A stretch of DNA of 64,000 bases, taken from Polyangiaceae bacterium. Lineage in GTDB: Bacteria > Myxococcota_A > Polyangia > Polyangiales > Polyangiaceae. The position numbers and the translations under genes were made by a program. The notes beneath the pieces are model-generated. The model made no database searches. It was not told the origin of the DNA and worked only from the letters and a program-made list of their open reading frames with translations. The stretch lies in the NCBI GenBank assembly GCA_016929495.1, contig JAFGIS010000297.1, positions 1 through 64,000 on the forward strand, read 5' to 3'. Position 1 is the stretch's first letter. Every line of letters starts with the position of its first letter. Positions 1 through 64,000 of the stretch are shown here, piece by piece.

Positions 1-1
1 C

Positions 2-883
2 ACCTGCGAGTTCCTGGAGGAGGAGTTCCGAGACAACTACCAGGTCGACATCAAGTTCCCGATCGACGTTCAGGGAGCGGAATACGTGTTCTTCCCCGCG
101 GTATCGGACTACCTGCTCGAGCCAGACACGCTCATGGGCAACGCCGCCGTGATGGCCGTGACGGGTGGTTCCTGGACCATCGGCACGGGCAATTTCGATG
201 GCATCAACTACGGACTGTTCTACAGCGATCGCCTGATGGAGCGCATCGTGAAGAACGTCCAGGCCGAGGTGCGTCGTCTCGACGGCAAGAAGGTGCTGGT
301 GGGGGAGTGCGGACACGCTACGCGCAGCGCCTGGTTCCTGCCGACGTTCTGCGGCGAAGACGCTCCGCCCGTGGTGAACTTCCTCCAGTACACCTACCGC
401 CAGTTTTGCCTTGGCAAGATCCCGCTCAAGAAGGAGCGGATCAAGGAACGCGTCACCTACCACGACCCGTGCAACATCGCGCGCGCGGGGAAGATCACCG
501 AAGAGCCGCGAGAGCTCCTGCGTGCGATCTGCGATGACTTCGTGGAGATGACGCCGAACCGCAAGGAGAACTACTGCTGCGGAGGCGGCGGAGGCACCGT
601 TTCGATCGACGAGATCCGCAAGTTCAGGGTCGGCGTGATGGGGCGTCGCAAGGCCGATCAGATCCGCGCGACCGGAGCCCACTTCGTCGTGGCGCCGTGC
701 GCCAACTGCAAGAAGCAGCTCAAGGAGATCTGTGAAGATCATGGCCTCGAAGGCGTCGAGGTCGTTGGGCTGCACGACCTGCTGCTCAAAGTCATCGATT
801 TCAGCGGGCTGCAGGCACTCAGCGACGCACCGACCTCGCAGCCGCCGGCCGACACACCAGAGCACACCGGGACAGGCGCCTAG
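2..883 (+). CDS. DsrK/HmcF-like iron-sulfur subunit (5' end outside window)
   Basis: This is the C-terminal part of an HdrD/DsrK/HmcF-family iron-sulfur protein. The reading frame is open from base 2, so the ferredoxin half lies before the window. Two cysteine-rich CCG-type domains are visible: GECGHATRS with HDPCN in the first, and NYCCGGGGG followed by VAPCANCKKQ in the second. In DsrK and HdrD these cysteines hold the catalytic [4Fe-4S] cluster that acts on thiols or disulfides on the cytoplasmic side of a membrane complex. The next three genes encode the matching cytochrome b-like, ferredoxin and NrfD-like subunits, so it belongs to a Dsr/Hmc-type complex distinct from dsrK at 44152-45765. 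Its TAG stop lies in the CTAG that begins a dispersed repeat. Confidence 0.85.
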   Translation, partial: TCEFLEEEFRDNYQVDIKFPIDVQGAEYVFFPAVSDYLLEPDTLMGNAAVMAVTGGSWTIGTGNFDGINYGLFYSDRLMERIVKNVQAEVRRLDGKKVLVGECGHATRSAWFLPTFCGEDAPPVVNFLQYTYRQFCLGKIPLKKERIKERVTYHDPCNIARAGKITEEPRELLRAICDDFVEMTPNRKENYCCGGGGGTVSIDEIRKFRVGVMGRRKADQIRATGAHFVVAPCANCKKQLKEICEDHGLEGVEVVGLHDLLLKVIDFSGLQALSDAPTSQPPADTPEHTGTGA

Positions 884-1022
884 TGACCTGTCTCCGCGAT
901 TCGCCGCAGAACTCGACGGCCTCGAACGGGGCGAAGCCGTCGAGATCTGCGACGAATACCTGCAGTCTGAGCCAGAACACGGGTTGCTTGTTCTGTGGCG
1001 TGTCTTGGAGACACGCCACTAG
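880..1022. repeat. CTAG-bounded intergenic repeat, family 1, copy 1
   Basis: This 143-bp element starts CTAGTGaCCTGTCTCC and ends GGAGACAcGcCACTAG, giving imperfect terminal inverted repeats. An internal 9-bp stem pairs CTCGACGGC (912-920) with GCCGTCGAG (936-944). Related copies lie at 20049-20190 and 60641-60761. The left CTAG supplies the stop codon of the preceding gene, and the right CTAG abuts the AGGAGG ribosome binding site of the next. The structure resembles a MITE or REP-type element and may also act as an RNA hairpin within the operon. Confidence 0.75.
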
Positions 1023-1030
1023 GAGGCACA

Positions 1031-1732
1031 ATGGAATCATGGATACAATGGGCCAGAGGCCCGGCCTTCATCTTCGCTTTCGCGTTCATGGTGGTGGGGC
1101 TGCTGCGCCACGGCGTCGTGACGCTGTGGGAGATGCGTCGGACCATGCGGCGGGCGGGTGACAAATCGCTGCCCTACGGTCCGGCGCTCAAGGCGACGTT
1201 CGCCTGGCTCTTCCCGCTCGGCAAGCTGCGACACCGGTTGCTGTTCACGCTGACCTCGATCCTCTTCCACTGTGCCATCCTCGTCGTTCCCGTGTTCCTG
1301 GCCGGGCACATCGCACTGTGGATGCGAGGTCTCGGCGTGTCTTGGCCCGCGATTCCCAATGGCGTCGCAGACGTGCTCACCATCGTCGCAGTCGCTACCG
1401 CGGTGGCGCTGGTCGTGCAGCGACTGGCGGCGCGCGCCACGCGAGCTCTATCGCACTTCCAGGACTACGCCCTGCCGATCGTGATCGCGGTGCCCTTTGC
1501 CTCGGGCCTGCTGTTGATGCACCCGGCTTGGAATCCCTTCTCGTTCTCAGCCACCCTGTTCGTGCACGTGATGAGCGCGAACGTGGTCTTGGTCCTCATG
1601 CCCATCACCAAACTGAGCCACGCCGTGTTGATGCCGAGCGTGCAGGTCGTGTCGGAGATGGGCTGGCGGTGGCCGGCGACGGCTGGGAGTCGCGTCGGGG
1701 CCGCCCTGGGCAAGGAGGGAGAGCCTGTATGA
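1031..1732 (+). CDS. DsrM/HmcE-like membrane cytochrome b subunit
   Basis: This 233-residue integral membrane protein resembles HmcE/DsrM (NarI-like), the quinone-side partner of DsrK/HmcF. Hydrophobic segments lie at about residues 8-30, 70-95, 110-130, 145-170 and 175-200. Histidines in or near them (FHC, HIAL, HPAW, HVMS, LSHA) are candidate haem b ligands. The start at 1031 is chosen because AGGAGG sits 5 bases upstream; a longer version from 995 would begin inside the repeat. The gene is downstream of the DsrK-like gene and its stop overlaps the next start by 4 bases, which indicates co-translation. I separate it from true DsrM (43077-44150) because it is much shorter. Confidence 0.75.
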   Translation: MESWIQWARGPAFIFAFAFMVVGLLRHGVVTLWEMRRTMRRAGDKSLPYGPALKATFAWLFPLGKLRHRLLFTLTSILFHCAILVVPVFLAGHIALWMRGLGVSWPAIPNGVADVLTIVAVATAVALVVQRLAARATRALSHFQDYALPIVIAVPFASGLLLMHPAWNPFSFSATLFVHVMSANVVLVLMPITKLSHAVLMPSVQVVSEMGWRWPATAGSRVGAALGKEGEPV

Positions 1733-2592
1733 TCCCAGCGAAAGCCATTCTCACGGACACGACTCGGTGCGTCGGCTGCGAAGAATGCGTGCGCGCCTGC
1801 AAGCGCGAGTACCACCTTGGGAAAGACGCCCCGCAACGCTGGCAGTCGAGCATCGACGATCTGTCTGCCACCCGGTACACGACCTTGGTTCGCAGACCGG
1901 GCCAACGCTTCGTTCGTAGGCAGTGCCGGCATTGCCTGGAGCCAGCCTGCGTGTCCGCGTGCATCGTCGGGGCCCTGCAGAAGCGTGCCGACGGTCCCGT
2001 CGTGTATGACTCGGACCGCTGTATCGGCTGCCGCTACTGCATGATGAGCTGCCCGTATGGGATACCCCGCTACGATTGGGCCAGCGCCGTCCCCTACGTT
2101 CGAAAGTGCGTGCTGTGCGAGCCGCGCCTGCGGGCTGGCAAGCAGCCGGCCTGCACGGAAGCCTGCACCAAGCAGGCGACGGTGTTTGGCTCCCGCGAGG
2201 ATTTGCTTCAAGAGGCACACCGTCGCATCCGGGCGAACCCCGACCGCTATGTGAACCGGGTGTTCGGCGAGACCGAGGTGGGAGGCACCAGCGTGCTCTA
2301 CATCTCGGACATTCCGCTCGGCTTCCTCGCCTTCACGCCAGACCTTGGCGAACGGCCTTTGGGCACGCTCACGTGGGCCGCCCTGTCCAAGGTGCCCCCG
2401 ATGATATTGGGCGTCGGTGGGCTGATGGCCGGGGTTTGGTGGGTGACCGGCCGCCGCATGAAGCTTGCGGCAGAGGCTGCCGAGGGTCGCGCGGACGCGG
2501 ACGCCGCTCGGCAAGGCGACGACAGCGAATCGGACAACGTGCCGAGCGAGGGCCCTGCCTCTCGCGCGACGTCCAAGGAGAAGCCAGAATGA
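1729..2592 (+). CDS. HmcB/HybA-like four-cluster ferredoxin with C-terminal membrane anchor
   Basis: This 287-residue electron-transfer protein has four cysteine clusters typical of DsrO/HmcB/HybA: CVGCEECVRAC near residue 14, CRHCLEPACVSAC near 65, CIGCRYCMMSC near 95, and CVLC with a later CTEAC near 125. They should bind four [4Fe-4S] clusters. A hydrophobic segment near residues 225-250 looks like the C-terminal anchor of HmcB and HybA. I see no Tat or Sec signal at the N-terminus, unlike dsrO at 50875, so the side of the membrane is uncertain. It overlaps both neighbours (ATGA at each junction). It probably wires the quinone-reactive NrfD subunit to the cytochrome domain or the DsrK-like subunit. 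Confidence 0.85.
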   Translation: MIPAKAILTDTTRCVGCEECVRACKREYHLGKDAPQRWQSSIDDLSATRYTTLVRRPGQRFVRRQCRHCLEPACVSACIVGALQKRADGPVVYDSDRCIGCRYCMMSCPYGIPRYDWASAVPYVRKCVLCEPRLRAGKQPACTEACTKQATVFGSREDLLQEAHRRIRANPDRYVNRVFGETEVGGTSVLYISDIPLGFLAFTPDLGERPLGTLTWAALSKVPPMILGVGGLMAGVWWVTGRRMKLAAEAAEGRADADAARQGDDSESDNVPSEGPASRATSKEKPE

Positions 2593-4568
2593 CCCCCCGA
2601 CAGCGAGTCCTCAAGACGCTGCTCTGGTTCGTCGTTGGGGTGTGGCTCGTCGTCACGGCGGTGCGATTCCTGCGTGGGCTGGGTGCGACCACGGGCCTGA
2701 CGGACGCGACGCCGTGGGGATTGTGGATTGCCTTCGACGTCATGGCAGGCGTAGCGCTGGCAGCCGGTGGATTCGTGCTCGCGGCCACGGTGTACGTCTT
2801 TCGTCTGGAACGATTCCGGCCGTTCGCGCGCCCCGCCGTGCTCACGGCGTTCCTGGGCTACGCCGCAGTGGCCTTCGGCCTGCTGTACGACCTCGGTCTA
2901 CCGTGGAACATCTGGCACCCGGCCTTCTACCCCCAGCCGCACTCGGTCCTGTTCGAAGTGGCCATGTGCGTCATGCTCTACCTCACGGTGTTGTTCCTCG
3001 AATTCGCGCCGGTGATTCTGGAGCATCCGCGCTTCGGTGGACCCGTGCTCAAGGCCATCCACGGCGCCCTGAAGAAAGCCACGATCGTACTGGTTGTCGC
3101 AGGGATCGTGCTCTCGACGCTGCACCAGTCCTCGCTCGGGTCGCTGTTCCTGATCGCGCCGTTCCGATTGCATCCCCTGTGGTACAGCCCGAATATCTGG
3201 CTCCTTTTCTTCGTCTCCGCCGTGGGGCTCGGCCTGATGATGGTCACCCTGGAATCGTTCTTTTCGGCCTGGTTCTTCGGCCATCGTCTGCGCATGGACC
3301 TGCTGGCGGGCCTCGGAAAAGCTGCCTCCGTGGTCCTGCTCTTGTACGCCACGCTGCGTTTCGGTGATCTCGCGTACCGCGGGCAGCTGGTGCGCGTGCT
3401 CGACGGTTCGCCCCTGTCGTTCCTCTTCCTGTTCGAGGTCGCGCTGAGTGCCGTGGTGCCCGGGCTGTTGTTGGCGGTGCCCCGGGTTCGGCAGAACCCG
3501 CGCGGTCTCGGGCTGGCCGCAGGCATGACCGTGCTGGGTGTGATCGGTTATCGCTTCGATGTGTGTATCGTGGCGTTCAAGCGACCCGACGGGATGTCGT
3601 ACTTCCCCACCTGGACGGAGTTGGCTGTGAGCGTGGGGATCGTGGCTGCCGCCCTGCTCGTCTTCCTTTTCTTCGTCGAGAACCTGAACGTCTACTCCGA
3701 GGAGGTCCACCCGCCGGCTGACGAGCGTGCCTTGGATATCCGGCGCTTCAACCCTGGCAGCGTATGGCCGCTCACTCCGGATTCGTTGGCCGCGCCCCGT
3801 CGCCACTCGCTTGCCCTCGCACTCGGTGTCGCCGGTGCGTTGGCTTTCTTGCCCAGCGACGCTCTGTTTGGCGCGCAACCCGTGTCGACACCGGTCGCAC
3901 GGCCGCGGGTGGTAGAAGGCTACCTTGCCGAGCGACCGGACGGCTCCGGCCATGAATTGAGGATCGCGCCGCCGGGCGCCGTGTCCGCGTCGGGCACCGA
4001 ACGCGTCCAGGTCATGCTGATCGACGGCAATCGCGACGGTCGCGTCGTGGCGTTCGACCACGATGTCCACGTGGCCAAGCTCGGGGGCAACTCCACCTGT
4101 GTCGAGTGCCATCACGAGAACAAGCCCTTTGCGGTCAACTCAGGTTGCCACGAGTGCCACCGCGACATGTACTCGACCACAGACACCTTCGGCCACGAGC
4201 TTCACGTTGCCAAGCTGGATGGAAACCGCGGCTGTCCGCGCTGCCACGCGCAAGCGAGCGGTGCGAAGACACGACAGACTGCGACGCCCTGCGACGCTTG
4301 TCACTCCGATATGCTCGTAGCGGGCGCGCGCGTTCCCGCTCCTGCGCACGGAACCACCGGGCACGCCTCGAGCTATATGGACGCCATGCATGGACTCTGC
4401 GTTCCGTGTCACGAGGAGAAGGTACGGGACGAACCGAAGACGTATCCAGCGAGCTTCGCGGAATGCGGCGGTTGCCACAGCGACCTCGATGGCAGGCAAC
4501 TGAGGCAGATGCCACCGTACGTTGCCGTGCTCACGGGTGACGAGCGGCGCACCGAGCGCCGTCCATGA
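2589..4568 (+). CDS. NrfD/HmcC-type quinone-interacting membrane subunit fused to a six-haem cytochrome c domain
   Basis: This 659-residue chimera has an N-terminal NrfD/PsrC-family domain (about residues 1-385) with some ten hydrophobic helices; this family takes or gives electrons at the menaquinone pool. A further hydrophobic segment near 405-425 precedes a hydrophilic C-terminal domain. That domain carries six CXXCH motifs: CVECH, CHECH, CPRCH, CDACH, CVPCH and CGGCH, with extra histidines such as FDHDVHVAKL and HELHVAKL resembling cytochrome c3-type axial ligands. In Hmc and Dsr complexes these two functions are normally separate proteins (HmcC and HmcA, or DsrP and DsrJ). The start overlaps the previous stop by 4 bases. 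The haem domain should face the periplasm. No frameshift is seen at the joint, so the fusion looks genuine. Confidence 0.85.
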   Translation: MTPRQRVLKTLLWFVVGVWLVVTAVRFLRGLGATTGLTDATPWGLWIAFDVMAGVALAAGGFVLAATVYVFRLERFRPFARPAVLTAFLGYAAVAFGLLYDLGLPWNIWHPAFYPQPHSVLFEVAMCVMLYLTVLFLEFAPVILEHPRFGGPVLKAIHGALKKATIVLVVAGIVLSTLHQSSLGSLFLIAPFRLHPLWYSPNIWLLFFVSAVGLGLMMVTLESFFSAWFFGHRLRMDLLAGLGKAASVVLLLYATLRFGDLAYRGQLVRVLDGSPLSFLFLFEVALSAVVPGLLLAVPRVRQNPRGLGLAAGMTVLGVIGYRFDVCIVAFKRPDGMSYFPTWTELAVSVGIVAAALLVFLFFVENLNVYSEEVHPPADERALDIRRFNPGSVWPLTPDSLAAPRRHSLALALGVAGALAFLPSDALFGAQPVSTPVARPRVVEGYLAERPDGSGHELRIAPPGAVSASGTERVQVMLIDGNRDGRVVAFDHDVHVAKLGGNSTCVECHHENKPFAVNSGCHECHRDMYSTTDTFGHELHVAKLDGNRGCPRCHAQASGAKTRQTATPCDACHSDMLVAGARVPAPAHGTTGHASSYMDAMHGLCVPCHEEKVRDEPKTYPASFAECGGCHSDLDGRQLRQMPPYVAVLTGDERRTERRP

Positions 4569-4706
4569 GCCCACGCTGCCTGGCGCGGCTGCCGCCAGGA
4601 CTCCGCCGCCCGTGCCGGCGGTAATGATCGCGGGCAACCCGCCGTTCCCGAGGTCGGACAGCAGGTGTGCGCGGCACCGAGAGCGTCGGCCGCCGACGCC
4701 ACGGTA

Positions 4707-5336
4707 TCACTCCTTGACCGCGCCGAGCCACGCATCCTCCTCAGACGCCGACGGGACGCGGCTCGTCAGCGAGAAGGTATCCACCGTCGCATCGAAGAAG
4801 GTGTCAAACAGAACCTCTTGCTGTTGCGCAGTGAGGTGCAGTGCCTTCACACGCTTTCGGAACCCGGCAGCCGCCTGGACCCAGCGCGCCCATTCCTGCG
4901 CAAAGCGGTGTTCCAGGCACTGTCTGAGTCTGCGTGTGGCAAACGGGGCGTGGCCGTCGCTGAACAAGGCGATCTGCAGCGACCCACGTTGGACCTTCGA
5001 GGGCAGATGGAACGTGCACAGCCCTGGATCGTCAGCCACGTTGACCCAGATCTGGGCTTGTCGCGCGTCGCTGGACACCTCACGGTTCACGTCGCGGTCG
5101 TCCGTTGCCGCAAAGACGAGGCTGAACCGCTTTGCGTCTCCGGTGACGTACGCACGTCGCTGCAGGTCGATAGCTCCCGACCGGGCGAGCGCCTCCATGG
5201 GAGGACTCGCTTGCGGAGCAATGACGGTGACGACCGCCCCTTGCTCAAGCAGACCACGAACCTTTCGCAGGGCCACGCTGCCGCCGCCCACCACCAGGCA
5301 CGGACGACCGTCCAGACTGACACCGACCGGATACAC
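4707..5336 (-). CDS. sirC: Precorrin-2 dehydrogenase / sirohydrochlorin ferrochelatase (Met8/CysG N-terminal type)
   Basis: This enzyme oxidises precorrin-2 to sirohydrochlorin with NAD+ on the way to sirohaem, the DsrAB cofactor. The sequence opens YPVGVSLDGRPCLVVGGG, a Rossmann fold with the GGG nucleotide motif. FAATDDRDVN and NVADDPGLCTFHLPS follow, both characteristic of the family. At 209 residues from the GTG at 5336 it has the usual length. The frame stays open to 5492, but the upstream 52 residues are not family-like. The methyltransferase half of CysG is absent, so uroporphyrinogen methylation must be encoded elsewhere. It is divergent from aprBA, across a region holding the GTGCAT palindrome. 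Confidence 0.85.
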   Translation of the reverse strand: MYPVGVSLDGRPCLVVGGGSVALRKVRGLLEQGAVVTVIAPQASPPMEALARSGAIDLQRRAYVTGDAKRFSLVFAATDDRDVNREVSSDARQAQIWVNVADDPGLCTFHLPSKVQRGSLQIALFSDGHAPFATRRLRQCLEHRFAQEWARWVQAAAGFRKRVKALHLTAQQQEVLFDTFFDATVDTFSLTSRVPSASEEDAWLGAVKE

Positions 5337-5767
5337 CGTCCCACTTGTACCAGAGACCGAAGTGATGCGGTCTGGTGGGCAGCCCGCACGGGCATGCCTT
5401 TGCGCAACGCAGACAGGCCCAACTGGCGTCGGGTAGAAACGACCTGCCTTCCGGCCTGGTCGAGGACGAGACCCCGCCCGCGTTGGGGCCACGACACAGC
5501 TGGAAAGACCAGCTCCATCAGAATGACCACATCAGGCCGGTTGTTAGGTCAATTCAGGCCACCTGAATCCATCGGGCAGCCGAAGGGCGGGTTTGCCGCC
5601 GCTCTGGCCAGCTTGAGCCTTGACAGAGCAGATGCCCGCATGGCAAGAGCGCACAGTGCATGTGTATCTTATGCACCACGCGGTCCTCTCGACTCGGGTC
5701 TTTCGGGTAGGCCAACAGGCCGGGTTGTGAGGCTAACAACAGGGAGCGCACCAGGAGGAAGCTAGCG
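5337..5767. other. Divergent promoter region between sirC and aprB
   Basis: This gene-free stretch separates the minus-strand sirohaem gene from aprBA. It holds a TTGACA hexamer at 5620-5625 and the palindrome at 5656-5676. A strong AGGAGGAA ribosome site lies just before aprB. I see no convincing terminator or small gene. Confidence 0.6.
5656..5676. promoter_or_regulatory. Candidate operator GTGCAT-N9-ATGCAC upstream of aprBA
   Basis: This is a perfect 6+6 inverted repeat with a 9-base spacer, about 90 bases before the aprB start. A TTGACA box lies 30 bases upstream. Sites with the same half-sites and exactly the same spacing occur upstream of dsrA (14242), dsrC-sat (42024), the dsrM operon (42483) and the TSUP/PEPS cluster (40030). 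The regulator is not identified. Confidence 0.7.
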
Positions 5768-6208
5768 ATGCCCAGCTACGTGAACCCCGAGAAATGCGAC
5801 GGCTGCAAGGCGCTGGACAAGACAGCATGCCAGCACATCTGTCCCAACGATCTCATGGTCCTGAACAAGGCCACCAGCAAGGCGTACAACCGTGACGTGG
5901 CGATGTGCTGGGAATGCTACAACTGCGTGAAGATCTGCCCTCAGCAGGCAGTCGACGTGCGGGGATACGCTGACTTCGTGCCCATGGGCGCGAGCGTTAC
6001 GCCGATGCGTTCCACGGACTCGATCATGTGGACAGTCAAGTTCCGCAATGGCGGGATCAAGCGTTTCAAGTTCCCGATCCGCACCACGACGGAAGGTTCC
6101 GCAGTGCCCGACGGCGGCTTCCCCAGTGCCGGGGACCTCAATAGCCAACTTCTGTTCACGGAGCCGCAGTCGCTCGGTCTCCCACAGCTCGCCACGCTCA
6201 AGAAGTAA
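5768..6208 (+). CDS. aprB: Adenylylsulfate (APS) reductase beta subunit
   Basis: AprB is the cytoplasmic ferredoxin-type subunit that passes electrons to the FAD of AprA for reduction of APS to sulfite and AMP. Two [4Fe-4S] clusters are visible. The N-terminal set is CDGCKALDKTACQHICP, with the insertion typical of AprB. The second is CWECYNCVKICP. The C-terminal tail (about residues 85-146, from MWTVKFRNG) matches the arm that wraps around AprA. The length of 146 residues is normal. AGGAGGAA lies upstream and aprA follows after 12 bases. It heads the apr-qmo gene group. Confidence 0.97.
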   Translation: MPSYVNPEKCDGCKALDKTACQHICPNDLMVLNKATSKAYNRDVAMCWECYNCVKICPQQAVDVRGYADFVPMGASVTPMRSTDSIMWTVKFRNGGIKRFKFPIRTTTEGSAVPDGGFPSAGDLNSQLLFTEPQSLGLPQLATLKK

Positions 6209-6220
6209 GGAGGCGCTTAG

Positions 6221-8101
6221 ATGGCAAACTGGCAGACTGTTGAAGTAACCACCGACGTCCTCATTCTGGGTGGCGGCATGGCCGCTTGTGGCGCTGCTGT
6301 CGAGGCGGCGTACTGGGCCAAGCAGCAAGGACTCACGTTGGCAGTCGTCGACAAGGCGGCCATGGACCGCTCCGGAGCGGTCGCCATGGGTCTTTCGGCC
6401 ATCAACCAGTACGTTGGCATCAAGGACGGCCAGAACACCGTTGAAGACTATGTCAAGTACGTGAAGAACGATCTGATGGGCATTGCCCGCGACGACTTGG
6501 TCGCGAACATCGCGCGCCACGTCGACTCCACGGTGCATCTGTTCGAGAAGTGGGGCCTGCCTATCTGGAAGGACGAGCAAGGCGCCTACGTGCACGAAGG
6601 CCGCTGGCAGCTCATGATCAACGGCGAGTCGTACAAGGTCGTCGTGGCCGAAGCAGCCAAGAACCACCTCAACGCTGCCGGTGCGCAGCTGTTCGAGCGT
6701 GTCTTCATCGTCGGCCCGATCATGGACGGCGACCGCATCGCTGGCGCGTACGGCTTCTCCGTGCGCGAGGAGAAGTTCTACGTGTTCAAGGCCAAGGCGG
6801 TCCTGGCTGCCATGGGTGGAGCCGTGCACGTCTTCAAGCCACGGTCCACCGGTGAGGGGCTCGGCCGATCCTGGTACCCGCCGTTCAATTCTGGCTCCAG
6901 CGCCTACTTCACCCTCAAGGCCGGGGCCGAGATGACCTGTCAGGAAGTGCGCTTCATCCCGGTGCGCTTCAAGGACGCCTACGGTCCGGTCGGGGCCTGG
7001 TTCCTCCTGTTCAAGTCAGCGGCGAAGAACGCGTTGGGTGGCAACTACATGGTGGAGCGCACGGCCGAGCTCGAGAACTGGGTGCCGTACGGCAAGGTCA
7101 AGCCGATTCCGGCGAACCTTCGCAACTATCTCGGCATGCTCGACGTGATGGAAGGCAAGGGCCCCATCTACATGCGCACCGAAGAGGCCATTGCCAACAT
7201 CGTCAAGCAGGCTGGCGACGAGAAGGCCGCGAAGAAGAAGCTGAAGGAGCTCGAGAGCGAAGCCTGGGAAGACTTCCTCGACATGACCATTTCTCAGGCC
7301 ATTCTGTGGGCCGCTTCCAACATCGCGCCCGAGGAGAAGCCGTCCGAAATCGCTGCCTGCGAGCCGTACTTCATCGGTTCCCATTCTGGCGCATCCGGCG
7401 CCTGGGTGAGCGGTCCCGAGGACTTGGCGCCCAAGGAGTACTTCTGGGGCTATGCCAACATGAGCACCGTCAAGGGGCTGTTCTGTGCAGGTGATGCCTC
7501 TGGCGCATCGAGCCACAAGTTCTCTTCGGGGTCACACGCCGAAGGGCGCATCGCCGCCAAGGCGGCCTGCAAGTTCGCCGTCGAGAACAAGACGCTCCCG
7601 AACATCCCGGCAGACTTGGTCGAGAAGCTCAAGCAGGAGACGCTGGCTCCGCTGGATCGCTTCGAGCAGTTCAAGGGTGCCTCCACGGATCCGGACGTCA
7701 ATCCGAACTTCCTGAAGCCCAAGATGGCCATGTTCCGCTTGCAGAAGCTCATGGACGAGTACGCGGGCGGCGTGTCGACCAACTTCACCACGAACGAGAA
7801 CCTACTCAAGCGCGGCCTCGAGCTCCTTGCCTTCCTCAAGGAGGACTCGGACAAGCTGGCGGCGCAGGACTCCCACGAGCTGATGCGCTGCTGGGAGCAT
7901 GTGCACCGCATGTGGCAGGGCGAGGCCCACGTGCGCACGGTTCTGTTCCGTCAGGAGACTCGTTGGCCGGGCTACTACTTCCGCGCCGACAAGCCGAAGA
8001 TGGACCAGTCCGAGTGGCGGTGCTTCGCCAACTGCAAGTGGGATCCCAAGACTGGTGAGTGGACGCTGCTCAAGCGTCCGATCATCGACCTCGTGCAGTA
8101 G
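6221..8101 (+). CDS. aprA: Adenylylsulfate (APS) reductase alpha subunit
   Basis: AprA is the FAD-containing catalytic subunit that reduces APS to sulfite and AMP. The FAD-binding start (VLILGGGMAACGAAVEA), the MDRSGAVAMGLSAINQYVG segment and the later HKFSSGSHAEGRIAAKA FAD segment are all present. The length of 626 residues is normal for AprA. AAGGAGG is located 10 bases before the ATG. The qmoABC genes downstream encode the menaquinol-linked donor complex, and this organisation is typical of sulfate reducers. No truncation or missing motif is seen. Confidence 0.97.
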   Translation: MANWQTVEVTTDVLILGGGMAACGAAVEAAYWAKQQGLTLAVVDKAAMDRSGAVAMGLSAINQYVGIKDGQNTVEDYVKYVKNDLMGIARDDLVANIARHVDSTVHLFEKWGLPIWKDEQGAYVHEGRWQLMINGESYKVVVAEAAKNHLNAAGAQLFERVFIVGPIMDGDRIAGAYGFSVREEKFYVFKAKAVLAAMGGAVHVFKPRSTGEGLGRSWYPPFNSGSSAYFTLKAGAEMTCQEVRFIPVRFKDAYGPVGAWFLLFKSAAKNALGGNYMVERTAELENWVPYGKVKPIPANLRNYLGMLDVMEGKGPIYMRTEEAIANIVKQAGDEKAAKKKLKELESEAWEDFLDMTISQAILWAASNIAPEEKPSEIAACEPYFIGSHSGASGAWVSGPEDLAPKEYFWGYANMSTVKGLFCAGDASGASSHKFSSGSHAEGRIAAKAACKFAVENKTLPNIPADLVEKLKQETLAPLDRFEQFKGASTDPDVNPNFLKPKMAMFRLQKLMDEYAGGVSTNFTTNENLLKRGLELLAFLKEDSDKLAAQDSHELMRCWEHVHRMWQGEAHVRTVLFRQETRWPGYYFRADKPKMDQSEWRCFANCKWDPKTGEWTLLKRPIIDLVQ

Positions 8102-8118
8102 CAGTCGTAGGTACCGGG

Positions 8119-8154
8119 CCCCGGGACGCCCCCCCGTCGTGGGCGTCTCCGGGG
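8119..8154 (+). terminator. Strong hairpin just after aprA
   Basis: CCCCGG and ACGCCC on the left arm (8119-8131) pair with GGGCGT and CCGGGG on the right (8141-8154), with a small internal bulge. No T-run follows. It may therefore be a processing or stabilising hairpin, or a partial terminator, lowering expression of the downstream zinc-ribbon and qmo genes relative to aprBA. Confidence 0.5.
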
Positions 8155-8202
8155 CGGGGCGAAGCAGCCAGCGGCGCGGTCCTGGACCCGCAGGTGAGTG
8201 TG

Positions 8203-8493
8203 ATGTCAGTGAGCCCCAACTGTCCTCACTGTGGTGAGTCCATGACCCGGTGGGCAACGCCTCCCGCGTCGAACTGGGAAGCCGGCTACCTGTGGGTGTG
8301 CTTCAACGACGAGTGTGCGTACTTCGTGCGTGGGTGGGCGTTCATGGAAGCGCAATTCGGTAGACGCGCGTCCTATCGTCATTCCGTCGACCCGGCGAGT
8401 GGCGCGACCGCTCCCCTGCCGGTATGGTCCGCTGACGCCTTGCGAGACCAGATCCTTCCCACCCCATGCGAGGAACGTAATGGACCGGAGTGA
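8203..8493 (+). CDS. Small zinc-ribbon (Ogr/Delta-like) protein between aprA and qmo
   Basis: This 96-residue protein has an N-terminal zinc ribbon: CPHCGES near residue 7, then a second pair in VCFNDECAYF near residue 32. The arrangement CXXC-N-CXXXXC resembles Ogr/Delta-like zinc fingers. The remainder is polar and has no motif I recognise. The ATG at 8203 is chosen so that the protein begins just before the ribbon; the same frame is open further upstream but reads through the aprA hairpin. The 3' end overlaps the YkgJ gene by 14 bases, suggesting coupling. A role in assembly or regulation of Apr/Qmo is an inference from position only. Confidence 0.6.
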   Translation: MSVSPNCPHCGESMTRWATPPASNWEAGYLWVCFNDECAYFVRGWAFMEAQFGRRASYRHSVDPASGATAPLPVWSADALRDQILPTPCEERNGPE

Positions 8494-9301
8494 CGCCCAG
8501 GGGCTCGAGGACCAGATCCTCAAGGACGCGCCGCGCCTGTCGCTCGCGTCCCGTTTCCGGTTCGCCTGCCACCCGGGGATCTCGTGTTTCAATGCCTGCT
8601 GCGGGGACGTGAACATCGTGCTCACGCCGTACGACGTGCTGAGGCTCAGGCGGCGGCTGGGACTGGGTTCGCAGGACTTCCTGGCTACCCACACCCTTCT
8701 CCCTTTCGCCAAGACGCAGACACTTCCCATCCCCCTGCTCAAGATGCGCGAGGATGCGAAGAAGAGCTGCCCGTTCGTCGGCCCCGAAGGCTGCACGGTC
8801 TACGAGGACCGCCCTTGGCCCTGTCGCGTATACCCCGTTGGGGTCGCGTCTTCGCACACGGTCTCGCGGCCGGGCGAGGAGTTCTACTTCATACTCGACG
8901 AGCCGCAGTGCCACGGCCACAAGGAAGAACGAGAATGGTCCGTCGGCGACTGGTTCCGCGACCAGTGCGTCGAGCAGTACCACGAGTTCGGCGACCTGAT
9001 GAAAGAGGTGACGCTGCACCCCAGGCTCACCAGCGGCAAGCCCCTCGAACCAAAGCAGATCGAGCTGTACTTCATGGCCACCTACGAGCTCGACCGGTTC
9101 CGGCGCTTCGTCTTCGAGAGCCGATTTCTCGACTGCTACGAGGTGGCACGCGACTACGCCGACAAGCTCCGCAGCGATGATGAGGAGCTTTTGCGTTTCG
9201 GCTTCACGTGGCTTCGATTCGCCCTGTTTGGAGAGCACACGATGCAGGTGAAGCCGGAGGTGCTCGAGGCGAAGCGGGCGGAACTGGCCGCTCGCCAATG
9301 A
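8480..9301 (+). CDS. YkgJ-family cysteine-cluster protein
   Basis: This 273-residue protein has the YkgJ (CxxCxxCC-type) pattern of a putative zinc- or iron-sulfur-binding domain. CFNACCGD is near residue 37, CPFVGPEGCTVYEDRPWPCR near residue 95, and CHGH near residue 138. The rest is helical and charged. The ATG at 8480 has GAGGAA upstream; the frame opens earlier, but that part overlaps the zinc-ribbon gene. It lies between aprA and qmoA in the same direction, so a maturation role for the Fe-S and flavin proteins of the Apr/Qmo module is plausible but unproven. Confidence 0.8.
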   Translation: MDRSDAQGLEDQILKDAPRLSLASRFRFACHPGISCFNACCGDVNIVLTPYDVLRLRRRLGLGSQDFLATHTLLPFAKTQTLPIPLLKMREDAKKSCPFVGPEGCTVYEDRPWPCRVYPVGVASSHTVSRPGEEFYFILDEPQCHGHKEEREWSVGDWFRDQCVEQYHEFGDLMKEVTLHPRLTSGKPLEPKQIELYFMATYELDRFRRFVFESRFLDCYEVARDYADKLRSDDEELLRFGFTWLRFALFGEHTMQVKPEVLEAKRAELAARQ

Positions 9302-9320
9302 CCGTGAACAAGGAGTGCAC

Positions 9321-10595
9321 ATGACCGAGCAATCCGCGGGTCCCCGCGGGACCATCCTCGTCGTTGGCGGCGGCATTTCGGGACTCACGGCCGCCATCGA
9401 GGCCGCAGAGGCGGGCAGTGAAGTCTTCCTCGTCGAGAAGAGCGCCACCCTGGGGGGAAGGGTCGCACGCATGTACCGCTACTTCCCGAAGCTTTGCCCA
9501 CCGTTCTGCGGGTTGGAGATCACGCTCAAGCGCGTGCGCACCAACCCGCAGATCCGCGTGCTCACGCTGGCTGAGGTGACGAGCATCCAGGGCGAACCAG
9601 GGGACCTGGAGGTCCAGATCCAGATCGCCCCACGATACGTGAACGACCGATGCACGGCGTGCGGCGATTGCGTGGCCGCGTGCCCCGCGGAGCGCTCCGA
9701 CGAGCTCAACTACGGTCTCGGGTCGACCAAGGCCATCTATCTGCCGATGAAGCTAAGCTACCCGCCACGCTATGTCATCGACCGCGCCGCGTGTCCGTCC
9801 GGCTGCGAGAAGTGTGTCCCGGTATGCGCTCCCAAGGCCATCGAACTCGACATGAAGCCTCAGAACCTGACGCTACGCGTCGGGTCGGTCGTGGTTGCGA
9901 CCGGTTGGCAGCCCTACGACGCGTCCAAGCTCGCCGAGCTCGGCTTCGGGGAGCACAAGGACGTCATCACCAATGTGATGATGGAGCGTCTGGCCGCGCC
10001 GGACGGCCCAACCCAAGGGCGGATCACACGGCCATCGGACGGGAAGCCCCCAGCGCACGTAACGTTCGTGCAATGTGCGGGCTCGCGGGACGAAAAGCAC
10101 TTGCCGTATTGCTCGGCGGTCTGCTGCCTGGCCTCTCTCAAACAGGCGACGTATGTCCGCGAGCAGCTGCCCGACGCCCAGGTGCGCATGCTCTACATCG
10201 ACGTGCGCACCCCAGGGCGCTACGAGGATTTCTACACGCGCGTCGATGCTGACCCGAACATCGTGCTGTCGCGAGGGAAAGTAGCGCGTGTGACCGATGC
10301 AGGCAACGGCAAGCTCCTCGTGCGAGCGGAGGACACACTCGCGGGGACGCCTCTGGAATTGGAGACCGATCTCGTTGTTCTCGCTACCGGCATGCAACGC
10401 GCGGGCCTCGGTGCGCTCGAGGGAACCATCGAGACCGACGGAGCAGGATTTCTTACGCCGGACTACCGTCGCAGTGGCATCCGCGCGACGGGCTGTGCGC
10501 GCCGTCCTGGTGACGTCATGAGCTCGGCCGAGGACGCGACCGGCGCCGCGCTGCACGCGATGCAGGCCTGCCAGAGGAGACAAGTCCATGGGTAG
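9321..10595 (+). CDS. qmoA: Quinone-interacting oxidoreductase subunit QmoA
   Basis: QmoA is an HdrA-like flavoprotein in the QmoABC complex that moves electrons between menaquinol and AprBA. It opens with an FAD-binding motif (ILVVGGGISGLTAAIEA). It has one ferredoxin cluster at CTACGDCVAACP near residue 112 and a second cysteine group at CPSGCEKCVPVCAP near 155. The HdrA-type segment VQCAGSRDEKHLPYCS follows. The length of 424 residues is normal. The ATG at 9321 follows AAGGAG by 6 bases and is preferred over the GTG six bases earlier. Its end overlaps qmoB by 8 bases. Confidence 0.95.
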   Translation: MTEQSAGPRGTILVVGGGISGLTAAIEAAEAGSEVFLVEKSATLGGRVARMYRYFPKLCPPFCGLEITLKRVRTNPQIRVLTLAEVTSIQGEPGDLEVQIQIAPRYVNDRCTACGDCVAACPAERSDELNYGLGSTKAIYLPMKLSYPPRYVIDRAACPSGCEKCVPVCAPKAIELDMKPQNLTLRVGSVVVATGWQPYDASKLAELGFGEHKDVITNVMMERLAAPDGPTQGRITRPSDGKPPAHVTFVQCAGSRDEKHLPYCSAVCCLASLKQATYVREQLPDAQVRMLYIDVRTPGRYEDFYTRVDADPNIVLSRGKVARVTDAGNGKLLVRAEDTLAGTPLELETDLVVLATGMQRAGLGALEGTIETDGAGFLTPDYRRSGIRATGCARRPGDVMSSAEDATGAALHAMQACQRRQVHG

Positions 10596-12732
10596 CAAGC
10601 TGCGCACCTTCATTTGTACGGGCTGTGGCATTGGTGAGGCGCTCGCCGTCGACAAGCTGCAGAAGGTGGCCACCTCCGAGTACAAGGTTCCGGAGTGCCC
10701 CACGCACGAGTGCCTCTGCAGCGAGGAAGGCAGGGCCCTTGTCCGGAAGGCCGTGGAAGAGGACGGGATCGATACCGTCGTCGTTGCTGCGTGCTCGCCG
10801 CGCGTCATGGTCGATGCCTTCGCGTTCGACCCCACTCGTGTCGTGGTCGAACGCGTCAACCTGCGCGAGCACGTGGTGTGGAGCCATCCACCGAACGACG
10901 AAGACACGCAGATGCTCGCCGAGGACTACGTGCGCATGGGCATCGTCAAGGCACAGAAGAGCGAGCCGCTGGAGGACCGAATCGTCGAGACCTCAGAGAC
11001 CGTACTCGTTGTCGGTGGCGGCATGGCTGGGCTCACGGCAGCTCTCGAAATCGCGACGGCTGGAACGTCTGTCGTGCTCTGCGAGAAGTCTGCCGAGCTC
11101 GGCGGCTTTGCAGGCCGTTTGCATCAAACCTTCCCGACGAAGTTCCCGTACACCGACCTCGAGCCGACCGGAGTCGAGCAGCTGGCGGCCGACGTCCGCA
11201 AGAATGCGCTTGTCCAGGTGTTCACCGAGGCGCAGATCGAGAGCATCACGGGTGAGCCCGGAGCCTTCGACGCGAAGATCGTGACGCCCAAGGCGGAGCA
11301 GACCGTGCGGGTCGGCGCGATCGTCGTGGCCACGGGGTTCACTCCGTACGACGCCAACAAGCTAGGTCATCTCGGATTCGGGCGCTTCGCGAACGTCATC
11401 ACCAACGTGACGATGGAGGAACTGGTTCGCTCTGGCCGACTGGTCCGTCCCTCGGACGGCAAGAAGCCCGCCCGTGTCGCCTTCATTCAGTGTGCTGGCT
11501 CCAGAGACAAGGACCACCTGCCGTATTGCTCGGCTGTCTGCTGTCGAACGTCGCTCAAGCAGGCCCTGTACGTGCGCAGCCAGGACCCGAATGCGCGGGC
11601 ATCGATCATCTACAAGGACCTGCGCGCGCCAGGCGAACACGAGCTGTTCTACAAGCATGCCCAGCAAGACGAAGGTATCTTCCTCACTCGAGGAGAGGTC
11701 GTCGACGTGAGCGAGCAGCCCGACCACTCCCTGGTGGTCACAGCGAACAACACGCTGCTCGGCGAGCGTGTGGAGCTCGAGGCCGACATGGTCGTGCTCG
11801 CGACGGGTATGGTGCCGGCGACGTTCGACAATCCGACGCTCAACCTCGGGTACCGCAAGGGCAAGGAGTTGCCCGTCGTGACCCACGGTTTCGCGGACTC
11901 CGAATTCATCTGCTTCCCGTACGAAAGCCAGCGAACCGGCATCTATCCGGTCGGCTGCGTTCGTCAGCCCATGGATCTGCTCGGCGCGGTTTCCGACGCG
12001 ACGGGAGCTGCGCTCAAGGCTATCCAGTGCGTGCGCTCGACCGCACGCGGGGCCGCCGTCCATCCACGGTGGGGGGACCTCAGCTACCCGAGCTTCTTCC
12101 TCCAGCGCTGCACACAGTGCAAACGCTGCACCGAGGAGTGCCCGTTCGGTTCCCTGGATGAAGACGTGAAGGGTACGCCGCAGCCGAACCTCAACCGCTG
12201 CCGACGCTGTGGCGTGTGCATGGGAGCCTGTCCGGAGCGGATCATCTCCTTCAAGAACTACTCGGTGGATATGGTCGCGTCCATGATCAAGGCGATCGAG
12301 GTCCCCGAGGAAGACGAGGAGAAACCCCGCGTCCTGGCGCTAATGTGCGAGAACGACGCATACCCGGCCCTGGACATGATGGGGGCCAGTCGGCACACCT
12401 GCGACCCGATGGTACGCGTGATTCCCGTTCGTTGCCTCGGATCCGTGAACATCGTCTGGATCGCCGACGCCCTGTCCAAGGGCATCGACGGCGTCATGCT
12501 CATCGGATGCAAGTTTGGCGAGGACTACCAGTGCCACTTCATCCAGGGCTCCGAAATCGCCAACCGGCGCCTCGACAACCTCAAGGAAACGCTGACGCGA
12601 CTCGTGCTGGAGGCCGAACGGGTCCGCGTGGTGCAACTCGCCATCTCGGACTACGACAAGCTGCCCGCGATCTTGGACGAATTCGCGGAAAAGATCCGTG
12701 AACTCGGCCCGAATCCGTACAAGGGCATGTGA
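10588..12732 (+). CDS. qmoB: Quinone-interacting oxidoreductase subunit QmoB
   Basis: QmoB is an HdrA-like flavoprotein with a C-terminal MvhD-like domain. An N-terminal segment with FICTGCGIGEAL precedes the FAD motif (VLVVGGGMAGLTAALE, about residue 138). IQCAGSRDKDHLPYCSAVCC lies near 295. Two ferredoxin clusters follow (CTQCKRCTEECP and CRRCGVCMGACP, about residues 508-555). The last 150 residues form an MvhD-like region (VIPVRCLGSVN, MLIGCKFGEDYQC). The length of 714 residues is normal for the family. In other QmoABC complexes QmoB is considered an electron-bifurcation or confurcation candidate. The start overlaps qmoA. Confidence 0.95.
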   Translation: MGSKLRTFICTGCGIGEALAVDKLQKVATSEYKVPECPTHECLCSEEGRALVRKAVEEDGIDTVVVAACSPRVMVDAFAFDPTRVVVERVNLREHVVWSHPPNDEDTQMLAEDYVRMGIVKAQKSEPLEDRIVETSETVLVVGGGMAGLTAALEIATAGTSVVLCEKSAELGGFAGRLHQTFPTKFPYTDLEPTGVEQLAADVRKNALVQVFTEAQIESITGEPGAFDAKIVTPKAEQTVRVGAIVVATGFTPYDANKLGHLGFGRFANVITNVTMEELVRSGRLVRPSDGKKPARVAFIQCAGSRDKDHLPYCSAVCCRTSLKQALYVRSQDPNARASIIYKDLRAPGEHELFYKHAQQDEGIFLTRGEVVDVSEQPDHSLVVTANNTLLGERVELEADMVVLATGMVPATFDNPTLNLGYRKGKELPVVTHGFADSEFICFPYESQRTGIYPVGCVRQPMDLLGAVSDATGAALKAIQCVRSTARGAAVHPRWGDLSYPSFFLQRCTQCKRCTEECPFGSLDEDVKGTPQPNLNRCRRCGVCMGACPERIISFKNYSVDMVASMIKAIEVPEEDEEKPRVLALMCENDAYPALDMMGASRHTCDPMVRVIPVRCLGSVNIVWIADALSKGIDGVMLIGCKFGEDYQCHFIQGSEIANRRLDNLKETLTRLVLEAERVRVVQLAISDYDKLPAILDEFAEKIRELGPNPYKGM

Positions 12733-12763
12733 CCCCACCTGACCGCACTACCTGAGGCAGAAT

Positions 12764-13939
12764 ATGGACGCACAGAGAATCGAGCCCGATCTCGAGGTCG
12801 TTCGAGAACTGAGGGAGTTCGGTGGCGAGTCGTTCAAACGCTGCTCGCAGTGCGCGACCTGCTCCGTTGTCTGTGAGCTCTCGAGTGGCGATGGCGACTT
12901 TCCCCGCAAGAAGATGCTGTGGGCCCAGTGGGGGCTCGGGGACCGTCTGATTGGATCGCTCGACCCCTGGCTGTGCTACTACTGCGGCAAGTGTTCCGAG
13001 CGCTGTCCGCGCGAGGCCGAGCCAGGCGAGACGCTCATGGCGTTGCGCCGGTGGCTGACGTCCCGCTACGACTTCACAGGTCTGTCGCGGCTCTTCTATC
13101 GCTCCTGGAAAGCCGAACTTGGCGTCGTGTTGCTGGTCGCCCTGGCCACCGGGTTCGGTTTCTTCACGTACGGAATGTCGCACGGCAACCTCGCGGCCTA
13201 CGACGGACCGGAAGCGTTTCTGCCAAGCGATGTGGTCCACGTCTTTGACTGGGCCATGGCGGGCGTACTCACCACGCTGCTTGCCATCAACGCCATCCGC
13301 ATGTGGTGGTTCACTGTCGGTCGTGATCGGTCGCTGCGCATCCCGCTCTCTTCCTACGCGAAACGTCTGTACATGGTGCCGATGCACTTCTTCACACAGA
13401 AGCGCTTCGCGGGCTGCGACGCTCGGCCGCCCTGGGTCGTCCATCTGGTTCTGATGCTGAGCTACGTCACGCTGTTCACGCTGATCATGTTTTTTCTGCA
13501 TGACATGCAAGCGGGCCCGGAGATCCGCTGGTCGGTGCACGCCTTCGGCTATGCAGCGAGCATTGGGCTGGTCGTGACGCTGATCTACGCCATTCGAGGA
13601 CGCCTGAAGAAGGTCGAACCGCAGTACCGTTTCTCCCACGAGTCCGATTGGCTCTTCCTGGGCATGCTGCTGTTGGTGACCGCGACCGGGATCCTGCAGC
13701 ACGTGCTGCATCGCTTCGGCGAGCCGATGGCTGCGAACATCGCGTACGTCGTTCACCTGTCCTTTGTCGTGCCGATGCTGACGCTCGAAGTGCCATTCGG
13801 CAAGTGGTCACACATGGTGTACCGGCCGCTGGCTGCCTATCTCGACGAGCTGCGGCGCGACGCCATGCGAGCCGCGGCTGCCCCAGGTCAGGCTGCGGAC
13901 CAGAGCCCGGCACAGGCGGAGCAGAACGCGGGCGCGTGA
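12764..13939 (+). CDS. qmoC: Quinone-interacting oxidoreductase membrane subunit QmoC
   Basis: QmoC fuses an HdrC-like ferredoxin domain to a HdrE/NarI-like membrane cytochrome b. The ferredoxin clusters are CSQCATCSVVC near residue 27 and CYYCGKCSERCP near 72. After about residue 115 come six hydrophobic segments with candidate haem-b histidines (VHVFDWAMAG, FLHDMQAG, LQHVLHRF, VHLSFVVP). It anchors QmoAB to the membrane and reacts with menaquinol. The length of 391 residues is normal. The gene ends the apr-qmo group, and a Rho-independent terminator follows at 14174-14205. Confidence 0.95.
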   Translation: MDAQRIEPDLEVVRELREFGGESFKRCSQCATCSVVCELSSGDGDFPRKKMLWAQWGLGDRLIGSLDPWLCYYCGKCSERCPREAEPGETLMALRRWLTSRYDFTGLSRLFYRSWKAELGVVLLVALATGFGFFTYGMSHGNLAAYDGPEAFLPSDVVHVFDWAMAGVLTTLLAINAIRMWWFTVGRDRSLRIPLSSYAKRLYMVPMHFFTQKRFAGCDARPPWVVHLVLMLSYVTLFTLIMFFLHDMQAGPEIRWSVHAFGYAASIGLVVTLIYAIRGRLKKVEPQYRFSHESDWLFLGMLLLVTATGILQHVLHRFGEPMAANIAYVVHLSFVVPMLTLEVPFGKWSHMVYRPLAAYLDELRRDAMRAAAAPGQAADQSPAQAEQNAGA

Positions 13940-14173
13940 GCAGACCACGCACCCCCCTGGGGCGGCGCGTTCTGGCGGGCGTCGTTTCGGACTACCCGGT
14001 GGCCTCAAGTCCGACCGACCGGCGCGTGGGTCGACGTGGAAAGCCTGGTGCACTGCGGTTCCGCTGTGCAACCAGAAGCAATGCCTGGTCGGAGCACGCG
14101 AGAGAGTGGCCGTGATCCTCGTGGAACGGCCCGCAGACCTGACACATCACGTCGCCACAGCTTCCCTCGGAAA

Positions 14174-14205
14174 GCGCCGCGCACGCGAGGTGCGGACGCC
14201 TTTTT
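14174..14205 (+). terminator. Rho-independent terminator after qmoC
   Basis: GCGCCGC (14174-14180) pairs with GCGGACGC (14192-14199) apart from one bulged A, with an 11-base loop. C and then TTTTT follow immediately (14201-14205). It separates the apr-qmo transcript from the dsrAB promoter. Confidence 0.65.
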
Positions 14206-14241
14206 GCTGCTTGAATCAGCGAGGACTCTCAAGTAGCCTCC

Positions 14242-14266
14242 ACATGCATAGTCCGATCATGCATGT
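14242..14266. promoter_or_regulatory. Candidate operator ACATGCAT-N9-ATGCATGT upstream of dsrA
   Basis: This perfect 8+8 inverted repeat with a 9-base spacer is the most symmetrical of the five sites of this type. It lies about 80 bases before the dsrA start and directly after a possible -10 box (TAGCCT, 14234-14239). The position suggests repression by steric block, but activation cannot be excluded. Confidence 0.7.
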
Positions 14267-14343
14267 GCGACGGTACGGAGTTTTTGGGCTTGGCTCGAGA
14301 CCCTGACCCGTTGATGCCCCAGGTCGAGTCCGGAGGAACACGA

Positions 14344-15549
14344 ATGGCCGACAAGAAGCTAGAGACCCCCATGCTGGACGAGCTGACCACCGGTGCGTGG
14401 CCGAGCTTCGTCCGCGAGCTCAAGAAGGTGGCTGACCGCAAGCCCATGGTGCAGGACCTGCTTGGGCAGCTGGAACTGTCGTACCAGGAAGGGCAGGGCC
14501 ACTGGAAGCACGGCGGTATCGTCGGCGTCATGGGCTATGGCGGAGGAGTTATCGGACGCTATTCCGATGTCGCGGAGGAGTTCCCGAACGTCGCGCACTT
14601 CCACACGATGCGTATCAACCACCCTTCGGGCTGGTTCTACACGTCCAAGGCGCTGCGGACCATCTGCGACATCTGGGAGCGGCACGGCTCCGGCATCACC
14701 AACATGCATGGTTCTACAGGCGACATCATCCTGCTCGGTACCACGACGCCCGAGCTCGAGCCGACGTTCCAGGAACTCTGCCGCGCCGGCTTTGACCTTG
14801 GAGGATCGGGCTCTGCAGTGCGCACGCCGAGTTGCTGCGTGGGTCAGGCACGCTGCGAATGGGCCTGCTACGACACGATGGCCCTGACCTACGATCTCAC
14901 GCAGACCTTCCAGGACGCGCTACACCGCCCGGCGTTTCCCTACAAGTTCAAGTTCAAGTGCGCCGGGTGTCCCAATGACTGTGTAGCGTCCATCGCCCGG
15001 GCTGATATGTCGATCATCGGGACCTGGCGTGATGACATTCGCGTGGACCAGGAAGCGGTCAAAGCCTACGCGGCCGCCGGGGTGAACATCGAACGCGACG
15101 TGTGCGGCCGTTGCCCGGCCCGGTGCATGCAGTATAACGGCAAGCTCAGCATCGACAACCGGAGCTGTGTCCGCTGCATGCACTGTATCAACGTCATGCC
15201 CAAAGCACTCCGCCCCGGCACGGACACGGGCGCGACGCTGCTCATTGGGTCCAAGGCGCCCATCGTGCAAGGCGCGCTGCTTTCTTCGGTGCTGGTTCCG
15301 TTCATGAAGATGGAGCCGCCCTACCAGGAACTGAAGGACCTGGTCGACAGGATCTGGGAGTGGTGGGATGAGAACGGCAAGAACCGCGAGCGGGTCGGCG
15401 AGCTCATCCAGCGCATGGGGATGCGGGTCTTCCTCGAGGCCGTCGGTCTCGAGCCGCACCCGGACATGATCTTCCACCCGAGAACCAATCCCTACGTCTT
15501 CTACGATGAGTTCTTCGAGGCCGAAGAAGAGGAACCAGAGGCCAGCTGA
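14344..15549 (+). CDS. dsrA: Dissimilatory sulfite reductase alpha subunit
   Basis: DsrA, with DsrB, forms the sirohaem enzyme that reduces sulfite and loads its product on DsrC. Sirohaem/[4Fe-4S] cysteine groups are visible ([15 protein letters not shown] near residue 160, then [18 protein letters not shown] near residue 207). The inserted ferredoxin domain carries CGRCPARC and [15 protein letters not shown] (about residues 255-295). The MHGSTGDI segment near 120 is characteristic. The length of 401 residues is close to normal. The ATG at 14344 follows GGAGGAA; an in-frame ATG at 14263 lies within the operator and is rejected. dsrB and dsrD follow closely. Confidence 0.97.
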
Positions 15550-15580
15550 CGGACAACGGACACAAGGAGCCAAGCGACCC

Positions 15581-16663
15581 ATGACGACTGAATCTGCGAA
15601 GCGGATCACCGATATCGGACCCCCGCACTACGAGCAGTTCCTCCACCCGTTGATCAAGAAGAACTACGGCAAGTGGAAGTACCACGAGACACTGTCCCCC
15701 GGCGTGCTCTGCCACGTTGGCGAAAGCGGAGACCGTCTTTATACGGTCCGCGCGGGGTCGCCCCGCCTGATGTCCGTCGACTCGATTCGCTGGTATGCGG
15801 ACCTCGCGGACAAGTACTGCGGCGGTTATTTGCGGTTCACCAGCCGGAACAACGTGGAGTTCCTGTTGGATGACCAGAGCAAGATCGCCCCGCTGGTCGC
15901 GGAGCTGAAGGCGAACGGTTTCCCGATCGGCGGCACCAACAACTCGATTTCCAACATCGTGCACACCCAGGGGTGGGTGCACTGCCACTCATCGGCCACG
16001 GACGCCTCGGGCATCGTCAAGTCTGTCATGGACCGGCTCATTTCGCACTTCGAGCAGTCGGACCTGCCGGCCAAGTGTCGGGTGGCGTTGGCCTGCTGCT
16101 TGAACATGTGCGGCGCCGTGCACTGCTCGGACATCGCGATTCTCGGCGTCCATCGACGCCCGCCGAAACCCAAGCACGGCGTGCTCGGAAAGATCTGCGA
16201 GATTCCGACCGTGATCGCGTCCTGTCCCACAGGAGCCATTCGTCCGGCCACTGTCAACGGTGCGCCTTCGGTCGAGATCGTCGAAGAGAACTGCATGTTT
16301 TGTGCCAACTGCTACACTGTCTGCCCGGCACTTCCGATGAACGACCCACTCAACGACGGAGTATCGATTTGGGTGGGCGGCAAGGTGTCGAACGCGCGTT
16401 CGGCTCCGACTTTCTCCAAGCTTGCCATCCCGTTCATTCCCAACAATCCGCCCCGGTGGCCTGAAGTCGTGGACGCAGTGGCCAACTTGGTCGAGGTTTG
16501 GGCCAAGAACGCGCAGAAGTACGAGCGCATGGGAGAGTGGATCGATCGCATCGGCTGGACGCGTTTCTTCGAGCTGACTGGAATCGAGTTCACCAAGCAC
16601 CACATCGATGATTTCAAGCACGCCGGATTGACGTACCATACGTCGGCACACCTCAGATTCTAG
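15581..16663 (+). CDS. dsrB: Dissimilatory sulfite reductase beta subunit
   Basis: DsrB carries the catalytically active sirohaem in DsrAB. Recognisable features are [12 protein letters not shown] near residue 85, [16 protein letters not shown] near 126, and the sirohaem/Fe-S segment [17 protein letters not shown] near 167. The ferredoxin cluster is [15 protein letters not shown] near 238. The length of 360 residues is normal. The ATG at 15581 has AAGGAG upstream, and the gap after dsrA is 31 bases. The [12 protein letters not shown] segment near 283 is also typical of DsrB. DsrAB should be cytoplasmic and works with DsrC. Confidence 0.97.
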
Positions 16664-16672
16664 GAGGGAGCC

Positions 16673-16921
16673 ATGGCGAAACCGACTACAGAAGAGATCG
16701 CCAACGCGATGTACGACATGGTCAAGGAATACGACGGCAAGAAGAACCTGAAGGCCGGCGACTTGACCAAAGCGATGATCGCCAAGTACGGCGAGGCGGA
16801 CTGCAGCAAGGACGACTGCCGTCAAGCGATCCGCATCCTGATGGATTCGGGACGCTGCGTGTATGCGTACCTGGGCGGCAGCTACATTCAGATTCCAAAG
16901 GAGGGCGGAACGCCGCAGTAG
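16673..16921 (+). CDS. dsrD: DsrD, activator of dissimilatory sulfite reductase
   Basis: This is a small acidic winged-helix-type protein of 82 residues, the usual DsrD length. It is found with dsrAB in organisms that reduce sulfite and is reported to stimulate DsrAB activity. The segments EIANAMYDMVKEYDGKKN and CRQAIRILMDSGRCVYAY match the family. GGAGG lies 7 bases before the ATG and dsrB ends only 9 bases upstream, so the gene is co-transcribed. Its presence is a strong sign that the Dsr pathway runs in the reductive direction. Confidence 0.95.
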   Translation: MAKPTTEEIANAMYDMVKEYDGKKNLKAGDLTKAMIAKYGEADCSKDDCRQAIRILMDSGRCVYAYLGGSYIQIPKEGGTPQ

Positions 16922-16951
16922 CCATCGCGGCCGCTTGCGGCACAACGGTCC

Positions 16952-18445
16952 ATGGGCTCGCACGCTCGCCTCGTCATCGCTGGCCTCAGCGGCGACTCGG
17001 GCAAGACCCTGGTCTCCCTGGGGCTGGTTGCAGCGTGGCGGCGTGCCGGGCTTGCGGTGGCGGCGTTCAAGAAAGGCCCCGACTACATTGACGCCAGCTG
17101 GCTAGGGTGGGCGGCTGGCGTCGCTGCACGCAACCTCGACGTTCACCTGATGGGGGAGGACGTGGTTCGGTGCGCTTTCGCTCGCCACGCGCGCCAAGCA
17201 GACATCGCCGTCATTGAGGGCAATCGGGGGCTGTTCGACGGAGTCGACGCCAGCGGCTCGGCAAGTACCGCGCGGCTGGCGGCGCTGCTCGAGGCGCCGG
17301 TCGTGCTGGTCGTCCCGGCCACGAAGATGACAGCTACCGCCGCAGCCCTCGTGCGTGGGTGCCAGGTCTTCGACCCACGGTTGCGTCTCGGCGGGGTAGT
17401 CCTCAATCGCGTAGCGAGCAGTCGCCAGGCTCGTGTCACGCGCGCTGCCATCGAGGCCGCCTGCGGGATCCCGGTCCTCGGGATCCTTCCGCGTTTCGAT
17501 GACGAGCTTCTACCGAGTCGCCACCTCGGGCTCGTCACTCCGGCCGAGCACGGAGCCTGCACTGACCTGGGTGCGCGCCTCGCTGAGGTGGCGGACGCAC
17601 ATCTCGACCTGTCGGAGCTTCGAGCCCTGGCTGGCACGGCTCGGCCGCTGGACGAGTGCCCCGAACAGACTCAAGTGCCTAGTGAGCCGGTCGTGGTCGG
17701 GTACTTCCGCGACTCGGCGTTCACCTTCTACTACCCTGAGAACCTCGAGGCCCTGGAGCGTGAAGGGGCCATTCTGAAGCCCCTCTCCGCCCTCGAGATG
17801 TCGGAATTGCCTGATCTCGACCTGCTCTACATCGGCGGGGGCTTCCCGGAGACCCACGCAGCCGAGCTGAGTGCGAATCAATCGCTCCGCGATGCGGTAC
17901 GTGACGCGGCGAGTCGCGGCCTCCCCATCTACGCGGAGTGCGGCGGGCTCGTCTACCTCGCAGAGGTGCTCCGCGTGGGTGGAAGCGAGTACCCGATGAG
18001 CGGTGTACTCCCCATCCACGTCGGCCTCAGCCCGCGTCCGCAAGGCCACGGATATTGCGATGTCGAAACCGATGCCGCGAACCCGTTCTTTCCCGTCGGC
18101 ATGACGTTGCGGGGGCACGAGTTTCACTACACCCGCATAACCCGCGGGCTTGAGCGATTGACCAGCGCGTACTCGGTGACCCGCGGGTTCGGTTGCGGAG
18201 CCGGTCGCGATGGGCTCGTCGTCGGGAACGTGCTAGCAAGCTATATCCATCTACATGCGAGCGGCGTACCTGCGTGGGCGCGGCATCTGTGCTGTCGTGC
18301 CTCGCGGTACCGACGAACGAAGAGAGACAGCGATGCTTCCTCAGAAAAAGGTCGTCAAGAAGGTAGTCAAGAAGACGGCGGGTGGCGGCGGTGTGGCGGC
18401 GGTCGGCGCCGAGATGTCTCCGCTTCGACCCCGGTTCCAGCCTAA
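16952..18445 (+). CDS. dsrN: DsrN, cobyrinate a,c-diamide synthase-like amidase for sirohaem
   Basis: This CbiA-family glutamine amidotransferase, in dsr loci called DsrN, is thought to amidate sirohaem for DsrAB. The N-terminal P-loop is SGDSGKT near residue 14, with FKKGPDYIDA next. The C-terminal class I amidotransferase domain has LLYIGGGFPETHA and the nucleophile segment YAECGGLVYLAE near residue 330, with the histidine at GHEFHYTR. The family normally ends near GNVLASYIHLH (about residue 432). Here the frame continues about 65 residues and overlaps dsrL by 113 bases, in arginine/serine-rich sequence unlike any domain. That tail could be a read-through extension after loss of the original stop. 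Confidence 0.9.
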   Translation: MGSHARLVIAGLSGDSGKTLVSLGLVAAWRRAGLAVAAFKKGPDYIDASWLGWAAGVAARNLDVHLMGEDVVRCAFARHARQADIAVIEGNRGLFDGVDASGSASTARLAALLEAPVVLVVPATKMTATAAALVRGCQVFDPRLRLGGVVLNRVASSRQARVTRAAIEAACGIPVLGILPRFDDELLPSRHLGLVTPAEHGACTDLGARLAEVADAHLDLSELRALAGTARPLDECPEQTQVPSEPVVVGYFRDSAFTFYYPENLEALEREGAILKPLSALEMSELPDLDLLYIGGGFPETHAAELSANQSLRDAVRDAASRGLPIYAECGGLVYLAEVLRVGGSEYPMSGVLPIHVGLSPRPQGHGYCDVETDAANPFFPVGMTLRGHEFHYTRITRGLERLTSAYSVTRGFGCGAGRDGLVVGNVLASYIHLHASGVPAWARHLCCRASRYRRTKRDSDASSEKGRQEGSQEDGGWRRCGGGRRRDVSASTPVPA

Positions 18446-20021
18446 GGAACCCCCTTGCACCCACTACTGTCCGAGCGCTACGGACATCCGTGGCTGGCTC
18501 ACCACGATCGCCCAGAGCGAGGCCTACGGCCGCACGACGGACCAGTCATTCGAGCAGGCGTTCTACATGGTCGCGGAGAAGAACCCCCTCTTGGCCGTGT
18601 GCGGGCGAGTGTGTCCACATCCCTGCGAGGATGGCTGCAACCGCGCCGGTCTGGACAAGCCCGTCTCGATCAACGCGATGGAGCGGTTCATTGGCGACTT
18701 CGCGCTCGAGCGGAAGCTCAAACTCAGGAAGTTGACGGACGAGCAGCACCCGGAGAAGGTGGCGGTCATCGGGTCCGGCCCGGCTGGTCTGTCGTGCGCC
18801 TACCAGCTCGCACGGCGTGGCTATGGCGTCACGATTCTCGAGGCATTCCCCCACACCGGCGGCATGCTCCGCTACGGTATTCCGAGCTATCGGCTGCCTC
18901 GCAACGTCCTCGACGCCGAGATCGAACGGATCGTCGACCTGGGCGTCGAGATCCGCACGAACACGATGGTCGGTCGCGACCTTGCGTATGATGACCTGAA
19001 GCAGCAGTACCGCGCCATTTTCGTCGGCATCGGCGCGCATCGAGGCCTCAAGCTCGGCGTGCCCGGTGAGGACGCACCGAACGTCATGTCCGGTGTGGAG
19101 TTGCTGCACCGCGTCAACGAGGGCGAGCGTCCGGAGCTGGGCGACCATGTCGTCGTCATCGGCGGAGGCGATACCGCGATCGACGCCGCACGCGTGGCTC
19201 GTCGTCTGGGCGCGAAAGCGACCATTCTCTATCGACGCACGCGCGCCGAGATGCCCGCGATCACCCCAGAGATAGCTGGAGCCGAAGAAGAAGGCGTGCG
19301 CCTCGAACTGCTGGCTGCGCCAATTGAGATCCTGTGCAAGGACGGGCGTGCCGTCGGGATGCGCGTCCAGCGAATGCAGCTGGGCGAGCCGGACAAGAGC
19401 GGCCGTCCGCGACCCGTACCGATCCCGGGCGACGAGTACACCGTCGAGTGCACTGCTGTCATCCCGGCGATCAGTCAGGAGCCCGACTTCACCGGTGTTG
19501 GCCAACTCAAGGCTGGACCTAGAGACTGGATCAAGCCCGATGATCGAGGCCGTACGCACGAGGCGGGCACCTTCGCCGGCGGCGACGTGGTTGCGCTGGC
19601 GCTGGCCACGACGGCCATCGGTCAGGGTCGCCGCGCTGCCGAGACCATCGACGCCCATTTGCGTGGCAAGGACTTGCCCATCGACGTGACGCTGCCACCC
19701 GCTACGGCCGAGCGCATGAAGTTCAGCTACTACAAGCCGGCAGAGCGACACGACGTGACGCACATGCCGGCGCCGGAGCGCCTGGAGGACGGTGACCGAG
19801 AGATTGCGACCGGACTCACGATGGCTGAAGCCACGGACGAAGCCAAGCGCTGCCTGAGCTGCGGTATGTGCTTCGATTGCGAAACGTGCTGGATGTACTG
19901 CCAGAACAGCGGGTTCGAGAAGTTGCCGAAGGGTCAGCACTTCCGACTGAAGCTCGAGCTCTGCAACGGTTGCAAGAAGTGCGGGGAGGAGTGCCCCTGC
20001 GGATACATCGACCTGGTCTGA
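18333..20021 (+). CDS. dsrL: DsrL, NAD(P)H-dependent oxidoreductase partner of DsrAB
   Basis: DsrL is related to the glutamate synthase small subunit/NfnB and exchanges electrons between NAD(P)H and DsrAB. The N-terminal Fe-S region has CTHYCPSATDIRGWL and CGRVCPHPCEDGCNR (to about residue 110). The FAD motif VAVIGSGPAGLSCAYQL lies near 145 and the NAD(P)H site VVVIGGGDTAIDAARVA near 270. A C-terminal ferredoxin domain follows (CLSCGMCFDCETCWMYC and CNGCKKCGEECPCGYIDLV). The 562 residues are shorter than the Allochromatium protein. The first 20 residues are lysine-rich (KKVVKKVVKK). Occurrence with dsrD and without dsrEFH in this window suggests a DsrL-2-like reductive or disproportionating type; that subtype is an inference. 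Confidence 0.92.
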   Translation: MLPQKKVVKKVVKKTAGGGGVAAVGAEMSPLRPRFQPKEPPCTHYCPSATDIRGWLTTIAQSEAYGRTTDQSFEQAFYMVAEKNPLLAVCGRVCPHPCEDGCNRAGLDKPVSINAMERFIGDFALERKLKLRKLTDEQHPEKVAVIGSGPAGLSCAYQLARRGYGVTILEAFPHTGGMLRYGIPSYRLPRNVLDAEIERIVDLGVEIRTNTMVGRDLAYDDLKQQYRAIFVGIGAHRGLKLGVPGEDAPNVMSGVELLHRVNEGERPELGDHVVVIGGGDTAIDAARVARRLGAKATILYRRTRAEMPAITPEIAGAEEEGVRLELLAAPIEILCKDGRAVGMRVQRMQLGEPDKSGRPRPVPIPGDEYTVECTAVIPAISQEPDFTGVGQLKAGPRDWIKPDDRGRTHEAGTFAGGDVVALALATTAIGQGRRAAETIDAHLRGKDLPIDVTLPPATAERMKFSYYKPAERHDVTHMPAPERLEDGDREIATGLTMAEATDEAKRCLSCGMCFDCETCWMYCQNSGFEKLPKGQHFRLKLELCNGCKKCGEECPCGYIDLV

Positions 20022-20048
20022 GCTGAGGTGCGCGTCGGGAGAGGCTCC

Positions 20049-20190
20049 CTACTGTCCTGTCTCTGTGGTTCGTCGCAAGCTTCGACGGCCTCGAACCGGG
20101 CGAAGCCATCGGATTTGCGCCGAATGTCCCCGGTGTGAGCCAACAGAAGCGTTGCTGCTCATGTGCCCTGTCCTGGAGACGGGGCACTAC
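20049..20190. repeat. CTAG-type intergenic repeat, family 1, copy 2
   Basis: This 142-bp copy starts CTACTGtCCTGTCTC and ends GGAGACGGGGCACTAC. Its core, around GACGGCCTCGAAC and GGCGAAGCC, matches copies 880-1022 and 60641-60761. It sits between the convergent dsrL and haem-kinase genes, and the kinase stop codon (TAG, minus strand) lies in the right end. It probably acts as a bidirectional hairpin terminator. Confidence 0.7.
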
Positions 20191-21695
20191 GGTGCCGTTC
20201 CGGCGTGTGCGCCAGGGTACGGCGGCCCGCCTTCGCCGGGCGCCAGCGGGAGCTCGACGGTGAACGTCGTTCCGCGCTCTGCCGTAGTGACGAAGGACAG
20301 ACGCCCACCGTGCTGCTGGACGATCCCCCACGCCACCGGCAGTCCCAGCCCGGTACCCATGGTCTTGGTAGTGAAGAACGGATCGAAGATGTGGCTGCGG
20401 ACCTCGGGCGGGACACCCGAACCGGTGTCACTCACATCCAGGTGGATACCCGCACCGTCTGGGGACGCCGCCGTGACGACCGTGATGGTGCCTCCGGCTG
20501 GAGTAGCTTCCGCTGCGTTGACCACCAAGTTGACGAGGACCTGGTGGAACTGGCTGGAATCGAGCATGACAGTCGGCAGCTCCGGCGCGAGTCTGCGAAC
20601 CACGCGCACGTGGCCAAGCGCCTTCTGTCGCTCCAGAAGCTGGATCACGTGCTTCACCAGTTGATTGAGATCGGTGGCGCGTTTCGCGGGCGGCCGCCGG
20701 CGTGCAAAATCGAGCAGCCGGCGAACGATGTCTCTGCAACGTAGCGCCTCTCCGATGATGGCGTCAACGTCTGCTCGCTGTTCCGGCGTCAGGTCCTCTC
20801 GTAGGGCCTCCGCATACGTCAGGATCCCGGTGAGCGGGTTGTTGATCTCGTGTGCCACTCCGGCTGCAAGCCGTCCGACAGACGCAAGCTTCTCCATCTC
20901 GTGAAGCTGCCGTTGCGCGCGTGCCAGTCTCTCCGTGTTTTCGTTGAAGGAACGTGCCAGCAGGCCAATCTCATCGCTGCTGCGCACGGGGATCGGTTGG
21001 CCGAGGTCGCCTGCGGCCAGACGTCGAGTGCCCTCGACGAGCTCACCGACGGGCTTGCCCAGGAGCTTCGTCAGCAATACGAAAACCGTAGTCGTAATCA
21101 CCAGTGTCAGCAGTGCTGCAAATAGGTACAGCTGTCTTCGCAGGTCTGCGGCGGTCGCCTCCCGCTGGTCCATGGAAAGCGACATGAGCACCACGCCGAG
21201 CACGCCGGCACCCGCGCTCGGCGCGTGGCAACCAGACTGTTGGCAGGCGGGAGTGTTGTAGAGCGGGTGGACGACTCCCAGAGTCCGGCCATCGGCCGCG
21301 TACGACCAGGGAGGCGCGCGCAGAGGCCGGCTTCCACCCGCGTGGCATCTGCGACACTCGGGCGCCGTGGGTGGCCGCTTCGTGCCTTCCTCGGCAGGAT
21401 TGCTCGAGTAGCGGACCACCCCGTCATGGTCGAGCAGCTGAACGCGCTTGACGCCCGCGCGGCCCGCAAGCGATACGATGACGTGCCGCATGGTCTCGTG
21501 CCTTCCCGCGAACATCTCCCCGCGCGCCGCGCCCCAGGCCGCCTCGACCCATCTCACCGCGTCCTGGTCTGCCTCCTGGTACAAGCGCTGCTCTGCGGTT
21601 GTGTGCAGCAGGACCGTGAGCAGTGCGAAACCGAGCGTGACGGCGCCGGCCACGGCAACGGCAACCTTGGCTGCAATCCCTCTGAGGTACAGCAC
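20187..21695 (-). CDS. Sensor histidine kinase with c-type haem-binding motifs in its periplasmic domain
   Basis: This 502-residue membrane kinase has a transmembrane helix near residues 8-30 and a periplasmic sensor to about 185. A second helix lies near 187-210, then a HAMP domain (about 212-265). The HisKA box is GVAHEINNPLTGIL near 280, and the HATPase domain has NAAEATP and TMGTGLGLPVAWGIV. The sensor contains CRRCH near residue 114 and CQQSGCH near 151, i.e. one CX2CH and one CX4CH, both found in covalently bound haem c. The protein could thus sense redox state or a ligand at haem. It starts with GTG at 21695 and is convergent with dsrL. Its cognate regulator is not adjacent. Confidence 0.85.
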   Translation of the reverse strand: MLYLRGIAAKVAVAVAGAVTLGFALLTVLLHTTAEQRLYQEADQDAVRWVEAAWGAARGEMFAGRHETMRHVIVSLAGRAGVKRVQLLDHDGVVRYSSNPAEEGTKRPPTAPECRRCHAGGSRPLRAPPWSYAADGRTLGVVHPLYNTPACQQSGCHAPSAGAGVLGVVLMSLSMDQREATAADLRRQLYLFAALLTLVITTTVFVLLTKLLGKPVGELVEGTRRLAAGDLGQPIPVRSSDEIGLLARSFNENTERLARAQRQLHEMEKLASVGRLAAGVAHEINNPLTGILTYAEALREDLTPEQRADVDAIIGEALRCRDIVRRLLDFARRRPPAKRATDLNQLVKHVIQLLERQKALGHVRVVRRLAPELPTVMLDSSQFHQVLVNLVVNAAEATPAGGTITVVTAASPDGAGIHLDVSDTGSGVPPEVRSHIFDPFFTTKTMGTGLGLPVAWGIVQQHGGRLSFVTTAERGTTFTVELPLAPGEGGPPYPGAHAGTAP

Positions 21696-22138
21696 GCGGG
21701 CTTCCTACAGGCCTCGGGCCGCCAAGGCGTTCACGAACACGTCACGTAGGCCTCTCATCCAGCAGGAGTTGGGTTGCGGTTTCGCGCTTGGTGCGTCGCT
21801 CTTGCGATACACGACAGTGGGCACGGCATCGAAGCAGCTGGGCGCGAGGGCAATCGTCTGTCTGCCCGGCGGTTGCGGGCACCCTGACGTGCGAAGGCCC
21901 AACAGACCAGTCAACACGAGATGGAATGTCGCAGGCCCTGGCGATTAACACCAACGGTGCCGCTGCCGCAACCACACCCGCCGCGTCGGCTTGTGGCAGC
22001 CGGCCGGCCGCACTCTCTGTTCCCCTGCGGGTTCCTTGGGGCGCACTGCAGGTCAGATCGGTGGGAAGCGACTGGTTTCTCGCCGCCCTTGCCCGGTCGC
22101 AGCGGCGAAGAGCCCATCGCTTCGATCGAAACGCGGGC
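21696..22138. other. Gene-free 443-base stretch
   Basis: No ORF here looks protein-like, and I see no operator of the GTGCAT type or tRNA. It presumably holds the promoter of the minus-strand kinase and the 3' end signals of the TSUP gene. Confidence 0.4.
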
Positions 22139-23020
22139 CTAGCCGCCACACGAGAAGAACCGGACGAGGTAGGTGACGGCCAGTCCTGTGGTCCCGACCG
22201 CCAGCACCGCCTCGACCGCCCTCGCGGGAAGATGCCGCTGCAATCGCGCACCGCAGTACATGCCGAGTAGGCCGCCCGTCCCAAGGGTCGCCCCCAGGAA
22301 CCAATTCGGTGCAAAACCCGGCTGGCCCAGCAACGGGCCCGCAACAGTGAAGCACACCACCCCTATCAGGGAGGTCAAGAAGGTCGCGAACAACGTCGCC
22401 CCCGCCACGCTGTGTACTGGCAACCCGGCCACGGATATGAGCACCGGAGCGATCAAGGCGCCACCCCCGACGCCGTATGCGCCGCCGATCACCCCGACGA
22501 CCGCGGCCAGCAGCGCCAGCTGCCAGCTCGCCACCACGTACGTGCGGCCTAGAAACTCGTACTCCAGTCGGCGCGCGTCGAGCTGAAGCGTGCGGACCTG
22601 AAACGAGGTCGACGGATCCCCTAGACGCGTGGGTGGCTCGCGCAAGACGCCCAACCAGAGCCGTACGCCCAACAGCAGCAGAACTGAGCCCATGAACGCC
22701 TTGAAGCTGTGAGCGTCCGGCAACCAGCGAGCGCGGACGAACGCTCCCGCTACGACGCCGGGCAGAGCGCCAACACTGATGACAGCTGCCAGCGGCCAGA
22801 GCATGCGACGCTCTCGCACGTACCGGTAGACCCCGGATGGAATCGCGACGACGTTGAACAGATGATTGGTCGCGGTCACCGCGGGTCCCGTGTAACCGAG
22901 CACGCTTACCTGAAACGGCAAGAGGAGAAACGCACCCGACACGCCAGCAGTCGACGTCACGAGCGAGACGGCGAACGCGACCAGCAGAGGCAAGAGGTGC
23001 GAGAAGGCGGTGTCAGGCAT
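22139..23020 (-). CDS. TSUP (TauE/SafE) family membrane transporter
   Basis: This 293-residue membrane protein has two repeats of the TSUP fold. The N-terminal repeat has STAGVSGAFLLLPFQ and the second GVIGGAYGVGGGALIAPVL near residue 178. About eight hydrophobic helices are present. Members move sulfite, sulfate, thiosulfate or sulfonates, and the dsr context makes a sulfur anion likely; direction and substrate are not visible in sequence. The loop between the halves (about residues 120-160) is longer than usual. It lies 63 bases from the kinase-like/BON gene on the same strand. It is distinct from the TSUP group at 32-39 kb, whose members carry GVGGGF motifs in the first half. Confidence 0.85.
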   Translation of the reverse strand: MPDTAFSHLLPLLVAFAVSLVTSTAGVSGAFLLLPFQVSVLGYTGPAVTATNHLFNVVAIPSGVYRYVRERRMLWPLAAVISVGALPGVVAGAFVRARWLPDAHSFKAFMGSVLLLLGVRLWLGVLREPPTRLGDPSTSFQVRTLQLDARRLEYEFLGRTYVVASWQLALLAAVVGVIGGAYGVGGGALIAPVLISVAGLPVHSVAGATLFATFLTSLIGVVCFTVAGPLLGQPGFAPNWFLGATLGTGGLLGMYCGARLQRHLPARAVEAVLAVGTTGLAVTYLVRFFSCGG

Positions 23021-23083
23021 GTCGCAGTCCGGCGGACCGGGCCCGCCACAGCTTTCGTGTGCTGCAGACGCGACAACCGCGTC

Positions 23084-23899
23084 CTACGCCCTGCTCCCGC
23101 GCAGCATGACACGCGTCCCGTAGCGCACGTCGGTGACGCCACTGACCGTGCGAGCCTTCTCGACCACGATTTCGACGAGACGCGGATCGATCAGCTTGCC
23201 CTCGACCTCCACGACACCCGCGGCCGCCCGGACCTCCACGTCGGCCAGCGCCGTGTCGGTGCCGGCGGCGAGCACCGCGCGCACACGACTCGCGAGGTGC
23301 AGATCGGCGAAGGCGCGCAGACTCTCCGCATCGGGCTGGAACTGCGGATGGCTGATGGTGGCCACGACTGCGGAACAGGCCGCCTCGGTGTCGAGATGCT
23401 CGAGGTTGAGTACGAGGTCGTAGAGGCTTGAGTCGTTCCAATCAACGCCGTACAAAAAACGCGTCCACCGCTCACGTTCCCGGTCGACGCGGGCGATGTA
23501 GGCCGCGGCGTCATCGCTGGTGAGCCCCTTGCGGCTCTGCACCTGGTCGATGCGATAGCCAAGCGGGGCGATCAGCCGCACCCGCAGGACGTGGCGCACA
23601 CCGCGGAGCAGAAGGTGACCCGCATGGCCGTGATAGACGATCTTGTTCCCCGCCGCCTGGTCGCAAAGCGTCGCCTGAACGAACGCGAGGTACAGACGAC
23701 GACCATGCAGGAAGCGGTCCCACAGACCAGGCCCCGTTCCCATGGCCTCAGCCAGCTCGGCTTCCGATACCCCGTACTGAACGGCAGCCTCAGCCAGAAC
23801 CTCCCGGCTCAGCACCCGGTAGCCAAGTTGTTCTCCGAGGCGAACCGCGAGCGCTTCGCCTCCGCTGAATGTTCCGCGAGATATCGTGATGATGGCCAT
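23084..23899 (-). CDS. Cytidylate-kinase-like protein with C-terminal BON domain (paralog 1)
   Basis: This 271-residue protein opens MAIITISRGTFSGGEALA, a P-loop start of the cytidylate kinase-like (Cytidylate_kin2) family. VYHGHAGHLLLRGVRHVLRV near residue 90 and arginine-rich segments (RVDRERERWTRFLYGVDW) resemble its lid region. The last 70 residues read like a BON domain (VEVEGKLIDPRLVEIVVEKA). The ATG at 23899 follows GGAGAG; upstream codons do not resemble the family. A paralog lies at 33610-34404 within the TSUP/PEPS cluster. The true substrate is unknown: family members are often far from CMP metabolism. The gene is divergent from a histidine kinase. Confidence 0.75.
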   Translation of the reverse strand: MAIITISRGTFSGGEALAVRLGEQLGYRVLSREVLAEAAVQYGVSEAELAEAMGTGPGLWDRFLHGRRLYLAFVQATLCDQAAGNKIVYHGHAGHLLLRGVRHVLRVRLIAPLGYRIDQVQSRKGLTSDDAAAYIARVDRERERWTRFLYGVDWNDSSLYDLVLNLEHLDTEAACSAVVATISHPQFQPDAESLRAFADLHLASRVRAVLAAGTDTALADVEVRAAAGVVEVEGKLIDPRLVEIVVEKARTVSGVTDVRYGTRVMLRGSRA

Positions 23900-24021
23900 C
23901 TGTCTCTCCACGCCGTCGCTGCGCCGCAGCGCTCCGCTTGACGTTTCACTGCCGACCGGACAGCATAGTCTCAAAGTCCCGCACGCGCACGCGCGAATCT
24001 CCGCCCAGATCCACAGCGCAA

Positions 24022-25536
24022 ATGGCAATGACACGCGAGCCCACGGCGCCGATTCCGGACCCGCTAGACCCGGCACAAGCCGCGGAGTACGCTCTCGTGC
24101 ACCGCCCGGGTTTCACCATCCGCAAGAAGATTGCCCTCAGCTTCCTTGCGTGCTTCGTCGTGATCGGTGCCGTCACTCTGGCCTCATCTGTCATTCTGCG
24201 TCGCATCGAGCAACGGTTGCACTTCCTCGAGCTTGCCGACATCTACACCAGCAACATCCAGCAGGCGAGGCGATACGAGAAGAACTACTTCCTGTACGGC
24301 ACAGACCTTGCTAGCGCGCTCGAACACGTTGCGGACGCTCGACGCACGCTCGCCGGCGCGCACGCCCATTTCGACCAGGTAGTAGGGGCCAAGACGCACA
24401 GGGAGATGGTGCGTCACATCGAACGCTACGAGCATCTCGTGACTCGCTTGCGCCAGGGGGACATCGTTGCAGCACAGAGCAAGCAGGCTGCCGAGGTCGA
24501 GCTCAGACAACACGGCGGACAGATGGTCGAGGTCGCCTTGCACGTGGCGGAGGCCGAACGCCAGCGAGTGCGTAGGCTCTTGCAGCTCTCGAAGAACATG
24601 CCGATCGCAGCACTCGTATTGCTGCTGGCTCTGATTCTCTACGTCGTTCATTTCCTGACTCGACAGATACTAGGTCCACTCGGACGCATGGTGGACTACG
24701 CGCGTCGCATCGCAGACGGCGACTTCAGCCCGATCTTCCCGGCGCGCCGCTATCGCGACGAATTCACGGGGCTCGTGCTGGCCATGAACCGAATGATGCA
24801 TGAACTGCATCGTCGACAGGAGATGCTCGCCGACGCGCAGAAGTTGCGCGCCATCGGTACGTTGACGGCCGGCGTCGCGCACGAGCTCAACAACCCTCTC
24901 AACAATATCTCACTCACTGTGGAGTCGCTGCTGGAGGACTACGAAACGCTGCGTGACGAGGAGCGTCTGAGCATGGCCCGGGACCTGCTCGCGCAGACCG
25001 AGCGCGCCCAAGGTGTGGTTCGCAGCTTGCTCGACTTTTCGCGCCAGCGCCAGCCGCGAATGGAGGCGCTGGACATCGGCGCCCTGCTCTCTCAAACGAA
25101 CAAGCTCCTCGCCAATCAAGTCAAGCTCGCGCACACTCGCCTCGAGTTCTCCGTAGCCGAAGGCCTGCCACCGGTGCGAGGCGACGGCCAGCAGCTCGCG
25201 CAGGTGTTCGTGAATCTGTACCTCAACGCGATCGAGGCAATGGGGCGGGATGGTCACCTGCAGGTCGTCGCACGCTCGCAGGACGACCGCCCCGGGTTCG
25301 TAAGGGTCGATATTCGTGACTCAGGCCGTGGCATTCCCGACAACGCCTTGCGGTACATCTTTGACCCGTTTTTTACGACGAAAGGCGCCAAGGGCACGGG
25401 CCTCGGATTGTCCGTGAGCTATGGCATCGTGGCCAAGCACGAGGGCACCATCGAGGTCGAGAGCAAGGTCGGCGAGGGGACGACGTTCTCGGTGCTGCTG
25501 CCCGTCGCACGCGTGGAGGTCGCGCCAAAGCACTGA
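24022..25536 (+). CDS. Membrane sensor histidine kinase
   Basis: This kinase of about 504 residues has a transmembrane helix near residues 32-55 and a helical periplasmic sensor (about 56-195) with RRYEKNYFLYGTD, typical of four-helix-bundle sensors. A second helix lies at about 197-215, then HAMP, then a HisKA box (GVAHELNNPLNNIS, near 292). The HATPase domain has NLYLNAIEAM and GAKGTGLGLSVSYGIV. No receiver is attached; the receiver protein at 28233-28631 could be a partner. The first ATG at 24022 is chosen, though the frame opens earlier. It is divergent from the kinase-like/BON gene and its 3' end abuts a family 2 repeat. Confidence 0.85.
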   Translation: MAMTREPTAPIPDPLDPAQAAEYALVHRPGFTIRKKIALSFLACFVVIGAVTLASSVILRRIEQRLHFLELADIYTSNIQQARRYEKNYFLYGTDLASALEHVADARRTLAGAHAHFDQVVGAKTHREMVRHIERYEHLVTRLRQGDIVAAQSKQAAEVELRQHGGQMVEVALHVAEAERQRVRRLLQLSKNMPIAALVLLLALILYVVHFLTRQILGPLGRMVDYARRIADGDFSPIFPARRYRDEFTGLVLAMNRMMHELHRRQEMLADAQKLRAIGTLTAGVAHELNNPLNNISLTVESLLEDYETLRDEERLSMARDLLAQTERAQGVVRSLLDFSRQRQPRMEALDIGALLSQTNKLLANQVKLAHTRLEFSVAEGLPPVRGDGQQLAQVFVNLYLNAIEAMGRDGHLQVVARSQDDRPGFVRVDIRDSGRGIPDNALRYIFDPFFTTKGAKGTGLGLSVSYGIVAKHEGTIEVESKVGEGTTFSVLLPVARVEVAPKH

Positions 25537-25545
25537 GCCAGGAAA

Positions 25546-25690
25546 CTAGTGCCGCGTTTCGATTGAGTTGAGGGGCCGGAAGCGACGCCCCCAACTGGGT
25601 GAGGACGTCGCTTCCGGCCCCAAACCCAGTCGTCTGATCCGCGGCACCTCTTCATTGTTGGCCATCGTTTCAAATGAAACGATGCACTAG
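25546..25690. repeat. CTAG-bounded repeat, family 2, copy 1
   Basis: This 145-bp element runs from CTAGTGCCGCGTTTC to GATGCACTAG. It contains a long hairpin (GGGGCCGGAAGCG with CGCTTCCGGCCCC) and a palindrome (CATCGTTTCA, two bases, TGAAACGATG). An inverted copy lies at 31626-31769. The right CTAG provides the TAG stop of the minus-strand gene ending at 25687. It sits between convergent genes, so it can work as a terminator in both directions. Confidence 0.8.
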
Positions 25691-28206
25691 CCGAAGCGAC
25701 CGTAGTCCTGAGAAAGGAAACTGCCCACGAGAGAACGCACGGTCTGCGTGTCGCCCAGGAGCATGTCAAGCTGACGAGCACATGCCATGAGCAAACCGAG
25801 CTGTGTGAGGGCCGCTTCGCACGCGTGGCGCGGCGCGCCCCGCAACCACGCGTTTAGCAGGTCGGCGCGGCGGTCGGTTGCGAAACCGAGAGCCCCAAGG
25901 ACCTGGGCCAGGAATAGCGTACGCAGGTCTCGGCGATCGGAGCTTGCACCGCCCCCCTGAAAGCGGAAGCTCACGTAGTTGTTGTCGGCTGGCTCACCAA
26001 CCACCGCGTCGAGCATGGCGTAGTGGTATGCGAGGCGAGCGTTGAGGTTGAGGTAGTCGCGCGCCACGACCAGGTAGTTGCGGTCTCCAAGAGAGCGCAG
26101 GTCACGTCCGTCCTGCAGTATCGTGTTCTGCAGGACCGAGACGAAGCCGGCGGCGCTCACCTCGCGGCGCCCAGCCCACCTGACCGCTGGGTCCGCAATG
26201 CCCTGCCAGAGGGCCCGGAAGGGAACACAGACGATAGACTCGGGCGCGACGGCCCCGCCCGGTTCGGCGTCTTCTGCGAGACCCCCGCCGAGATCGAGCA
26301 CGTCGAGCTCGATGGGGATCGCTGTCTTCAGGTGTCGAGCAGCGCGCCTTCCCGACCGCGCGTGCCGGTCGCCCAAACGAAACATCGCCGCGAGAGCGCG
26401 TTCATGAGCCAGTCGCAGCAGATCGTGAATGGAAGCACAGTGCTTCGCAGTGAAGTTGGCTGCGTTCGGATCGACGAGATCCAAGCGCAGAATGAGGTCG
26501 TGTACGAAACTCGCGCCCTGGGCGCAGCGGCCCCTTTCTCTGCGTCGGGTTCGGCCCCGCAATTCCGGCCACGGGATCCCTGCGTACAGCTCACCACGGG
26601 TCCCATCAACCCCAACGGCCTCTCCATCACTCAGCGCGCTGAGTGCATCCGCCGCGTCGCAGATCGCCGGAACGCCTGCTTGTCGCATGAGTGAAGCAGC
26701 GTGGCTCTGCGGACTGCCGGTGACTGCAACGACCGCTGCAACGTGCCCCAGCACTCGCGCGATTTCCGGCGTAGCCTGGCGGACGACCAGCACGGCACCC
26801 TCGGGCACCGAGTCCAACTGGCTCGCTTCCGAAGCGCAGCAGACGGTTCCCACGGCTCGACCCGGCGATACGGGTCGACCACGCAACCTCACCGTGTACC
26901 GTGGTGTGGCGCGACTACGACTGCGCGTCGGCGCAACGGGAAGCGGACGTGCCTGTAGCACCCACAGCCGTCCCCGTTCGTCCTGTGCCCACTCGATGTC
27001 CTGAGGCTCTCCGAAATGACGTTCGATCGCAAGCCCGAGCGCTGCCAGTCCTCCAATCGACGAGTCTGCGATCGAGGGTTCCATCCGTCGATGTTCCGGC
27101 AGCGTCCTGGTGGAGGTCCCGGGGATGCCGGGCCCACTCACCACCGCCGAGTCCTTTCGAGCGAGATGGCGCTCGCGGATCTGACCCACCGGCTCTCGAG
27201 CCACGATGAAGAGGTCCGCGGCTGCCGTGCCAGCAACGACCTCGACGCCCAGACCGAAGGTACTGCTGATCCACATCGTCGTGGCGCCAGGCTGTTGTGG
27301 GTCTCTCGTGTAGAGTACGCCCGCGCAGCGCGCCGCGACCATGGGAAGGAAAAGCACCGCCATCGGCGTCTCGACCTCGGCCAATCCAGCGCCCTGCCGA
27401 TACGCCAGTGCGCGATCGGAGAAGCGGCTGACGATGACAGCACGATAGGCGTCTGCAAGGCCATCACGGGGAACTCCGAGAAAGCTGTCGAATTGCCCTG
27501 CGAACGAAAGCCGCCCGTCCTCCCCCACGCCGCTGGAGCGCACTGCCCAGTACGGACAGCCTGTGAACTGGGACTCGGCCGCGGCAATGCCTTCCACGAC
27601 CTCGACGGGCAGGGCCGCACCTTCTATCAGGCGTCGCAACTCGCCCGCGCGTTCGGCCAGAACGGTTTCGCCACCTTGTGCCGTTGCCAGCAGGGCGTGC
27701 ATGTGAGCGGAAAGGCCAATCGCTTGCGCAAGACGGCGGTAGGCTGCCGTAGTAACCACGAAGCCCGATGGCACGTGCGAGGGAATGACGCGCCTGAGCT
27801 CCGCCAGATTGGCGGCTTTGCCGCCGGAGCGCTCACGGCGCAGTGCCTCCGGTTCGTCCAGTAGGCAAGTGAACCGCTCGGAAGGACGCCCTTCTTCTTC
27901 CTCGAGCCGCTTGCGTACGAGCGTCTCGATGCGTTGGTGAGCTTCGAACAGGTCTTTGGCGTGCCCGCCAGTCAAATCATTCAAATCCTGCACGAGGTCC
28001 AGACTCGTCGCGAGGATCCGTTGCACGTTTTCACGCAGGTGTGGATCGGCTAGTGTTTCGTAACGTAGGCCCGCCTCGAGCTCCGCGAGGAGGTTGAGAA
28101 GCTCACTGTTGCGGCCCAGCAGGCGACGGAAGCTCGCGTACTTCTGTCGGAAGGAGAGCGTGCCATCGGCGTCTGCCCTTCTCGCGCGCTTCAGCCAGCG
28201 AAACAT
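25687..28206 (-). CDS. PEP-synthase-like protein A: ATP-grasp + phosphohistidine + uncharacterised C-terminal domain
   Basis: This 839-residue protein starts with a helical region (1-115). A PPDK/PEP-synthase N-terminal ATP-grasp domain follows (about 117-420): SGGKAANLAELRRV, AVRSSGVGEDGRLSFAGQF, and PQDIEWAQDERGRLWVLQAR. The swivelling domain at about 445-545 keeps the phosphorylatable histidine (GSPQSHAASLMRQAGVPA). The PEP/pyruvate TIM barrel is absent. Instead residues 560-839 form a domain shared with paralogs B and C (IHDLLRLAHE, LDVLDLGGGL, LAYHYAMLD, FRFQGGG). It may transfer phosphate from ATP via histidine to an unknown acceptor. It lies downstream of a receiver gene; the stop codon is in a repeat. 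Confidence 0.8.
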   Translation of the reverse strand: MFRWLKRARRADADGTLSFRQKYASFRRLLGRNSELLNLLAELEAGLRYETLADPHLRENVQRILATSLDLVQDLNDLTGGHAKDLFEAHQRIETLVRKRLEEEEGRPSERFTCLLDEPEALRRERSGGKAANLAELRRVIPSHVPSGFVVTTAAYRRLAQAIGLSAHMHALLATAQGGETVLAERAGELRRLIEGAALPVEVVEGIAAAESQFTGCPYWAVRSSGVGEDGRLSFAGQFDSFLGVPRDGLADAYRAVIVSRFSDRALAYRQGAGLAEVETPMAVLFLPMVAARCAGVLYTRDPQQPGATTMWISSTFGLGVEVVAGTAAADLFIVAREPVGQIRERHLARKDSAVVSGPGIPGTSTRTLPEHRRMEPSIADSSIGGLAALGLAIERHFGEPQDIEWAQDERGRLWVLQARPLPVAPTRSRSRATPRYTVRLRGRPVSPGRAVGTVCCASEASQLDSVPEGAVLVVRQATPEIARVLGHVAAVVAVTGSPQSHAASLMRQAGVPAICDAADALSALSDGEAVGVDGTRGELYAGIPWPELRGRTRRRERGRCAQGASFVHDLILRLDLVDPNAANFTAKHCASIHDLLRLAHERALAAMFRLGDRHARSGRRAARHLKTAIPIELDVLDLGGGLAEDAEPGGAVAPESIVCVPFRALWQGIADPAVRWAGRREVSAAGFVSVLQNTILQDGRDLRSLGDRNYLVVARDYLNLNARLAYHYAMLDAVVGEPADNNYVSFRFQGGGASSDRRDLRTLFLAQVLGALGFATDRRADLLNAWLRGAPRHACEAALTQLGLLMACARQLDMLLGDTQTVRSLVGSFLSQDYGRFG

Positions 28207-28232
28207 CACGCGTGCCGCCTTCGCCCGGACGC

Positions 28233-28631
28233 CTATCGATTCGTTTGCGACTCGCTCTCGCGTTGGAGCGTCTCGGCGGCTCGCAGAATGGTACGCCGCA
28301 GGTCATCGAGCTTGAACGGTTTGGCGATGAAGTCGAACGCGCCCATGGTGAGCGCCTCGCGGGCGAGATCGACGGTCGCAAAACCAGTGATCATGATGAC
28401 CAGGGTTCCAGGTGATCGGGCACGGACGTGACGCAACACATCCATCCCATCGACGCCCTCCATGCGAATGTCCGTCACGACGATGTCGAAGCCGACTTCA
28501 TCGATCAGCCGGACCGCGTCGGCTCCAGTTGTGGCAACGCGCACTTCGTAACCAGACTTGGCCAGCGCCGGCTTGAGTCGATTGCCCACGATGGGTTCAT
28601 CGTCGAGGACCAGAATGCGGAGCTTCTTCAC
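28233..28631 (-). CDS. Single-domain response regulator
   Basis: This stand-alone receiver domain of 132 residues has no output domain. The acidic pair DDE lies near residue 10, the phosphoacceptor aspartate is in VVTDIRMEGVDG near 53, the threonine is in MITGFA, and the lysine is in AKPFKLDD near 105. It sits between the PEP-synthase-like genes A and B in the same direction, with gaps of about 21-26 bases, so all three are probably co-transcribed. It could be controlled by the kinases at 24022-25536 or 20187-21695 and may act by protein contact, for instance with its PEPS-like neighbours. That is an inference from context. Confidence 0.9.
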   Translation of the reverse strand: MKKLRILVLDDEPIVGNRLKPALAKSGYEVRVATTGADAVRLIDEVGFDIVVTDIRMEGVDGMDVLRHVRARSPGTLVIMITGFATVDLAREALTMGAFDFIAKPFKLDDLRRTILRAAETLQRESESQTNR

Positions 28632-28652
28632 CGTTTGCCTCCTGTTCGCCGG

Positions 28653-31181
28653 TCAGTCGAGCGCGTATTCGCCCCGCAGGAATGCGTCCACGTAGCGCGC
28701 TACCTCTTCTTCGCTGTGCATGACCGCGTCGATTTGCCTCGTGAAACCTATCAGACGACCAATGCTTTCCAGACGAACCACCGTCTCGGGACGGGGCAGC
28801 TTGCGCAATCGGCCCGTGACGAGGTCCGCGTGCTGCCGTGCGGAGAAGTCGAGGCGCTCCAGGATCTCGCGTACCATGGTGGCGCGCCGGACGCGACGTT
28901 CTCGATCCGATGCTCCCCCCACGAAGCGGAAGTACACGTGATTCGCGTCGCGGTCGTCGGAGAGGTAGGCATCGACCATGGTGTAGTGGTAGCCGAGATT
29001 AAGGCTCAGATTGGCGTACGCATCGGAAACGACCGCCAGATTGCGCCCGCCACGCTGGCTTGCGCCGGGGGACATCGCGCTCGCCATGAACGTGCTCAGG
29101 TCCACGCCCACCGGGCGTGTGTCCCAGACTCCGGGCGTGGTCAGCCCAGCCCACATCGCACGCATGGGCGCGGAACGAATCGCCTCGGGCTTGATGGACG
29201 TGCCCGGGCGTTCGGCCTGAGCGCTGCCGTCGATGCCGCCACCGATGTCGATCACGCGAAGATTCAGCGGGAGCTCCGAGTCGAGCCGCCGCGCCGACTC
29301 GGCGCCGAAGACACGACCGGAGCTGTGGAGACCGATCAGCTCCTCGACTGCCTTCTCGTGGGCGAATCGCACGACATCGTGAAGTGTGCGGCAACGCTCG
29401 GCACGGAAGTCCTCCGACGCCGGGTCCAACAGCTGGAGTGGCGTCACCCTTCGCAGCAGTCTTCTGAGCAAGCGGTATTCGACGGCGTCCTCGAATCCGG
29501 TCTCTTCCACGAGCTGGTGCTGGAGCAGCTCCCCGACACGGCCCGCGTAGACGATTCCGTCGTCTGCGTCGACAGTGATTTCCTGTCCGACCGCCACGCA
29601 CGTCGTTGCGTTGCCGCAGTCGACGATGGTGGGCACACGGAACTCTCGTGCGAGAGCGGCCATATGACCGGTTGGTGCACCGATATCCGTGAGTATGGCC
29701 GAAACGCGTGGCATGACGCGTACGAAGCGTGGGGATGCACGTCGGGCAACGAGAATTGCCCCAGGCGGCACGGCGTCAAGGTCAGTGTCCGCACCCGCGA
29801 CATACACTTTGCCGCTCGCGACGCCTCGACACGCGACGTGGCCACACGCGCGCATGATGACCTGGTAGTGCTGGAGTAGCGCTGGGAGGTCCCTGGGTGG
29901 CCCGCCCACGGCGGCGAGTTTGAGGCGGCGGGTCTGCAGGACGTAGAGAGTGCCATCTGCGTCGCGGGCCCATTCGATTTCCTGCGGCTGCTTGAAGTAC
30001 CGCTCGATGCGTGAGCCTATCCGAGCGAGGCGTGCGGCCTCCGCGTCCGTCAACTCGCGCACCCCCTGGCTGTCGACTTGCGTGGCCACGACTTCGAGGC
30101 CCCCATCGGGACGACCGACTAGCCGATCCTCTGCCGACGCGGGGCCGTAGTGCAGCACGGCATGGGGTGCTTCACGCGACAGTTCGAAGCTGGAGAGGCT
30201 CTGCCCGCCGGCGAGCGCGCGGCTGGCCAGGCCTCGTGTGGCGCCCAAGAGCATCCGTCCGCTGTCGGGACGGTTCGGATCGACCGTGTAGAGCACGCCG
30301 GCTGCTGACGCATCGACCATGCGCATGCAGGCAACCGCCATCAGGCCGAACGCTGGTAGGCCACGAGCTCGACGGTACTCGAGCGCGCCTCTCTCATAGA
30401 GGCTAGCGAGCACCTCGCGGTACGCGTCGAGCACCTTCTCCGGCGTGACTTGAAGGACAGAGCGATATTGACCTGCGAAGGACTGCTCGTCGTCTTCTCC
30501 CAGGGCACTCGAACGAAGGGCAACACAGAGCGGACGCTCGGTGGTCTTCAGACCGGACAGTGCGCGGGCGATCGCCCGACGCACGTCCCTCGGTATCTTC
30601 GCTGAGCGCAGTCGCTGGCAGATTCCATCGAAGGCGCTCAGATCTCCTCGGTTGAGGCGTTCGATGGCCGTCTCGACCGGCTGCACCAGACCATTCTCCT
30701 CGACGACACGCAAGTAGGCATGTGTCGAGATGGCGAAGCCATCCGGGATGGGGACCTGCAGTCGCGTCATCACCTCTCCAAGGTGCGCGCTTTTCCCGCC
30801 GACGAGATTGACGCGGCTTTCGTCTATCTGATCGAACGGTAGACACACCTCGCTGCGAGGCACGACCGGCCGCCCCGAAAGGTCACCCTGCGCTTCGGCG
30901 CGGAGCTGATCTACGAGCGCGTAGAGATTGGCATGCTTCTGGTCAGCGATGCTATTCAGGTCGTAGACGATTTTGTCGGCAAGACCGAAGAGCTCATCGA
31001 CTACCGATACAACGTACGTGCGATCAAAGACATACTCGCCCCCTTGTTTCTCCGCAGCATCCGTGAAGAGCTGCAGCACGCGCGTGTTGTTGTCAATGAG
31101 CTGGCGGAACCGCGCGAACACCAGCTTGAACGGCACCCTGGCGTGTTGGCCCACGCCGAACAGCTTGCTCAGCCACGCCAT
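28653..31181 (-). CDS. PEP-synthase-like protein B
   Basis: This 842-residue paralog of proteins A and C has the same four-part plan. A helical N-terminus is followed by an ATP-grasp domain from about 125 (NLVGGKSAHLGEVMTRLQVP, ALRSSALGEDDEQSFAGQY, PQEIEWARDADGTLYVLQTR). The phosphohistidine segment near residue 530 is GAPTGHMAALAREFRVPTIV. The C-terminal domain of about 270 residues holds LHDVVRFAHEKA, LRVIDIGGGI, LGYHYTMVD and FRFVGG. The PEP-binding barrel is again lacking. It is more divergent from A and C in the C-terminal domain. The ATG at 31181 starts a typical N-terminus. It is the first gene of a possible B-regulator-A operon. Confidence 0.8.
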   Translation of the reverse strand: MAWLSKLFGVGQHARVPFKLVFARFRQLIDNNTRVLQLFTDAAEKQGGEYVFDRTYVVSVVDELFGLADKIVYDLNSIADQKHANLYALVDQLRAEAQGDLSGRPVVPRSEVCLPFDQIDESRVNLVGGKSAHLGEVMTRLQVPIPDGFAISTHAYLRVVEENGLVQPVETAIERLNRGDLSAFDGICQRLRSAKIPRDVRRAIARALSGLKTTERPLCVALRSSALGEDDEQSFAGQYRSVLQVTPEKVLDAYREVLASLYERGALEYRRARGLPAFGLMAVACMRMVDASAAGVLYTVDPNRPDSGRMLLGATRGLASRALAGGQSLSSFELSREAPHAVLHYGPASAEDRLVGRPDGGLEVVATQVDSQGVRELTDAEAARLARIGSRIERYFKQPQEIEWARDADGTLYVLQTRRLKLAAVGGPPRDLPALLQHYQVIMRACGHVACRGVASGKVYVAGADTDLDAVPPGAILVARRASPRFVRVMPRVSAILTDIGAPTGHMAALAREFRVPTIVDCGNATTCVAVGQEITVDADDGIVYAGRVGELLQHQLVEETGFEDAVEYRLLRRLLRRVTPLQLLDPASEDFRAERCRTLHDVVRFAHEKAVEELIGLHSSGRVFGAESARRLDSELPLNLRVIDIGGGIDGSAQAERPGTSIKPEAIRSAPMRAMWAGLTTPGVWDTRPVGVDLSTFMASAMSPGASQRGGRNLAVVSDAYANLSLNLGYHYTMVDAYLSDDRDANHVYFRFVGGASDRERRVRRATMVREILERLDFSARQHADLVTGRLRKLPRPETVVRLESIGRLIGFTRQIDAVMHSEEEVARYVDAFLRGEYALD

Positions 31182-31625
31182 GGGCTATCCTGCCGATCGG
31201 CTCTGCCGGCGCTGCAGCCTGGAGAGAGTTGGACGACTTGTTTCATCGCGGCGGTTCCCCTCTCCTTCGGACACTTCGTCCTGGCTGGATGAGCGGAGCT
31301 GCGAAGGAGTTGGCTGTCTCGACACGACTCAGGGGACCCTGGTCACCTGTCCTTGGTTGGGTGCGAGCGGAGGGCACACCATCCGCGTCTATCCTTGGAT
31401 CCTAATCTACTACCAACGCGGAGCGCCGTCCCGGCACAGGAGCAGGACTGCCCGGAAGCTCGGCGTGGTCCGTCGTCCATCAGCAATGGTCGGGGCAGCT
31501 CGGCGTCGGCCCCTACCGCTTGGGCCACCCGGCCCCACCCGGCCCCGGAGTGACGTGTCTCGCGGCTCTGGTCAGCCACTGGGTCTGGCGTTCCTGTCGC
31601 TCGCCGCTGCAAACGACGCGAGTAG
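31182..31625. other. Gene-free stretch upstream of PEPS-like B
   Basis: This stretch of about 440 bases probably holds the promoter for the minus-strand B-regulator-A operon. I see no site with the GTGCAT-N9-ATGCAC spacing and no convincing ORF. Confidence 0.4.
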
Positions 31626-31769
31626 CTAGTGCATCGTTTCAATTGAAACGATGCCCAAAAACGAGGGGTGCCGCGGGTCAGACGAGTGGGTTTGGGGCCG
31701 GAAGCGGCGCCCCCACCCAGCTGGAGGCGGCGCTTCCGGCCCCTCAAATCAATCGAAACGCGGCACTAG
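31626..31769. repeat. CTAG-bounded repeat, family 2, copy 2 (inverted relative to copy 1)
   Basis: This 144-bp element runs from CTAGTGCATCGTTTC to GAAACGCGGCACTAG. It is nearly identical to the reverse complement of 25546-25690, with the same CATCGTTTCA/TGAAACGATG palindrome and GGGGCCGGAAGCG hairpin. The right CTAG supplies the TAG stop of the minus-strand gene at 31766. The two copies bracket proteins A, B and the receiver. Confidence 0.8.
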
Positions 31770-32515
31770 TGCCCACCGCCCTTCTTGAACACCAGCCCCG
31801 TCAAGAACCCAACGCCAAGTGCCACCACAACACACAGGATCCCGTACAGGGAGCCCCTCCGGAACGCCAGGTCCGAGGTCCAGGCAGGAAGGCCCACCAA
31901 TCTGGCGTGCAAGGCCACCTGCTCGCGTCCGACGACAGTGCGTCCCCGGGCCTGGACCACGCTGACAGTGTAGTCACCAGGCGCCGCGGATTTAGGCCAA
32001 GGAAGGCTCGCCTCGAATGTGGCCCGGCCGTCAGTTCGGTCCACGCGCACTCCACCGCGGAAGCTGCCGAACAGGCCCTGCGCCTGCTTGAGCCGCACGT
32101 ACTCGCGCTGGATGAGATCACGACTCGCGCCCGCGCCTTCGATTTCGGCGCGGCGCACGACAGCGTCGAGGTCGAGCGAGTTGGCGTCGATGATACTTCG
32201 GTCGGTTTCTACGGGTGCCGGCGAGCTCGTCGCGATGAGGCACAGCTTGGGCACTCCGGAGACGCTCAGACTGCCGACGTTCGCCCAGAGCGGCCCGATG
32301 CGTCCCTTGCGGTTGAATTTTTCTGCGATACGCGCACCCGTCACAATGACAAAGATGTGCGCACCGGGTTCGGCGCTTCCGCGTACGTGGACACGCCCTC
32401 CGCGAAACGCAGCGTCCATGAGGATGGGGTTGGGATCTACGCGCACCGCCGCGACCGCGACTGGCTCAGCCAGCAGCAGCGCGAGCGCGAAAGTGAGTAG
32501 AACACGAGCGTACAT
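31766..32515 (-). CDS. Exported Alph_Pro_TM (TIGR02186-like) protein next to a TSUP transporter
   Basis: This 249-residue protein has a signal peptide (MYARVLLTFALALLLAEPV) and an extracytoplasmic domain. A C-terminal transmembrane helix (LYGILCVVVALGVGFLTGLV) is followed by a short basic tail. The beta-rich part has RVDPNPILMDAAFRGGRVHV and IFVIVTGARIAEKFNRKGR, as in the Alph_Pro_TM family. To my knowledge genes of this family are often beside TauE/SafE transporters, which fits here, since a TSUP gene ends 10 bases upstream of its start. It may bind or deliver the transported sulfur compound. The start at 32515 is chosen for the signal peptide. Function is not established. Confidence 0.75.
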   Translation of the reverse strand: MYARVLLTFALALLLAEPVAVAAVRVDPNPILMDAAFRGGRVHVRGSAEPGAHIFVIVTGARIAEKFNRKGRIGPLWANVGSLSVSGVPKLCLIATSSPAPVETDRSIIDANSLDLDAVVRRAEIEGAGASRDLIQREYVRLKQAQGLFGSFRGGVRVDRTDGRATFEASLPWPKSAAPGDYTVSVVQARGRTVVGREQVALHARLVGLPAWTSDLAFRRGSLYGILCVVVALGVGFLTGLVFKKGGGH

Positions 32516-32525
32516 GGCGACTCCC

Positions 32526-33446
32526 TCAGTGCCCACCCTTGGCGTATGACAACAGGAGCGAGGGTGTAGCGACCAGCCCGTATGCCATCTTGACACACAC
32601 GACCAGCACGATGATCGACAGAATGATCCTGAGCTGTTCGCCGCGAAGGCGTTTCGCCACACGAGCACCCAGCTGCGCGCCGATCGTCGAACCGAGCGCC
32701 AGTATCATGGCGAGCATCAGGTCAACGGTGTGGTTCACCGAGGCCTGCATGAACGTCACGCCGCTCGCCGTGAAGAGGATCTGGAAAAGGTCCGTTCCAA
32801 CCGCGACGTGCATCGGCATGCGCAGCAGGTAGACCATCGCGGGGATCATGATGAACCCGCCGCCAACACCCATGATGGCGGCCAGAATCCCGACGAGAGC
32901 GCACAAAGCGATCGGCACGAAAATCGAATGCTGGATGCCCGACTTGGCGAAGTTGGTCTGAAGAGGAAGCCGCAACAGCAGTCGGGCCACTGTGGATGGC
33001 TTGGGTCGGGCGGCCAGGTCCGAGCGCTTGCCCCGCAGAGCGCCCAAGCTCTCCGTGAACATGTAGCCACCGATGAGCCCCAGCACCACGACATACGTGG
33101 CCATGATCAGGAAGTCAGCGTTCCCGACCTGACGCAAGGCCTTGATTATCTGGACTCCGACCGCGCCGCCTCCAATTCCGCCGACGAGCATCAGGCCACC
33201 CAGCTTGTAGTCGACGTTGCCCATTCGGGCATGCGCCAGGGTGCCCGACGCAGAAGCCGCCGCGATCTGGCACGAGTCCGTGGCGGCAGCCACCGTCGGA
33301 GGGATCCCGACCATCATCAACAGCGGCGTCATCAAGAAGCCACCGCCAACGCCGAACATGCCCGACAGGAATCCGACGAGACCGCCGAGACCCAGGGGAA
33401 TCAACAGGTTGACGCTAGTGGCGGCGATGGGAAGGAACAGATACAT
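32526..33446 (-). CDS. TSUP (TauE/SafE) family sulfur-anion transporter
   Basis: This 306-residue membrane protein has both TSUP repeat signatures: GMFGVGGGFLMTPLLMM near residue 28 and AAIMGVGGGFIMIPAMVY near 195. The segments AAATDSCQIAAASASG and VAVGTDLFQILFTASG hold the polar residues that line the path in this family. About eight helices are visible. The ATG at 33446 has GGGAGG upstream. It is followed at 10 bases by the Alph_Pro_TM gene, so these two form a pair. The family moves sulfite, sulfate, thiosulfate or organosulfonates; the substrate here cannot be read from sequence. Confidence 0.88.
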   Translation of the reverse strand: MYLFLPIAATSVNLLIPLGLGGLVGFLSGMFGVGGGFLMTPLLMMVGIPPTVAAATDSCQIAAASASGTLAHARMGNVDYKLGGLMLVGGIGGGAVGVQIIKALRQVGNADFLIMATYVVVLGLIGGYMFTESLGALRGKRSDLAARPKPSTVARLLLRLPLQTNFAKSGIQHSIFVPIALCALVGILAAIMGVGGGFIMIPAMVYLLRMPMHVAVGTDLFQILFTASGVTFMQASVNHTVDLMLAMILALGSTIGAQLGARVAKRLRGEQLRIILSIIVLVVCVKMAYGLVATPSLLLSYAKGGH

Positions 33447-33609
33447 GGTTGGCCTCCCGTGCCAGTTCGATGACGGAACCCCAGCCGGATCGCCAGCGTC
33501 CACGTCGGTTTTGTGATTCGGTGGCGAAGAGCGCACGCCGGCCGGTATGTGTCCGATCCGACGAGCTCTGCGCGTGTCGCCAGCAGAAAGCGAGCTGGGG
33601 TGCTTGTTT

Positions 33610-34404
33610 TCACCCTGCCTGGCCCTCCCAATGCACCTCGACGACCTGCGGAACGGTCCTGGCAATGTCGAGTGCTGTCCGCATCAGCTCGTCGTCGCGA
33701 AGGTTCCCGTGGATTGACAGGCGACCGTCGTCCGCGACGACCTCGAGCTCCGCATGGGCAGTGGTGGCATGGCGTGCTAGTGCGCCGCGAACCCTGCAGG
33801 CCAGTGCGAGGTCGCGCAGCGCCTTGCGCGACACAGCGGTCGGCTGAAACTCGGGAAGAGCCGCCGTGGCGCGGATGGCGGCGCATGCGCCGCGAACCCC
33901 CATCGCATCGAGGTTGACCACGAGATCGTAGAGCAAGGGCGAGTTCCAGTCGATGCCGTACAGAAACCGGGTCCAGCGAGCGCGTTCCTCGTCCACGCGG
34001 CGCACATGGGCTTCGGCAGACTCACGACTACAGCGCAGGCGGCGCATGGCTGCACTCACGCGGAAAGGCGTGGGTGCGATCAGACGAACGCGCAGCACAT
34101 GGCTAATGTCGCGCAGCAGCAGGTGACCTGCGTGACCGTGGTACACGACGTCGTCCTGCTCTGCGGCGTCCAAGAGCGCGCCCTGTATGTACACCAAGTA
34201 GAGACGGCGCTCGTGCCCGAGCCGTTCCCACAGTCCCGGCGCGCGCTCGAGCGCTTCTGCGAGCCGTTGCTCGGCAACGCCGTACTGCTCGGCAGCTGCC
34301 GCCAAGATCTCTCGACTGACGAGGCGGTAGCCAAGCTGTTCGGCGACGCACTCGGCGACAACGGTCCCTCCGCTGAACGAGCCCCTCGAAATAGTGATGA
34401 TCAT
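33610..34404 (-). CDS. Cytidylate-kinase-like protein with C-terminal BON-like domain (paralog 2)
   Basis: This 264-residue paralog of the protein at 23084-23899 starts MIITISRGSFSGGTVVAE. It shares VYHGHAGHLLLRDISHVLRV, the segment RWTRFLYGIDWNSPLLYDLV, and FQPTAVSRKALRDLALA. The end resembles a BON domain (LSIHGNLRDDELMRTALDIA). Conservation of the whole architecture in two copies beside sulfur-anion transporters suggests a defined role, perhaps nucleotide-dependent sensing or phosphorylation. CMP kinase activity seems unlikely, since the usual CMP-binding segments are not evident. The start at 34404 follows a short untranslated stretch; codons upstream lack family similarity. Confidence 0.75.
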   Translation of the reverse strand: MIITISRGSFSGGTVVAECVAEQLGYRLVSREILAAAAEQYGVAEQRLAEALERAPGLWERLGHERRLYLVYIQGALLDAAEQDDVVYHGHAGHLLLRDISHVLRVRLIAPTPFRVSAAMRRLRCSRESAEAHVRRVDEERARWTRFLYGIDWNSPLLYDLVVNLDAMGVRGACAAIRATAALPEFQPTAVSRKALRDLALACRVRGALARHATTAHAELEVVADDGRLSIHGNLRDDELMRTALDIARTVPQVVEVHWEGQAG

Positions 34405-34615
34405 GGACAACCCCCTTGGGATACTGGCGCAATCTTGAGTGGGGTCGCCGAAGCCTGCCGCGATGCCGGGATGGGCGGCGAGCGTCGACGGCCTCCACGC
34501 GGCGCAGACCATGGGACACGGGCGGGGTCGAGCCCGAAACAGGATGCGCCTTCTCTCGCTCTCGGGAGAACGGCCGCCCAGCCGCTAGATGCGCACGAAA
34601 ACACGGCGTCGAGGC

Positions 34616-34804
34616 TCAATGTCCGCGGGACGACAGCTTGATTCCGAACACGCGCTCGATGCCCGTCAGCATCAGGCCGACCACGGCGCCGAACAGCATC
34701 GGGCCGAGGAAGCAGGCAAGTAGGTAGGCCCCTTGGGCCTGGAATCCGGCCTTGTCGGGATTCGCGTCTCGGGCGATCGCGTCCAGCCATTGCAGAAACG
34801 GCAT
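34616..34804 (-). CDS. Small single-helix membrane protein coupled to a TSUP gene
   Basis: This 62-residue protein has an N-terminal amphipathic part (MPFLQWLDAIARDANPDKAG) and one strong transmembrane helix (YLLACFLGPMLFGAVVGLML), ending in a short polar tail. Its start is only two bases after the TSUP stop at 34806, and the GGAGGAGGG ribosome site lies within the end of the TSUP gene, so translation is probably coupled. It could be an accessory subunit of that transporter. I do not recognise a family. Confidence 0.65.
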   Translation of the reverse strand: MPFLQWLDAIARDANPDKAGFQAQGAYLLACFLGPMLFGAVVGLMLTGIERVFGIKLSSRGH

Positions 34805-34805
34805 A

Positions 34806-35735
34806 CTACCCTCCTCCGTGCAGGACTTTCATCACGAGCTTCGCTGCCACCATGAGCACGGCGAAGTAGGCAATGTAGGCGAAGACGTTGCGCAGGCGCG
34901 GGCCACCGAGACGCCGCGTGAGCGACGCCCCGATCTGCGAGCCCAGCGTGGACCCAATGAGCAAGCCGAGAACCAGGACGAGGTTCACGTTCCCCTTCAT
35001 GCCGTGCGTGAAGGCACCGTACGCGGAGGAGAACATGATCTCGAACAAGTCCGTGCCGACGGCGACCGCCGTCGGACACCCGATGATGTAGATGAGCGCG
35101 GGCATGCGGATGAATCCGCCTCCAACGCCGAGCAGGCCGGCCAGGACCCCGGTCGCGAACCCGACACCCAGGATCACCCACAACGAGATGGAGGCGATGC
35201 CGGAGCGCGGCAGTGAGATCATGGGCGGCAGGTGGAGCGCCGACAAACGCTCGACGAACCAGTTCTTCTCGATCGTGTCCGAGCCGCCCGCGCGCACACT
35301 CGCCAGAGCCTTGCGCGACTCCCGCAGCACGACGGTGCCGATCCAGACGAGCAAGACCATGTAGATGACGCTCATCACGAGCGTCATGACGGGGATCTGT
35401 GCGTGGCCCAGCGTGACATGCCCCGCCCTCTTGAGGACCTCGAGCCCGGTAGCACCCACCTCGACCCCGCCCGCCGTGCCGGCGCACATCAGGAGGCCGA
35501 GCCGGTAGTCGATGTTGCCGATGCGCCCATGACGAATGGTCGCCGCGGTAGACATGCCCGCCATTTGTGCAAGGTCCGAACCGACCGCGACGTTGTACGG
35601 AACTCCGAACAGGATGTTCAGCAGTGGCGTCAACAGAAACCCGCCACCGACTCCGAACAGCCCAGCCATGAATCCGACGACGAGCCCCAGGATCGCGAAG
35701 CTGGCCAGGGCATTGAGAATGGTCATTCCAAACAT
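34806..35735 (-). CDS. TSUP (TauE/SafE) family sulfur-anion transporter
   Basis: This 309-residue membrane protein has the two TSUP signatures: GLFGVGGGFLLTPLLNILF near residue 26 and GLLGVGGGFIRMPALIYI near 198. Both halves carry the conserved VAVGSDLAQMAG and VAVGTDLFEIMFSS segments. About eight hydrophobic helices are seen. The start overlaps the stop of PEPS-like C in a TGATG arrangement, and the small membrane gene follows by 2 bases. This tight coupling links a transporter to a PEP-synthase-like enzyme, a key argument that the two act together. Substrate unknown; a sulfur oxyanion is likely from family and locus. Confidence 0.88.
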   Translation of the reverse strand: MFGMTILNALASFAILGLVVGFMAGLFGVGGGFLLTPLLNILFGVPYNVAVGSDLAQMAGMSTAATIRHGRIGNIDYRLGLLMCAGTAGGVEVGATGLEVLKRAGHVTLGHAQIPVMTLVMSVIYMVLLVWIGTVVLRESRKALASVRAGGSDTIEKNWFVERLSALHLPPMISLPRSGIASISLWVILGVGFATGVLAGLLGVGGGFIRMPALIYIIGCPTAVAVGTDLFEIMFSSAYGAFTHGMKGNVNLVLVLGLLIGSTLGSQIGASLTRRLGGPRLRNVFAYIAYFAVLMVAAKLVMKVLHGGG

Positions 35736-38305
35736 CAGAGGTCCCTCCTGGGCTTCGCTTCACCGCCGTCAGCGTCAGCGGACTGCGAATCCTCTTCCAC
35801 GTGAAAGCGGTAGTTACCGGCGAGGAACGCCGCAACATACCATTTCATACTGGCTTCGTCAGCCATGAACATGTCAAGCTGGCGTGAACACGCCATCAAG
35901 CGCCCCAGCATGTCGAGGCGGTCTTCGGTCACCTCGCGCGGATAGCGCCGGAGCCAAGCATTGACGAGGTCCTCCCGCACATCGACGCAGAAGCCGAAGT
36001 GCTGCAGGCACTCCTGAAGGAACCGGGCCCGCAAGTTCTTGCGGAACGCTTCGGTGCCTCCGCCCTTGAATCGGAAGTCGATGAAGTTCGAGCTCTGGCT
36101 GTCGTCCACGCACGAGTCGACCATGGCATAGTGGTAGGCAAGGCGTGAGTTGAAGTTCATGTAGTTGTCGCCCACCGCGACGTAGCTGCGAGCGCCGAGC
36201 TCACGCGCCTCATTGGCGCGGTCCGTGATGGCGCGCGCCACGACCGAGGCAAAACCCGATAGGTTCACGTAGTCCCGCCCGGCCCAGGATACGTCTGGGT
36301 GGGTCATGCCACGCCACAGAGCCCGGAACGGCAGCGAACGAATAGCTTCTGGGCGTATTCTCGGCGCGGGCTGCGCCTCGGGTTCGAGTCCTCCACCCAG
36401 ATCGAGGACGTGCAAGTCGATGGGCACATTGCACTCGAGCACACGGGTGCTTGAATTCCGCCCCTCGGACTCCTCGTCACCGAGCGAGAATACGGTCTGT
36501 ATTGCCTTTTCGTGCGCGAAACGCACGACGTCGTGTACGGAACGGCAGCTCGAAGCCCGAAAGCTCCACGCGCTTGGGTCGAGTAGCTTGAGGGAAGTGA
36601 CGCGCTCGGCAAGCGGGTGAGGTGAACGCGACGCGCGCTGACGCGCCCGGTCCTTGGCATCCGCCGCGAACAGCAGACCCGGGTAGACGCGTCTGGCAGC
36701 TGCATCCAAGCTCGCGGAGTCTGCGCCCGCAAGCAAGCGAGTCGCTTCACCGGCATCGAATAGCGCAGGTACACGGTACTCTCGTACGAGAGCAGCGGAG
36801 TGGCCGGCCGGGTTGCCGAAGTCGACAATCAGGCCGCCGATGCGTCGCAGGAACTTGACGCATTCGGGGCACGTGTGTCGCAGCACCACGATCGCTCCTT
36901 CGGAAACCCGCTCGAGAGTCCTGGCACTCTCCGCGATGTGAACGGGCCCCGAGGCGCGCCCCGGATAGATGGTGACGCCGCCTGTGAGCAAGGGAGCGAC
37001 CTTGGGTGCGCGCATGATACGTGGGCGGTCGGCGCCCAGCCGGAGCGGGCGCGCCTGCAGGACCCAAATAGTCCCTGCGTCGTCGACGGCCCATTCGATG
37101 TCCTGTGGCGCACCGCACAGCTTCTCGAGACGCAAGGCCAGGGCGGCCAGGGCCGCGAGTTCCCCATCGTCGACGCTAGCCTGGTTTGCCAGGTCGGCAG
37201 GCGCGGCTTCCTCGCGCACGCCGCCGCCAGGTAGCATTGCGCTACGCACGCCCTTGTACTTGACATGGCGGGCCAATACGTCGTGACGGCGCGTCCGGGA
37301 GACGAGGAACCGGTCGCCCGTCGAAGCACCGGTGAAGCCGACACCCCACGACGCGGTGACCAGCAAGGCGTCGGAGCGCGCGTCCGCCGGGTCGCGGGTG
37401 TACAGGACACCTGAGCTGCGCGCCTGAACCATGTGTAGAAACAGTACGGCCATTGGGCAGTCCGCTTCCGCCACGCCTGAGCTCACGCGGTACGCCATGG
37501 CGCGCGCGTTGAACCGGCTGGCCCACACCGCCCGACAGGCCTCGGCGAGTTCGTTCTGTGGAACATGAATGCGACTGTCGAACTGCCCCGCGAAGGTCAG
37601 GGCGCTGTCCTCCCCGACCGCGCTGGAGCGCACTGCGAAGGTGTCGTGAGTCCGACACATCAGACGGCGGAGCTCCGCGCGAATCGCCACGTCGATCGGC
37701 TCAGGCACCGGAGTCGCGAAAACCTGCTCGCGCAAGCGGTGCGACGCGCGAGACAGACTGGACAGGTCGTCGACGTCGACGTGAGGCAGCTCGGATCGGA
37801 GGCATCCGTACAGATTGGCCTCACGCGCGAACTGGTTGTAGGCGCGTGTCGACAGCACGAATCCGTCCGGTACCGGGAGACCGTTGGCGCGCAGCAACGC
37901 GAGCTGCGTGGCCTTGTTGCCCACCAGAGGCGCATGCTCCTTGAAGATGTCGGCGAGCGGGTAGGAAATGGCGCCCTGCTCCACGCGCTGGACACTGGCA
38001 AGTTGGCTAGCCACCTCGTTCTTGATAGCGCCGAGCACCGTGAGCAACTCGCCGTATCGGCCCTCGGAGAGTCGCTCGAGAGCGTCGACCAACGCCTCGG
38101 TACGTTCGAGCAGCAGATCGACGCACTCGCGAATATGCGGGTCGCCCGCCGGAACGAGCAGCAGGTCGTTCTCCAGCGCCGTGATCAGCTCCAGCGCCGT
38201 GGCGTTGTTGCCGAGCAGCTCCTGCAGAGCGCGAAACCTGCGAGCCAGCCTGTCCATCGGGGACTCCGTGGACCGTGCCGGAGGGGGCGGGCGTCTTCCA
38301 AGCAC
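35735..38305 (-). CDS. PEP-synthase-like protein C
   Basis: This 856-residue paralog of A and B starts at a GTG at 38305 with GGGGAGGA 8 bases upstream; an in-frame ATG lies at 38257. Order: helical N-terminus with DPHIRECVDLLLERTEAL; ATP-grasp domain (PLVGNKATQLALLRANGLP, AVRSSAVGEDSALTFAGQF, PQDIEWAVDDAGTIWVLQAR); swivel domain with histidine (NPAGHSAALVREYRVPALF, near 520). The unnamed C-terminal domain (about 575-830) has VHDVVRFAHEKA, LHVLDLGGGL, LAYHYAMVD and FRFKGGG. The usual PEP/pyruvate barrel is missing. Both ends overlap TSUP genes (TAGTG upstream, TGATG downstream), so it is translationally coupled to two transporters. Confidence 0.82.
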   Translation of the reverse strand: MLGRRPPPPARSTESPMDRLARRFRALQELLGNNATALELITALENDLLLVPAGDPHIRECVDLLLERTEALVDALERLSEGRYGELLTVLGAIKNEVASQLASVQRVEQGAISYPLADIFKEHAPLVGNKATQLALLRANGLPVPDGFVLSTRAYNQFAREANLYGCLRSELPHVDVDDLSSLSRASHRLREQVFATPVPEPIDVAIRAELRRLMCRTHDTFAVRSSAVGEDSALTFAGQFDSRIHVPQNELAEACRAVWASRFNARAMAYRVSSGVAEADCPMAVLFLHMVQARSSGVLYTRDPADARSDALLVTASWGVGFTGASTGDRFLVSRTRRHDVLARHVKYKGVRSAMLPGGGVREEAAPADLANQASVDDGELAALAALALRLEKLCGAPQDIEWAVDDAGTIWVLQARPLRLGADRPRIMRAPKVAPLLTGGVTIYPGRASGPVHIAESARTLERVSEGAIVVLRHTCPECVKFLRRIGGLIVDFGNPAGHSAALVREYRVPALFDAGEATRLLAGADSASLDAAARRVYPGLLFAADAKDRARQRASRSPHPLAERVTSLKLLDPSAWSFRASSCRSVHDVVRFAHEKAIQTVFSLGDEESEGRNSSTRVLECNVPIDLHVLDLGGGLEPEAQPAPRIRPEAIRSLPFRALWRGMTHPDVSWAGRDYVNLSGFASVVARAITDRANEARELGARSYVAVGDNYMNFNSRLAYHYAMVDSCVDDSQSSNFIDFRFKGGGTEAFRKNLRARFLQECLQHFGFCVDVREDLVNAWLRRYPREVTEDRLDMLGRLMACSRQLDMFMADEASMKWYVAAFLAGNYRFHVEEDSQSADADGGEAKPRRDL

Positions 38306-39366
38306 TAGTCTTCCTCCCCGCTCATGTCATGGCCGAGCGCATGAGCGCTGCGGGTCCACAGGGCCCGGGCGACCACGCCGCCAACCAGCGCGACGACGAG
38401 TGCGGCCGCGCCGAACAATGCGACCAGGCTGGCAACGTGCAGCACGGTCCGGACACCCGGAGGTAGCGTGGACCAGCCAGCGTCGGCGCTGAGCATCGGC
38501 AGTGCCAGAAGTCGGCCGAAACCTACGAGGCCGAGTACGAAGCAGCTGGCGATACGGATGGGAGTCTCGCGCATCAGCCGCGCGCCGACCATTCCGAGAT
38601 GGAAACCCGGAATCGAGCCCAGGTAGAGCAGCAACGTTGCGTGCAGGTTTACGTGACCGCGCACGGCGAACGTCACGGCCCCGTAGGCACCGATGACGAG
38701 TACCAACGACAGATCAGCGGCGATCGCGATGGAGGCTGGCATGCCCAGCAGGTAGATCAGCGCGGGCACCGTGAGGAATCCGCCCAGAGCGATCGTGCCG
38801 CCGAACCAGCCAGCGACGAACCCGATAGCCAGCACGAGCCACAACGAGACTACCACGTTCGAAGCAGGGAACCGTATGACAGGCGGCATTCGCAACGGCC
38901 TGAGCCGTCGCATGACGCCCTTGACGGATAGAGGTCGCGCAATGGGCGCGTGGCGCCGGCTGCGCCACAGGTCCATGAGGAGCATGTGCGTTACCGCGCC
39001 AAGGACGACGATGAGGACGCCGCTGACGTGCATGTCTGCGACCGCGCGGCCGTAGCGCTCGCGGAGCAGCGCGGTGACACCACGGCCCAGTTCAACACCG
39101 GCGACGCTGGGAAGCGAAAGCAGAACGAGCAGCTTGGGATCAACGCGACGCAGCGCGTTCCACCTGCGCTTGCTCGTCGCCATGCGGCCCAGCCGGTGAA
39201 GCAGGTTCGACCCGACCGCCGTCAACCCGTCAACGCCGAGCCCCATCAACCCCGGGACCATTACAAAGGCACCCCCTCCTCCAACGAACCCGCCGAGCAT
39301 TCCGCCCACCAGCCCGAGCGCGATCAGGCCTACGACGTTGACAGTCTCGACCGGGACAAACTGCAT
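38305..39366 (-). CDS. TSUP-like transporter with C-terminal extension
   Basis: This 353-residue membrane protein has a TSUP-like first repeat (GMLGGFVGGGGAFVMVPGL) and a second near residue 190 (GWFGGTIALGGFLTVPALI). It differs from the neighbouring TSUP proteins in using GGGG and ALGG instead of GVGGG, and in a longer, basic central loop and C-terminal tail ending in SAHALGHDMSGEED. Two more hydrophobic segments near residues 260-345 lie beyond the usual TSUP end. The start overlaps the stop of the small membrane gene at 39366 (TGATG) and the stop overlaps PEPS-like C. It belongs to a tightly packed operon starting at 40017. Confidence 0.78.
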   Translation of the reverse strand: MQFVPVETVNVVGLIALGLVGGMLGGFVGGGGAFVMVPGLMGLGVDGLTAVGSNLLHRLGRMATSKRRWNALRRVDPKLLVLLSLPSVAGVELGRGVTALLRERYGRAVADMHVSGVLIVVLGAVTHMLLMDLWRSRRHAPIARPLSVKGVMRRLRPLRMPPVIRFPASNVVVSLWLVLAIGFVAGWFGGTIALGGFLTVPALIYLLGMPASIAIAADLSLVLVIGAYGAVTFAVRGHVNLHATLLLYLGSIPGFHLGMVGARLMRETPIRIASCFVLGLVGFGRLLALPMLSADAGWSTLPPGVRTVLHVASLVALFGAAALVVALVGGVVARALWTRSAHALGHDMSGEED

Positions 39367-39602
39367 CACCTGAATCCGCAGAGTTGGAGCAGCGCCTGAA
39401 CGACGCGGCGGCAGCAATAGGCAGCCAACGCAGCCCACAGCACGACGGCACCGACCTCGAAGCCAACGTTTCTGGTCAGGACATCGACCAGACGCGCCGG
39501 GGGTCGGAACGCCGTGTAGTAGACGCCGAGTGCGGCGGGCACGAAGAACGCCAAGCTCAGAATCTGGGGTTCCCCGCGTCGGCCCATGCGCACCTTATCC
39601 AT
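39366..39602 (-). CDS. Small two-helix membrane protein
   Basis: This 78-residue protein has two hydrophobic segments (ILSLAFFVPAALGVYYTAF and FEVGAVVLWAALAAYC) with a charged start (MDKVRMGRRGEPQ). It overlaps the upstream gene by 8 bases and the TSUP-like gene by one base (TGATG). I do not recognise the family. Because of the overlaps it is surely co-translated and could be a transporter accessory subunit. Confidence 0.65.
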   Translation of the reverse strand: MDKVRMGRRGEPQILSLAFFVPAALGVYYTAFRPPARLVDVLTRNVGFEVGAVVLWAALAAYCCRRVVQALLQLCGFR

Positions 39603-40017
39603 TCCGAAGTTGGTCGAAGCCGAGGAACCCCGGCTTCACATCCACCATGGAATTCGCGACAGTTTCGAGCGACTCCGTTGCCCGCATCGGCAGGCCGGCT
39701 GGTGCAAGAGCCGCACTGCCGATGAACAGAACGCGCAAGGCTGCACCGCGGTAGAGGCCCCGGTGAAACGGGAAGGATCGGCGCCAGAGCGAAAGCTTGT
39801 GTTCACGCACCGGCAGAGGGGCTTGCGGATCCAGCGCCCGCAGGACGCAGAAGAGACCGCGGCCGTGCTTGTGTGTCCACCAGTTCAGCTGCTCCGGAAA
39901 CGAGCCTCCGCATCTTGCGTTTCGCTTCCGTGCAACCGCAGGTAACGACACCACCCGGACGACCAACGCCACGACGAAGAGCACGAGTGCGACCCATGGA
40001 ACGAGTACGAGTACCAT
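39595..40017 (-). CDS. Hypothetical membrane protein heading the TSUP/PEPS operon
   Basis: This 140-residue protein starts at the ATG at 40017 with CGGAG upstream. An N-terminal hydrophobic helix (LVLVPWVALVLFVVALVVR) is followed by a basic loop (ARKRNARCGGSF, NWWTHKHGRG). A second hydrophobic stretch is RVLFIGSAALAPAGLPM, before a polar end. The first third recalls the N-terminus of DsrM (43077), but the similarity is too short to assign. It is the first gene after a possible promoter (TTGATG, 17 bases, TACCAT on the minus strand) and a GTGCAT-type palindrome. An in-frame extension to 40281 crosses that palindrome and is rejected. Confidence 0.6.
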   Translation of the reverse strand: MVLVLVPWVALVLFVVALVVRVVSLPAVARKRNARCGGSFPEQLNWWTHKHGRGLFCVLRALDPQAPLPVREHKLSLWRRSFPFHRGLYRGAALRVLFIGSAALAPAGLPMRATESLETVANSMVDVKPGFLGFDQLRNG

Positions 40018-40029
40018 TCGGACTCCGTC

Positions 40030-40050
40030 ATGCGTGTCGAGACTATGCAG
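40030..40050. promoter_or_regulatory. Candidate operator ATGCGT-N9-ATGCAG upstream of the TSUP/PEPS operon
   Basis: This is the fifth and weakest member of the site family, with the exact 9-base spacer. It lies 13 bases before the ATG at 40017 and just downstream of a possible -10 box, the same arrangement as at dsrA. If real, it places the accessory cluster under the same regulator as apr, dsr and sat. A chance match cannot be ruled out. Confidence 0.5.
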
Positions 40051-40333
40051 TAGCCACGTATGGTACCGGCACGCAGAAGCGGCATCAAGCCTGGAAAGAA
40101 TCCCGGGCCGACGGTCGGTCTTGTGCCTGCGCGTCGCCGGCAGAGCTCTAGCGTCCGGACGAGCGCCGAACCTTGCTACGGCATGCACTCGACAGGGAAC
40201 CCCGTCATCCGCTGGAAACACCCGCGCAGTCACCAAGCGCGATGCGCGCACAGACGAAGACACCCCCGCGGCGCTTCCCACGTGAGGAACACACGACCCT
40301 CAGATCGCGCCTGCCGAAAACAGACCGAGCAAG

Positions 40334-40371
40334 GGCGGGGGAGCCCCCCTAGGGAGGGGGCCGTCCCCGCC
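40334..40371 (-). terminator. Strong GC hairpin downstream of sat
   Basis: GGCGGGG (40334-40340) pairs with CCCCGCC (40365-40371), and GCCCCC (40343-40348) with GGGGGC (40356-40361), around a short loop. It lies 20 bases beyond the sat stop. No long T-run follows on the minus strand, so it may terminate or protect the transcript. Confidence 0.55.
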
Positions 40372-40391
40372 TCCACCTGCGAAAGCTCGAG

Positions 40392-41618
40392 CTACTTCTT
40401 GGTGGGAACGTCCCCGGTGGCGTACCCGTGGACCTTGATCTCAACCTTCTTGTCGAGGTTCTTGTAGTACTCCTTGAGCACTTCCAGCACCTCGGGACGG
40501 CTGAAGTCCGGATCGAGTTCTCCGCCTTCCGACAGAGTCTTGCGCACCATCGTTCCGGACAGGGTGAGCCGGTCCTCCTTGGGGTGCGGGCACGTGCGTG
40601 CCGATGCCATGCCCCGGCATTTGCGGCAGAACCAAGTCCAGTCGATCTTGATCGGCTGGAGGAGCAGTGAGCCCGACGGGATTTCGTCGAAGATCTTCTG
40701 TGCGTCGAACGGGCCGTAGTACGTCCCCACGCCCGCATGATCTCGCCCCACGATGAGGTGCGTGCAGCCGAAGTTCTGGCGGAAGACGCCGTGCAGCAGA
40801 GCCTCGCGCGGGCCGCCGTAGCGCATCTCCATCGGGTAGCCGCCCTGGAGGCAGGTACCCTTGACGAAGTAGTTGTCCACCAGGACGTTGATGGCACGCA
40901 CGCGCACGTCAGCCGGAATGTCGCCCTCCTTCAGCTTGCCCACGAGCTGATGGATGAACAAGCCATCGACGACCTCGATCGCGATCTTCGCAAGGTACTC
41001 GTGCGAGCGGTGCATCGGGTTGCGCAGCTGCAGCGCTGCAACGGTCTTCCAGCCAAGCTCTTCGAACTTGGCGCGGCTTTCCTGCGGCCGCATGTAGACG
41101 TCGCGGAACATCTCCGGGTAGTAGCTCTCGGAGAGTACCTTCACCGGACCCGCCAAGTTGATGTCGGCCTGGTCGAGTACTTTCTTTACACCGGGGTGCT
41201 CGGGATCGTCAGTGCGGAAGACCTGCTTGCACTCGTAGGCCTTGTCGATGGTGAATTTCTCGGTGACCTGCATGGTCGCCATCGTCTCGCCCGTCTCGTC
41301 GTCGACTAGGGCGACGCTCGCGTTCGGGGCGATTCCGTTGGCCACGTCCTTGTTTGCGGAGAGCGTGATCGGAATCGGCCAGAAGAGCCCGGAGCTGGTC
41401 TTGTAGTCGGCACATACGCCCTTCCAGTCGGCTTGACCCATGAAACCGAGCAGCGGGGTGAACGCTCCGATGCCCATCATGATCAAGTCGGACGTCTCTC
41501 GAGACGTCATGCGTACCTGAGGAAGGGTGCTCGCCCTCTTCAACTCCTCCTCGCGCTCTTTGCCCTGGAGCAGAAGCGGTTTCAGTTCCTTGGAGCCGTG
41601 CGGTTGAATCAATGCCAT
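40392..41618 (-). CDS. sat: Sulfate adenylyltransferase (ATP sulfurylase)
   Basis: Sat activates sulfate with ATP to APS and pyrophosphate, the first step of sulfate reduction. The nucleotide-binding motif [12 protein letters not shown] (QXRNP plus HXXH) is near residue 187 and [17 protein letters not shown] near 283. [15 protein letters not shown] holds cysteines that bind zinc in the dissimilatory enzymes. The length of 408 residues is normal for the homo-oligomeric type. The ATG at 41618 has GGAGGCA upstream; the longer frame would enter dsrC. The gap to dsrC is 40 bases and both are on the minus strand, so they should be co-transcribed. Confidence 0.97.
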
Positions 41619-41658
41619 GGTGCCTCCTCGTTTGCTGTGCCAAGTGGCAGGCAAGCTG

Positions 41659-41976
41659 CTACACACACCCCGTGGGCTTGGGCAGCCCTGCTACCTTGCA
41701 GGCGCCCTTGGCTGGCCCGCTCGGGAACAGCTCGTAGATCTGCTTCAGCGGGATCCCCGTGTCCTTGCAGAGCTTGCGGATCATCGGGGCGATGTTGTTC
41801 TTCAGGTAGTACTCGCGCAGGTAGTTGACGAGCTTCCAATGCTCTGCCGAAAGCTCCTGCACGCCTTCGGTCAAGGCCAGGGACTTGGCCACCGCTTCGT
41901 CCCACTGCGAGGGGTCAGCAATGAATCCGTCTTCGTCGACTTCCAGCGATTTGCCGCCTAGCTCGATATTCGACAC
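41659..41976 (-). CDS. dsrC: DsrC, sulfur-carrier protein of sulfite reduction
   Basis: DsrC is the small carrier that takes the DsrAB product as a trisulfide and is reduced by DsrMKJOP. Both essential cysteines are present in the C-terminal arm: [14 protein letters not shown] gives C-X10-C with the last cysteine next to the final residue. The body ([43 protein letters not shown]) matches the family. The length of 105 residues is normal. A ribosome site (AAGGAGG) precedes the ATG, and the candidate operator lies 48-68 bases upstream. This is the catalytic form of DsrC, not the TusE-like form without the first cysteine. Confidence 0.97.
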
Positions 41977-42023
41977 GCGCGGCCTCCTTGGTGTAGTGGG
42001 CAGACCATCCTACCCTGGCGCGG

Positions 42024-42044
42024 ATGCATATCTTCTGCACGCAC
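42024..42044. promoter_or_regulatory. Candidate operator ATGCAT-N9-ACGCAC upstream of dsrC-sat
   Basis: This palindrome differs from GTGCAT-N9-ATGCAC at one base in each half and keeps the 9-base spacer. It lies 48 bases before the dsrC ATG. A TTGACA hexamer on the minus strand (42054-42059) starts 9 bases before it, so the operator would overlap the -10 region. Confidence 0.6.
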
Positions 42045-42482
42045 CATGGAGGGTGTCAAGCAGTATGCAGGGTAGGGGTCCGTCCAGCCGGACGCCTCCT
42101 CTGCGTCAAACAAGGGCGGATAGTCCGCCTGCTGGCCGGTTCGGGCTCTCCAGAATCGGGACCCTCGAGCCGTCAACACGCGCAGCGGCCGCTTGGGCTG
42201 CTGTTGCTCGTTCCACGTAGGGACCGAGCACCCACCGGAAGGCAACGACCTTGCAGATGACGAGCGTTGCCGGGGGACGGCCGTTGGCCCGCACCCACCA
42301 GTAACAACGCCCCGCGCAGACTCGCGTCATCGCCGTTGCCCCGGTGCACTTTCTGGACACGCATGCCGCGGGCCCTACGCTCACCACAGGGCCAGTCAAA
42401 CCGGGGCGACCGACTGACAAAAATCAATACAAACAGCTCGTTGAGCCGCCAAGCCACAGGGTCGGGCGCTGGTTGACACAGG

Positions 42483-42503
42483 GTGCGTGCTGGTGCTATG
42501 CAC
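42483..42503. promoter_or_regulatory. Candidate operator GTGCGT-N9-ATGCAC upstream of the dsrM operon
   Basis: This palindrome has one mismatch to GTGCAT-N9-ATGCAC. TTGACA at 42473-42478 ends 4 bases before it, so the site lies between the -35 and -10 positions, with the right half covering a TATGCA that could serve as -10. It is 80 bases upstream of the RsbRD-type gene that heads dsrMKJ. Confidence 0.62.
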
Positions 42504-42582
42504 ACAAGCCCACGCGGCAAGCGCCGCGCCGGTGTCGAACAGGCTTTCGCCAGAATCGTGAGGGCTTGTGGCCGCGGTGACG

Positions 42583-43089
42583 ATGGACCAGACGCTAGTC
42601 GAACGCCGGTCCCACATCCTTTCCAAGTGGCTCGATGCGGTGCTGAGCCGCTACCCGGAGCAGACTCGCGGTGCTCTCGCTCGGCCGGCTGACGCTCTCG
42701 CCAACCCAATGGGGGCCATCATCGTCGAGGGGCTCGGTGCCGTGTTGGATTGCGTGTCTGGGGCGCCGTCGACCACGGTCGAAGAGCCGCTCGACCGCCT
42801 CATGCGCCTCTGGGCGCTCGACGGCCCGGAAGTCTCCCATGCATTGGGCTTCCTCGAGGCGCTGAAGGGACTGCTGTGCGCTGAGCTTTCCGGAGTGCCA
42901 GGCGAGGGCCTCGCGGTGGCCGAGGCGCGCATCGACGAGCTGGCGGCACGAGCCGCCGAACGCTTCGCCGCGGCGCGCCGCGCGCTCGTGGAGATCCGCA
43001 CGCGCGAGCAAGAGCACGGACGGGCCACGCTGCTCGAGCGTTTGCAGCGCGAGCGACAGGACAGGAGGAAGCAGCCATGTCAGCGGTAG
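42583..43089 (+). CDS. RsbRD N-terminal-domain-like protein preceding dsrM
   Basis: This helical soluble protein of about 168 residues resembles the RsbRD N-terminal domain proteins often found in front of dsrMKJOP in sulfate reducers. Typical features are an early RRSHILSKWLDAVLSRYP segment, a central EEPLDRLMRLWALDG, and a long C-terminal charged coiled coil (RRALVEIRTREQEHGRATLL). Start choice is uncertain: ATG 42583 is preferred, with GTG codons at 42568 and 42577 as alternatives. Its 3' end overlaps dsrM by 13 bases. Its role in the Dsr complex, perhaps as a globin-like regulator, is unknown. Confidence 0.75.
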   Translation: MDQTLVERRSHILSKWLDAVLSRYPEQTRGALARPADALANPMGAIIVEGLGAVLDCVSGAPSTTVEEPLDRLMRLWALDGPEVSHALGFLEALKGLLCAELSGVPGEGLAVAEARIDELAARAAERFAAARRALVEIRTREQEHGRATLLERLQRERQDRRKQPCQR

Positions 43090-44150
43090 TCCCTGCGGCG
43101 CGCCAGCGCCGCACGGGAGCCTTTGGGGCTCTTGTCGCAGTGGCGGCGCTTTGCGCGATTGCGCTCGCCGCTGCGTTCTCGCCCGGCGCGGGCTTCGCGC
43201 TCACCATCGTGCTGCCCTACGCAGCAGTCGCCATCTTCGTCGGTGGTATCGTGCTGCGGGTGCTGCGCTGGGGGCGAGCCCCCGTCCCGTTCCGCATCCC
43301 CACGACGTGCGGTCAGCAGCGCTCCCTTCCGTGGCTGACGCACCAACCGCTGGAAAACCCCTCGGGCACGCTCGGGGTGGTCGGGCGCATGGTGCTCGAG
43401 GTGTTGCTGTTCCGGTCGCTGTTTCGCAACACGCGCAGCCAGATGGGGCCGGACCGGCGGTTGCTCTACTTCAGCGAGAAGTGGCTGTGGCTTGGCGCCA
43501 TCGCGTTCCACGCATCGCTGTGCGTCGTGCTGATCCGTCATCTGCGCTTCTTCCTCGATCCGGTGCCCCGATTCGTCGGCGCCGTCCAAGCGGTGGACGG
43601 TTTCTTCCAGATCGGTCTTCCCGAGGTGTTTCTGAGCAGCCTCGGCATCTGCGCGGGGCTGCTGTACCTGACCTACCGGCGCTTCGCGGATCCCCAAGTT
43701 CGCTACTTGTCGCTGGCGGCTGACTACTTTCCCCTGTTCCTGTTGCTCGGAATTGCCGCGACAGGCATCCTAATGCGGCACTTCGTGAAGACCGACGTCG
43801 TCGCGATCAAGGCGCTCATGGTCGGACTGGTCACCTTCCATCCACAAGCGTTGCAGGCGCCTTCTCCCACGTTTCTGGTGCATCTGACGCTCGTCAGCGC
43901 ACTGTTGATCTACTTCCCGCAGAGCAAACTGACACACATGGTAGGCGTGTTTCTCAGCCCGACGCGCAACTTGGCGAACAACAGCCGTGTGCAACGGCAC
44001 GTGAACCCGTGGAATCCTGTCGTCAAAACGCACACGTACGAGGAGTGGGAGGAGGAGTTCCACGAGAAGCTGAAGGCAGCCAGTATCCCCTTCGACCACC
44101 CTGGCGTCTCCGAAGCGGACGCCAAGCCAACCTCGCACGTGGGTGGGTGA
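43077..44150 (+). CDS. dsrM: DsrM, membrane cytochrome b subunit of DsrMKJOP
   Basis: DsrM is the NarI-like di-haem b subunit that reacts with menaquinone and pairs with DsrK. The 357-residue protein has hydrophobic helices near residues 15-35, 40-60, 135-160, 185-205, 230-250 and 260-285. Histidines in or near them (FHASLCVVLIRHLRFF, RHFVKTDVV, HLTLVSALLIYFPQSKLTH) are candidate haem ligands. QSKLTHMVGVFLSPTRN is characteristic, and the C-terminal cytoplasmic tail (HTYEEWEEEFHEKLKAA) is typical. GGAGG lies upstream of the ATG and dsrK starts 2 bases after its stop. Confidence 0.93.
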   Translation: MSAVVPAARQRRTGAFGALVAVAALCAIALAAAFSPGAGFALTIVLPYAAVAIFVGGIVLRVLRWGRAPVPFRIPTTCGQQRSLPWLTHQPLENPSGTLGVVGRMVLEVLLFRSLFRNTRSQMGPDRRLLYFSEKWLWLGAIAFHASLCVVLIRHLRFFLDPVPRFVGAVQAVDGFFQIGLPEVFLSSLGICAGLLYLTYRRFADPQVRYLSLAADYFPLFLLLGIAATGILMRHFVKTDVVAIKALMVGLVTFHPQALQAPSPTFLVHLTLVSALLIYFPQSKLTHMVGVFLSPTRNLANNSRVQRHVNPWNPVVKTHTYEEWEEEFHEKLKAASIPFDHPGVSEADAKPTSHVGG

Positions 44151-44151
44151 C

Positions 44152-45765
44152 ATGTCCGAGACCAAACGAAGCCCCGAAGAGCTCGCGCAAGTCGACTATC
44201 GGCCGCCTGCCAGTGATGGGCTCGCCACGCGCGCTGAGCTCGTGAAGGGTACGTACTGCTATCCGGCGCTCAGCAAGAACCAGAAGTACTTGGGGCTTCC
44301 GGACCTGGGGTCGTGGCAGCCGAGCGACGAAGTCTGGCCGCTGCCCGAGAACTGGAAGTCCACGGTGCTCGACGGCATGGCCGCTCGTCTCGAGCGTTTT
44401 CGCTCGCTAGCCGTTTTCATGGATATCTGCGTGCGGTGCGGTGCGTGCGCCGACAAGTGTCACTTCTATCTCGGCTCCGGCGACCCGAAGAACATGCCCG
44501 TCATGCGCGCGGAGCTCATGCGTTCGATCTATCGACGCTACTTCACCACAGCAGGGAAGCTGTTCGGTCGGGCCGCGGGAGCTCGCGACCTGACGCCGGA
44601 AGTCATCAAGGAGTGGTTCTACTACTTCTACCAGTGCACCGAGTGTCGACGCTGCTCGGTGTTCTGCCCCTACGGCATCGACACAGCCGAGATCACGATG
44701 CTCGGTCGCGAGCTACTGCAGCTCATAGGCATTGGCATCAACTGGGTAACCGAGCCTGCCGCCAATTGCTTTCGGACCGGCAACCACCTCGGACTCGAGC
44801 CGCACACGTTCAAGGAGAACATCGAGTTCGCCGTGGACGAGCTGGCAGACATCACCGGCATACGCGTAGAGACTCCGCTGAACAAGAAGGGGGCTGAGAT
44901 CCTGTTCGTGATTCCGTCAGCCGACGTGTTCGCGACACCGCACTACTTCACGTTCCTCGGATACTTGTGCCTGTTGCACGAAGTCGGGCTGGACTACACG
45001 TTCAGCGCCTATGCCTCCGAAGGGGGCAACTTCGGCCTTTTCCACTCGCACGAGATGATCAAGCGGCTCAACGCCAAGATCTACGCGGAAGCGAAGCGGC
45101 TGGGTGTCAAGTACATCATCGGTGCCGAATGCGGGCACATGTGGCGCGTGCTCCATCAGTATATGGACACCATGAACGGCCCAGCAGACTTCCTCGAGGT
45201 ACCCCGGTCCCCCGTGACGGGCACGGTATTCGAGAATGCACGTTCGACGAAGATGGTACACCTGGCCGAGTTCACCGCGGATCTCCTCCATCATGGCAAG
45301 CTCAAGCTCGATCCGACGCGCAACGACCGATGCATCGTGACCTATCACGATTCCTGCAACCCCGCCCGGGCCATGGGGTTGCTCGAGGAACCGCGTGTGA
45401 TCCTCAGGGCCGCCTGCAACCACTTCCATGAGATGCCCGAAAACACCATACGCGAGCAGACCTTCTGCTGCGGCAGCGGGTCGGGCCTCGGGACAGAGGA
45501 GAACCTCGAAATGCGGATGCGTGGCGGTCTTCCGCGCGCCAGCGCAGTAAGGTACGTTAAGCAGAGGCACGGAGTGAATCTGTTGACGTGCATGTGCGCC
45601 ATCGACAAGGCGACGCTGCCAGCGCTGCTCGACTTCTGGGTCGGTGGCGTCGAAGTCGCAGGCGTCCACGAACTGCTCGGCAACGCGCTCGTGATGAAGG
45701 GCGAGAAGCCGAGGACCTTGAATCTGCGCAACGAGCCGCTCGCCGGGGAGGAGGTGGGACCGTGA
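44152..45765 (+). CDS. dsrK: DsrK, catalytic iron-sulfur subunit of DsrMKJOP
   Basis: DsrK is an HdrD-like protein thought to reduce the DsrC trisulfide. Two ferredoxin clusters are visible (CVRCGACADKC near residue 95 and CTECRRCSVFCP near 163). The cysteine-rich catalytic domains follow: GAECGHMWR near 325, HDSCNPARAM near 402, and FCCGSGSGLGTEENLEMR near 440, with CMCAID near 478 in the second CCG motif. The length of 537 residues is normal. The start at 44152 is preferred over a GTG at 44143, which would overlap dsrM. The stop overlaps dsrJ (GTGA). It is a true DsrK, unlike the HmcF-like fragment at 2-883. Confidence 0.95.
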   Translation: MSETKRSPEELAQVDYRPPASDGLATRAELVKGTYCYPALSKNQKYLGLPDLGSWQPSDEVWPLPENWKSTVLDGMAARLERFRSLAVFMDICVRCGACADKCHFYLGSGDPKNMPVMRAELMRSIYRRYFTTAGKLFGRAAGARDLTPEVIKEWFYYFYQCTECRRCSVFCPYGIDTAEITMLGRELLQLIGIGINWVTEPAANCFRTGNHLGLEPHTFKENIEFAVDELADITGIRVETPLNKKGAEILFVIPSADVFATPHYFTFLGYLCLLHEVGLDYTFSAYASEGGNFGLFHSHEMIKRLNAKIYAEAKRLGVKYIIGAECGHMWRVLHQYMDTMNGPADFLEVPRSPVTGTVFENARSTKMVHLAEFTADLLHHGKLKLDPTRNDRCIVTYHDSCNPARAMGLLEEPRVILRAACNHFHEMPENTIREQTFCCGSGSGLGTEENLEMRMRGGLPRASAVRYVKQRHGVNLLTCMCAIDKATLPALLDFWVGGVEVAGVHELLGNALVMKGEKPRTLNLRNEPLAGEEVGP

Positions 45766-46157
45766 TCTTCGACGCTGGCAAGATCATGCTTGGCCTGGCA
45801 GCCTTCGCCGGGCTCGCGACAGCGCCCGCGTGGTACGACGCTGCGGGCGGCAAGGTAGGCGCTCGGCCCCGCCTCGAGGTTGGTACGTCCGAGAAGCGCT
45901 GTGTGCTGCCCGTCGAAGACATGCGGGCAACGCACATGCAGCTGCTCTACGGCTGGCGCGACGGCGTGGTGCGCAACGGCCGGCGCATGACGCATACCTC
46001 GGACGGAAAGCCAATCCGCATGAGCCTGACGGGCACGTGCCTCGGTTGCCACTCACGCAAGGCGGCCTTCTGTGATAGGTGTCACGACTACGCAGCGGTC
46101 ACGCTGAACTGCTTCGGGTGCCACGCCGACTCGAAAGGGCCGGAGAAGGATCCGTAG
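45762..46157 (+). CDS. dsrJ: DsrJ, periplasmic triheme cytochrome c
   Basis: DsrJ is the three-haem cytochrome of DsrMKJOP. The 131-residue protein has an uncleaved signal/anchor near its start (IMLGLAAFAGLATAP) and three CXXCH motifs (CLGCH, CDRCH and CFGCH). The region KRCVLPVEDMRATHMQLL holds the cysteine and histidine known to serve as unusual axial ligands in DsrJ. It begins with GTG at 45762, overlaps dsrK by 4 bases, and has GGGGAGGAGG upstream. In most operons dsrO and dsrP follow at once, but here three regulators lie between. Confidence 0.93.
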   Translation: MIFDAGKIMLGLAAFAGLATAPAWYDAAGGKVGARPRLEVGTSEKRCVLPVEDMRATHMQLLYGWRDGVVRNGRRMTHTSDGKPIRMSLTGTCLGCHSRKAAFCDRCHDYAAVTLNCFGCHADSKGPEKDP

Positions 46158-46312
46158 TGTTGCGCGGCGCACGCGGTGCTGGTCTTTCACGGGCCCTCCG
46201 AGTACGCGAAGCACGCGGGCTCGCGGTGCGCCGTGCCGCTGTGCCGACCGCGCACCGTTTCGGGCCAAGCTGCGTGGTGTCAGAGCGCGTGAGCGGCGCC
46301 GGGGTATCCGTG

Positions 46313-47974
46313 CTATTGGGGCGGGGCTGCAGTCGGGAACCAGAGCGAGAACGTGGTGCCCTGTCCCGGCAGGCTGGTCACGTCCATCCGTCCTCCCAGA
46401 CTCCGCATGACGTCGCGGCAGCTTGCCAGTCCAAGGCCCCAGTAGCGTCGGGACGCGCCTGCGGTCGAGAAGAACGGTTCGAACACGTGCCGGAGTTGAT
46501 CCGCAGGAATCGCCGGCCCGTCGTCGTGGATGCGCACCGAAACGCCGAGGCCCGAACCTTCCACGTGAAGGTGCACCTCCCCCTGGTCGCCCACGGCATC
46601 GAGCGCGCTGTTGATCAGCGTGAGAAACACCTGCTGCGTCTGCGCCAGGTTGCTGTGGATCGGCGGCACTTCGGGAGCGTAGTGGCGCACGAGCCGAACG
46701 CTCGGCGTGCCGCCGCTCTCCAGCAATCCCAGGGCTTCGTCGAGGGCCGCTCCCACGTTGACGAGTTCCTTCTCGGGTCCGAAGCGACGAGAGAAAGCCA
46801 CCAGGCCGTGGGTGACCCTGCGGCTCCGTTCCACCTGAGTCCCGATCCTGTCGAGTCGATTCCTGACGTCCTCGACGTCCCTGACGTAGGCGTGGTCGAG
46901 CAGCGCTCCGAGTTGACCCAACTCGTCCCCTATGGTGGCGAGCGGTCCGCGCAGCTCGTGGGCTACCGAAGCGGCCATGCGACAGAGCGTTCCCATCTTG
47001 TCGCCCTGAGCGGCAGCCTCCACCTGCGTAGCATGGTACGCCTCGAGCTCACGGAGTTGCCGTGCGCGCAAACGCGCCATCAGTACGCCTGCTACCGGGA
47101 CGGTGACCAGCAAGAGCGCCAGAACCCAGAGGATGGCCGGCTGAGACTCGAACGTCGCCCAATGGCTGTCAGCGCCCCTGCGTGCAACGAGTACCCACGA
47201 ATCGCCGCGGAGCCAGGCGGTTGCCAGGTACTCGCGCCGCCCGTGCCGCTCGGTAGCCACGAGTCGTACGCCGGGATGAGGCGACACGCGGCCGATGGCA
47301 GCCTTGGCCATTACGCGTCCTGCCAGCGAGGTTTGCGTTTGGAACTCGCCAGCCCGGTTGAGTATGAAGAGCTCCACCGCCGATTCGGCACCATCTTGCC
47401 GCAGCAGGGTGCCCAGCAAGTCGATGTCGATCGTGACACGCAACACGTAGTCGTGCCCTTGGTCGCGGGTCTTGATCGCGACCACCACGTGAGGCACGTT
47501 GCGGTACCCGAGGAACACATCGCTCTGGCAAGCGCCCTCGCGCATGACCTTGCGGAACCACGGGGTATCGCGGTAGTTGCGGTGGGCGAGCGGGTAGGGT
47601 CCGGCATAGGCCAACTGCTGCCCTTGCTCGTCGATCACGCCCAGGTCGACGATGCCGCCGTTCTGTTGCATGGACCGCAACAGAGTCTGCAGGTGGTCGA
47701 GATCGGTGAGTTGGGCTACCGGCACCGAGGTAGCGATCACGCGCAGCTGGCGAAGCTTCTCGTCCAGGAGCAGCTCGACCGTAGATCTTCTTCCCAGCAC
47801 GAGCGCCGTCATGGCATCACGCGCTTGAGCGTCGCTGGCGCGTTGCAGTGCGCGAAGGCCCACCACCGCCAGCATCGCGAGCGGAATCAATCCCAGCGCG
47901 ATGCTCGCGACGAGCGATTGCCAGCGCATTCGACGGGACAAACGGGTCGCGACGTCAACCACCGGCACCCCCAC
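46313..47974 (-). CDS. Sensor histidine kinase with double-Cache-like sensor, inserted between dsrJ and dsrO
   Basis: This 553-residue kinase has a first helix near residues 20-42 and a large periplasmic Cache-like domain (about 45-285; GVIDEQGQQLAYAGPYPL, YRDTPWFRKVMREG, VLRVTIDIDLLGTLL). A second helix lies at about 280-300. The HisKA box is SVAHELRGPLATIGDEL near 335; the HATPase domain has NSALDAVGDQG and WGLGLASCRDVMRSLGG. It reads opposite to the dsr genes and is divergent from the AAA-type regulator at 48341. It starts at a GTG (47974), with an in-frame ATG near 47929 as the alternative. The Cache domain suggests a small soluble ligand. Confidence 0.88.
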   Translation of the reverse strand: MGVPVVDVATRLSRRMRWQSLVASIALGLIPLAMLAVVGLRALQRASDAQARDAMTALVLGRRSTVELLLDEKLRQLRVIATSVPVAQLTDLDHLQTLLRSMQQNGGIVDLGVIDEQGQQLAYAGPYPLAHRNYRDTPWFRKVMREGACQSDVFLGYRNVPHVVVAIKTRDQGHDYVLRVTIDIDLLGTLLRQDGAESAVELFILNRAGEFQTQTSLAGRVMAKAAIGRVSPHPGVRLVATERHGRREYLATAWLRGDSWVLVARRGADSHWATFESQPAILWVLALLLVTVPVAGVLMARLRARQLRELEAYHATQVEAAAQGDKMGTLCRMAASVAHELRGPLATIGDELGQLGALLDHAYVRDVEDVRNRLDRIGTQVERSRRVTHGLVAFSRRFGPEKELVNVGAALDEALGLLESGGTPSVRLVRHYAPEVPPIHSNLAQTQQVFLTLINSALDAVGDQGEVHLHVEGSGLGVSVRIHDDGPAIPADQLRHVFEPFFSTAGASRRYWGLGLASCRDVMRSLGGRMDVTSLPGQGTTFSLWFPTAAPPQ

Positions 47975-48340
47975 CCTGGTCGCGGTAGCCTACACCCGAC
48001 GCTGCGCGTAGCTTTGGCGGAGCGACACAGATCATGCAGTGGCGCTCCCTTCGACAAGGGAGCCAGCGCCGTGGCAGACTCCATCACGGGCGCGTCTTGC
48101 GCGCAACCGCCCTCGGGGTGGCTGCGCCGGCCGACGCGCTGTCAGGTCGAGGCCGACCCTAGACGTCGAAGAAGAGCTGGGCCGGCTGACAAGCCTATAT
48201 GGTGGGTATTGGGTGCGCCCAATAGCGCCAATGTATGCAAGAACAGGATACAGTCGCACAGCTGGGCTGATGGCTGCGTCATCCAAGCGCGCCTCGCTTG
48301 CGGCACGGATCCGAGCCGCGGCGCGGGTGAGGGCAAGCTG
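47975..48340. other. Divergent promoter region between kinase and AAA-type regulator
   Basis: This 366-base region serves two divergent genes. It contains the palindrome at 48207-48224 and no GTGCAT-type site. No gene is apparent, although the frame of the regulator stays open through it. Confidence 0.5.
48207..48224. promoter_or_regulatory. Inverted repeat TATTGGG-N4-CCCAATA
   Basis: This perfect 7-base palindrome is in the middle of the divergent regulatory region, 117 bases before the regulator start. It is A/T-richer than its surroundings. It could be an operator for the adjacent two-component system or a short hairpin. I found no second copy. Confidence 0.4.
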
Positions 48341-49915
48341 ATGGCACGCCAGCAGCAAGCGGACCCAACGCCGACTGGCCCCGACCAGTGCATCGCTGCC
48401 GGAGCGTCCGATGAGAGGAACCAGGCCAGCGACGGCCAGCCAGGCACGCCTGGGGGATCAGGACGTCGCCACTGGATACCCGAGCCGCCGGATGCCAGCT
48501 GTCGCATCCGTCTGCTGGTGGTCGACCGCGATCCGCGCGTCGCCCTGGCGTGCCGCGAGACGCTGGACAGTTCCGGCTTTCACGTGGACGCAGCTGAGAG
48601 CGTCACCGCAGCGCTCTCAGCGTTGAGGAGCGAACGGTACGACTTGACCCTGGTCGAGCTATCGCTACCGGACGGGACCGGGTTCGATTTGCTGCGCGAA
48701 ATGCGGAGGATTTCGCCCACGACGGTTCCGATCGTCACTTCTGCGTATTCGACGGTGCGCACGGCCGTCGAGGCCGTGAGGCGCGGTGCCTACGACTACC
48801 TAGTCAAGCCCTTCTCCAACGACGTGCTGGTCGAGTCGCTGGCTGAAGCACTGGAGAAACGCGCGTTCTTCGGGAGCTCGCTCATCAGTCCCGCCGACAA
48901 CTTCCAGGAAATGCTCGGACACAGCCGTGCCATGCTCGACCTGCGGCAGTGGATTCGCGCGACCTCCACGTCACACGCGAGCGTCCTGCTGCTCGGTGAG
49001 CTCGGGACCGGCAAGGAGCTGGTGGCACGCATGCTGCACCAACGCAGCTTTCGCTCGGATGGTCCCTTCGTCACGGCACCGTGCAGCGGAGCGGAGCCAG
49101 GCCAGATCTTGGCCGAGTGGTTTGGCTGCCTGCGTGGGGATGCGGTCGCGACGGGTGCGTTCACCAAAGCGACCGGTGGCACGCTCTACCTGCGCGACAT
49201 TGGCGATCTGGCACCAGAGCTGCAGGACGCCCTGTGCTCGACGCTGCGGACCAGGCGCCACGTGCCTGCGGGAAGCAACGAGGCGCACAAGCTCAACGTG
49301 CGCATTATCTCGGCCACGGATCGCAACCTGGCAGGCCTGGTTGCAGATCGTCGGTTTTCCCAGGACCTTTTCTACGCGATAGCGAGCCATACCGTTACGT
49401 GCCCGCCGCTCAGAGATCGGCGCGAGGACATCCCCCTGCTGGTCGACTACTTCCTGACTCGATTGTGCCGCCAGGCCAGACACCGCAGGATACACGTAAC
49501 CCCTGCCGCCATGGCCTTGCTCGGCGAGCACACGTGGCCCGGCAACGTCCGCGAGCTGGAATGTGTGATCGAAGAGGCGGCTCTCCGCGGCACCGGCGAC
49601 GTCATCGATGTCAACGACATGAGGCTGCTCGAAAACCGCCCCATCGTCTCGCCGGTGCCCAGCACTGCCCAGGAGCTCAAGCAGCAACTCAAGGCGCTGC
49701 GCGCGGAGGCCGTGGTTGAACGAGAGCGGCTGTTCGTAGTGCGAGCTCTGGAGCGCCACCAGGGCAACGTCAGCGCGGCCGCGCGCGCCGTCGGAATGCA
49801 GCGACCCAACTTCCAAGCGCTCATGCGCAGGCATCGCGTTCTTTCCGGGGACTACGCTACTGACCGCGACGAGTCCGAAGACGACTCGAACCCCGACGCG
49901 AGTCAGGAGGACTGA
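48341..49915 (+). CDS. Degenerate NtrC-type response regulator (receiver-AAA+-Fis HTH)
   Basis: This 524-residue protein has a disordered start (1-65), a receiver (about 66-180), an AAA+ domain (about 205-435) and a Fis-type helix-turn-helix (VVRALERHQGNVSAAARAVG, near 485). Several active residues are altered. The phosphoacceptor position reads LTLVELSLPDG, with E for D. Walker A is intact (GELGTGKEL), but Walker B is LYLRDI instead of LFLDEI. The arginine-finger region is FSQDLFYAIA rather than FREDLYYRLN. Only 16 residues separate WFG from GGTLYL, too few for a normal GAFTGA loop. It probably binds DNA but does not activate sigma-54. The stop is 2 bases before the next gene. Confidence 0.85.
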   Translation: MARQQQADPTPTGPDQCIAAGASDERNQASDGQPGTPGGSGRRHWIPEPPDASCRIRLLVVDRDPRVALACRETLDSSGFHVDAAESVTAALSALRSERYDLTLVELSLPDGTGFDLLREMRRISPTTVPIVTSAYSTVRTAVEAVRRGAYDYLVKPFSNDVLVESLAEALEKRAFFGSSLISPADNFQEMLGHSRAMLDLRQWIRATSTSHASVLLLGELGTGKELVARMLHQRSFRSDGPFVTAPCSGAEPGQILAEWFGCLRGDAVATGAFTKATGGTLYLRDIGDLAPELQDALCSTLRTRRHVPAGSNEAHKLNVRIISATDRNLAGLVADRRFSQDLFYAIASHTVTCPPLRDRREDIPLLVDYFLTRLCRQARHRRIHVTPAAMALLGEHTWPGNVRELECVIEEAALRGTGDVIDVNDMRLLENRPIVSPVPSTAQELKQQLKALRAEAVVERERLFVVRALERHQGNVSAAARAVGMQRPNFQALMRRHRVLSGDYATDRDESEDDSNPDASQED

Positions 49916-49917
49916 GC

Positions 49918-50676
49918 ATGGCGAGCATGGGCAGAGTGCTGGTAGTCGACGACGAGGCGGTCGTCTGCGCTGGCATCGGCCGCGCGCTCGTGCGCAACGG
50001 CTATGAGGTGGACACGGCGCTCGAAGCTTCCCTCGCGCTCGAGAAGGTTCAGACCACCCGCTACGATGTCCTGCTCGTGGACATCATGATGCCTCGCATG
50101 AACGGGCTCGCGCTGCTCGAACGTCTGCGCGAGAAGCAGCGGGGGGCCCGCGCCCTGGTCATAACGGGGCTTGGGGCAGCCTCGCACGCCATCGAGGCTT
50201 TTCGTGTTGGCGCGTTCGATTTCATCACCAAGCCTTTCACGACGGACGAGCTCCTCAGCGCGACGATGCGGGCGGCCACTTCCGCAGCCGAACGGTGTGC
50301 GCTCGAACGGCCGAGCCCACCAGCCGGTACGTACCTGCTGGGTACACACAGCTGGGTCCGCCACGTAGAAAGAAACCTCGTGACGGTCGGCGTCCACCAC
50401 TGCTTCCAGCAGACGGCCGGCAGGTTCGTTAGTGTAGACCTTCCCAACGAGGGCGACGAACTCGTCCAGGGCGAGCTCTGCGCGCGTGTCCGCGTTCAGC
50501 CGGGCGCCGTCTACACGGTCTGGAACCCCGTCAGTGGGCGCGTTGTCGAGGCGAACCTGAACCTGATGCAAGACCCGACCCTCGCCAATGCCGACCCCTA
50601 CGGCGAAGGCTGGCTCGTACGGCTATTCGACGACGCTTTCGAGGAAGAAAGCCGTCTGCTAGGACCACCCTCGTGA
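49918..50676 (+). CDS. Response regulator fused to a GcvH-like domain without the lipoyl lysine
   Basis: This 252-residue protein joins a receiver domain (1-120; VVDDEAVV, phosphoacceptor in LLVDIMMPRMNG, lysine in ITKPFTTDE) to a C-terminal GcvH-like domain (about 138-245). The second half reads HSWVRHVERNLVTVGVHHCF, VDLPNEGDELVQGELCARV, NPVSGRVVEANLNL and NADPYGEGWLVRL, all matching glycine cleavage H protein. At the position of the lipoylated lysine the sequence is VQPGAVYTVW, so lipoylation appears impossible. GGAGG precedes the ATG, and the gene is coupled to the degenerate NtrC-type gene. It may act through protein interaction rather than DNA. Confidence 0.82.
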   Translation: MASMGRVLVVDDEAVVCAGIGRALVRNGYEVDTALEASLALEKVQTTRYDVLLVDIMMPRMNGLALLERLREKQRGARALVITGLGAASHAIEAFRVGAFDFITKPFTTDELLSATMRAATSAAERCALERPSPPAGTYLLGTHSWVRHVERNLVTVGVHHCFQQTAGRFVSVDLPNEGDELVQGELCARVRVQPGAVYTVWNPVSGRVVEANLNLMQDPTLANADPYGEGWLVRLFDDAFEEESRLLGPPS

Positions 50677-50874
50677 CGCGCTACGCTGCTTCAGTTCTGG
50701 CGAGAACCTCGGCGCGTGCTGGTTGCTCGGCGTCGAGGGGCCGTACTCCGCGCGCGCCGGCAGATCTGGCAGGCAGCTGCATCAATCTGCCCGACCACTT
50801 CGGTGAGCAACAGGACCACACGAGCGCTACCATGGGTTCACGGTGGCGCGGCTCGAACGCAGGAAGAGGAAGCG

Positions 50875-51813
50875 ATGGCTGAAAGCAGAGAAAGCACTGC
50901 GCGTAGCGGCGCGCCGCCCGCGGGAGATACGAGCTCGGGCAGCACTGCCGGCAGCATGGCCCGACCGGCCTCGTTCGTCCCGTGCAACTTGGTTGACCCG
51001 ACGCCCAACGAGTGCCGACCGCGCTTGGCGGCGCTTGGGCCGGGTGGCACCGACCGTCGGCAGTTCTTGAAACTCTTGGGAGCCTCGGCGCTGCTCGGCG
51101 TGGGGAGCGTCACAGGCGTCGGTGCCTTCCAGGAAGTGAACGCTTCGGAGACCCTGTCCGACCCGCGAATCCTGGCCAAACGGTGGGCGCTCGTGGTCGA
51201 CGTCTGGAGACTCGCCACGGAGGCGGACTATTCAGGGATCGCGGACGCATGTCACCGCGCGCACAACGTGCCTCGGATCGCGGAGCCACGCCACCAAGTC
51301 AAATGGATCTGGACCGAGGAGTACGGCCACGCATTCCCTGGTCTGGCGGGACCCTTCGTGTCACGTCCAGTCGCCGAGAAACCCTTCCTAGTGCTGTGCA
51401 ACCACTGCTCCAACCCGCCCTGCGTTCGGGTGTGCCCAGTCAAGGCTACCTTCAAGAGGCAGGACGGTGTTGTGATGCAGGACATGCACCGCTGCATTGG
51501 CTGCAAGTTCTGCATGGTGGCCTGTCCCTATGGTGCACGCAGCTACAACTGGCTCCCGCCAAGGGAGTTCCTTGATAGCATCGAGCCCGAGTTTGCGCCG
51601 CGGACCACGGGGGTCGTCGAGAAGTGCACGCTGTGCTACGAGCGGCTCGACAGCGGGCTCGCGCCCCTGTGCGTCGAGGCTTCCCGGGGCGCGTTGGTGT
51701 TCGGCGATCTCCAGGACCCTGCGTCCGCGGTTCGCAGGATGATTGAGTCACGCTATACGATCCGACGCAGAGTGGAGCTCGGAACGGAACCCAACGTCTT
51801 CTACGTCGTCTAG
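50875..51813 (+). CDS. dsrO: DsrO, periplasmic ferredoxin subunit of DsrMKJOP
   Basis: DsrO carries electrons between DsrJ and DsrP outside the membrane. The 312-residue protein has a Tat signal ([19 protein letters not shown], near residue 62) after an unusually long, low-complexity N-terminal extension. Cysteine groups are [14 protein letters not shown] near 175, [14 protein letters not shown] near 208, and [19 protein letters not shown] near 250. The ATG at 50875 follows GAAGAGGAA; a start nearer the Tat motif, about 100 bases downstream, would give a more normal signal. The gene follows the receiver/GcvH gene by about 200 bases and is 12 bases before dsrP. Confidence 0.92.
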
Positions 51814-51825
51814 GAGGTTTCAGCC

Positions 51826-53031
51826 ATGCTAGACACTGCCCTCAAAGGAAGCCGAAAGTACTGGGCATTCTTGGCGCTCCTGCTCGGAGTCATCGCGGTT
51901 GGCGTCTTCTGCTGGCTGCGCGAGCACGAACTCGGATCGGGCCCGACGAGTGGCTTGGGGCGAGACATCCCCTGGGGATTGCATGTCGGGCAGCTCACGT
52001 TCTTCGTCGGAGTAGCGGCTTCAGCAGTGATGGTGGTTCTGCCGTACTACCTGCACGACTACAAGGAATTCGCGAGGATCACCGTCATCGGTGAGTTCCT
52101 CGCGGTCGCCGCCGTCGTGGTCAGTATGCTGTCTGTGTTCTCGATCATGGGCCAGCCGGGGCGCGTCTTCTATGTGCTGCTCTTCCCGACGCCCAACTCT
52201 ATCATCTTCTGGGATATGGTCGTGCTGTCGACCTATCTCGGTCTGAACCTGGTGTGTGGCTGGACGGTGCTGAGTGCCGAACGCCAGGGAATAGCAGCAC
52301 CGAAGTGGGTCAAACCGTTCATCTACTGGGCGATCGTGTGGGCGCCGAGCATCCACATGGTAACGGCGTTCTTGTACGCGGGGCTGCCCGGCAAGCACCA
52401 TTGGATGACCGCGTTGACCGCGGTACACTTCCTAGCCACCGCGTTTGCTGCAGGTCCGGCATTGCTGATCGTTCTCGGTGTGTTGATCAAGAAACTGAGC
52501 CGCTTCGACCCGGGGACCCGTGCGCTCCAGAAGTTGGCGGAGATCGCCACATACGCGCTTATCCTCCACATCTTCTTTGTCGGCCTCGAGTTCTTCACGG
52601 CGTTCTACAGCCAGAACCCTGGGCACATGCGCACGCTGGAGTTCCTGTACGTCGGTCTCGACGGAAACCGGCGTCTGGTGCCAGTGATGTGGATCTCTAG
52701 CGCGCTTGCCGTGCTCGGGTTGATTCTGCTTGCGGTGCCCGCCCTGCGACGACACGAGAAGACCCTGGTCACTGGCGCACTGGCGGTGTTCTTCTCCATT
52801 TGGCTGGACAAGGGCCTTGCTTTCGTGGTGGCGGGTTTCGTGCCGGACTCATTCGAGAGAGTGAACGACTACTGGCCGCACTGGAACGAGTTCCTCGTCG
52901 CAGCTGGCGTGTGGGCGGTGGGCGTCTTGGTGCTCACCGTGCTGTACAAGGTGGCCATCACGGTCAAGGAAGAGGCGGTCTTCGACAAGTACGGTCAGTG
53001 TCAACTCAGGGACGCAGAGAAGGTCCAGTGA
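51826..53031 (+). CDS. dsrP: DsrP, NrfD-like quinone-interacting subunit of DsrMKJOP
   Basis: DsrP is an integral membrane protein of the NrfD/PsrC family that exchanges electrons with menaquinone. The 401-residue protein has about ten hydrophobic helices. RDIPWGLHVGQLTFFVGVAA near residue 45 is a family signature. VLLFPTPNSIIFWDMVVLST, APSIHMVTAFLYAGLPGKHH and PVMWISSALAVLGLILLAVP also fit DsrP. GGAGG is placed before the ATG and dsrO ends 12 bases upstream. Unlike the NrfD protein at 2589 it has no cytochrome extension. It is the last gene of the dsrM-dsrP group. Confidence 0.95.
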   Translation: MLDTALKGSRKYWAFLALLLGVIAVGVFCWLREHELGSGPTSGLGRDIPWGLHVGQLTFFVGVAASAVMVVLPYYLHDYKEFARITVIGEFLAVAAVVVSMLSVFSIMGQPGRVFYVLLFPTPNSIIFWDMVVLSTYLGLNLVCGWTVLSAERQGIAAPKWVKPFIYWAIVWAPSIHMVTAFLYAGLPGKHHWMTALTAVHFLATAFAAGPALLIVLGVLIKKLSRFDPGTRALQKLAEIATYALILHIFFVGLEFFTAFYSQNPGHMRTLEFLYVGLDGNRRLVPVMWISSALAVLGLILLAVPALRRHEKTLVTGALAVFFSIWLDKGLAFVVAGFVPDSFERVNDYWPHWNEFLVAAGVWAVGVLVLTVLYKVAITVKEEAVFDKYGQCQLRDAEKVQ

Positions 53032-53571
53032 CCGGGAACGGAATGCGCGACCCGCGACGGCAATCTTGACGCTCGCATGACAACCGGAACGTCCGTCCAG
53101 GTCCGGCGACGCGCCCGGAGCGTTGGGCACAGGCCCGGACAGCAGACCCGGCGGCGGACCGGAACTCCCCGTCAGCGCTTGCTCCGACGAACCGAGCCGC
53201 CACTGCGTCGTCGTCCATCGGAGGTAGGCCGCCGATCGTCCGGCGGGCGCGTGAGCCTACGAGGAAACCTCACGGGCGGACGCGCCGGAAGGTGCACTTT
53301 CTGCCGCGACTTGCATTGGCCATGCGGGCACGTGGCCAGGTGCTCGCCTCGCGCCACCCTACTCGGGGCGGGCCCCCGCGCCCCATCTGGCGAGTTGGGC
53401 GGGTGCGCTGGAAGAATTCGCCCAAAGTGACGGCGCGTCAATGGCGCGAAATGCACGCGCTGGATCGACAAAAAAGGCGAGGACCCGGGTCGCGCAGCCG
53501 TAGACGCGTGGCGCGACATCCCATACTCTAGCGCCTGCAATTGACCTGGTAACAAGCCGTCAGGAGGCAAC
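53032..53571. other. Gene-free stretch between dsrP and citrate synthase
   Basis: This 540-base GC-rich region has no ORF that looks coding. It presumably holds the dsrP terminator and the citrate synthase promoter; AGGAGG is found before the latter gene. Half-sites TTGCAT and GGGCAC near 53311-53330 have the operator spacing but too many mismatches. Confidence 0.4.
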
Positions 53572-54888
53572 ATGCCACTCAAAGACACGCTACTAGGGAA
53601 GATAGGGCCCGCAAGGGAGGAAGTCGGAGCGCTCCTGAAGCAGCACGGGAACAAGCTGCTATCGGATGTCGACGTGAGCCAGGCCTACGGAGGCATGCGT
53701 GGCGTCAAATGCATGGTGTGTGAGACCTCGGAGCTCGACCCTGTGGAAGGGATCCGGTTCCGTGGCTACAGCATCCCCGAGCTGTGTGAGAGGCTGCCGA
53801 AGGCAAAGGGCGGTGAACAGCCTCTCCCCGAGGGCATCTTCTATCTGCTGCTGACGGGGGACCTTCCCACGGAAGCGAACGTGCAGGAGGTGACGGAGGA
53901 GTGGCGGCGACGCTCCGCGATTCCACCGTACGTACTCCAGGGCCTGGATGCGTTGCCCAGGGACCTGCACCCCATGACCCAGTTCTCCATAGGAATACTG
54001 TTGCAGCAACGGGACTCCCTGTTCGTACAGCGCTACCAGGCGGGCATGGGGAAGTACGACTACTGGGATCCCATGTACGAGGACTGCATGAACCTGCTGG
54101 CGCGCCTGCCCGCAATCGCCGCGCATGTCTATCGGCGCTCGTATCACAACAACCAGCAGGTTGCGCCGGATCCCAGGCTCGACTGGGGCGGCAATTTCGC
54201 CCACATGATGGGCGTCGCCAACGATCAATACAAGGAGCTCATGCGCCTGTACCTCGTGCTACACTGCGACCACGAAGGCGGCAACGTCAGTGCGCATACG
54301 ACTCACCTGGTAGGGTCGGCCTTGTCCGACTGCTTCTATTCGCTGTCAGCGGGGATGGACGGATTGGCGGGCCCCCTGCACGGTCTGGCCAATCAGGAAG
54401 TGCTTCGCTGGCTCACGCAGATGCGAGAGAAGTTGGGCGGCGGCCTACCGACCAAGGAGCAGTTGACTCAATTCTGCAATGACACGCTCGCATCCGGCCA
54501 GGTGATTCCGGGCTACGGCCACGCCGTGCTGCGGAAAACCGACCCGCGCTACACAGCGCAGCGAGAATTCTGTCTGAAGTACCTTCCGGACGACGAGCTG
54601 TTCAAGATTGTCAGTACGCTGTACGAGGTCGTGCCGCCCACGCTCGAAAAGCATGGCAAGGCCAAGAATCCCTGGCCGAATGTGGACGCACATTCGGGTG
54701 TGATCCAGGTGTACTACGGCGTGACCGAATACGACTTCTACACTGTGCTGTTTGGAGTGTCGCGCGCGATGGGCGTCTTGGCGAGTCTGATCTGGGACAG
54801 AGCGCTCGGGTTGCCGCTGGAACGACCCAAGTCCTTGACCACCGCGCGCATCAAGTCGCTGGTACCGAATCTTAGCCCGCGTACCTGA
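53572..54888 (+). CDS. gltA: Citrate synthase, eukaryotic-like (Si) type
   Basis: This enzyme condenses acetyl-CoA and oxaloacetate to citrate, the entry step of the TCA cycle. The 438-residue protein resembles mitochondrial-type citrate synthase rather than the short E. coli type. RFRGYSIPELCERLPKAKGG near residue 62, DHEGGNVSAHTTHLVGSAL near 233, the GPLHGLANQEVL segment near 266 and PGYGHAVLRKTDPRY near 312 are family landmarks, with catalytic histidines in AHTTH, GPLHG and GYGHAV. AGGAGG is 5 bases before the ATG. It stands alone on the plus strand but faces the kor and suc genes, so the window holds three consecutive TCA-related functions. Confidence 0.95.
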   Translation: MPLKDTLLGKIGPAREEVGALLKQHGNKLLSDVDVSQAYGGMRGVKCMVCETSELDPVEGIRFRGYSIPELCERLPKAKGGEQPLPEGIFYLLLTGDLPTEANVQEVTEEWRRRSAIPPYVLQGLDALPRDLHPMTQFSIGILLQQRDSLFVQRYQAGMGKYDYWDPMYEDCMNLLARLPAIAAHVYRRSYHNNQQVAPDPRLDWGGNFAHMMGVANDQYKELMRLYLVLHCDHEGGNVSAHTTHLVGSALSDCFYSLSAGMDGLAGPLHGLANQEVLRWLTQMREKLGGGLPTKEQLTQFCNDTLASGQVIPGYGHAVLRKTDPRYTAQREFCLKYLPDDELFKIVSTLYEVVPPTLEKHGKAKNPWPNVDAHSGVIQVYYGVTEYDFYTVLFGVSRAMGVLASLIWDRALGLPLERPKSLTTARIKSLVPNLSPRT

Positions 54889-55394
54889 CCAGAGACTCCC
54901 GAAGCATTGCGCCAGCGACGCTGCGGTGTGCTGCGCCGCGCTGCAGCGCCGCCGGCGAATGTAGCTTGTTGCCATGTGACGGCTCTCATGCCCAAGCATC
55001 GCCCAACCAAGAACGAATGAGCCGCAAGACTGAGCAGAGTCACACCCAAGGCGCCTTGCTAACGACTACCGAGGCCCGGGCGCCGACTCTGCTTGGTCGC
55101 AGACCGACACTCGAGCACTTGGCACAAGCGCCCATGCCGACCCAGTGGCGATGCTCGAGACGCACGTGTTGCCCTGGGAGGGCTCAGACGTGGCGATGGG
55201 CCGTCCGCAATGCCAGCGCCGTTCCAACCAGAGTCCAGCCCGAGTGTCTCACGGGCGAAGTGCTCGGGTATCTCGACTTCATAGGGCGTCGCATGCACCC
55301 ACGACTTGCCCACGCTGCAACCCTCCGGCACTGCTCGACGTCTGGCGGGATAGACGGCTCCGAGGTCCGAGGCTGCGACCCGCAGCAGCCGGCT
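54889..55394. other. Gene-free stretch between convergent gltA and korC
   Basis: This is about 500 bases between two gene ends. I find no coding frame or clear T-run terminator; a GC-rich inverted sequence near 54918-54960 could form a hairpin. Confidence 0.4.
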
Positions 55395-55949
55395 TCAGGC
55401 CTTGTGCCGGCGCTCCAGTCCGTACTCGTATCCCCTGGCCAGCGCGCGCAGATTGAGGTCTTCGGTCCCCTTTGGCACGGAATTCGCGACGGCCTTCTGC
55501 ATGGCATCAGCGCTGAATAGCTCGGTGACTCCGTTCACGAAGCCCACCATGATGATGTTGAGCACCAGGCGGCGCCCGAGCTCCTCGGCGAACCGAGTCG
55601 CGGGGATCCCGGAAGCGGCCGCGCCTTCGGGTAGCTTGGCGGACACATCGACCAGCTCGCTTTCGTACAGCACCATGCCACCGGGCTTGAGTCGAGGCAC
55701 GAATTGGTTGAAGGCATCCTGGGACAGGAGTACGAGGATGTCAGGGGCCTTGATGTACGGGTATCCAATCACTTCATCGGACACCATGACCTGCGCGCTG
55801 CACGCGCTGCCACGGGCTTCCGGACCAAACGCCTGAATCAGCGTCGCATGCTTGCCGCTGTAGATGGCAGCGGCCTTGCCGATGATGGCCCCACACAGGA
55901 TGATACCCTGGCCCCCAAGGCCGCCAATGCGTATTTCCGTCCTAGCCAT
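55395..55949 (-). CDS. korC: 2-oxoacid:ferredoxin oxidoreductase gamma subunit (2-oxoglutarate type)
   Basis: This 184-residue gamma subunit of a CoA-acylating 2-oxoacid:ferredoxin oxidoreductase opens TEIRIGGLGGQGIILCGAII, the family signature. FGPEARGSACSAQVMVSDE follows near residue 44. It helps form succinyl-CoA from 2-oxoglutarate with reduction of ferredoxin. Its start at 55949 overlaps korB by 8 bases; an ATG at 55961 is an alternative. Gene order korA-korB-korC on the minus strand plus sucD-sucC upstream makes the 2-oxoglutarate specificity likely over pyruvate. Confidence 0.9.
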   Translation of the reverse strand: MARTEIRIGGLGGQGIILCGAIIGKAAAIYSGKHATLIQAFGPEARGSACSAQVMVSDEVIGYPYIKAPDILVLLSQDAFNQFVPRLKPGGMVLYESELVDVSAKLPEGAAASGIPATRFAEELGRRLVLNIIMVGFVNGVTELFSADAMQKAVANSVPKGTEDLNLRALARGYEYGLERRHKA

Positions 55950-56832
55950 GATTGACTCCATAGGGCCGGAACTTGTCGCCCAGAACCTTTGCGTGAAGTT
56001 CATTCCTCGCTTCGAGCCACGTCGGGCGTTCCCGGTCCACGAATTTCCCGACGACGACCGGCCCCCGCAAAGACAGCCCCAAGTCCTTCGTGTCGGCGCC
56101 GTGCTTGATGACGCTCTTCTCTTTGTAGTACTTGACCTCGTCGACGCCGTCGCCAAGGCGGTTGCGGCGCAAGAAGAGCGTCGGACACGGGGAAAGCGCC
56201 TCGATGAACACGAAGCCCTTGCGCTGTAGGCCGTCACGCATGGCCTTGGCCAACTGCCGCACATGGTAGACGGTCCAGCGCGCCACGTAGGTGGCGCCGC
56301 AGGCATCGGCAAGGAATGGGAGGTTGAACGACGGTTCGAAGTTCCCGTACGGCATGGTGGTCTGCGTGGCACCGCCCGGCGTAGTGGGGGCGACCTGGCC
56401 GCCGGTCATCCCATAGGTGTAGTTGTTCACACAGATCACCATCAGGTCCATGTTTCGACGTGCGGCGTGGACCAGATGATTTCCGCCGATGGCGGTCAGG
56501 TCTCCATCCCCCGAGTACACAACGACCTTGAGCTTCGGGTTGCCAAGTTTGAGACCGGTGGCAAACGGGATGGCCCGACCGTGTGTGGTGTGGAACGAGT
56601 CCACGTTCAGGTAGCCCGCCACCCGACCCGTGCAGCCAATGCCCGAGACGATGGCGAGCTGGTCGAGGTCCGTCTTGGCCTCGATCAGGGCGCGTGTGAA
56701 GCAATTGACCGTGGTGCCGATGCCGCACCCCGGACACCATATGTGCGGAATCCGCTCCCGCCGCAAGAAGCGCATGACCGGATTCTCGGTGTCGAAATCG
56801 CGCGATGAATCTTGGGGAAAAGCCGTGCTCAT
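55942..56832 (-). CDS. korB: 2-oxoacid:ferredoxin oxidoreductase beta subunit (2-oxoglutarate type)
   Basis: This beta subunit carries thiamine diphosphate. The 296-residue protein has HIWCPGCGIGTTVNCF near residue 30, SGIGCTGRVAGYLNVDSFHT near 64, and the TPP/Mg motif VVYSGDGDLTAIGGNHLVHA near 104 followed by NNYTYGMTGGQVAPTT. These match KorB-type proteins. Its start overlaps korA by 4 bases and its stop overlaps korC, so the three are co-translated. In complete-oxidising sulfate reducers it runs in the oxidative direction, and in autotrophs in the reductive one. Confidence 0.93.
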   Translation of the reverse strand: MSTAFPQDSSRDFDTENPVMRFLRRERIPHIWCPGCGIGTTVNCFTRALIEAKTDLDQLAIVSGIGCTGRVAGYLNVDSFHTTHGRAIPFATGLKLGNPKLKVVVYSGDGDLTAIGGNHLVHAARRNMDLMVICVNNYTYGMTGGQVAPTTPGGATQTTMPYGNFEPSFNLPFLADACGATYVARWTVYHVRQLAKAMRDGLQRKGFVFIEALSPCPTLFLRRNRLGDGVDEVKYYKEKSVIKHGADTKDLGLSLRGPVVVGKFVDRERPTWLEARNELHAKVLGDKFRPYGVNHG

Positions 56833-58364
56833 GATGCCACCTCAGCCAGCTTGTTTCCCTCGAGCGCACGGGCAACGTCAACGATGCTGGCAAGTATCAC
56901 CTCAGGCTCGTGCACCGTGCCGCCCGCATGTGGGACCGACACGACCGCGGCGCGACCCGCCACCGCCCGCTCGACCTCCAGGACCATCTGACCCAAGTTG
57001 AGCTCGGGAACCACGAACGCCCGTACCGTTCCGACCAGCTCGCGAATGCGTTTGGCCGGGAAGGGCCAGGTGATCACCAGGCGAAGGTGGCCGACCTTGA
57101 GCCCCTTTTCCCGAGCTGCCGCGACCGACGAGATGGCGACACGGGACGTGATCCCGTACGACACGACCACGATGTCAGCGCCGAGCACTCCATCCTCACG
57201 CACATCTACGATCTTGTCCTTGTTGCGTCGGATCTTGTCGGCCAGGCGCTTGACGAGCCGATCCTGCGCTTCCGGGTTCATCGCCGGATAGCCGCGCTCG
57301 TCGTGTGTCAGCCCAGTGACGTGGATCCGATGACCCTCTCCAGCCTTGACCATTTCTGGGACCAAGTCGTCTTCGGTCGTGGCAAAGGGGAGGTACTCGC
57401 CCGGCTTCTTCTGGGTCCACTTTCGGTCGAGCACCCGCAGCTCGGAGGCCTCGGGGATGACCACGCGCTCGGTCATGTGCCCAACCACTTCGTCCATCAT
57501 GAACATGACCGGGCAGCGATACTCCTCGGCCAGGTTGAATGCCTTGATCATCAGGTCGAAGCATTCCTGAGGCGAGTTCGGACTGAGCGCGATGATTTCG
57601 TAGTCACCGTGGCTGCCCCACTTCGCCTGCATCATGTCCGCTTGCCCAGGAAGCGTGGGCAGCCCGGTCGACGGGCCGCCGCGCTGTACGTCGACCCACA
57701 CGCTCGGCGTTTCCGTGATTGCGGCGAGGCCAATGTGTTCCATCATCAGCGACAGCCCCGGTCCGCTCGTCACGCTCAGAACCTTGGCGCCGCCCCAAGC
57801 CGCACCCTGAATGGCGATGCTGGACGCGAGCTCATCCTCCATCTGGATGAACATGCCGCCGACGCGGGGCGCTCGCGCGGCGAACCGTTCGACGACTTCC
57901 GTGGAAGGCGTTATCGGATAGCCCGCGGCGAATCGACACCCGGCCGCGAGCGCGCCCTCGCAGGCCGCGTGATCGCCATCCAGGAAATGAGTTCCCGTCA
58001 GCACCCCGGCAGGATCCGCCGGCCGATATTGCTGTACCGACGGCACCGAGACGGCCGCGCCCGCCGGGACCTCCGCACCGCGTGCTGCTGCGGGAGCCCC
58101 GCCGGCTGATCGCCGCTCATCGAGCTTCTTCCATCGCTCGCCGTAGATGGCGAAATCGGGACAGAACAGCCCGCACATGTCGCACCCGTTGCAGTCGGCA
58201 GGCCTGACCAACACGGGGTAGTGATATCCTTTTGCATTGAAGTCCTTGGAGAACTCCAGGCAGTCGGTTGGGCAGAAGTCGATGCAGAACGAGCAACCCT
58301 TGCAAATCTCGGCACGGACGAAGATAGTCCCTTTGCCTTCGCGTGCTGTGTCCTCGTCGGTCAT
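56829..58364 (-). CDS. korA: 2-oxoacid:ferredoxin oxidoreductase alpha subunit with fused N-terminal ferredoxin (KorD-KorA)
   Basis: This 511-residue protein joins a two-cluster ferredoxin (about 1-75; CKGCSFCIDFCPTDC and CNGCDMCGLFCPD), normally a separate delta subunit, to the alpha subunit. The alpha part has HFLDGDHAACEGALAAGCRF, AGYPITPSTEVVERF near 140, FIQMEDELASSIAIQGAAWG near 165, and KVLSVTSGPGLSLMMEHIGL near 190. A proline/alanine-rich linker (SAGGAPAAARGAEVPAGAAV) connects the parts. The ATG at 58364 gives a normal ferredoxin start; the frame opens a little earlier. No separate korD is present, so the fusion supplies the delta function. Confidence 0.93.
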   Translation of the reverse strand: MTDEDTAREGKGTIFVRAEICKGCSFCIDFCPTDCLEFSKDFNAKGYHYPVLVRPADCNGCDMCGLFCPDFAIYGERWKKLDERRSAGGAPAAARGAEVPAGAAVSVPSVQQYRPADPAGVLTGTHFLDGDHAACEGALAAGCRFAAGYPITPSTEVVERFAARAPRVGGMFIQMEDELASSIAIQGAAWGGAKVLSVTSGPGLSLMMEHIGLAAITETPSVWVDVQRGGPSTGLPTLPGQADMMQAKWGSHGDYEIIALSPNSPQECFDLMIKAFNLAEEYRCPVMFMMDEVVGHMTERVVIPEASELRVLDRKWTQKKPGEYLPFATTEDDLVPEMVKAGEGHRIHVTGLTHDERGYPAMNPEAQDRLVKRLADKIRRNKDKIVDVREDGVLGADIVVVSYGITSRVAISSVAAAREKGLKVGHLRLVITWPFPAKRIRELVGTVRAFVVPELNLGQMVLEVERAVAGRAAVVSVPHAGGTVHEPEVILASIVDVARALEGNKLAEVAS

Positions 58365-58450
58365 TCGCGTGTCCTTGTTTCTCGACGAAATGTACCCTCT
58401 TGCGGGCAGCAATCCAGAGCCACGTGATCGCGGAGAAGTGTACCCGGCAG

Positions 58451-59323
<873 letters not shown>

Positions 59324-59326
59324 GGC

Positions 59327-60511
<1,185 letters not shown>

Positions 60512-61801
60512 AGCGAGCTATCCATTGCCTCCCGTCCGCTACTGCAGCCAACCCCTGCGCAGGTACGCGCCGCTGCGCCCAGGTGGACCGCAGGTCTACT
60601 GTCAAGAGCCCGAACTGACCTTCGGCGTCCTGGGACGAAGCTCATGTCCTGTCTCCGCGATTCACGGCAGAATTCAGCGGCGTCGAACGGGGCGAAGCCC
60701 TCGGTCCGAGCCAGCAAACGGATTGCTTGTTCTGTGCCCTGTCCTGGAGACAGGGCACTAGCGCGAAAGGGGACCGAGCGCGAAGTGCAGGCTGCGACGG
60801 GACCTGCCGGCCCGTCGCGAGTGCAGCACCACCGACGTCCGCTCGAACACTCGCCGCGTGCGCATGTCTGCGTATCACACCGCGCGGGAAGACCCTGCGG
60901 GCGAGGCGAATCATGCTGCGTCCAGGTAGGCGAACAGGCGCAAACGGAAACGGTCACAGGTTGGCGACGATTCGATCGGCGGACTCTGAACACACCTCAA
61001 GAACACCGGACGGCCCCGTACGGATGGGCTCGCCATCCGCGGGAACCACGGGCTTCGGTGTCGTCATGACGCTATGCAATACCACAGAATGCGGCGCTGA
61101 GTCGACCACGCTGACGCACGCCGAGGGCGTTTTTTCGGCGACGCGGCTGTGCGATGTCGGCCCCGAAGCGAACGTTCGGCGCGGACCGATCCCCGCCGCC
61201 GATGGGATTCAGCGTCTGCGCCATCAACCCGAAGAGTGACCTGGCGGCCCCCTCGACCCGTGACGCCCATTGCAACGGCTTGCGCACGACCTGCCGAACG
61301 CGCCGGCCCGATGCGCCGAGCGGCCAGCAACCAGCGAGCCGCACAAACGCAGCCTGCCGCCAACGCACGGTGTTCCGTACCTGCCGGCACGTCGCGGCCA
61401 CGCTCTGCCGCAACAGTCGGGCCCTGCGGGAGGCTGCTCCGACTCGTCCGACGTGCCGGTTGGGGACGAGGCTCGGCGACCTGCGCTGCCGGGCCCCCGA
61501 ACGCCGCTGGGGCTCCGACGGACGGCCGCGCGTGGCCGTGTACCCCCATTTGCCGCTGGGGCGAAGGGAATCGAACGGGAGGGCGGAGAGCTTGCTGGTC
61601 AGTGCGCCGTCCGTGACAGCACGACCGCCGAACCGGCCTGTTCGAGGGCATCGCGCGACGTGCCGACCTACGCGCGCATGTCCATGACTGTTTCCGCATT
61701 GTGGCACCACCCCACTGTGGTATGGGAGCGCGCGCGTGGGTGTCGTTCCCGAGCAGCAGCCCGCTGGCGCGACCCACCCGATACTCGCGAGCCAGGTCGC
61801 A
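60512..61801. other. Long divergent region between sucC and nfnA
   Basis: This is almost 1.3 kb without a convincing gene. It holds a family 1 repeat (60641-60761). The remaining ORFs on both strands have arginine/proline-rich, domain-free translations. No tRNA, rRNA or operator of the GTGCAT type is seen. It may contain gene debris or untranslated leader sequences. Confidence 0.5.
60641..60761. repeat. CTAG-type intergenic repeat, family 1, copy 3
   Basis: This 121-bp copy runs from CTCATGTCCTGTCTCC to GGAGACAGGGCACTAG. It shares the core GTCGAACGGGGCGAAGCC with copies at 880 and 20049 but lacks about 20 internal bases compared with copy 1. The right end is the best-preserved terminal repeat. 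It is not adjacent to a stop codon, unlike the other two copies. Confidence 0.7.
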
Positions 61802-62686
61802 ATGTTCAAAGTCGTCGAAAGTCGATTCCTAGCCCCAGACATCAAGCGCTTCGTCATTCAAGCGCCGCGTATCGCACGCAAGCGTCAGGCCGGCCAGTTC
61901 GTTATCCTGCGCGTGAACGATACCGGGGAGCGCATTCCCATCACCATCGCAGATGGAGATGCCGACGCAGGTACCATTACCCTCATCGTTCAAGGCATCG
62001 GGAAGACTACCAAGCTCATGAACACGCTGGAGGCCGGCGATGTACTGGCGAACGTGGTGGGCCCCCTGGGCAAGCCATCCCACATCGAGCGTTTTGGCAC
62101 CGTGGTGGTGACCGGTGGAGGCGTGGGCACCGCTATCGCGTATCCGACGGCCGTTGCCCTGAAGCAGGCGGGCAACCGCGTCCTATCCATCGTCGGCGCC
62201 CGTACGAAAGAGCTTCTGATCTTGCTCGATGAGATGCGCTCGACCAGCGACGAGCTGTTCGTGATGACGGACGACGGCAGCACGGGGGAGAAGGGGTTCG
62301 TCACCGCCAAGCTTCAAGAACTGATCGAGCGCGAGAAGGTCGACCATGTCCTGGCCATTGGCCCCGTGCCGATGATGCGCGCCGTGGCGGCCGTGACTCG
62401 TTCCCGGGCAATCGAGACGATTGTCAGTCTGAACTCGATCATGGTGGACGGAACCGGCATGTGCGGCGGGTGTCGCGTGGCGGTGAACGGCAAGACCCAG
62501 TTCGCGTGCGTCGACGGGCCGGAGTTCGACGCGCACCAAGTCGATTTCGAGGCGCTCGCTCACAGGAACGCGATGTATCTCGCTCAGGAGAAGGAATCCA
62601 ACCTCCGCTTCGAACAGCGGCAACGTCACGACGACGGATCGCCGTGCCGCTTGGACCAGCTTGCACAGGGCGTCGAGCACGACTGA
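61802..62686 (+). CDS. nfnA: NADH-dependent ferredoxin:NADP+ oxidoreductase small subunit (NfnA/SudB type)
   Basis: This 294-residue FAD/NAD(P)-binding protein of the ferredoxin-NADP reductase family carries a [2Fe-2S] site. The flavin domain has AGQFVILRVNDTGERIPITI near residue 35, the nucleotide site is VVVTGGGVGTAIAYPTAVAL near 102, and the C-terminal cluster motif is GTGMCGGCRVAV near 218 with a later cysteine at QFACVDGPEF. It forms the small subunit of the bifurcating transhydrogenase NfnAB. The start at 61802 is chosen by family length. The next gene encodes the large subunit. A sulfide dehydrogenase (SudB) annotation is the alternative name for the same family. Confidence 0.9.
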   Translation: MFKVVESRFLAPDIKRFVIQAPRIARKRQAGQFVILRVNDTGERIPITIADGDADAGTITLIVQGIGKTTKLMNTLEAGDVLANVVGPLGKPSHIERFGTVVVTGGGVGTAIAYPTAVALKQAGNRVLSIVGARTKELLILLDEMRSTSDELFVMTDDGSTGEKGFVTAKLQELIEREKVDHVLAIGPVPMMRAVAAVTRSRAIETIVSLNSIMVDGTGMCGGCRVAVNGKTQFACVDGPEFDAHQVDFEALAHRNAMYLAQEKESNLRFEQRQRHDDGSPCRLDQLAQGVEHD

Positions 62687-62704
62687 ACCGGGACATTCGA
62701 CACC

Positions 62705-64000
62705 ATGGCCAATCCCCTCACCAAGAAAGAACGGATGCGCATCTCGCGCGCCACCATGCCGGAGCAGGACGCTTCGGAACGTCGGAGTAATTTTCATGAG
62801 GTTGCCTTGGGGCTGACCGCCGAGTTGGCGAAGCAGGAGGCGGCGCGCTGTCTGGAATGCAAAGACCCGACCTGCATCGACGGATGCCCTGTCCGCATCG
62901 ACATCAAGAAGATGTGCCAGTTGGTCTGCGACGGCAAGCTCGAAGAAGCCGCCGCCTTGGTGCGCGAACAGAATGTGCTGCCCGCGATCACGGGTCGCGT
63001 GTGTCCCCAGGAGGACCAGTGTGAGAAGGTCTGTCTGGTGGCCAAGAGCGGCAAGTTCCGCCCGGTGGCCATCGGCTTCATCGAACGTTTTCTGGCGGAC
63101 TTCGAGCGAGAGAGCGGCTGCCTGAAGCAGCCAACGCGCAAGCCGTCGACCGGCAAGAAGGTCGCGGTGGTCGGGTCGGGACCCGCAGGGCTCACTGTTG
63201 CGGGCGATCTCGCCCAGCTGGGGCACGCGGTGACCGTCTTCGAGGCACTACACGAGCTCGGCGGAGTGCTGGTCTACGGGATCCCCGAGTTTCGACTGCC
63301 CAAGGCCATCGTGAAGCAGGACATCGAGGCCCTCACCGAGCTCGGCGTGGAGCTCGTGACGGACGTGGTCGTTGGGCGCACGGTAACGATCGACGAGCTG
63401 ATGGAGAAGGAAGGCTACTCGGCGGTGTTCGTCGCCACGGGCGCCGGCCTCCCGCGCTTCATGGGCATTCCCGGAGAAGACCTCAACGGCGTGTACTCGG
63501 CGAACGAGTTCCTCACTCGCGTCAACCTGATGCGAGCGTATGCCTTCCCCGAGTACGACGAGCCCATTTTCGACTGTCGCGGCAAGAACATCGCCACGTT
63601 TGGCGGTGGCAACACGGCCATGGACGCGGCACGTACGGCTCTCCGCCTCGGGGCAGGCAACAGCTACCTGATCTACCGGCGTTCCGAGCACGAGATGCCT
63701 GCCCGCATAGACGAAATCCACCATGCCGAGGAAGAAGGTGTGCAGTTCATCACGCTGACCAATCCGACGGCGTTCTTGGGGGATGGGAAGGGCTGGCTCA
63801 CCGGCGTACGGCTCCAGAAGATGGGACTGGGCGAACCCGACTCGTCCGGGCGTCGTCGCCCCGTCCCGATCGAGGGCAGCGAGTACGAGATCCCCGTCGA
63901 CGCTGCCGTCGTTGCCGTGGGCACCAGCGCCAATCCCATCATCGGGCAGACCACCCCTGACTTGCGCCTCAACCGCTGGGGCTACATCGAAGTGAACCCC
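62705..64000 (+). CDS. nfnB: NfnB/glutamate synthase small-subunit-like large subunit (3' end outside window)
   Basis: At least 432 residues of the large Nfn subunit are present; the frame runs off the window end. The N-terminal Fe-S region has CLECKDPTCIDGCPVRIDIK near residue 50 and CPQEDQCEKVCLV near 101, which bind two [4Fe-4S] clusters. The FAD motif is VAVVGSGPAGLTVAGDLAQ near 154, with EALHELGGVLVYGIPEFRLP next, and the NADPH site is NIATFGGGNTAMDAARTALR near 296. It is 18 bases after nfnA. The complex couples NADH and reduced ferredoxin to NADP+ reduction by bifurcation. It is paralogous to dsrL. Confidence 0.93.
   Translation, partial: MANPLTKKERMRISRATMPEQDASERRSNFHEVALGLTAELAKQEAARCLECKDPTCIDGCPVRIDIKKMCQLVCDGKLEEAAALVREQNVLPAITGRVCPQEDQCEKVCLVAKSGKFRPVAIGFIERFLADFERESGCLKQPTRKPSTGKKVAVVGSGPAGLTVAGDLAQLGHAVTVFEALHELGGVLVYGIPEFRLPKAIVKQDIEALTELGVELVTDVVVGRTVTIDELMEKEGYSAVFVATGAGLPRFMGIPGEDLNGVYSANEFLTRVNLMRAYAFPEYDEPIFDCRGKNIATFGGGNTAMDAARTALRLGAGNSYLIYRRSEHEMPARIDEIHHAEEEGVQFITLTNPTAFLGDGKGWLTGVRLQKMGLGEPDSSGRRRPVPIEGSEYEIPVDAAVVAVGTSANPIIGQTTPDLRLNRWGYIEVNP

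Follow-up and report, generated by a model that had tools for sequence, protein, structure and literature searches.

A dikinase-like protein family with an undescribed C-terminal domain in sulfur-respiring bacteria

PEP synthase (PEPS), PPDK, rifampin phosphotransferase (RPH), and HpeHI combine an ATP-grasp domain with a swivel phosphohistidine domain and phosphorylate small molecules, and RPH, HpeHI, CreHI, and PpsAB show the same front end joined to acceptor domains of different kinds (PMC4844700, PMC12167813). In RPH, the lysine K22 is required, and its replacement by alanine abolishes activity (PMC4844700). A PEPS-like gene is also part of a Desulfovibrio nitrate cluster, where insertions in the TauE, CHP, response regulator, or PEPS-like gene (DVU0251, DVU0250, DVU0247, and DVU0246, respectively) cause nitrate resistance: growth is no longer inhibited by 100 mM nitrate, whereas nitrite still inhibits it (PMC4001038). 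The authors of that study suggested a leaky thiosulfate transporter, and they cited unpublished data in which G20 mutants grew slightly worse on thiosulfate (PMC4001038). Which TSUP transporters take up sulfate, thiosulfate, and sulfite in sulfate respirers, and how this uptake is controlled, is an open question (PMC5840216).

The window that we analyzed (the whole stretch of 64,000 nucleotides) encodes three proteins, A, B, and C, which represent a distinct dikinase-like phosphotransfer family of sulfur-respiring bacteria. Open reading frames were confirmed where the first-pass annotation had placed them, all on the minus strand: A at 25687-28206 (ORF 25687-28209, with the ATG at 28206), B at 28653-31181, and C at 35735-38305. 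Each protein consists of an N-terminal helical domain, an ATP-grasp domain (PF01326), a swivel phosphohistidine domain (PF00391), and a new C-terminal domain of approximately 265 residues, which occupies 25690-26490 in A and 35801-36601 in C, both on the minus strand. The RSSxxGED...FAGQ motif and the swivel histidine sequences SHAAS (A), GHMAA (B), and GHSAA (C) were found as that annotation had described them, and the catalytic residues of both domains are present in the family. The N-terminal domain of approximately 100 amino acids, which the annotation had left out, matches no named domain. By Pfam, the only matches in the three proteins were PPDK_N (E values of 1e-64 to 1e-70) and the PEP-utilizers mobile domain (3e-11 to 2e-19), with nothing past residue 545 or so; the PEP/pyruvate barrel (PF02896), whose loss had been claimed, was not found. 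NCBIfam PEP-synthase models covered A, B, and C only to about residue 560 and scored far under their cut-offs, and the RPH equivalog NF041857 (cut-off 999) gave 180 to 210 bits, with matches confined to the ATP-grasp part and one other short stretch. The source genome has two additional copies, D and E, on a different contig.

The family shares the ATP-grasp and swivel phosphohistidine domains with RPH and the small-molecule dikinases HpeHI, CreHI, and PpsAB, whose conversion of ATP to AMP, Pi, and a phosphorylated acceptor is for this family a prediction. In contrast to RPH, the swivel domain is central rather than C-terminal and the rifampin-binding domain is missing, while an unrelated C-terminal domain, an extra N-terminal helical domain, and a context of two-component and TSUP genes are present. 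The order of ATP-grasp domain and swivel histidine and the conserved ATP-site residues are those of PEP synthase and PPDK; however, the new domain stands where these enzymes carry the PEP/pyruvate barrel. The swivel domain also resembles that of Enzyme I and EI-Ntr of the phosphotransferase system (Z scores of 12 to 15 to EI structures), but the EI barrel is absent and the phosphate would derive from ATP rather than from PEP, and the parallel in transport regulation is one of analogy. Neither HPr nor EIIA was noticed among the family neighbors. Relative to known dikinases, the new features are the domain on the acceptor side, the N-terminal domain, the pairs with pseudo-enzymes, and the tie to sulfate respiration.

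In the full-length model of C (pLDDT 89), the swivel histidine is residue 486 of 840, ahead of the new domain, and residues 94 to 528 matched RPH (5hv3; Z score of 40.7, 3.1 Å over 415 residues), PEP synthase (2ols; Z score of 37.5), and also PPDK. Beyond its N-terminal helices, the front part of the protein is therefore an ordinary dikinase front end. The C-terminal domain modeled alone (pLDDT 88, pTM 0.81) is an alpha/beta sandwich, with an order of helices and strands unlike that of a TIM barrel. It starts with a long helix carrying HDxxRxxHE, followed by a strand pair that ends in DxGGG and by two helices, and it closes with a four-stranded stretch bearing YHY and FRFxGG and then a helix-strand-strand-helix-helix arrangement. 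None of the structural comparisons of this model was convincing: the best Foldseek match in the PDB had an E value of 0.019 at a TM score of 0.25, the best in BFVD (phage G proteins) had 0.006 at 0.27, and the highest Z score with VIA was 7.3, which is within the range of chance arrangements. The top VIA rows were generic ferredoxin-like designs, and rows for PcyA and coproporphyrinogen oxidase appeared at Z scores of 5.5 to 6.5. A resemblance to arginine kinase was considered and not supported; the same was true of GHKL, an idea raised by DxGGG, for which there was no Pfam HATPase_c match and no counterpart among the Foldseek and VIA matches listed.

Sequence searches led to the same result, and the claim of an undescribed domain in place of the barrel, for which the first-pass annotation had proposed a profile search and structure predictions as checks, was borne out by both. 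The C-terminal 265 residues or so had no match in Pfam or NCBIfam, a PHROGs search returned nothing meaningful, and a profile of 83 members reached an E value of 0.1 at best against PDB sequences; Pfam applied to these 83 members produced scattered chance matches only, and a plasmid collection contained no match to the family. In the literature, no description of the domain was found, and only the nitrate-cluster paper turned up (PMC4001038). The five paralogs of the source genome share 41 invariant C-terminal columns, and among 98 homologs bearing an ATP-grasp domain, conservation was nearly complete for H23 (97), D24 (98), R27 (95), H30 (98), H157 (98), R191 (98), and D243 (97). Of the motifs previously called invariant, DxGGG (aspartate in 87/98) and FRFxGG are strongly conserved but not invariant. 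With homologs in at least eight phyla, a chance origin of the family is excluded.

When 84,980 species genomes were scanned with one strict peptide pattern, at least 55 loci were found, a number that this single pattern makes a lower bound, in Myxococcota, Acidobacteriota, Desulfobacterota, Zixibacteria, Latescibacterota, Armatimonadota, Planctomycetota, Poribacteria, and others. The family tracks AprA across three phyla, each represented by an even sample of genomes. By Fisher's test, uncorrected for shared ancestry and counting genomes rather than independent gains, the P values were 7 × 10^-11 for Myxococcota (284 genomes; C-terminal domain in 7, AprA above the cut-off in 7, both in 6), 4 × 10^-42 for Desulfobacterota (247 genomes; 89, 98, and 83, respectively; odds ratio of 132), and 6 × 10^-17 for Acidobacteriota (297 genomes; 14, 20, and 13). 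In 7 of the 13 Acidobacteriota genomes with both, the domain gene and aprA are on one contig, about 6 to 16 kb apart. AprA-positive genomes lacking the family amounted to 15/98 in Desulfobacterota and 7/20 in Acidobacteriota.

The family genes of the window are packed among two-component and transporter genes. A and B are separated by the gene for a single-domain response regulator of 132 amino acids (28233-28631, minus strand), spaced 24 to 27 bp from its neighbors, and a membrane histidine kinase with HAMP, HisKA, and HATPase_c domains (23938-25536, plus strand) is divergent from A. Two TSUP (TauE) transporter genes flank C directly, one downstream (34806-35735) and one upstream (38305-39438), and two more are found at 32526-33665 and 22139-23020, all on the minus strand; the four lie within 18 kb. 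An Alph_Pro_TM/TIGR02186-like membrane protein, a recurrent TSUP partner, is encoded at 31766-32668, and proteins with Cytidylate_kin2 and BON domains are encoded twice, at 23084-24076 (weak BON; the start is uncertain, and the 5' end overlaps the histidine kinase ORF) and at 33610-34512, all on the minus strand. ATP sulfurylase (Sat; 40392-41666, minus strand) adjoins the cluster, and AprA (6221-8098, plus strand) is on the same contig. Positions 4665-16660 and 40392-41976 of the window form a sulfate-respiration island, inside which A, B, and C are encoded, on one contig of this 9.6-Mb Myxococcota-like genome, with aprBA, a qmo-like flavoprotein, an FlpD-containing protein, sat, dsrC, and a dsrB-type sulfite reductase subunit that has a likely dsrA ORF ahead of it.

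Neighbors were analyzed at 51 loci, with crude gene calling. The densities of histidine kinase, response regulator, and TSUP genes dropped 5- to 10-fold from within 2 kb to 6 to 10 kb from the family gene, and Alph_Pro_TM, Cytidylate_kin2-BON, and universal-stress genes were likewise concentrated near family genes and thinned out with distance. Nineteen response regulator genes were at most 300 bp from a family gene, all on the same strand, and 17 of them had single-domain size. A TSUP gene was detected within 4 kb in 16 of the 51 loci; thus, many copies are not beside a transporter. Cytidylate_kin2-BON proteins are recurrent partners as well, within 4 kb in 9/51 loci. Relatives of B (L059-L061, L065, and L086) are near TSUP-Alph_Pro_TM pairs, and the Alph_Pro_TM gene is directly beside the TSUP gene in the window, L061, and L065; its product is a possible TSUP partner subunit.

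In a Desulfovibrionaceae genome (G060), the genes of locus L094 are, by Pfam and in this order, TauE, a 224-amino-acid CHP, PhnD, a histidine kinase (cache, PAS), a response regulator of 120 amino acids, the family member, and a dual-specificity phosphatase. This cluster has the gene order and composition of DVU0251-DVU0245 and Dde_0597-0605, including the 360-bp response regulator gene (PMC4001038). Loci L095-L097 (G369, G516, and G434) carry PhnD, histidine kinase, response regulator, family member, and phosphatase without a TauE call, with a different order in L096 and a different orientation in L097. The window cluster differs from DVU0251-0245 in having Cytidylate_kin2-BON and Alph_Pro_TM proteins, three family members, and four TSUP genes, while no PhnD or phosphatase gene was recognized in it. 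By synteny, DVU0246 is a putative family member; its annotated length of 2235 bp (approximately 744 amino acids) is about 100 amino acids short of the homologs, and the insertions in the cluster may have had polar effects. The family ties an unexplained Desulfovibrio nitrate-resistance locus, which bears on the control of oil-field souring, to a conserved module in Myxococcota, Acidobacteriota, Desulfobacterota, and other phyla, and a test can start from defined residues and partners in an existing genetic system.

Taken together, the two-component genes, the TSUP transporters, the co-occurrence with AprA, and the nitrate phenotype point to the regulation of anion uptake. The explanation that we tentatively prefer is that a two-component system, made up of a membrane histidine kinase and a single-domain response regulator, has the dikinase-like complex as its output, and that this complex licenses sulfur-oxyanion uptake by a linked TSUP (TauE) transporter. 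Insertions that disrupt the transporter, the receiver, or the PEPS-like gene have one phenotype in common, which is the main reason to propose that the transporter needs both the receiver and the PEPS-like protein to work. Judging from homology and conserved residues, the ATP-grasp domain would charge the swivel histidine, converting ATP to AMP, Pi, and phosphohistidine. The swivel would then turn to the new C-terminal domain, which replaces the PEP/pyruvate or rifampin site, for either transfer or conformational control. Operon structure and the Desulfovibrio genetics suggest that the receiver may control the complex and that the complex may affect TSUP uptake. Pairing between active and inactive family members is probably the task of the N-terminal helical bundle, and the dual-specificity phosphatase of some clusters would reverse the licensing. 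The full version of this proposal, an undescribed phosphohistidine relay fueled by ATP instead of PEP, with active and pseudo-enzyme subunits, two-component wiring, and a new acceptor or sensor domain that gates sulfur-oxyanion entry in sulfate respirers of several phyla, is doubtful as a whole.

Genomes contain 1 to 10 family copies. In a tree of 92 C-terminal domains, A and C shared a clade with members from Acidobacteriota, Latescibacterota, Armatimonadota, and Desulfobacterota, while B, D, and E belonged elsewhere in the tree, to groups of which several span more than one phylum. These shared clades rule out that A, B, and C arose by recent duplication and show that the copies are old or laterally shared. 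Several degenerate paralogs, with dead or missing ATP-grasp and swivel domains, hold most or all C-terminal motif residues. In a Desulfovibrio subfamily (L077_6, L078_4, L084_4, and L090_5), the ATP-grasp Lys, Glu, and Gln are lost and the swivel histidine is changed to arginine, and L083_8 has lost the Lys, Gln, and His; all five retain the HDxxRxxHE, FHF, and FRF/FQL-GG regions. Given the effect of the Lys-to-Ala change in RPH, the Desulfovibrio paralogs lacking lysine and histidine are very likely inactive. At the G438 locus (L078), the genes for a pseudo-enzyme, a histidine kinase, a response regulator, and an active member are lined up one after the other; at L090, an active member occupies the equivalent position. 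This pairing suggests that active and inactive members form heteromers. The earlier suggestion that the true acceptor or donor of the phosphate binds to the C-terminal domain is not established. Paralogs with dead ATP-grasp and swivel sites keep the conserved residues of this domain, which argues for a role independent of phosphotransfer in cis, either ligand sensing or acceptance in trans.

Somewhat unlikely, in our estimate, is a metabolic small-molecule dikinase comparable to RPH and HpeHI, in which the C-terminal domain would bind a sulfur-pathway or central metabolite, the enzyme would phosphorylate it, and a phosphatase or later enzyme would use the product. Small-molecule phosphorylation by the relatives PEPS, PPDK, RPH, and HpeHI (PMC4844700, PMC12167813) is in line with such an enzyme, as are the high density of conserved His, Asp, Arg, Tyr, and Asn residues in the domain, which is typical for an active site, and the dual-specificity phosphatase clustered with the family in four Desulfobacterota loci. 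However, up to 10 ancient paralogs per genome, the tight two-component linkage, and the retention of the C-terminal residues in inactive paralogs fit regulation better than a single step of metabolism.

It is less probable still that the C-terminal domain senses a sulfur oxyanion or metal while the phosphotransfer half sets the conformation and the phosphate stays on the swivel histidine. The five pseudo-enzymes named above, with their intact C-terminal motif regions, and proteins consisting of the N- and C-terminal domains only (L030, L039, and L052) are consistent with a sensor. Against it, the catalytic lysine and the swivel histidine are each retained in 92 of the 98 full-length members, and H23 or H30 is changed in the N-plus-C-only proteins, three cases that give a small hint that these residues may belong to the phosphotransfer step. 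An ordinary PEP synthase or PPDK with a diverged barrel is extremely improbable, and a barrel is rejected for the C-terminal region, since, although database models call the first 560 residues PEP synthase, there was neither PF02896 nor a PDB match at E values of ≤10 to the PEPS/PPDK barrel, and the predicted fold (pLDDT 88) is not (beta/alpha)8. The labels "PEP synthase" and "PEP/pyruvate-binding protein" on many genes in such genomes are very likely misannotations.

Two recurrent arrangements were observed outside the window. In the distant taxa of L060, L061, and L065 (in the last at around 6.3 to 12.9 kb), a conserved cassette of TSUP, Alph_Pro_TM, family member, USP, and USP genes is present, with histidine kinase and response regulator genes close by. 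Additionally, the N-terminal domain of about 100 residues recurs in shorter proteins of 400 to 430 amino acids without ATP-grasp (L017_6, at 6581-7864 of L017, and L041_2, at 2278-3489 of L041), where it is joined to an unrecognized remainder and each gene adjoins a full-length family member.
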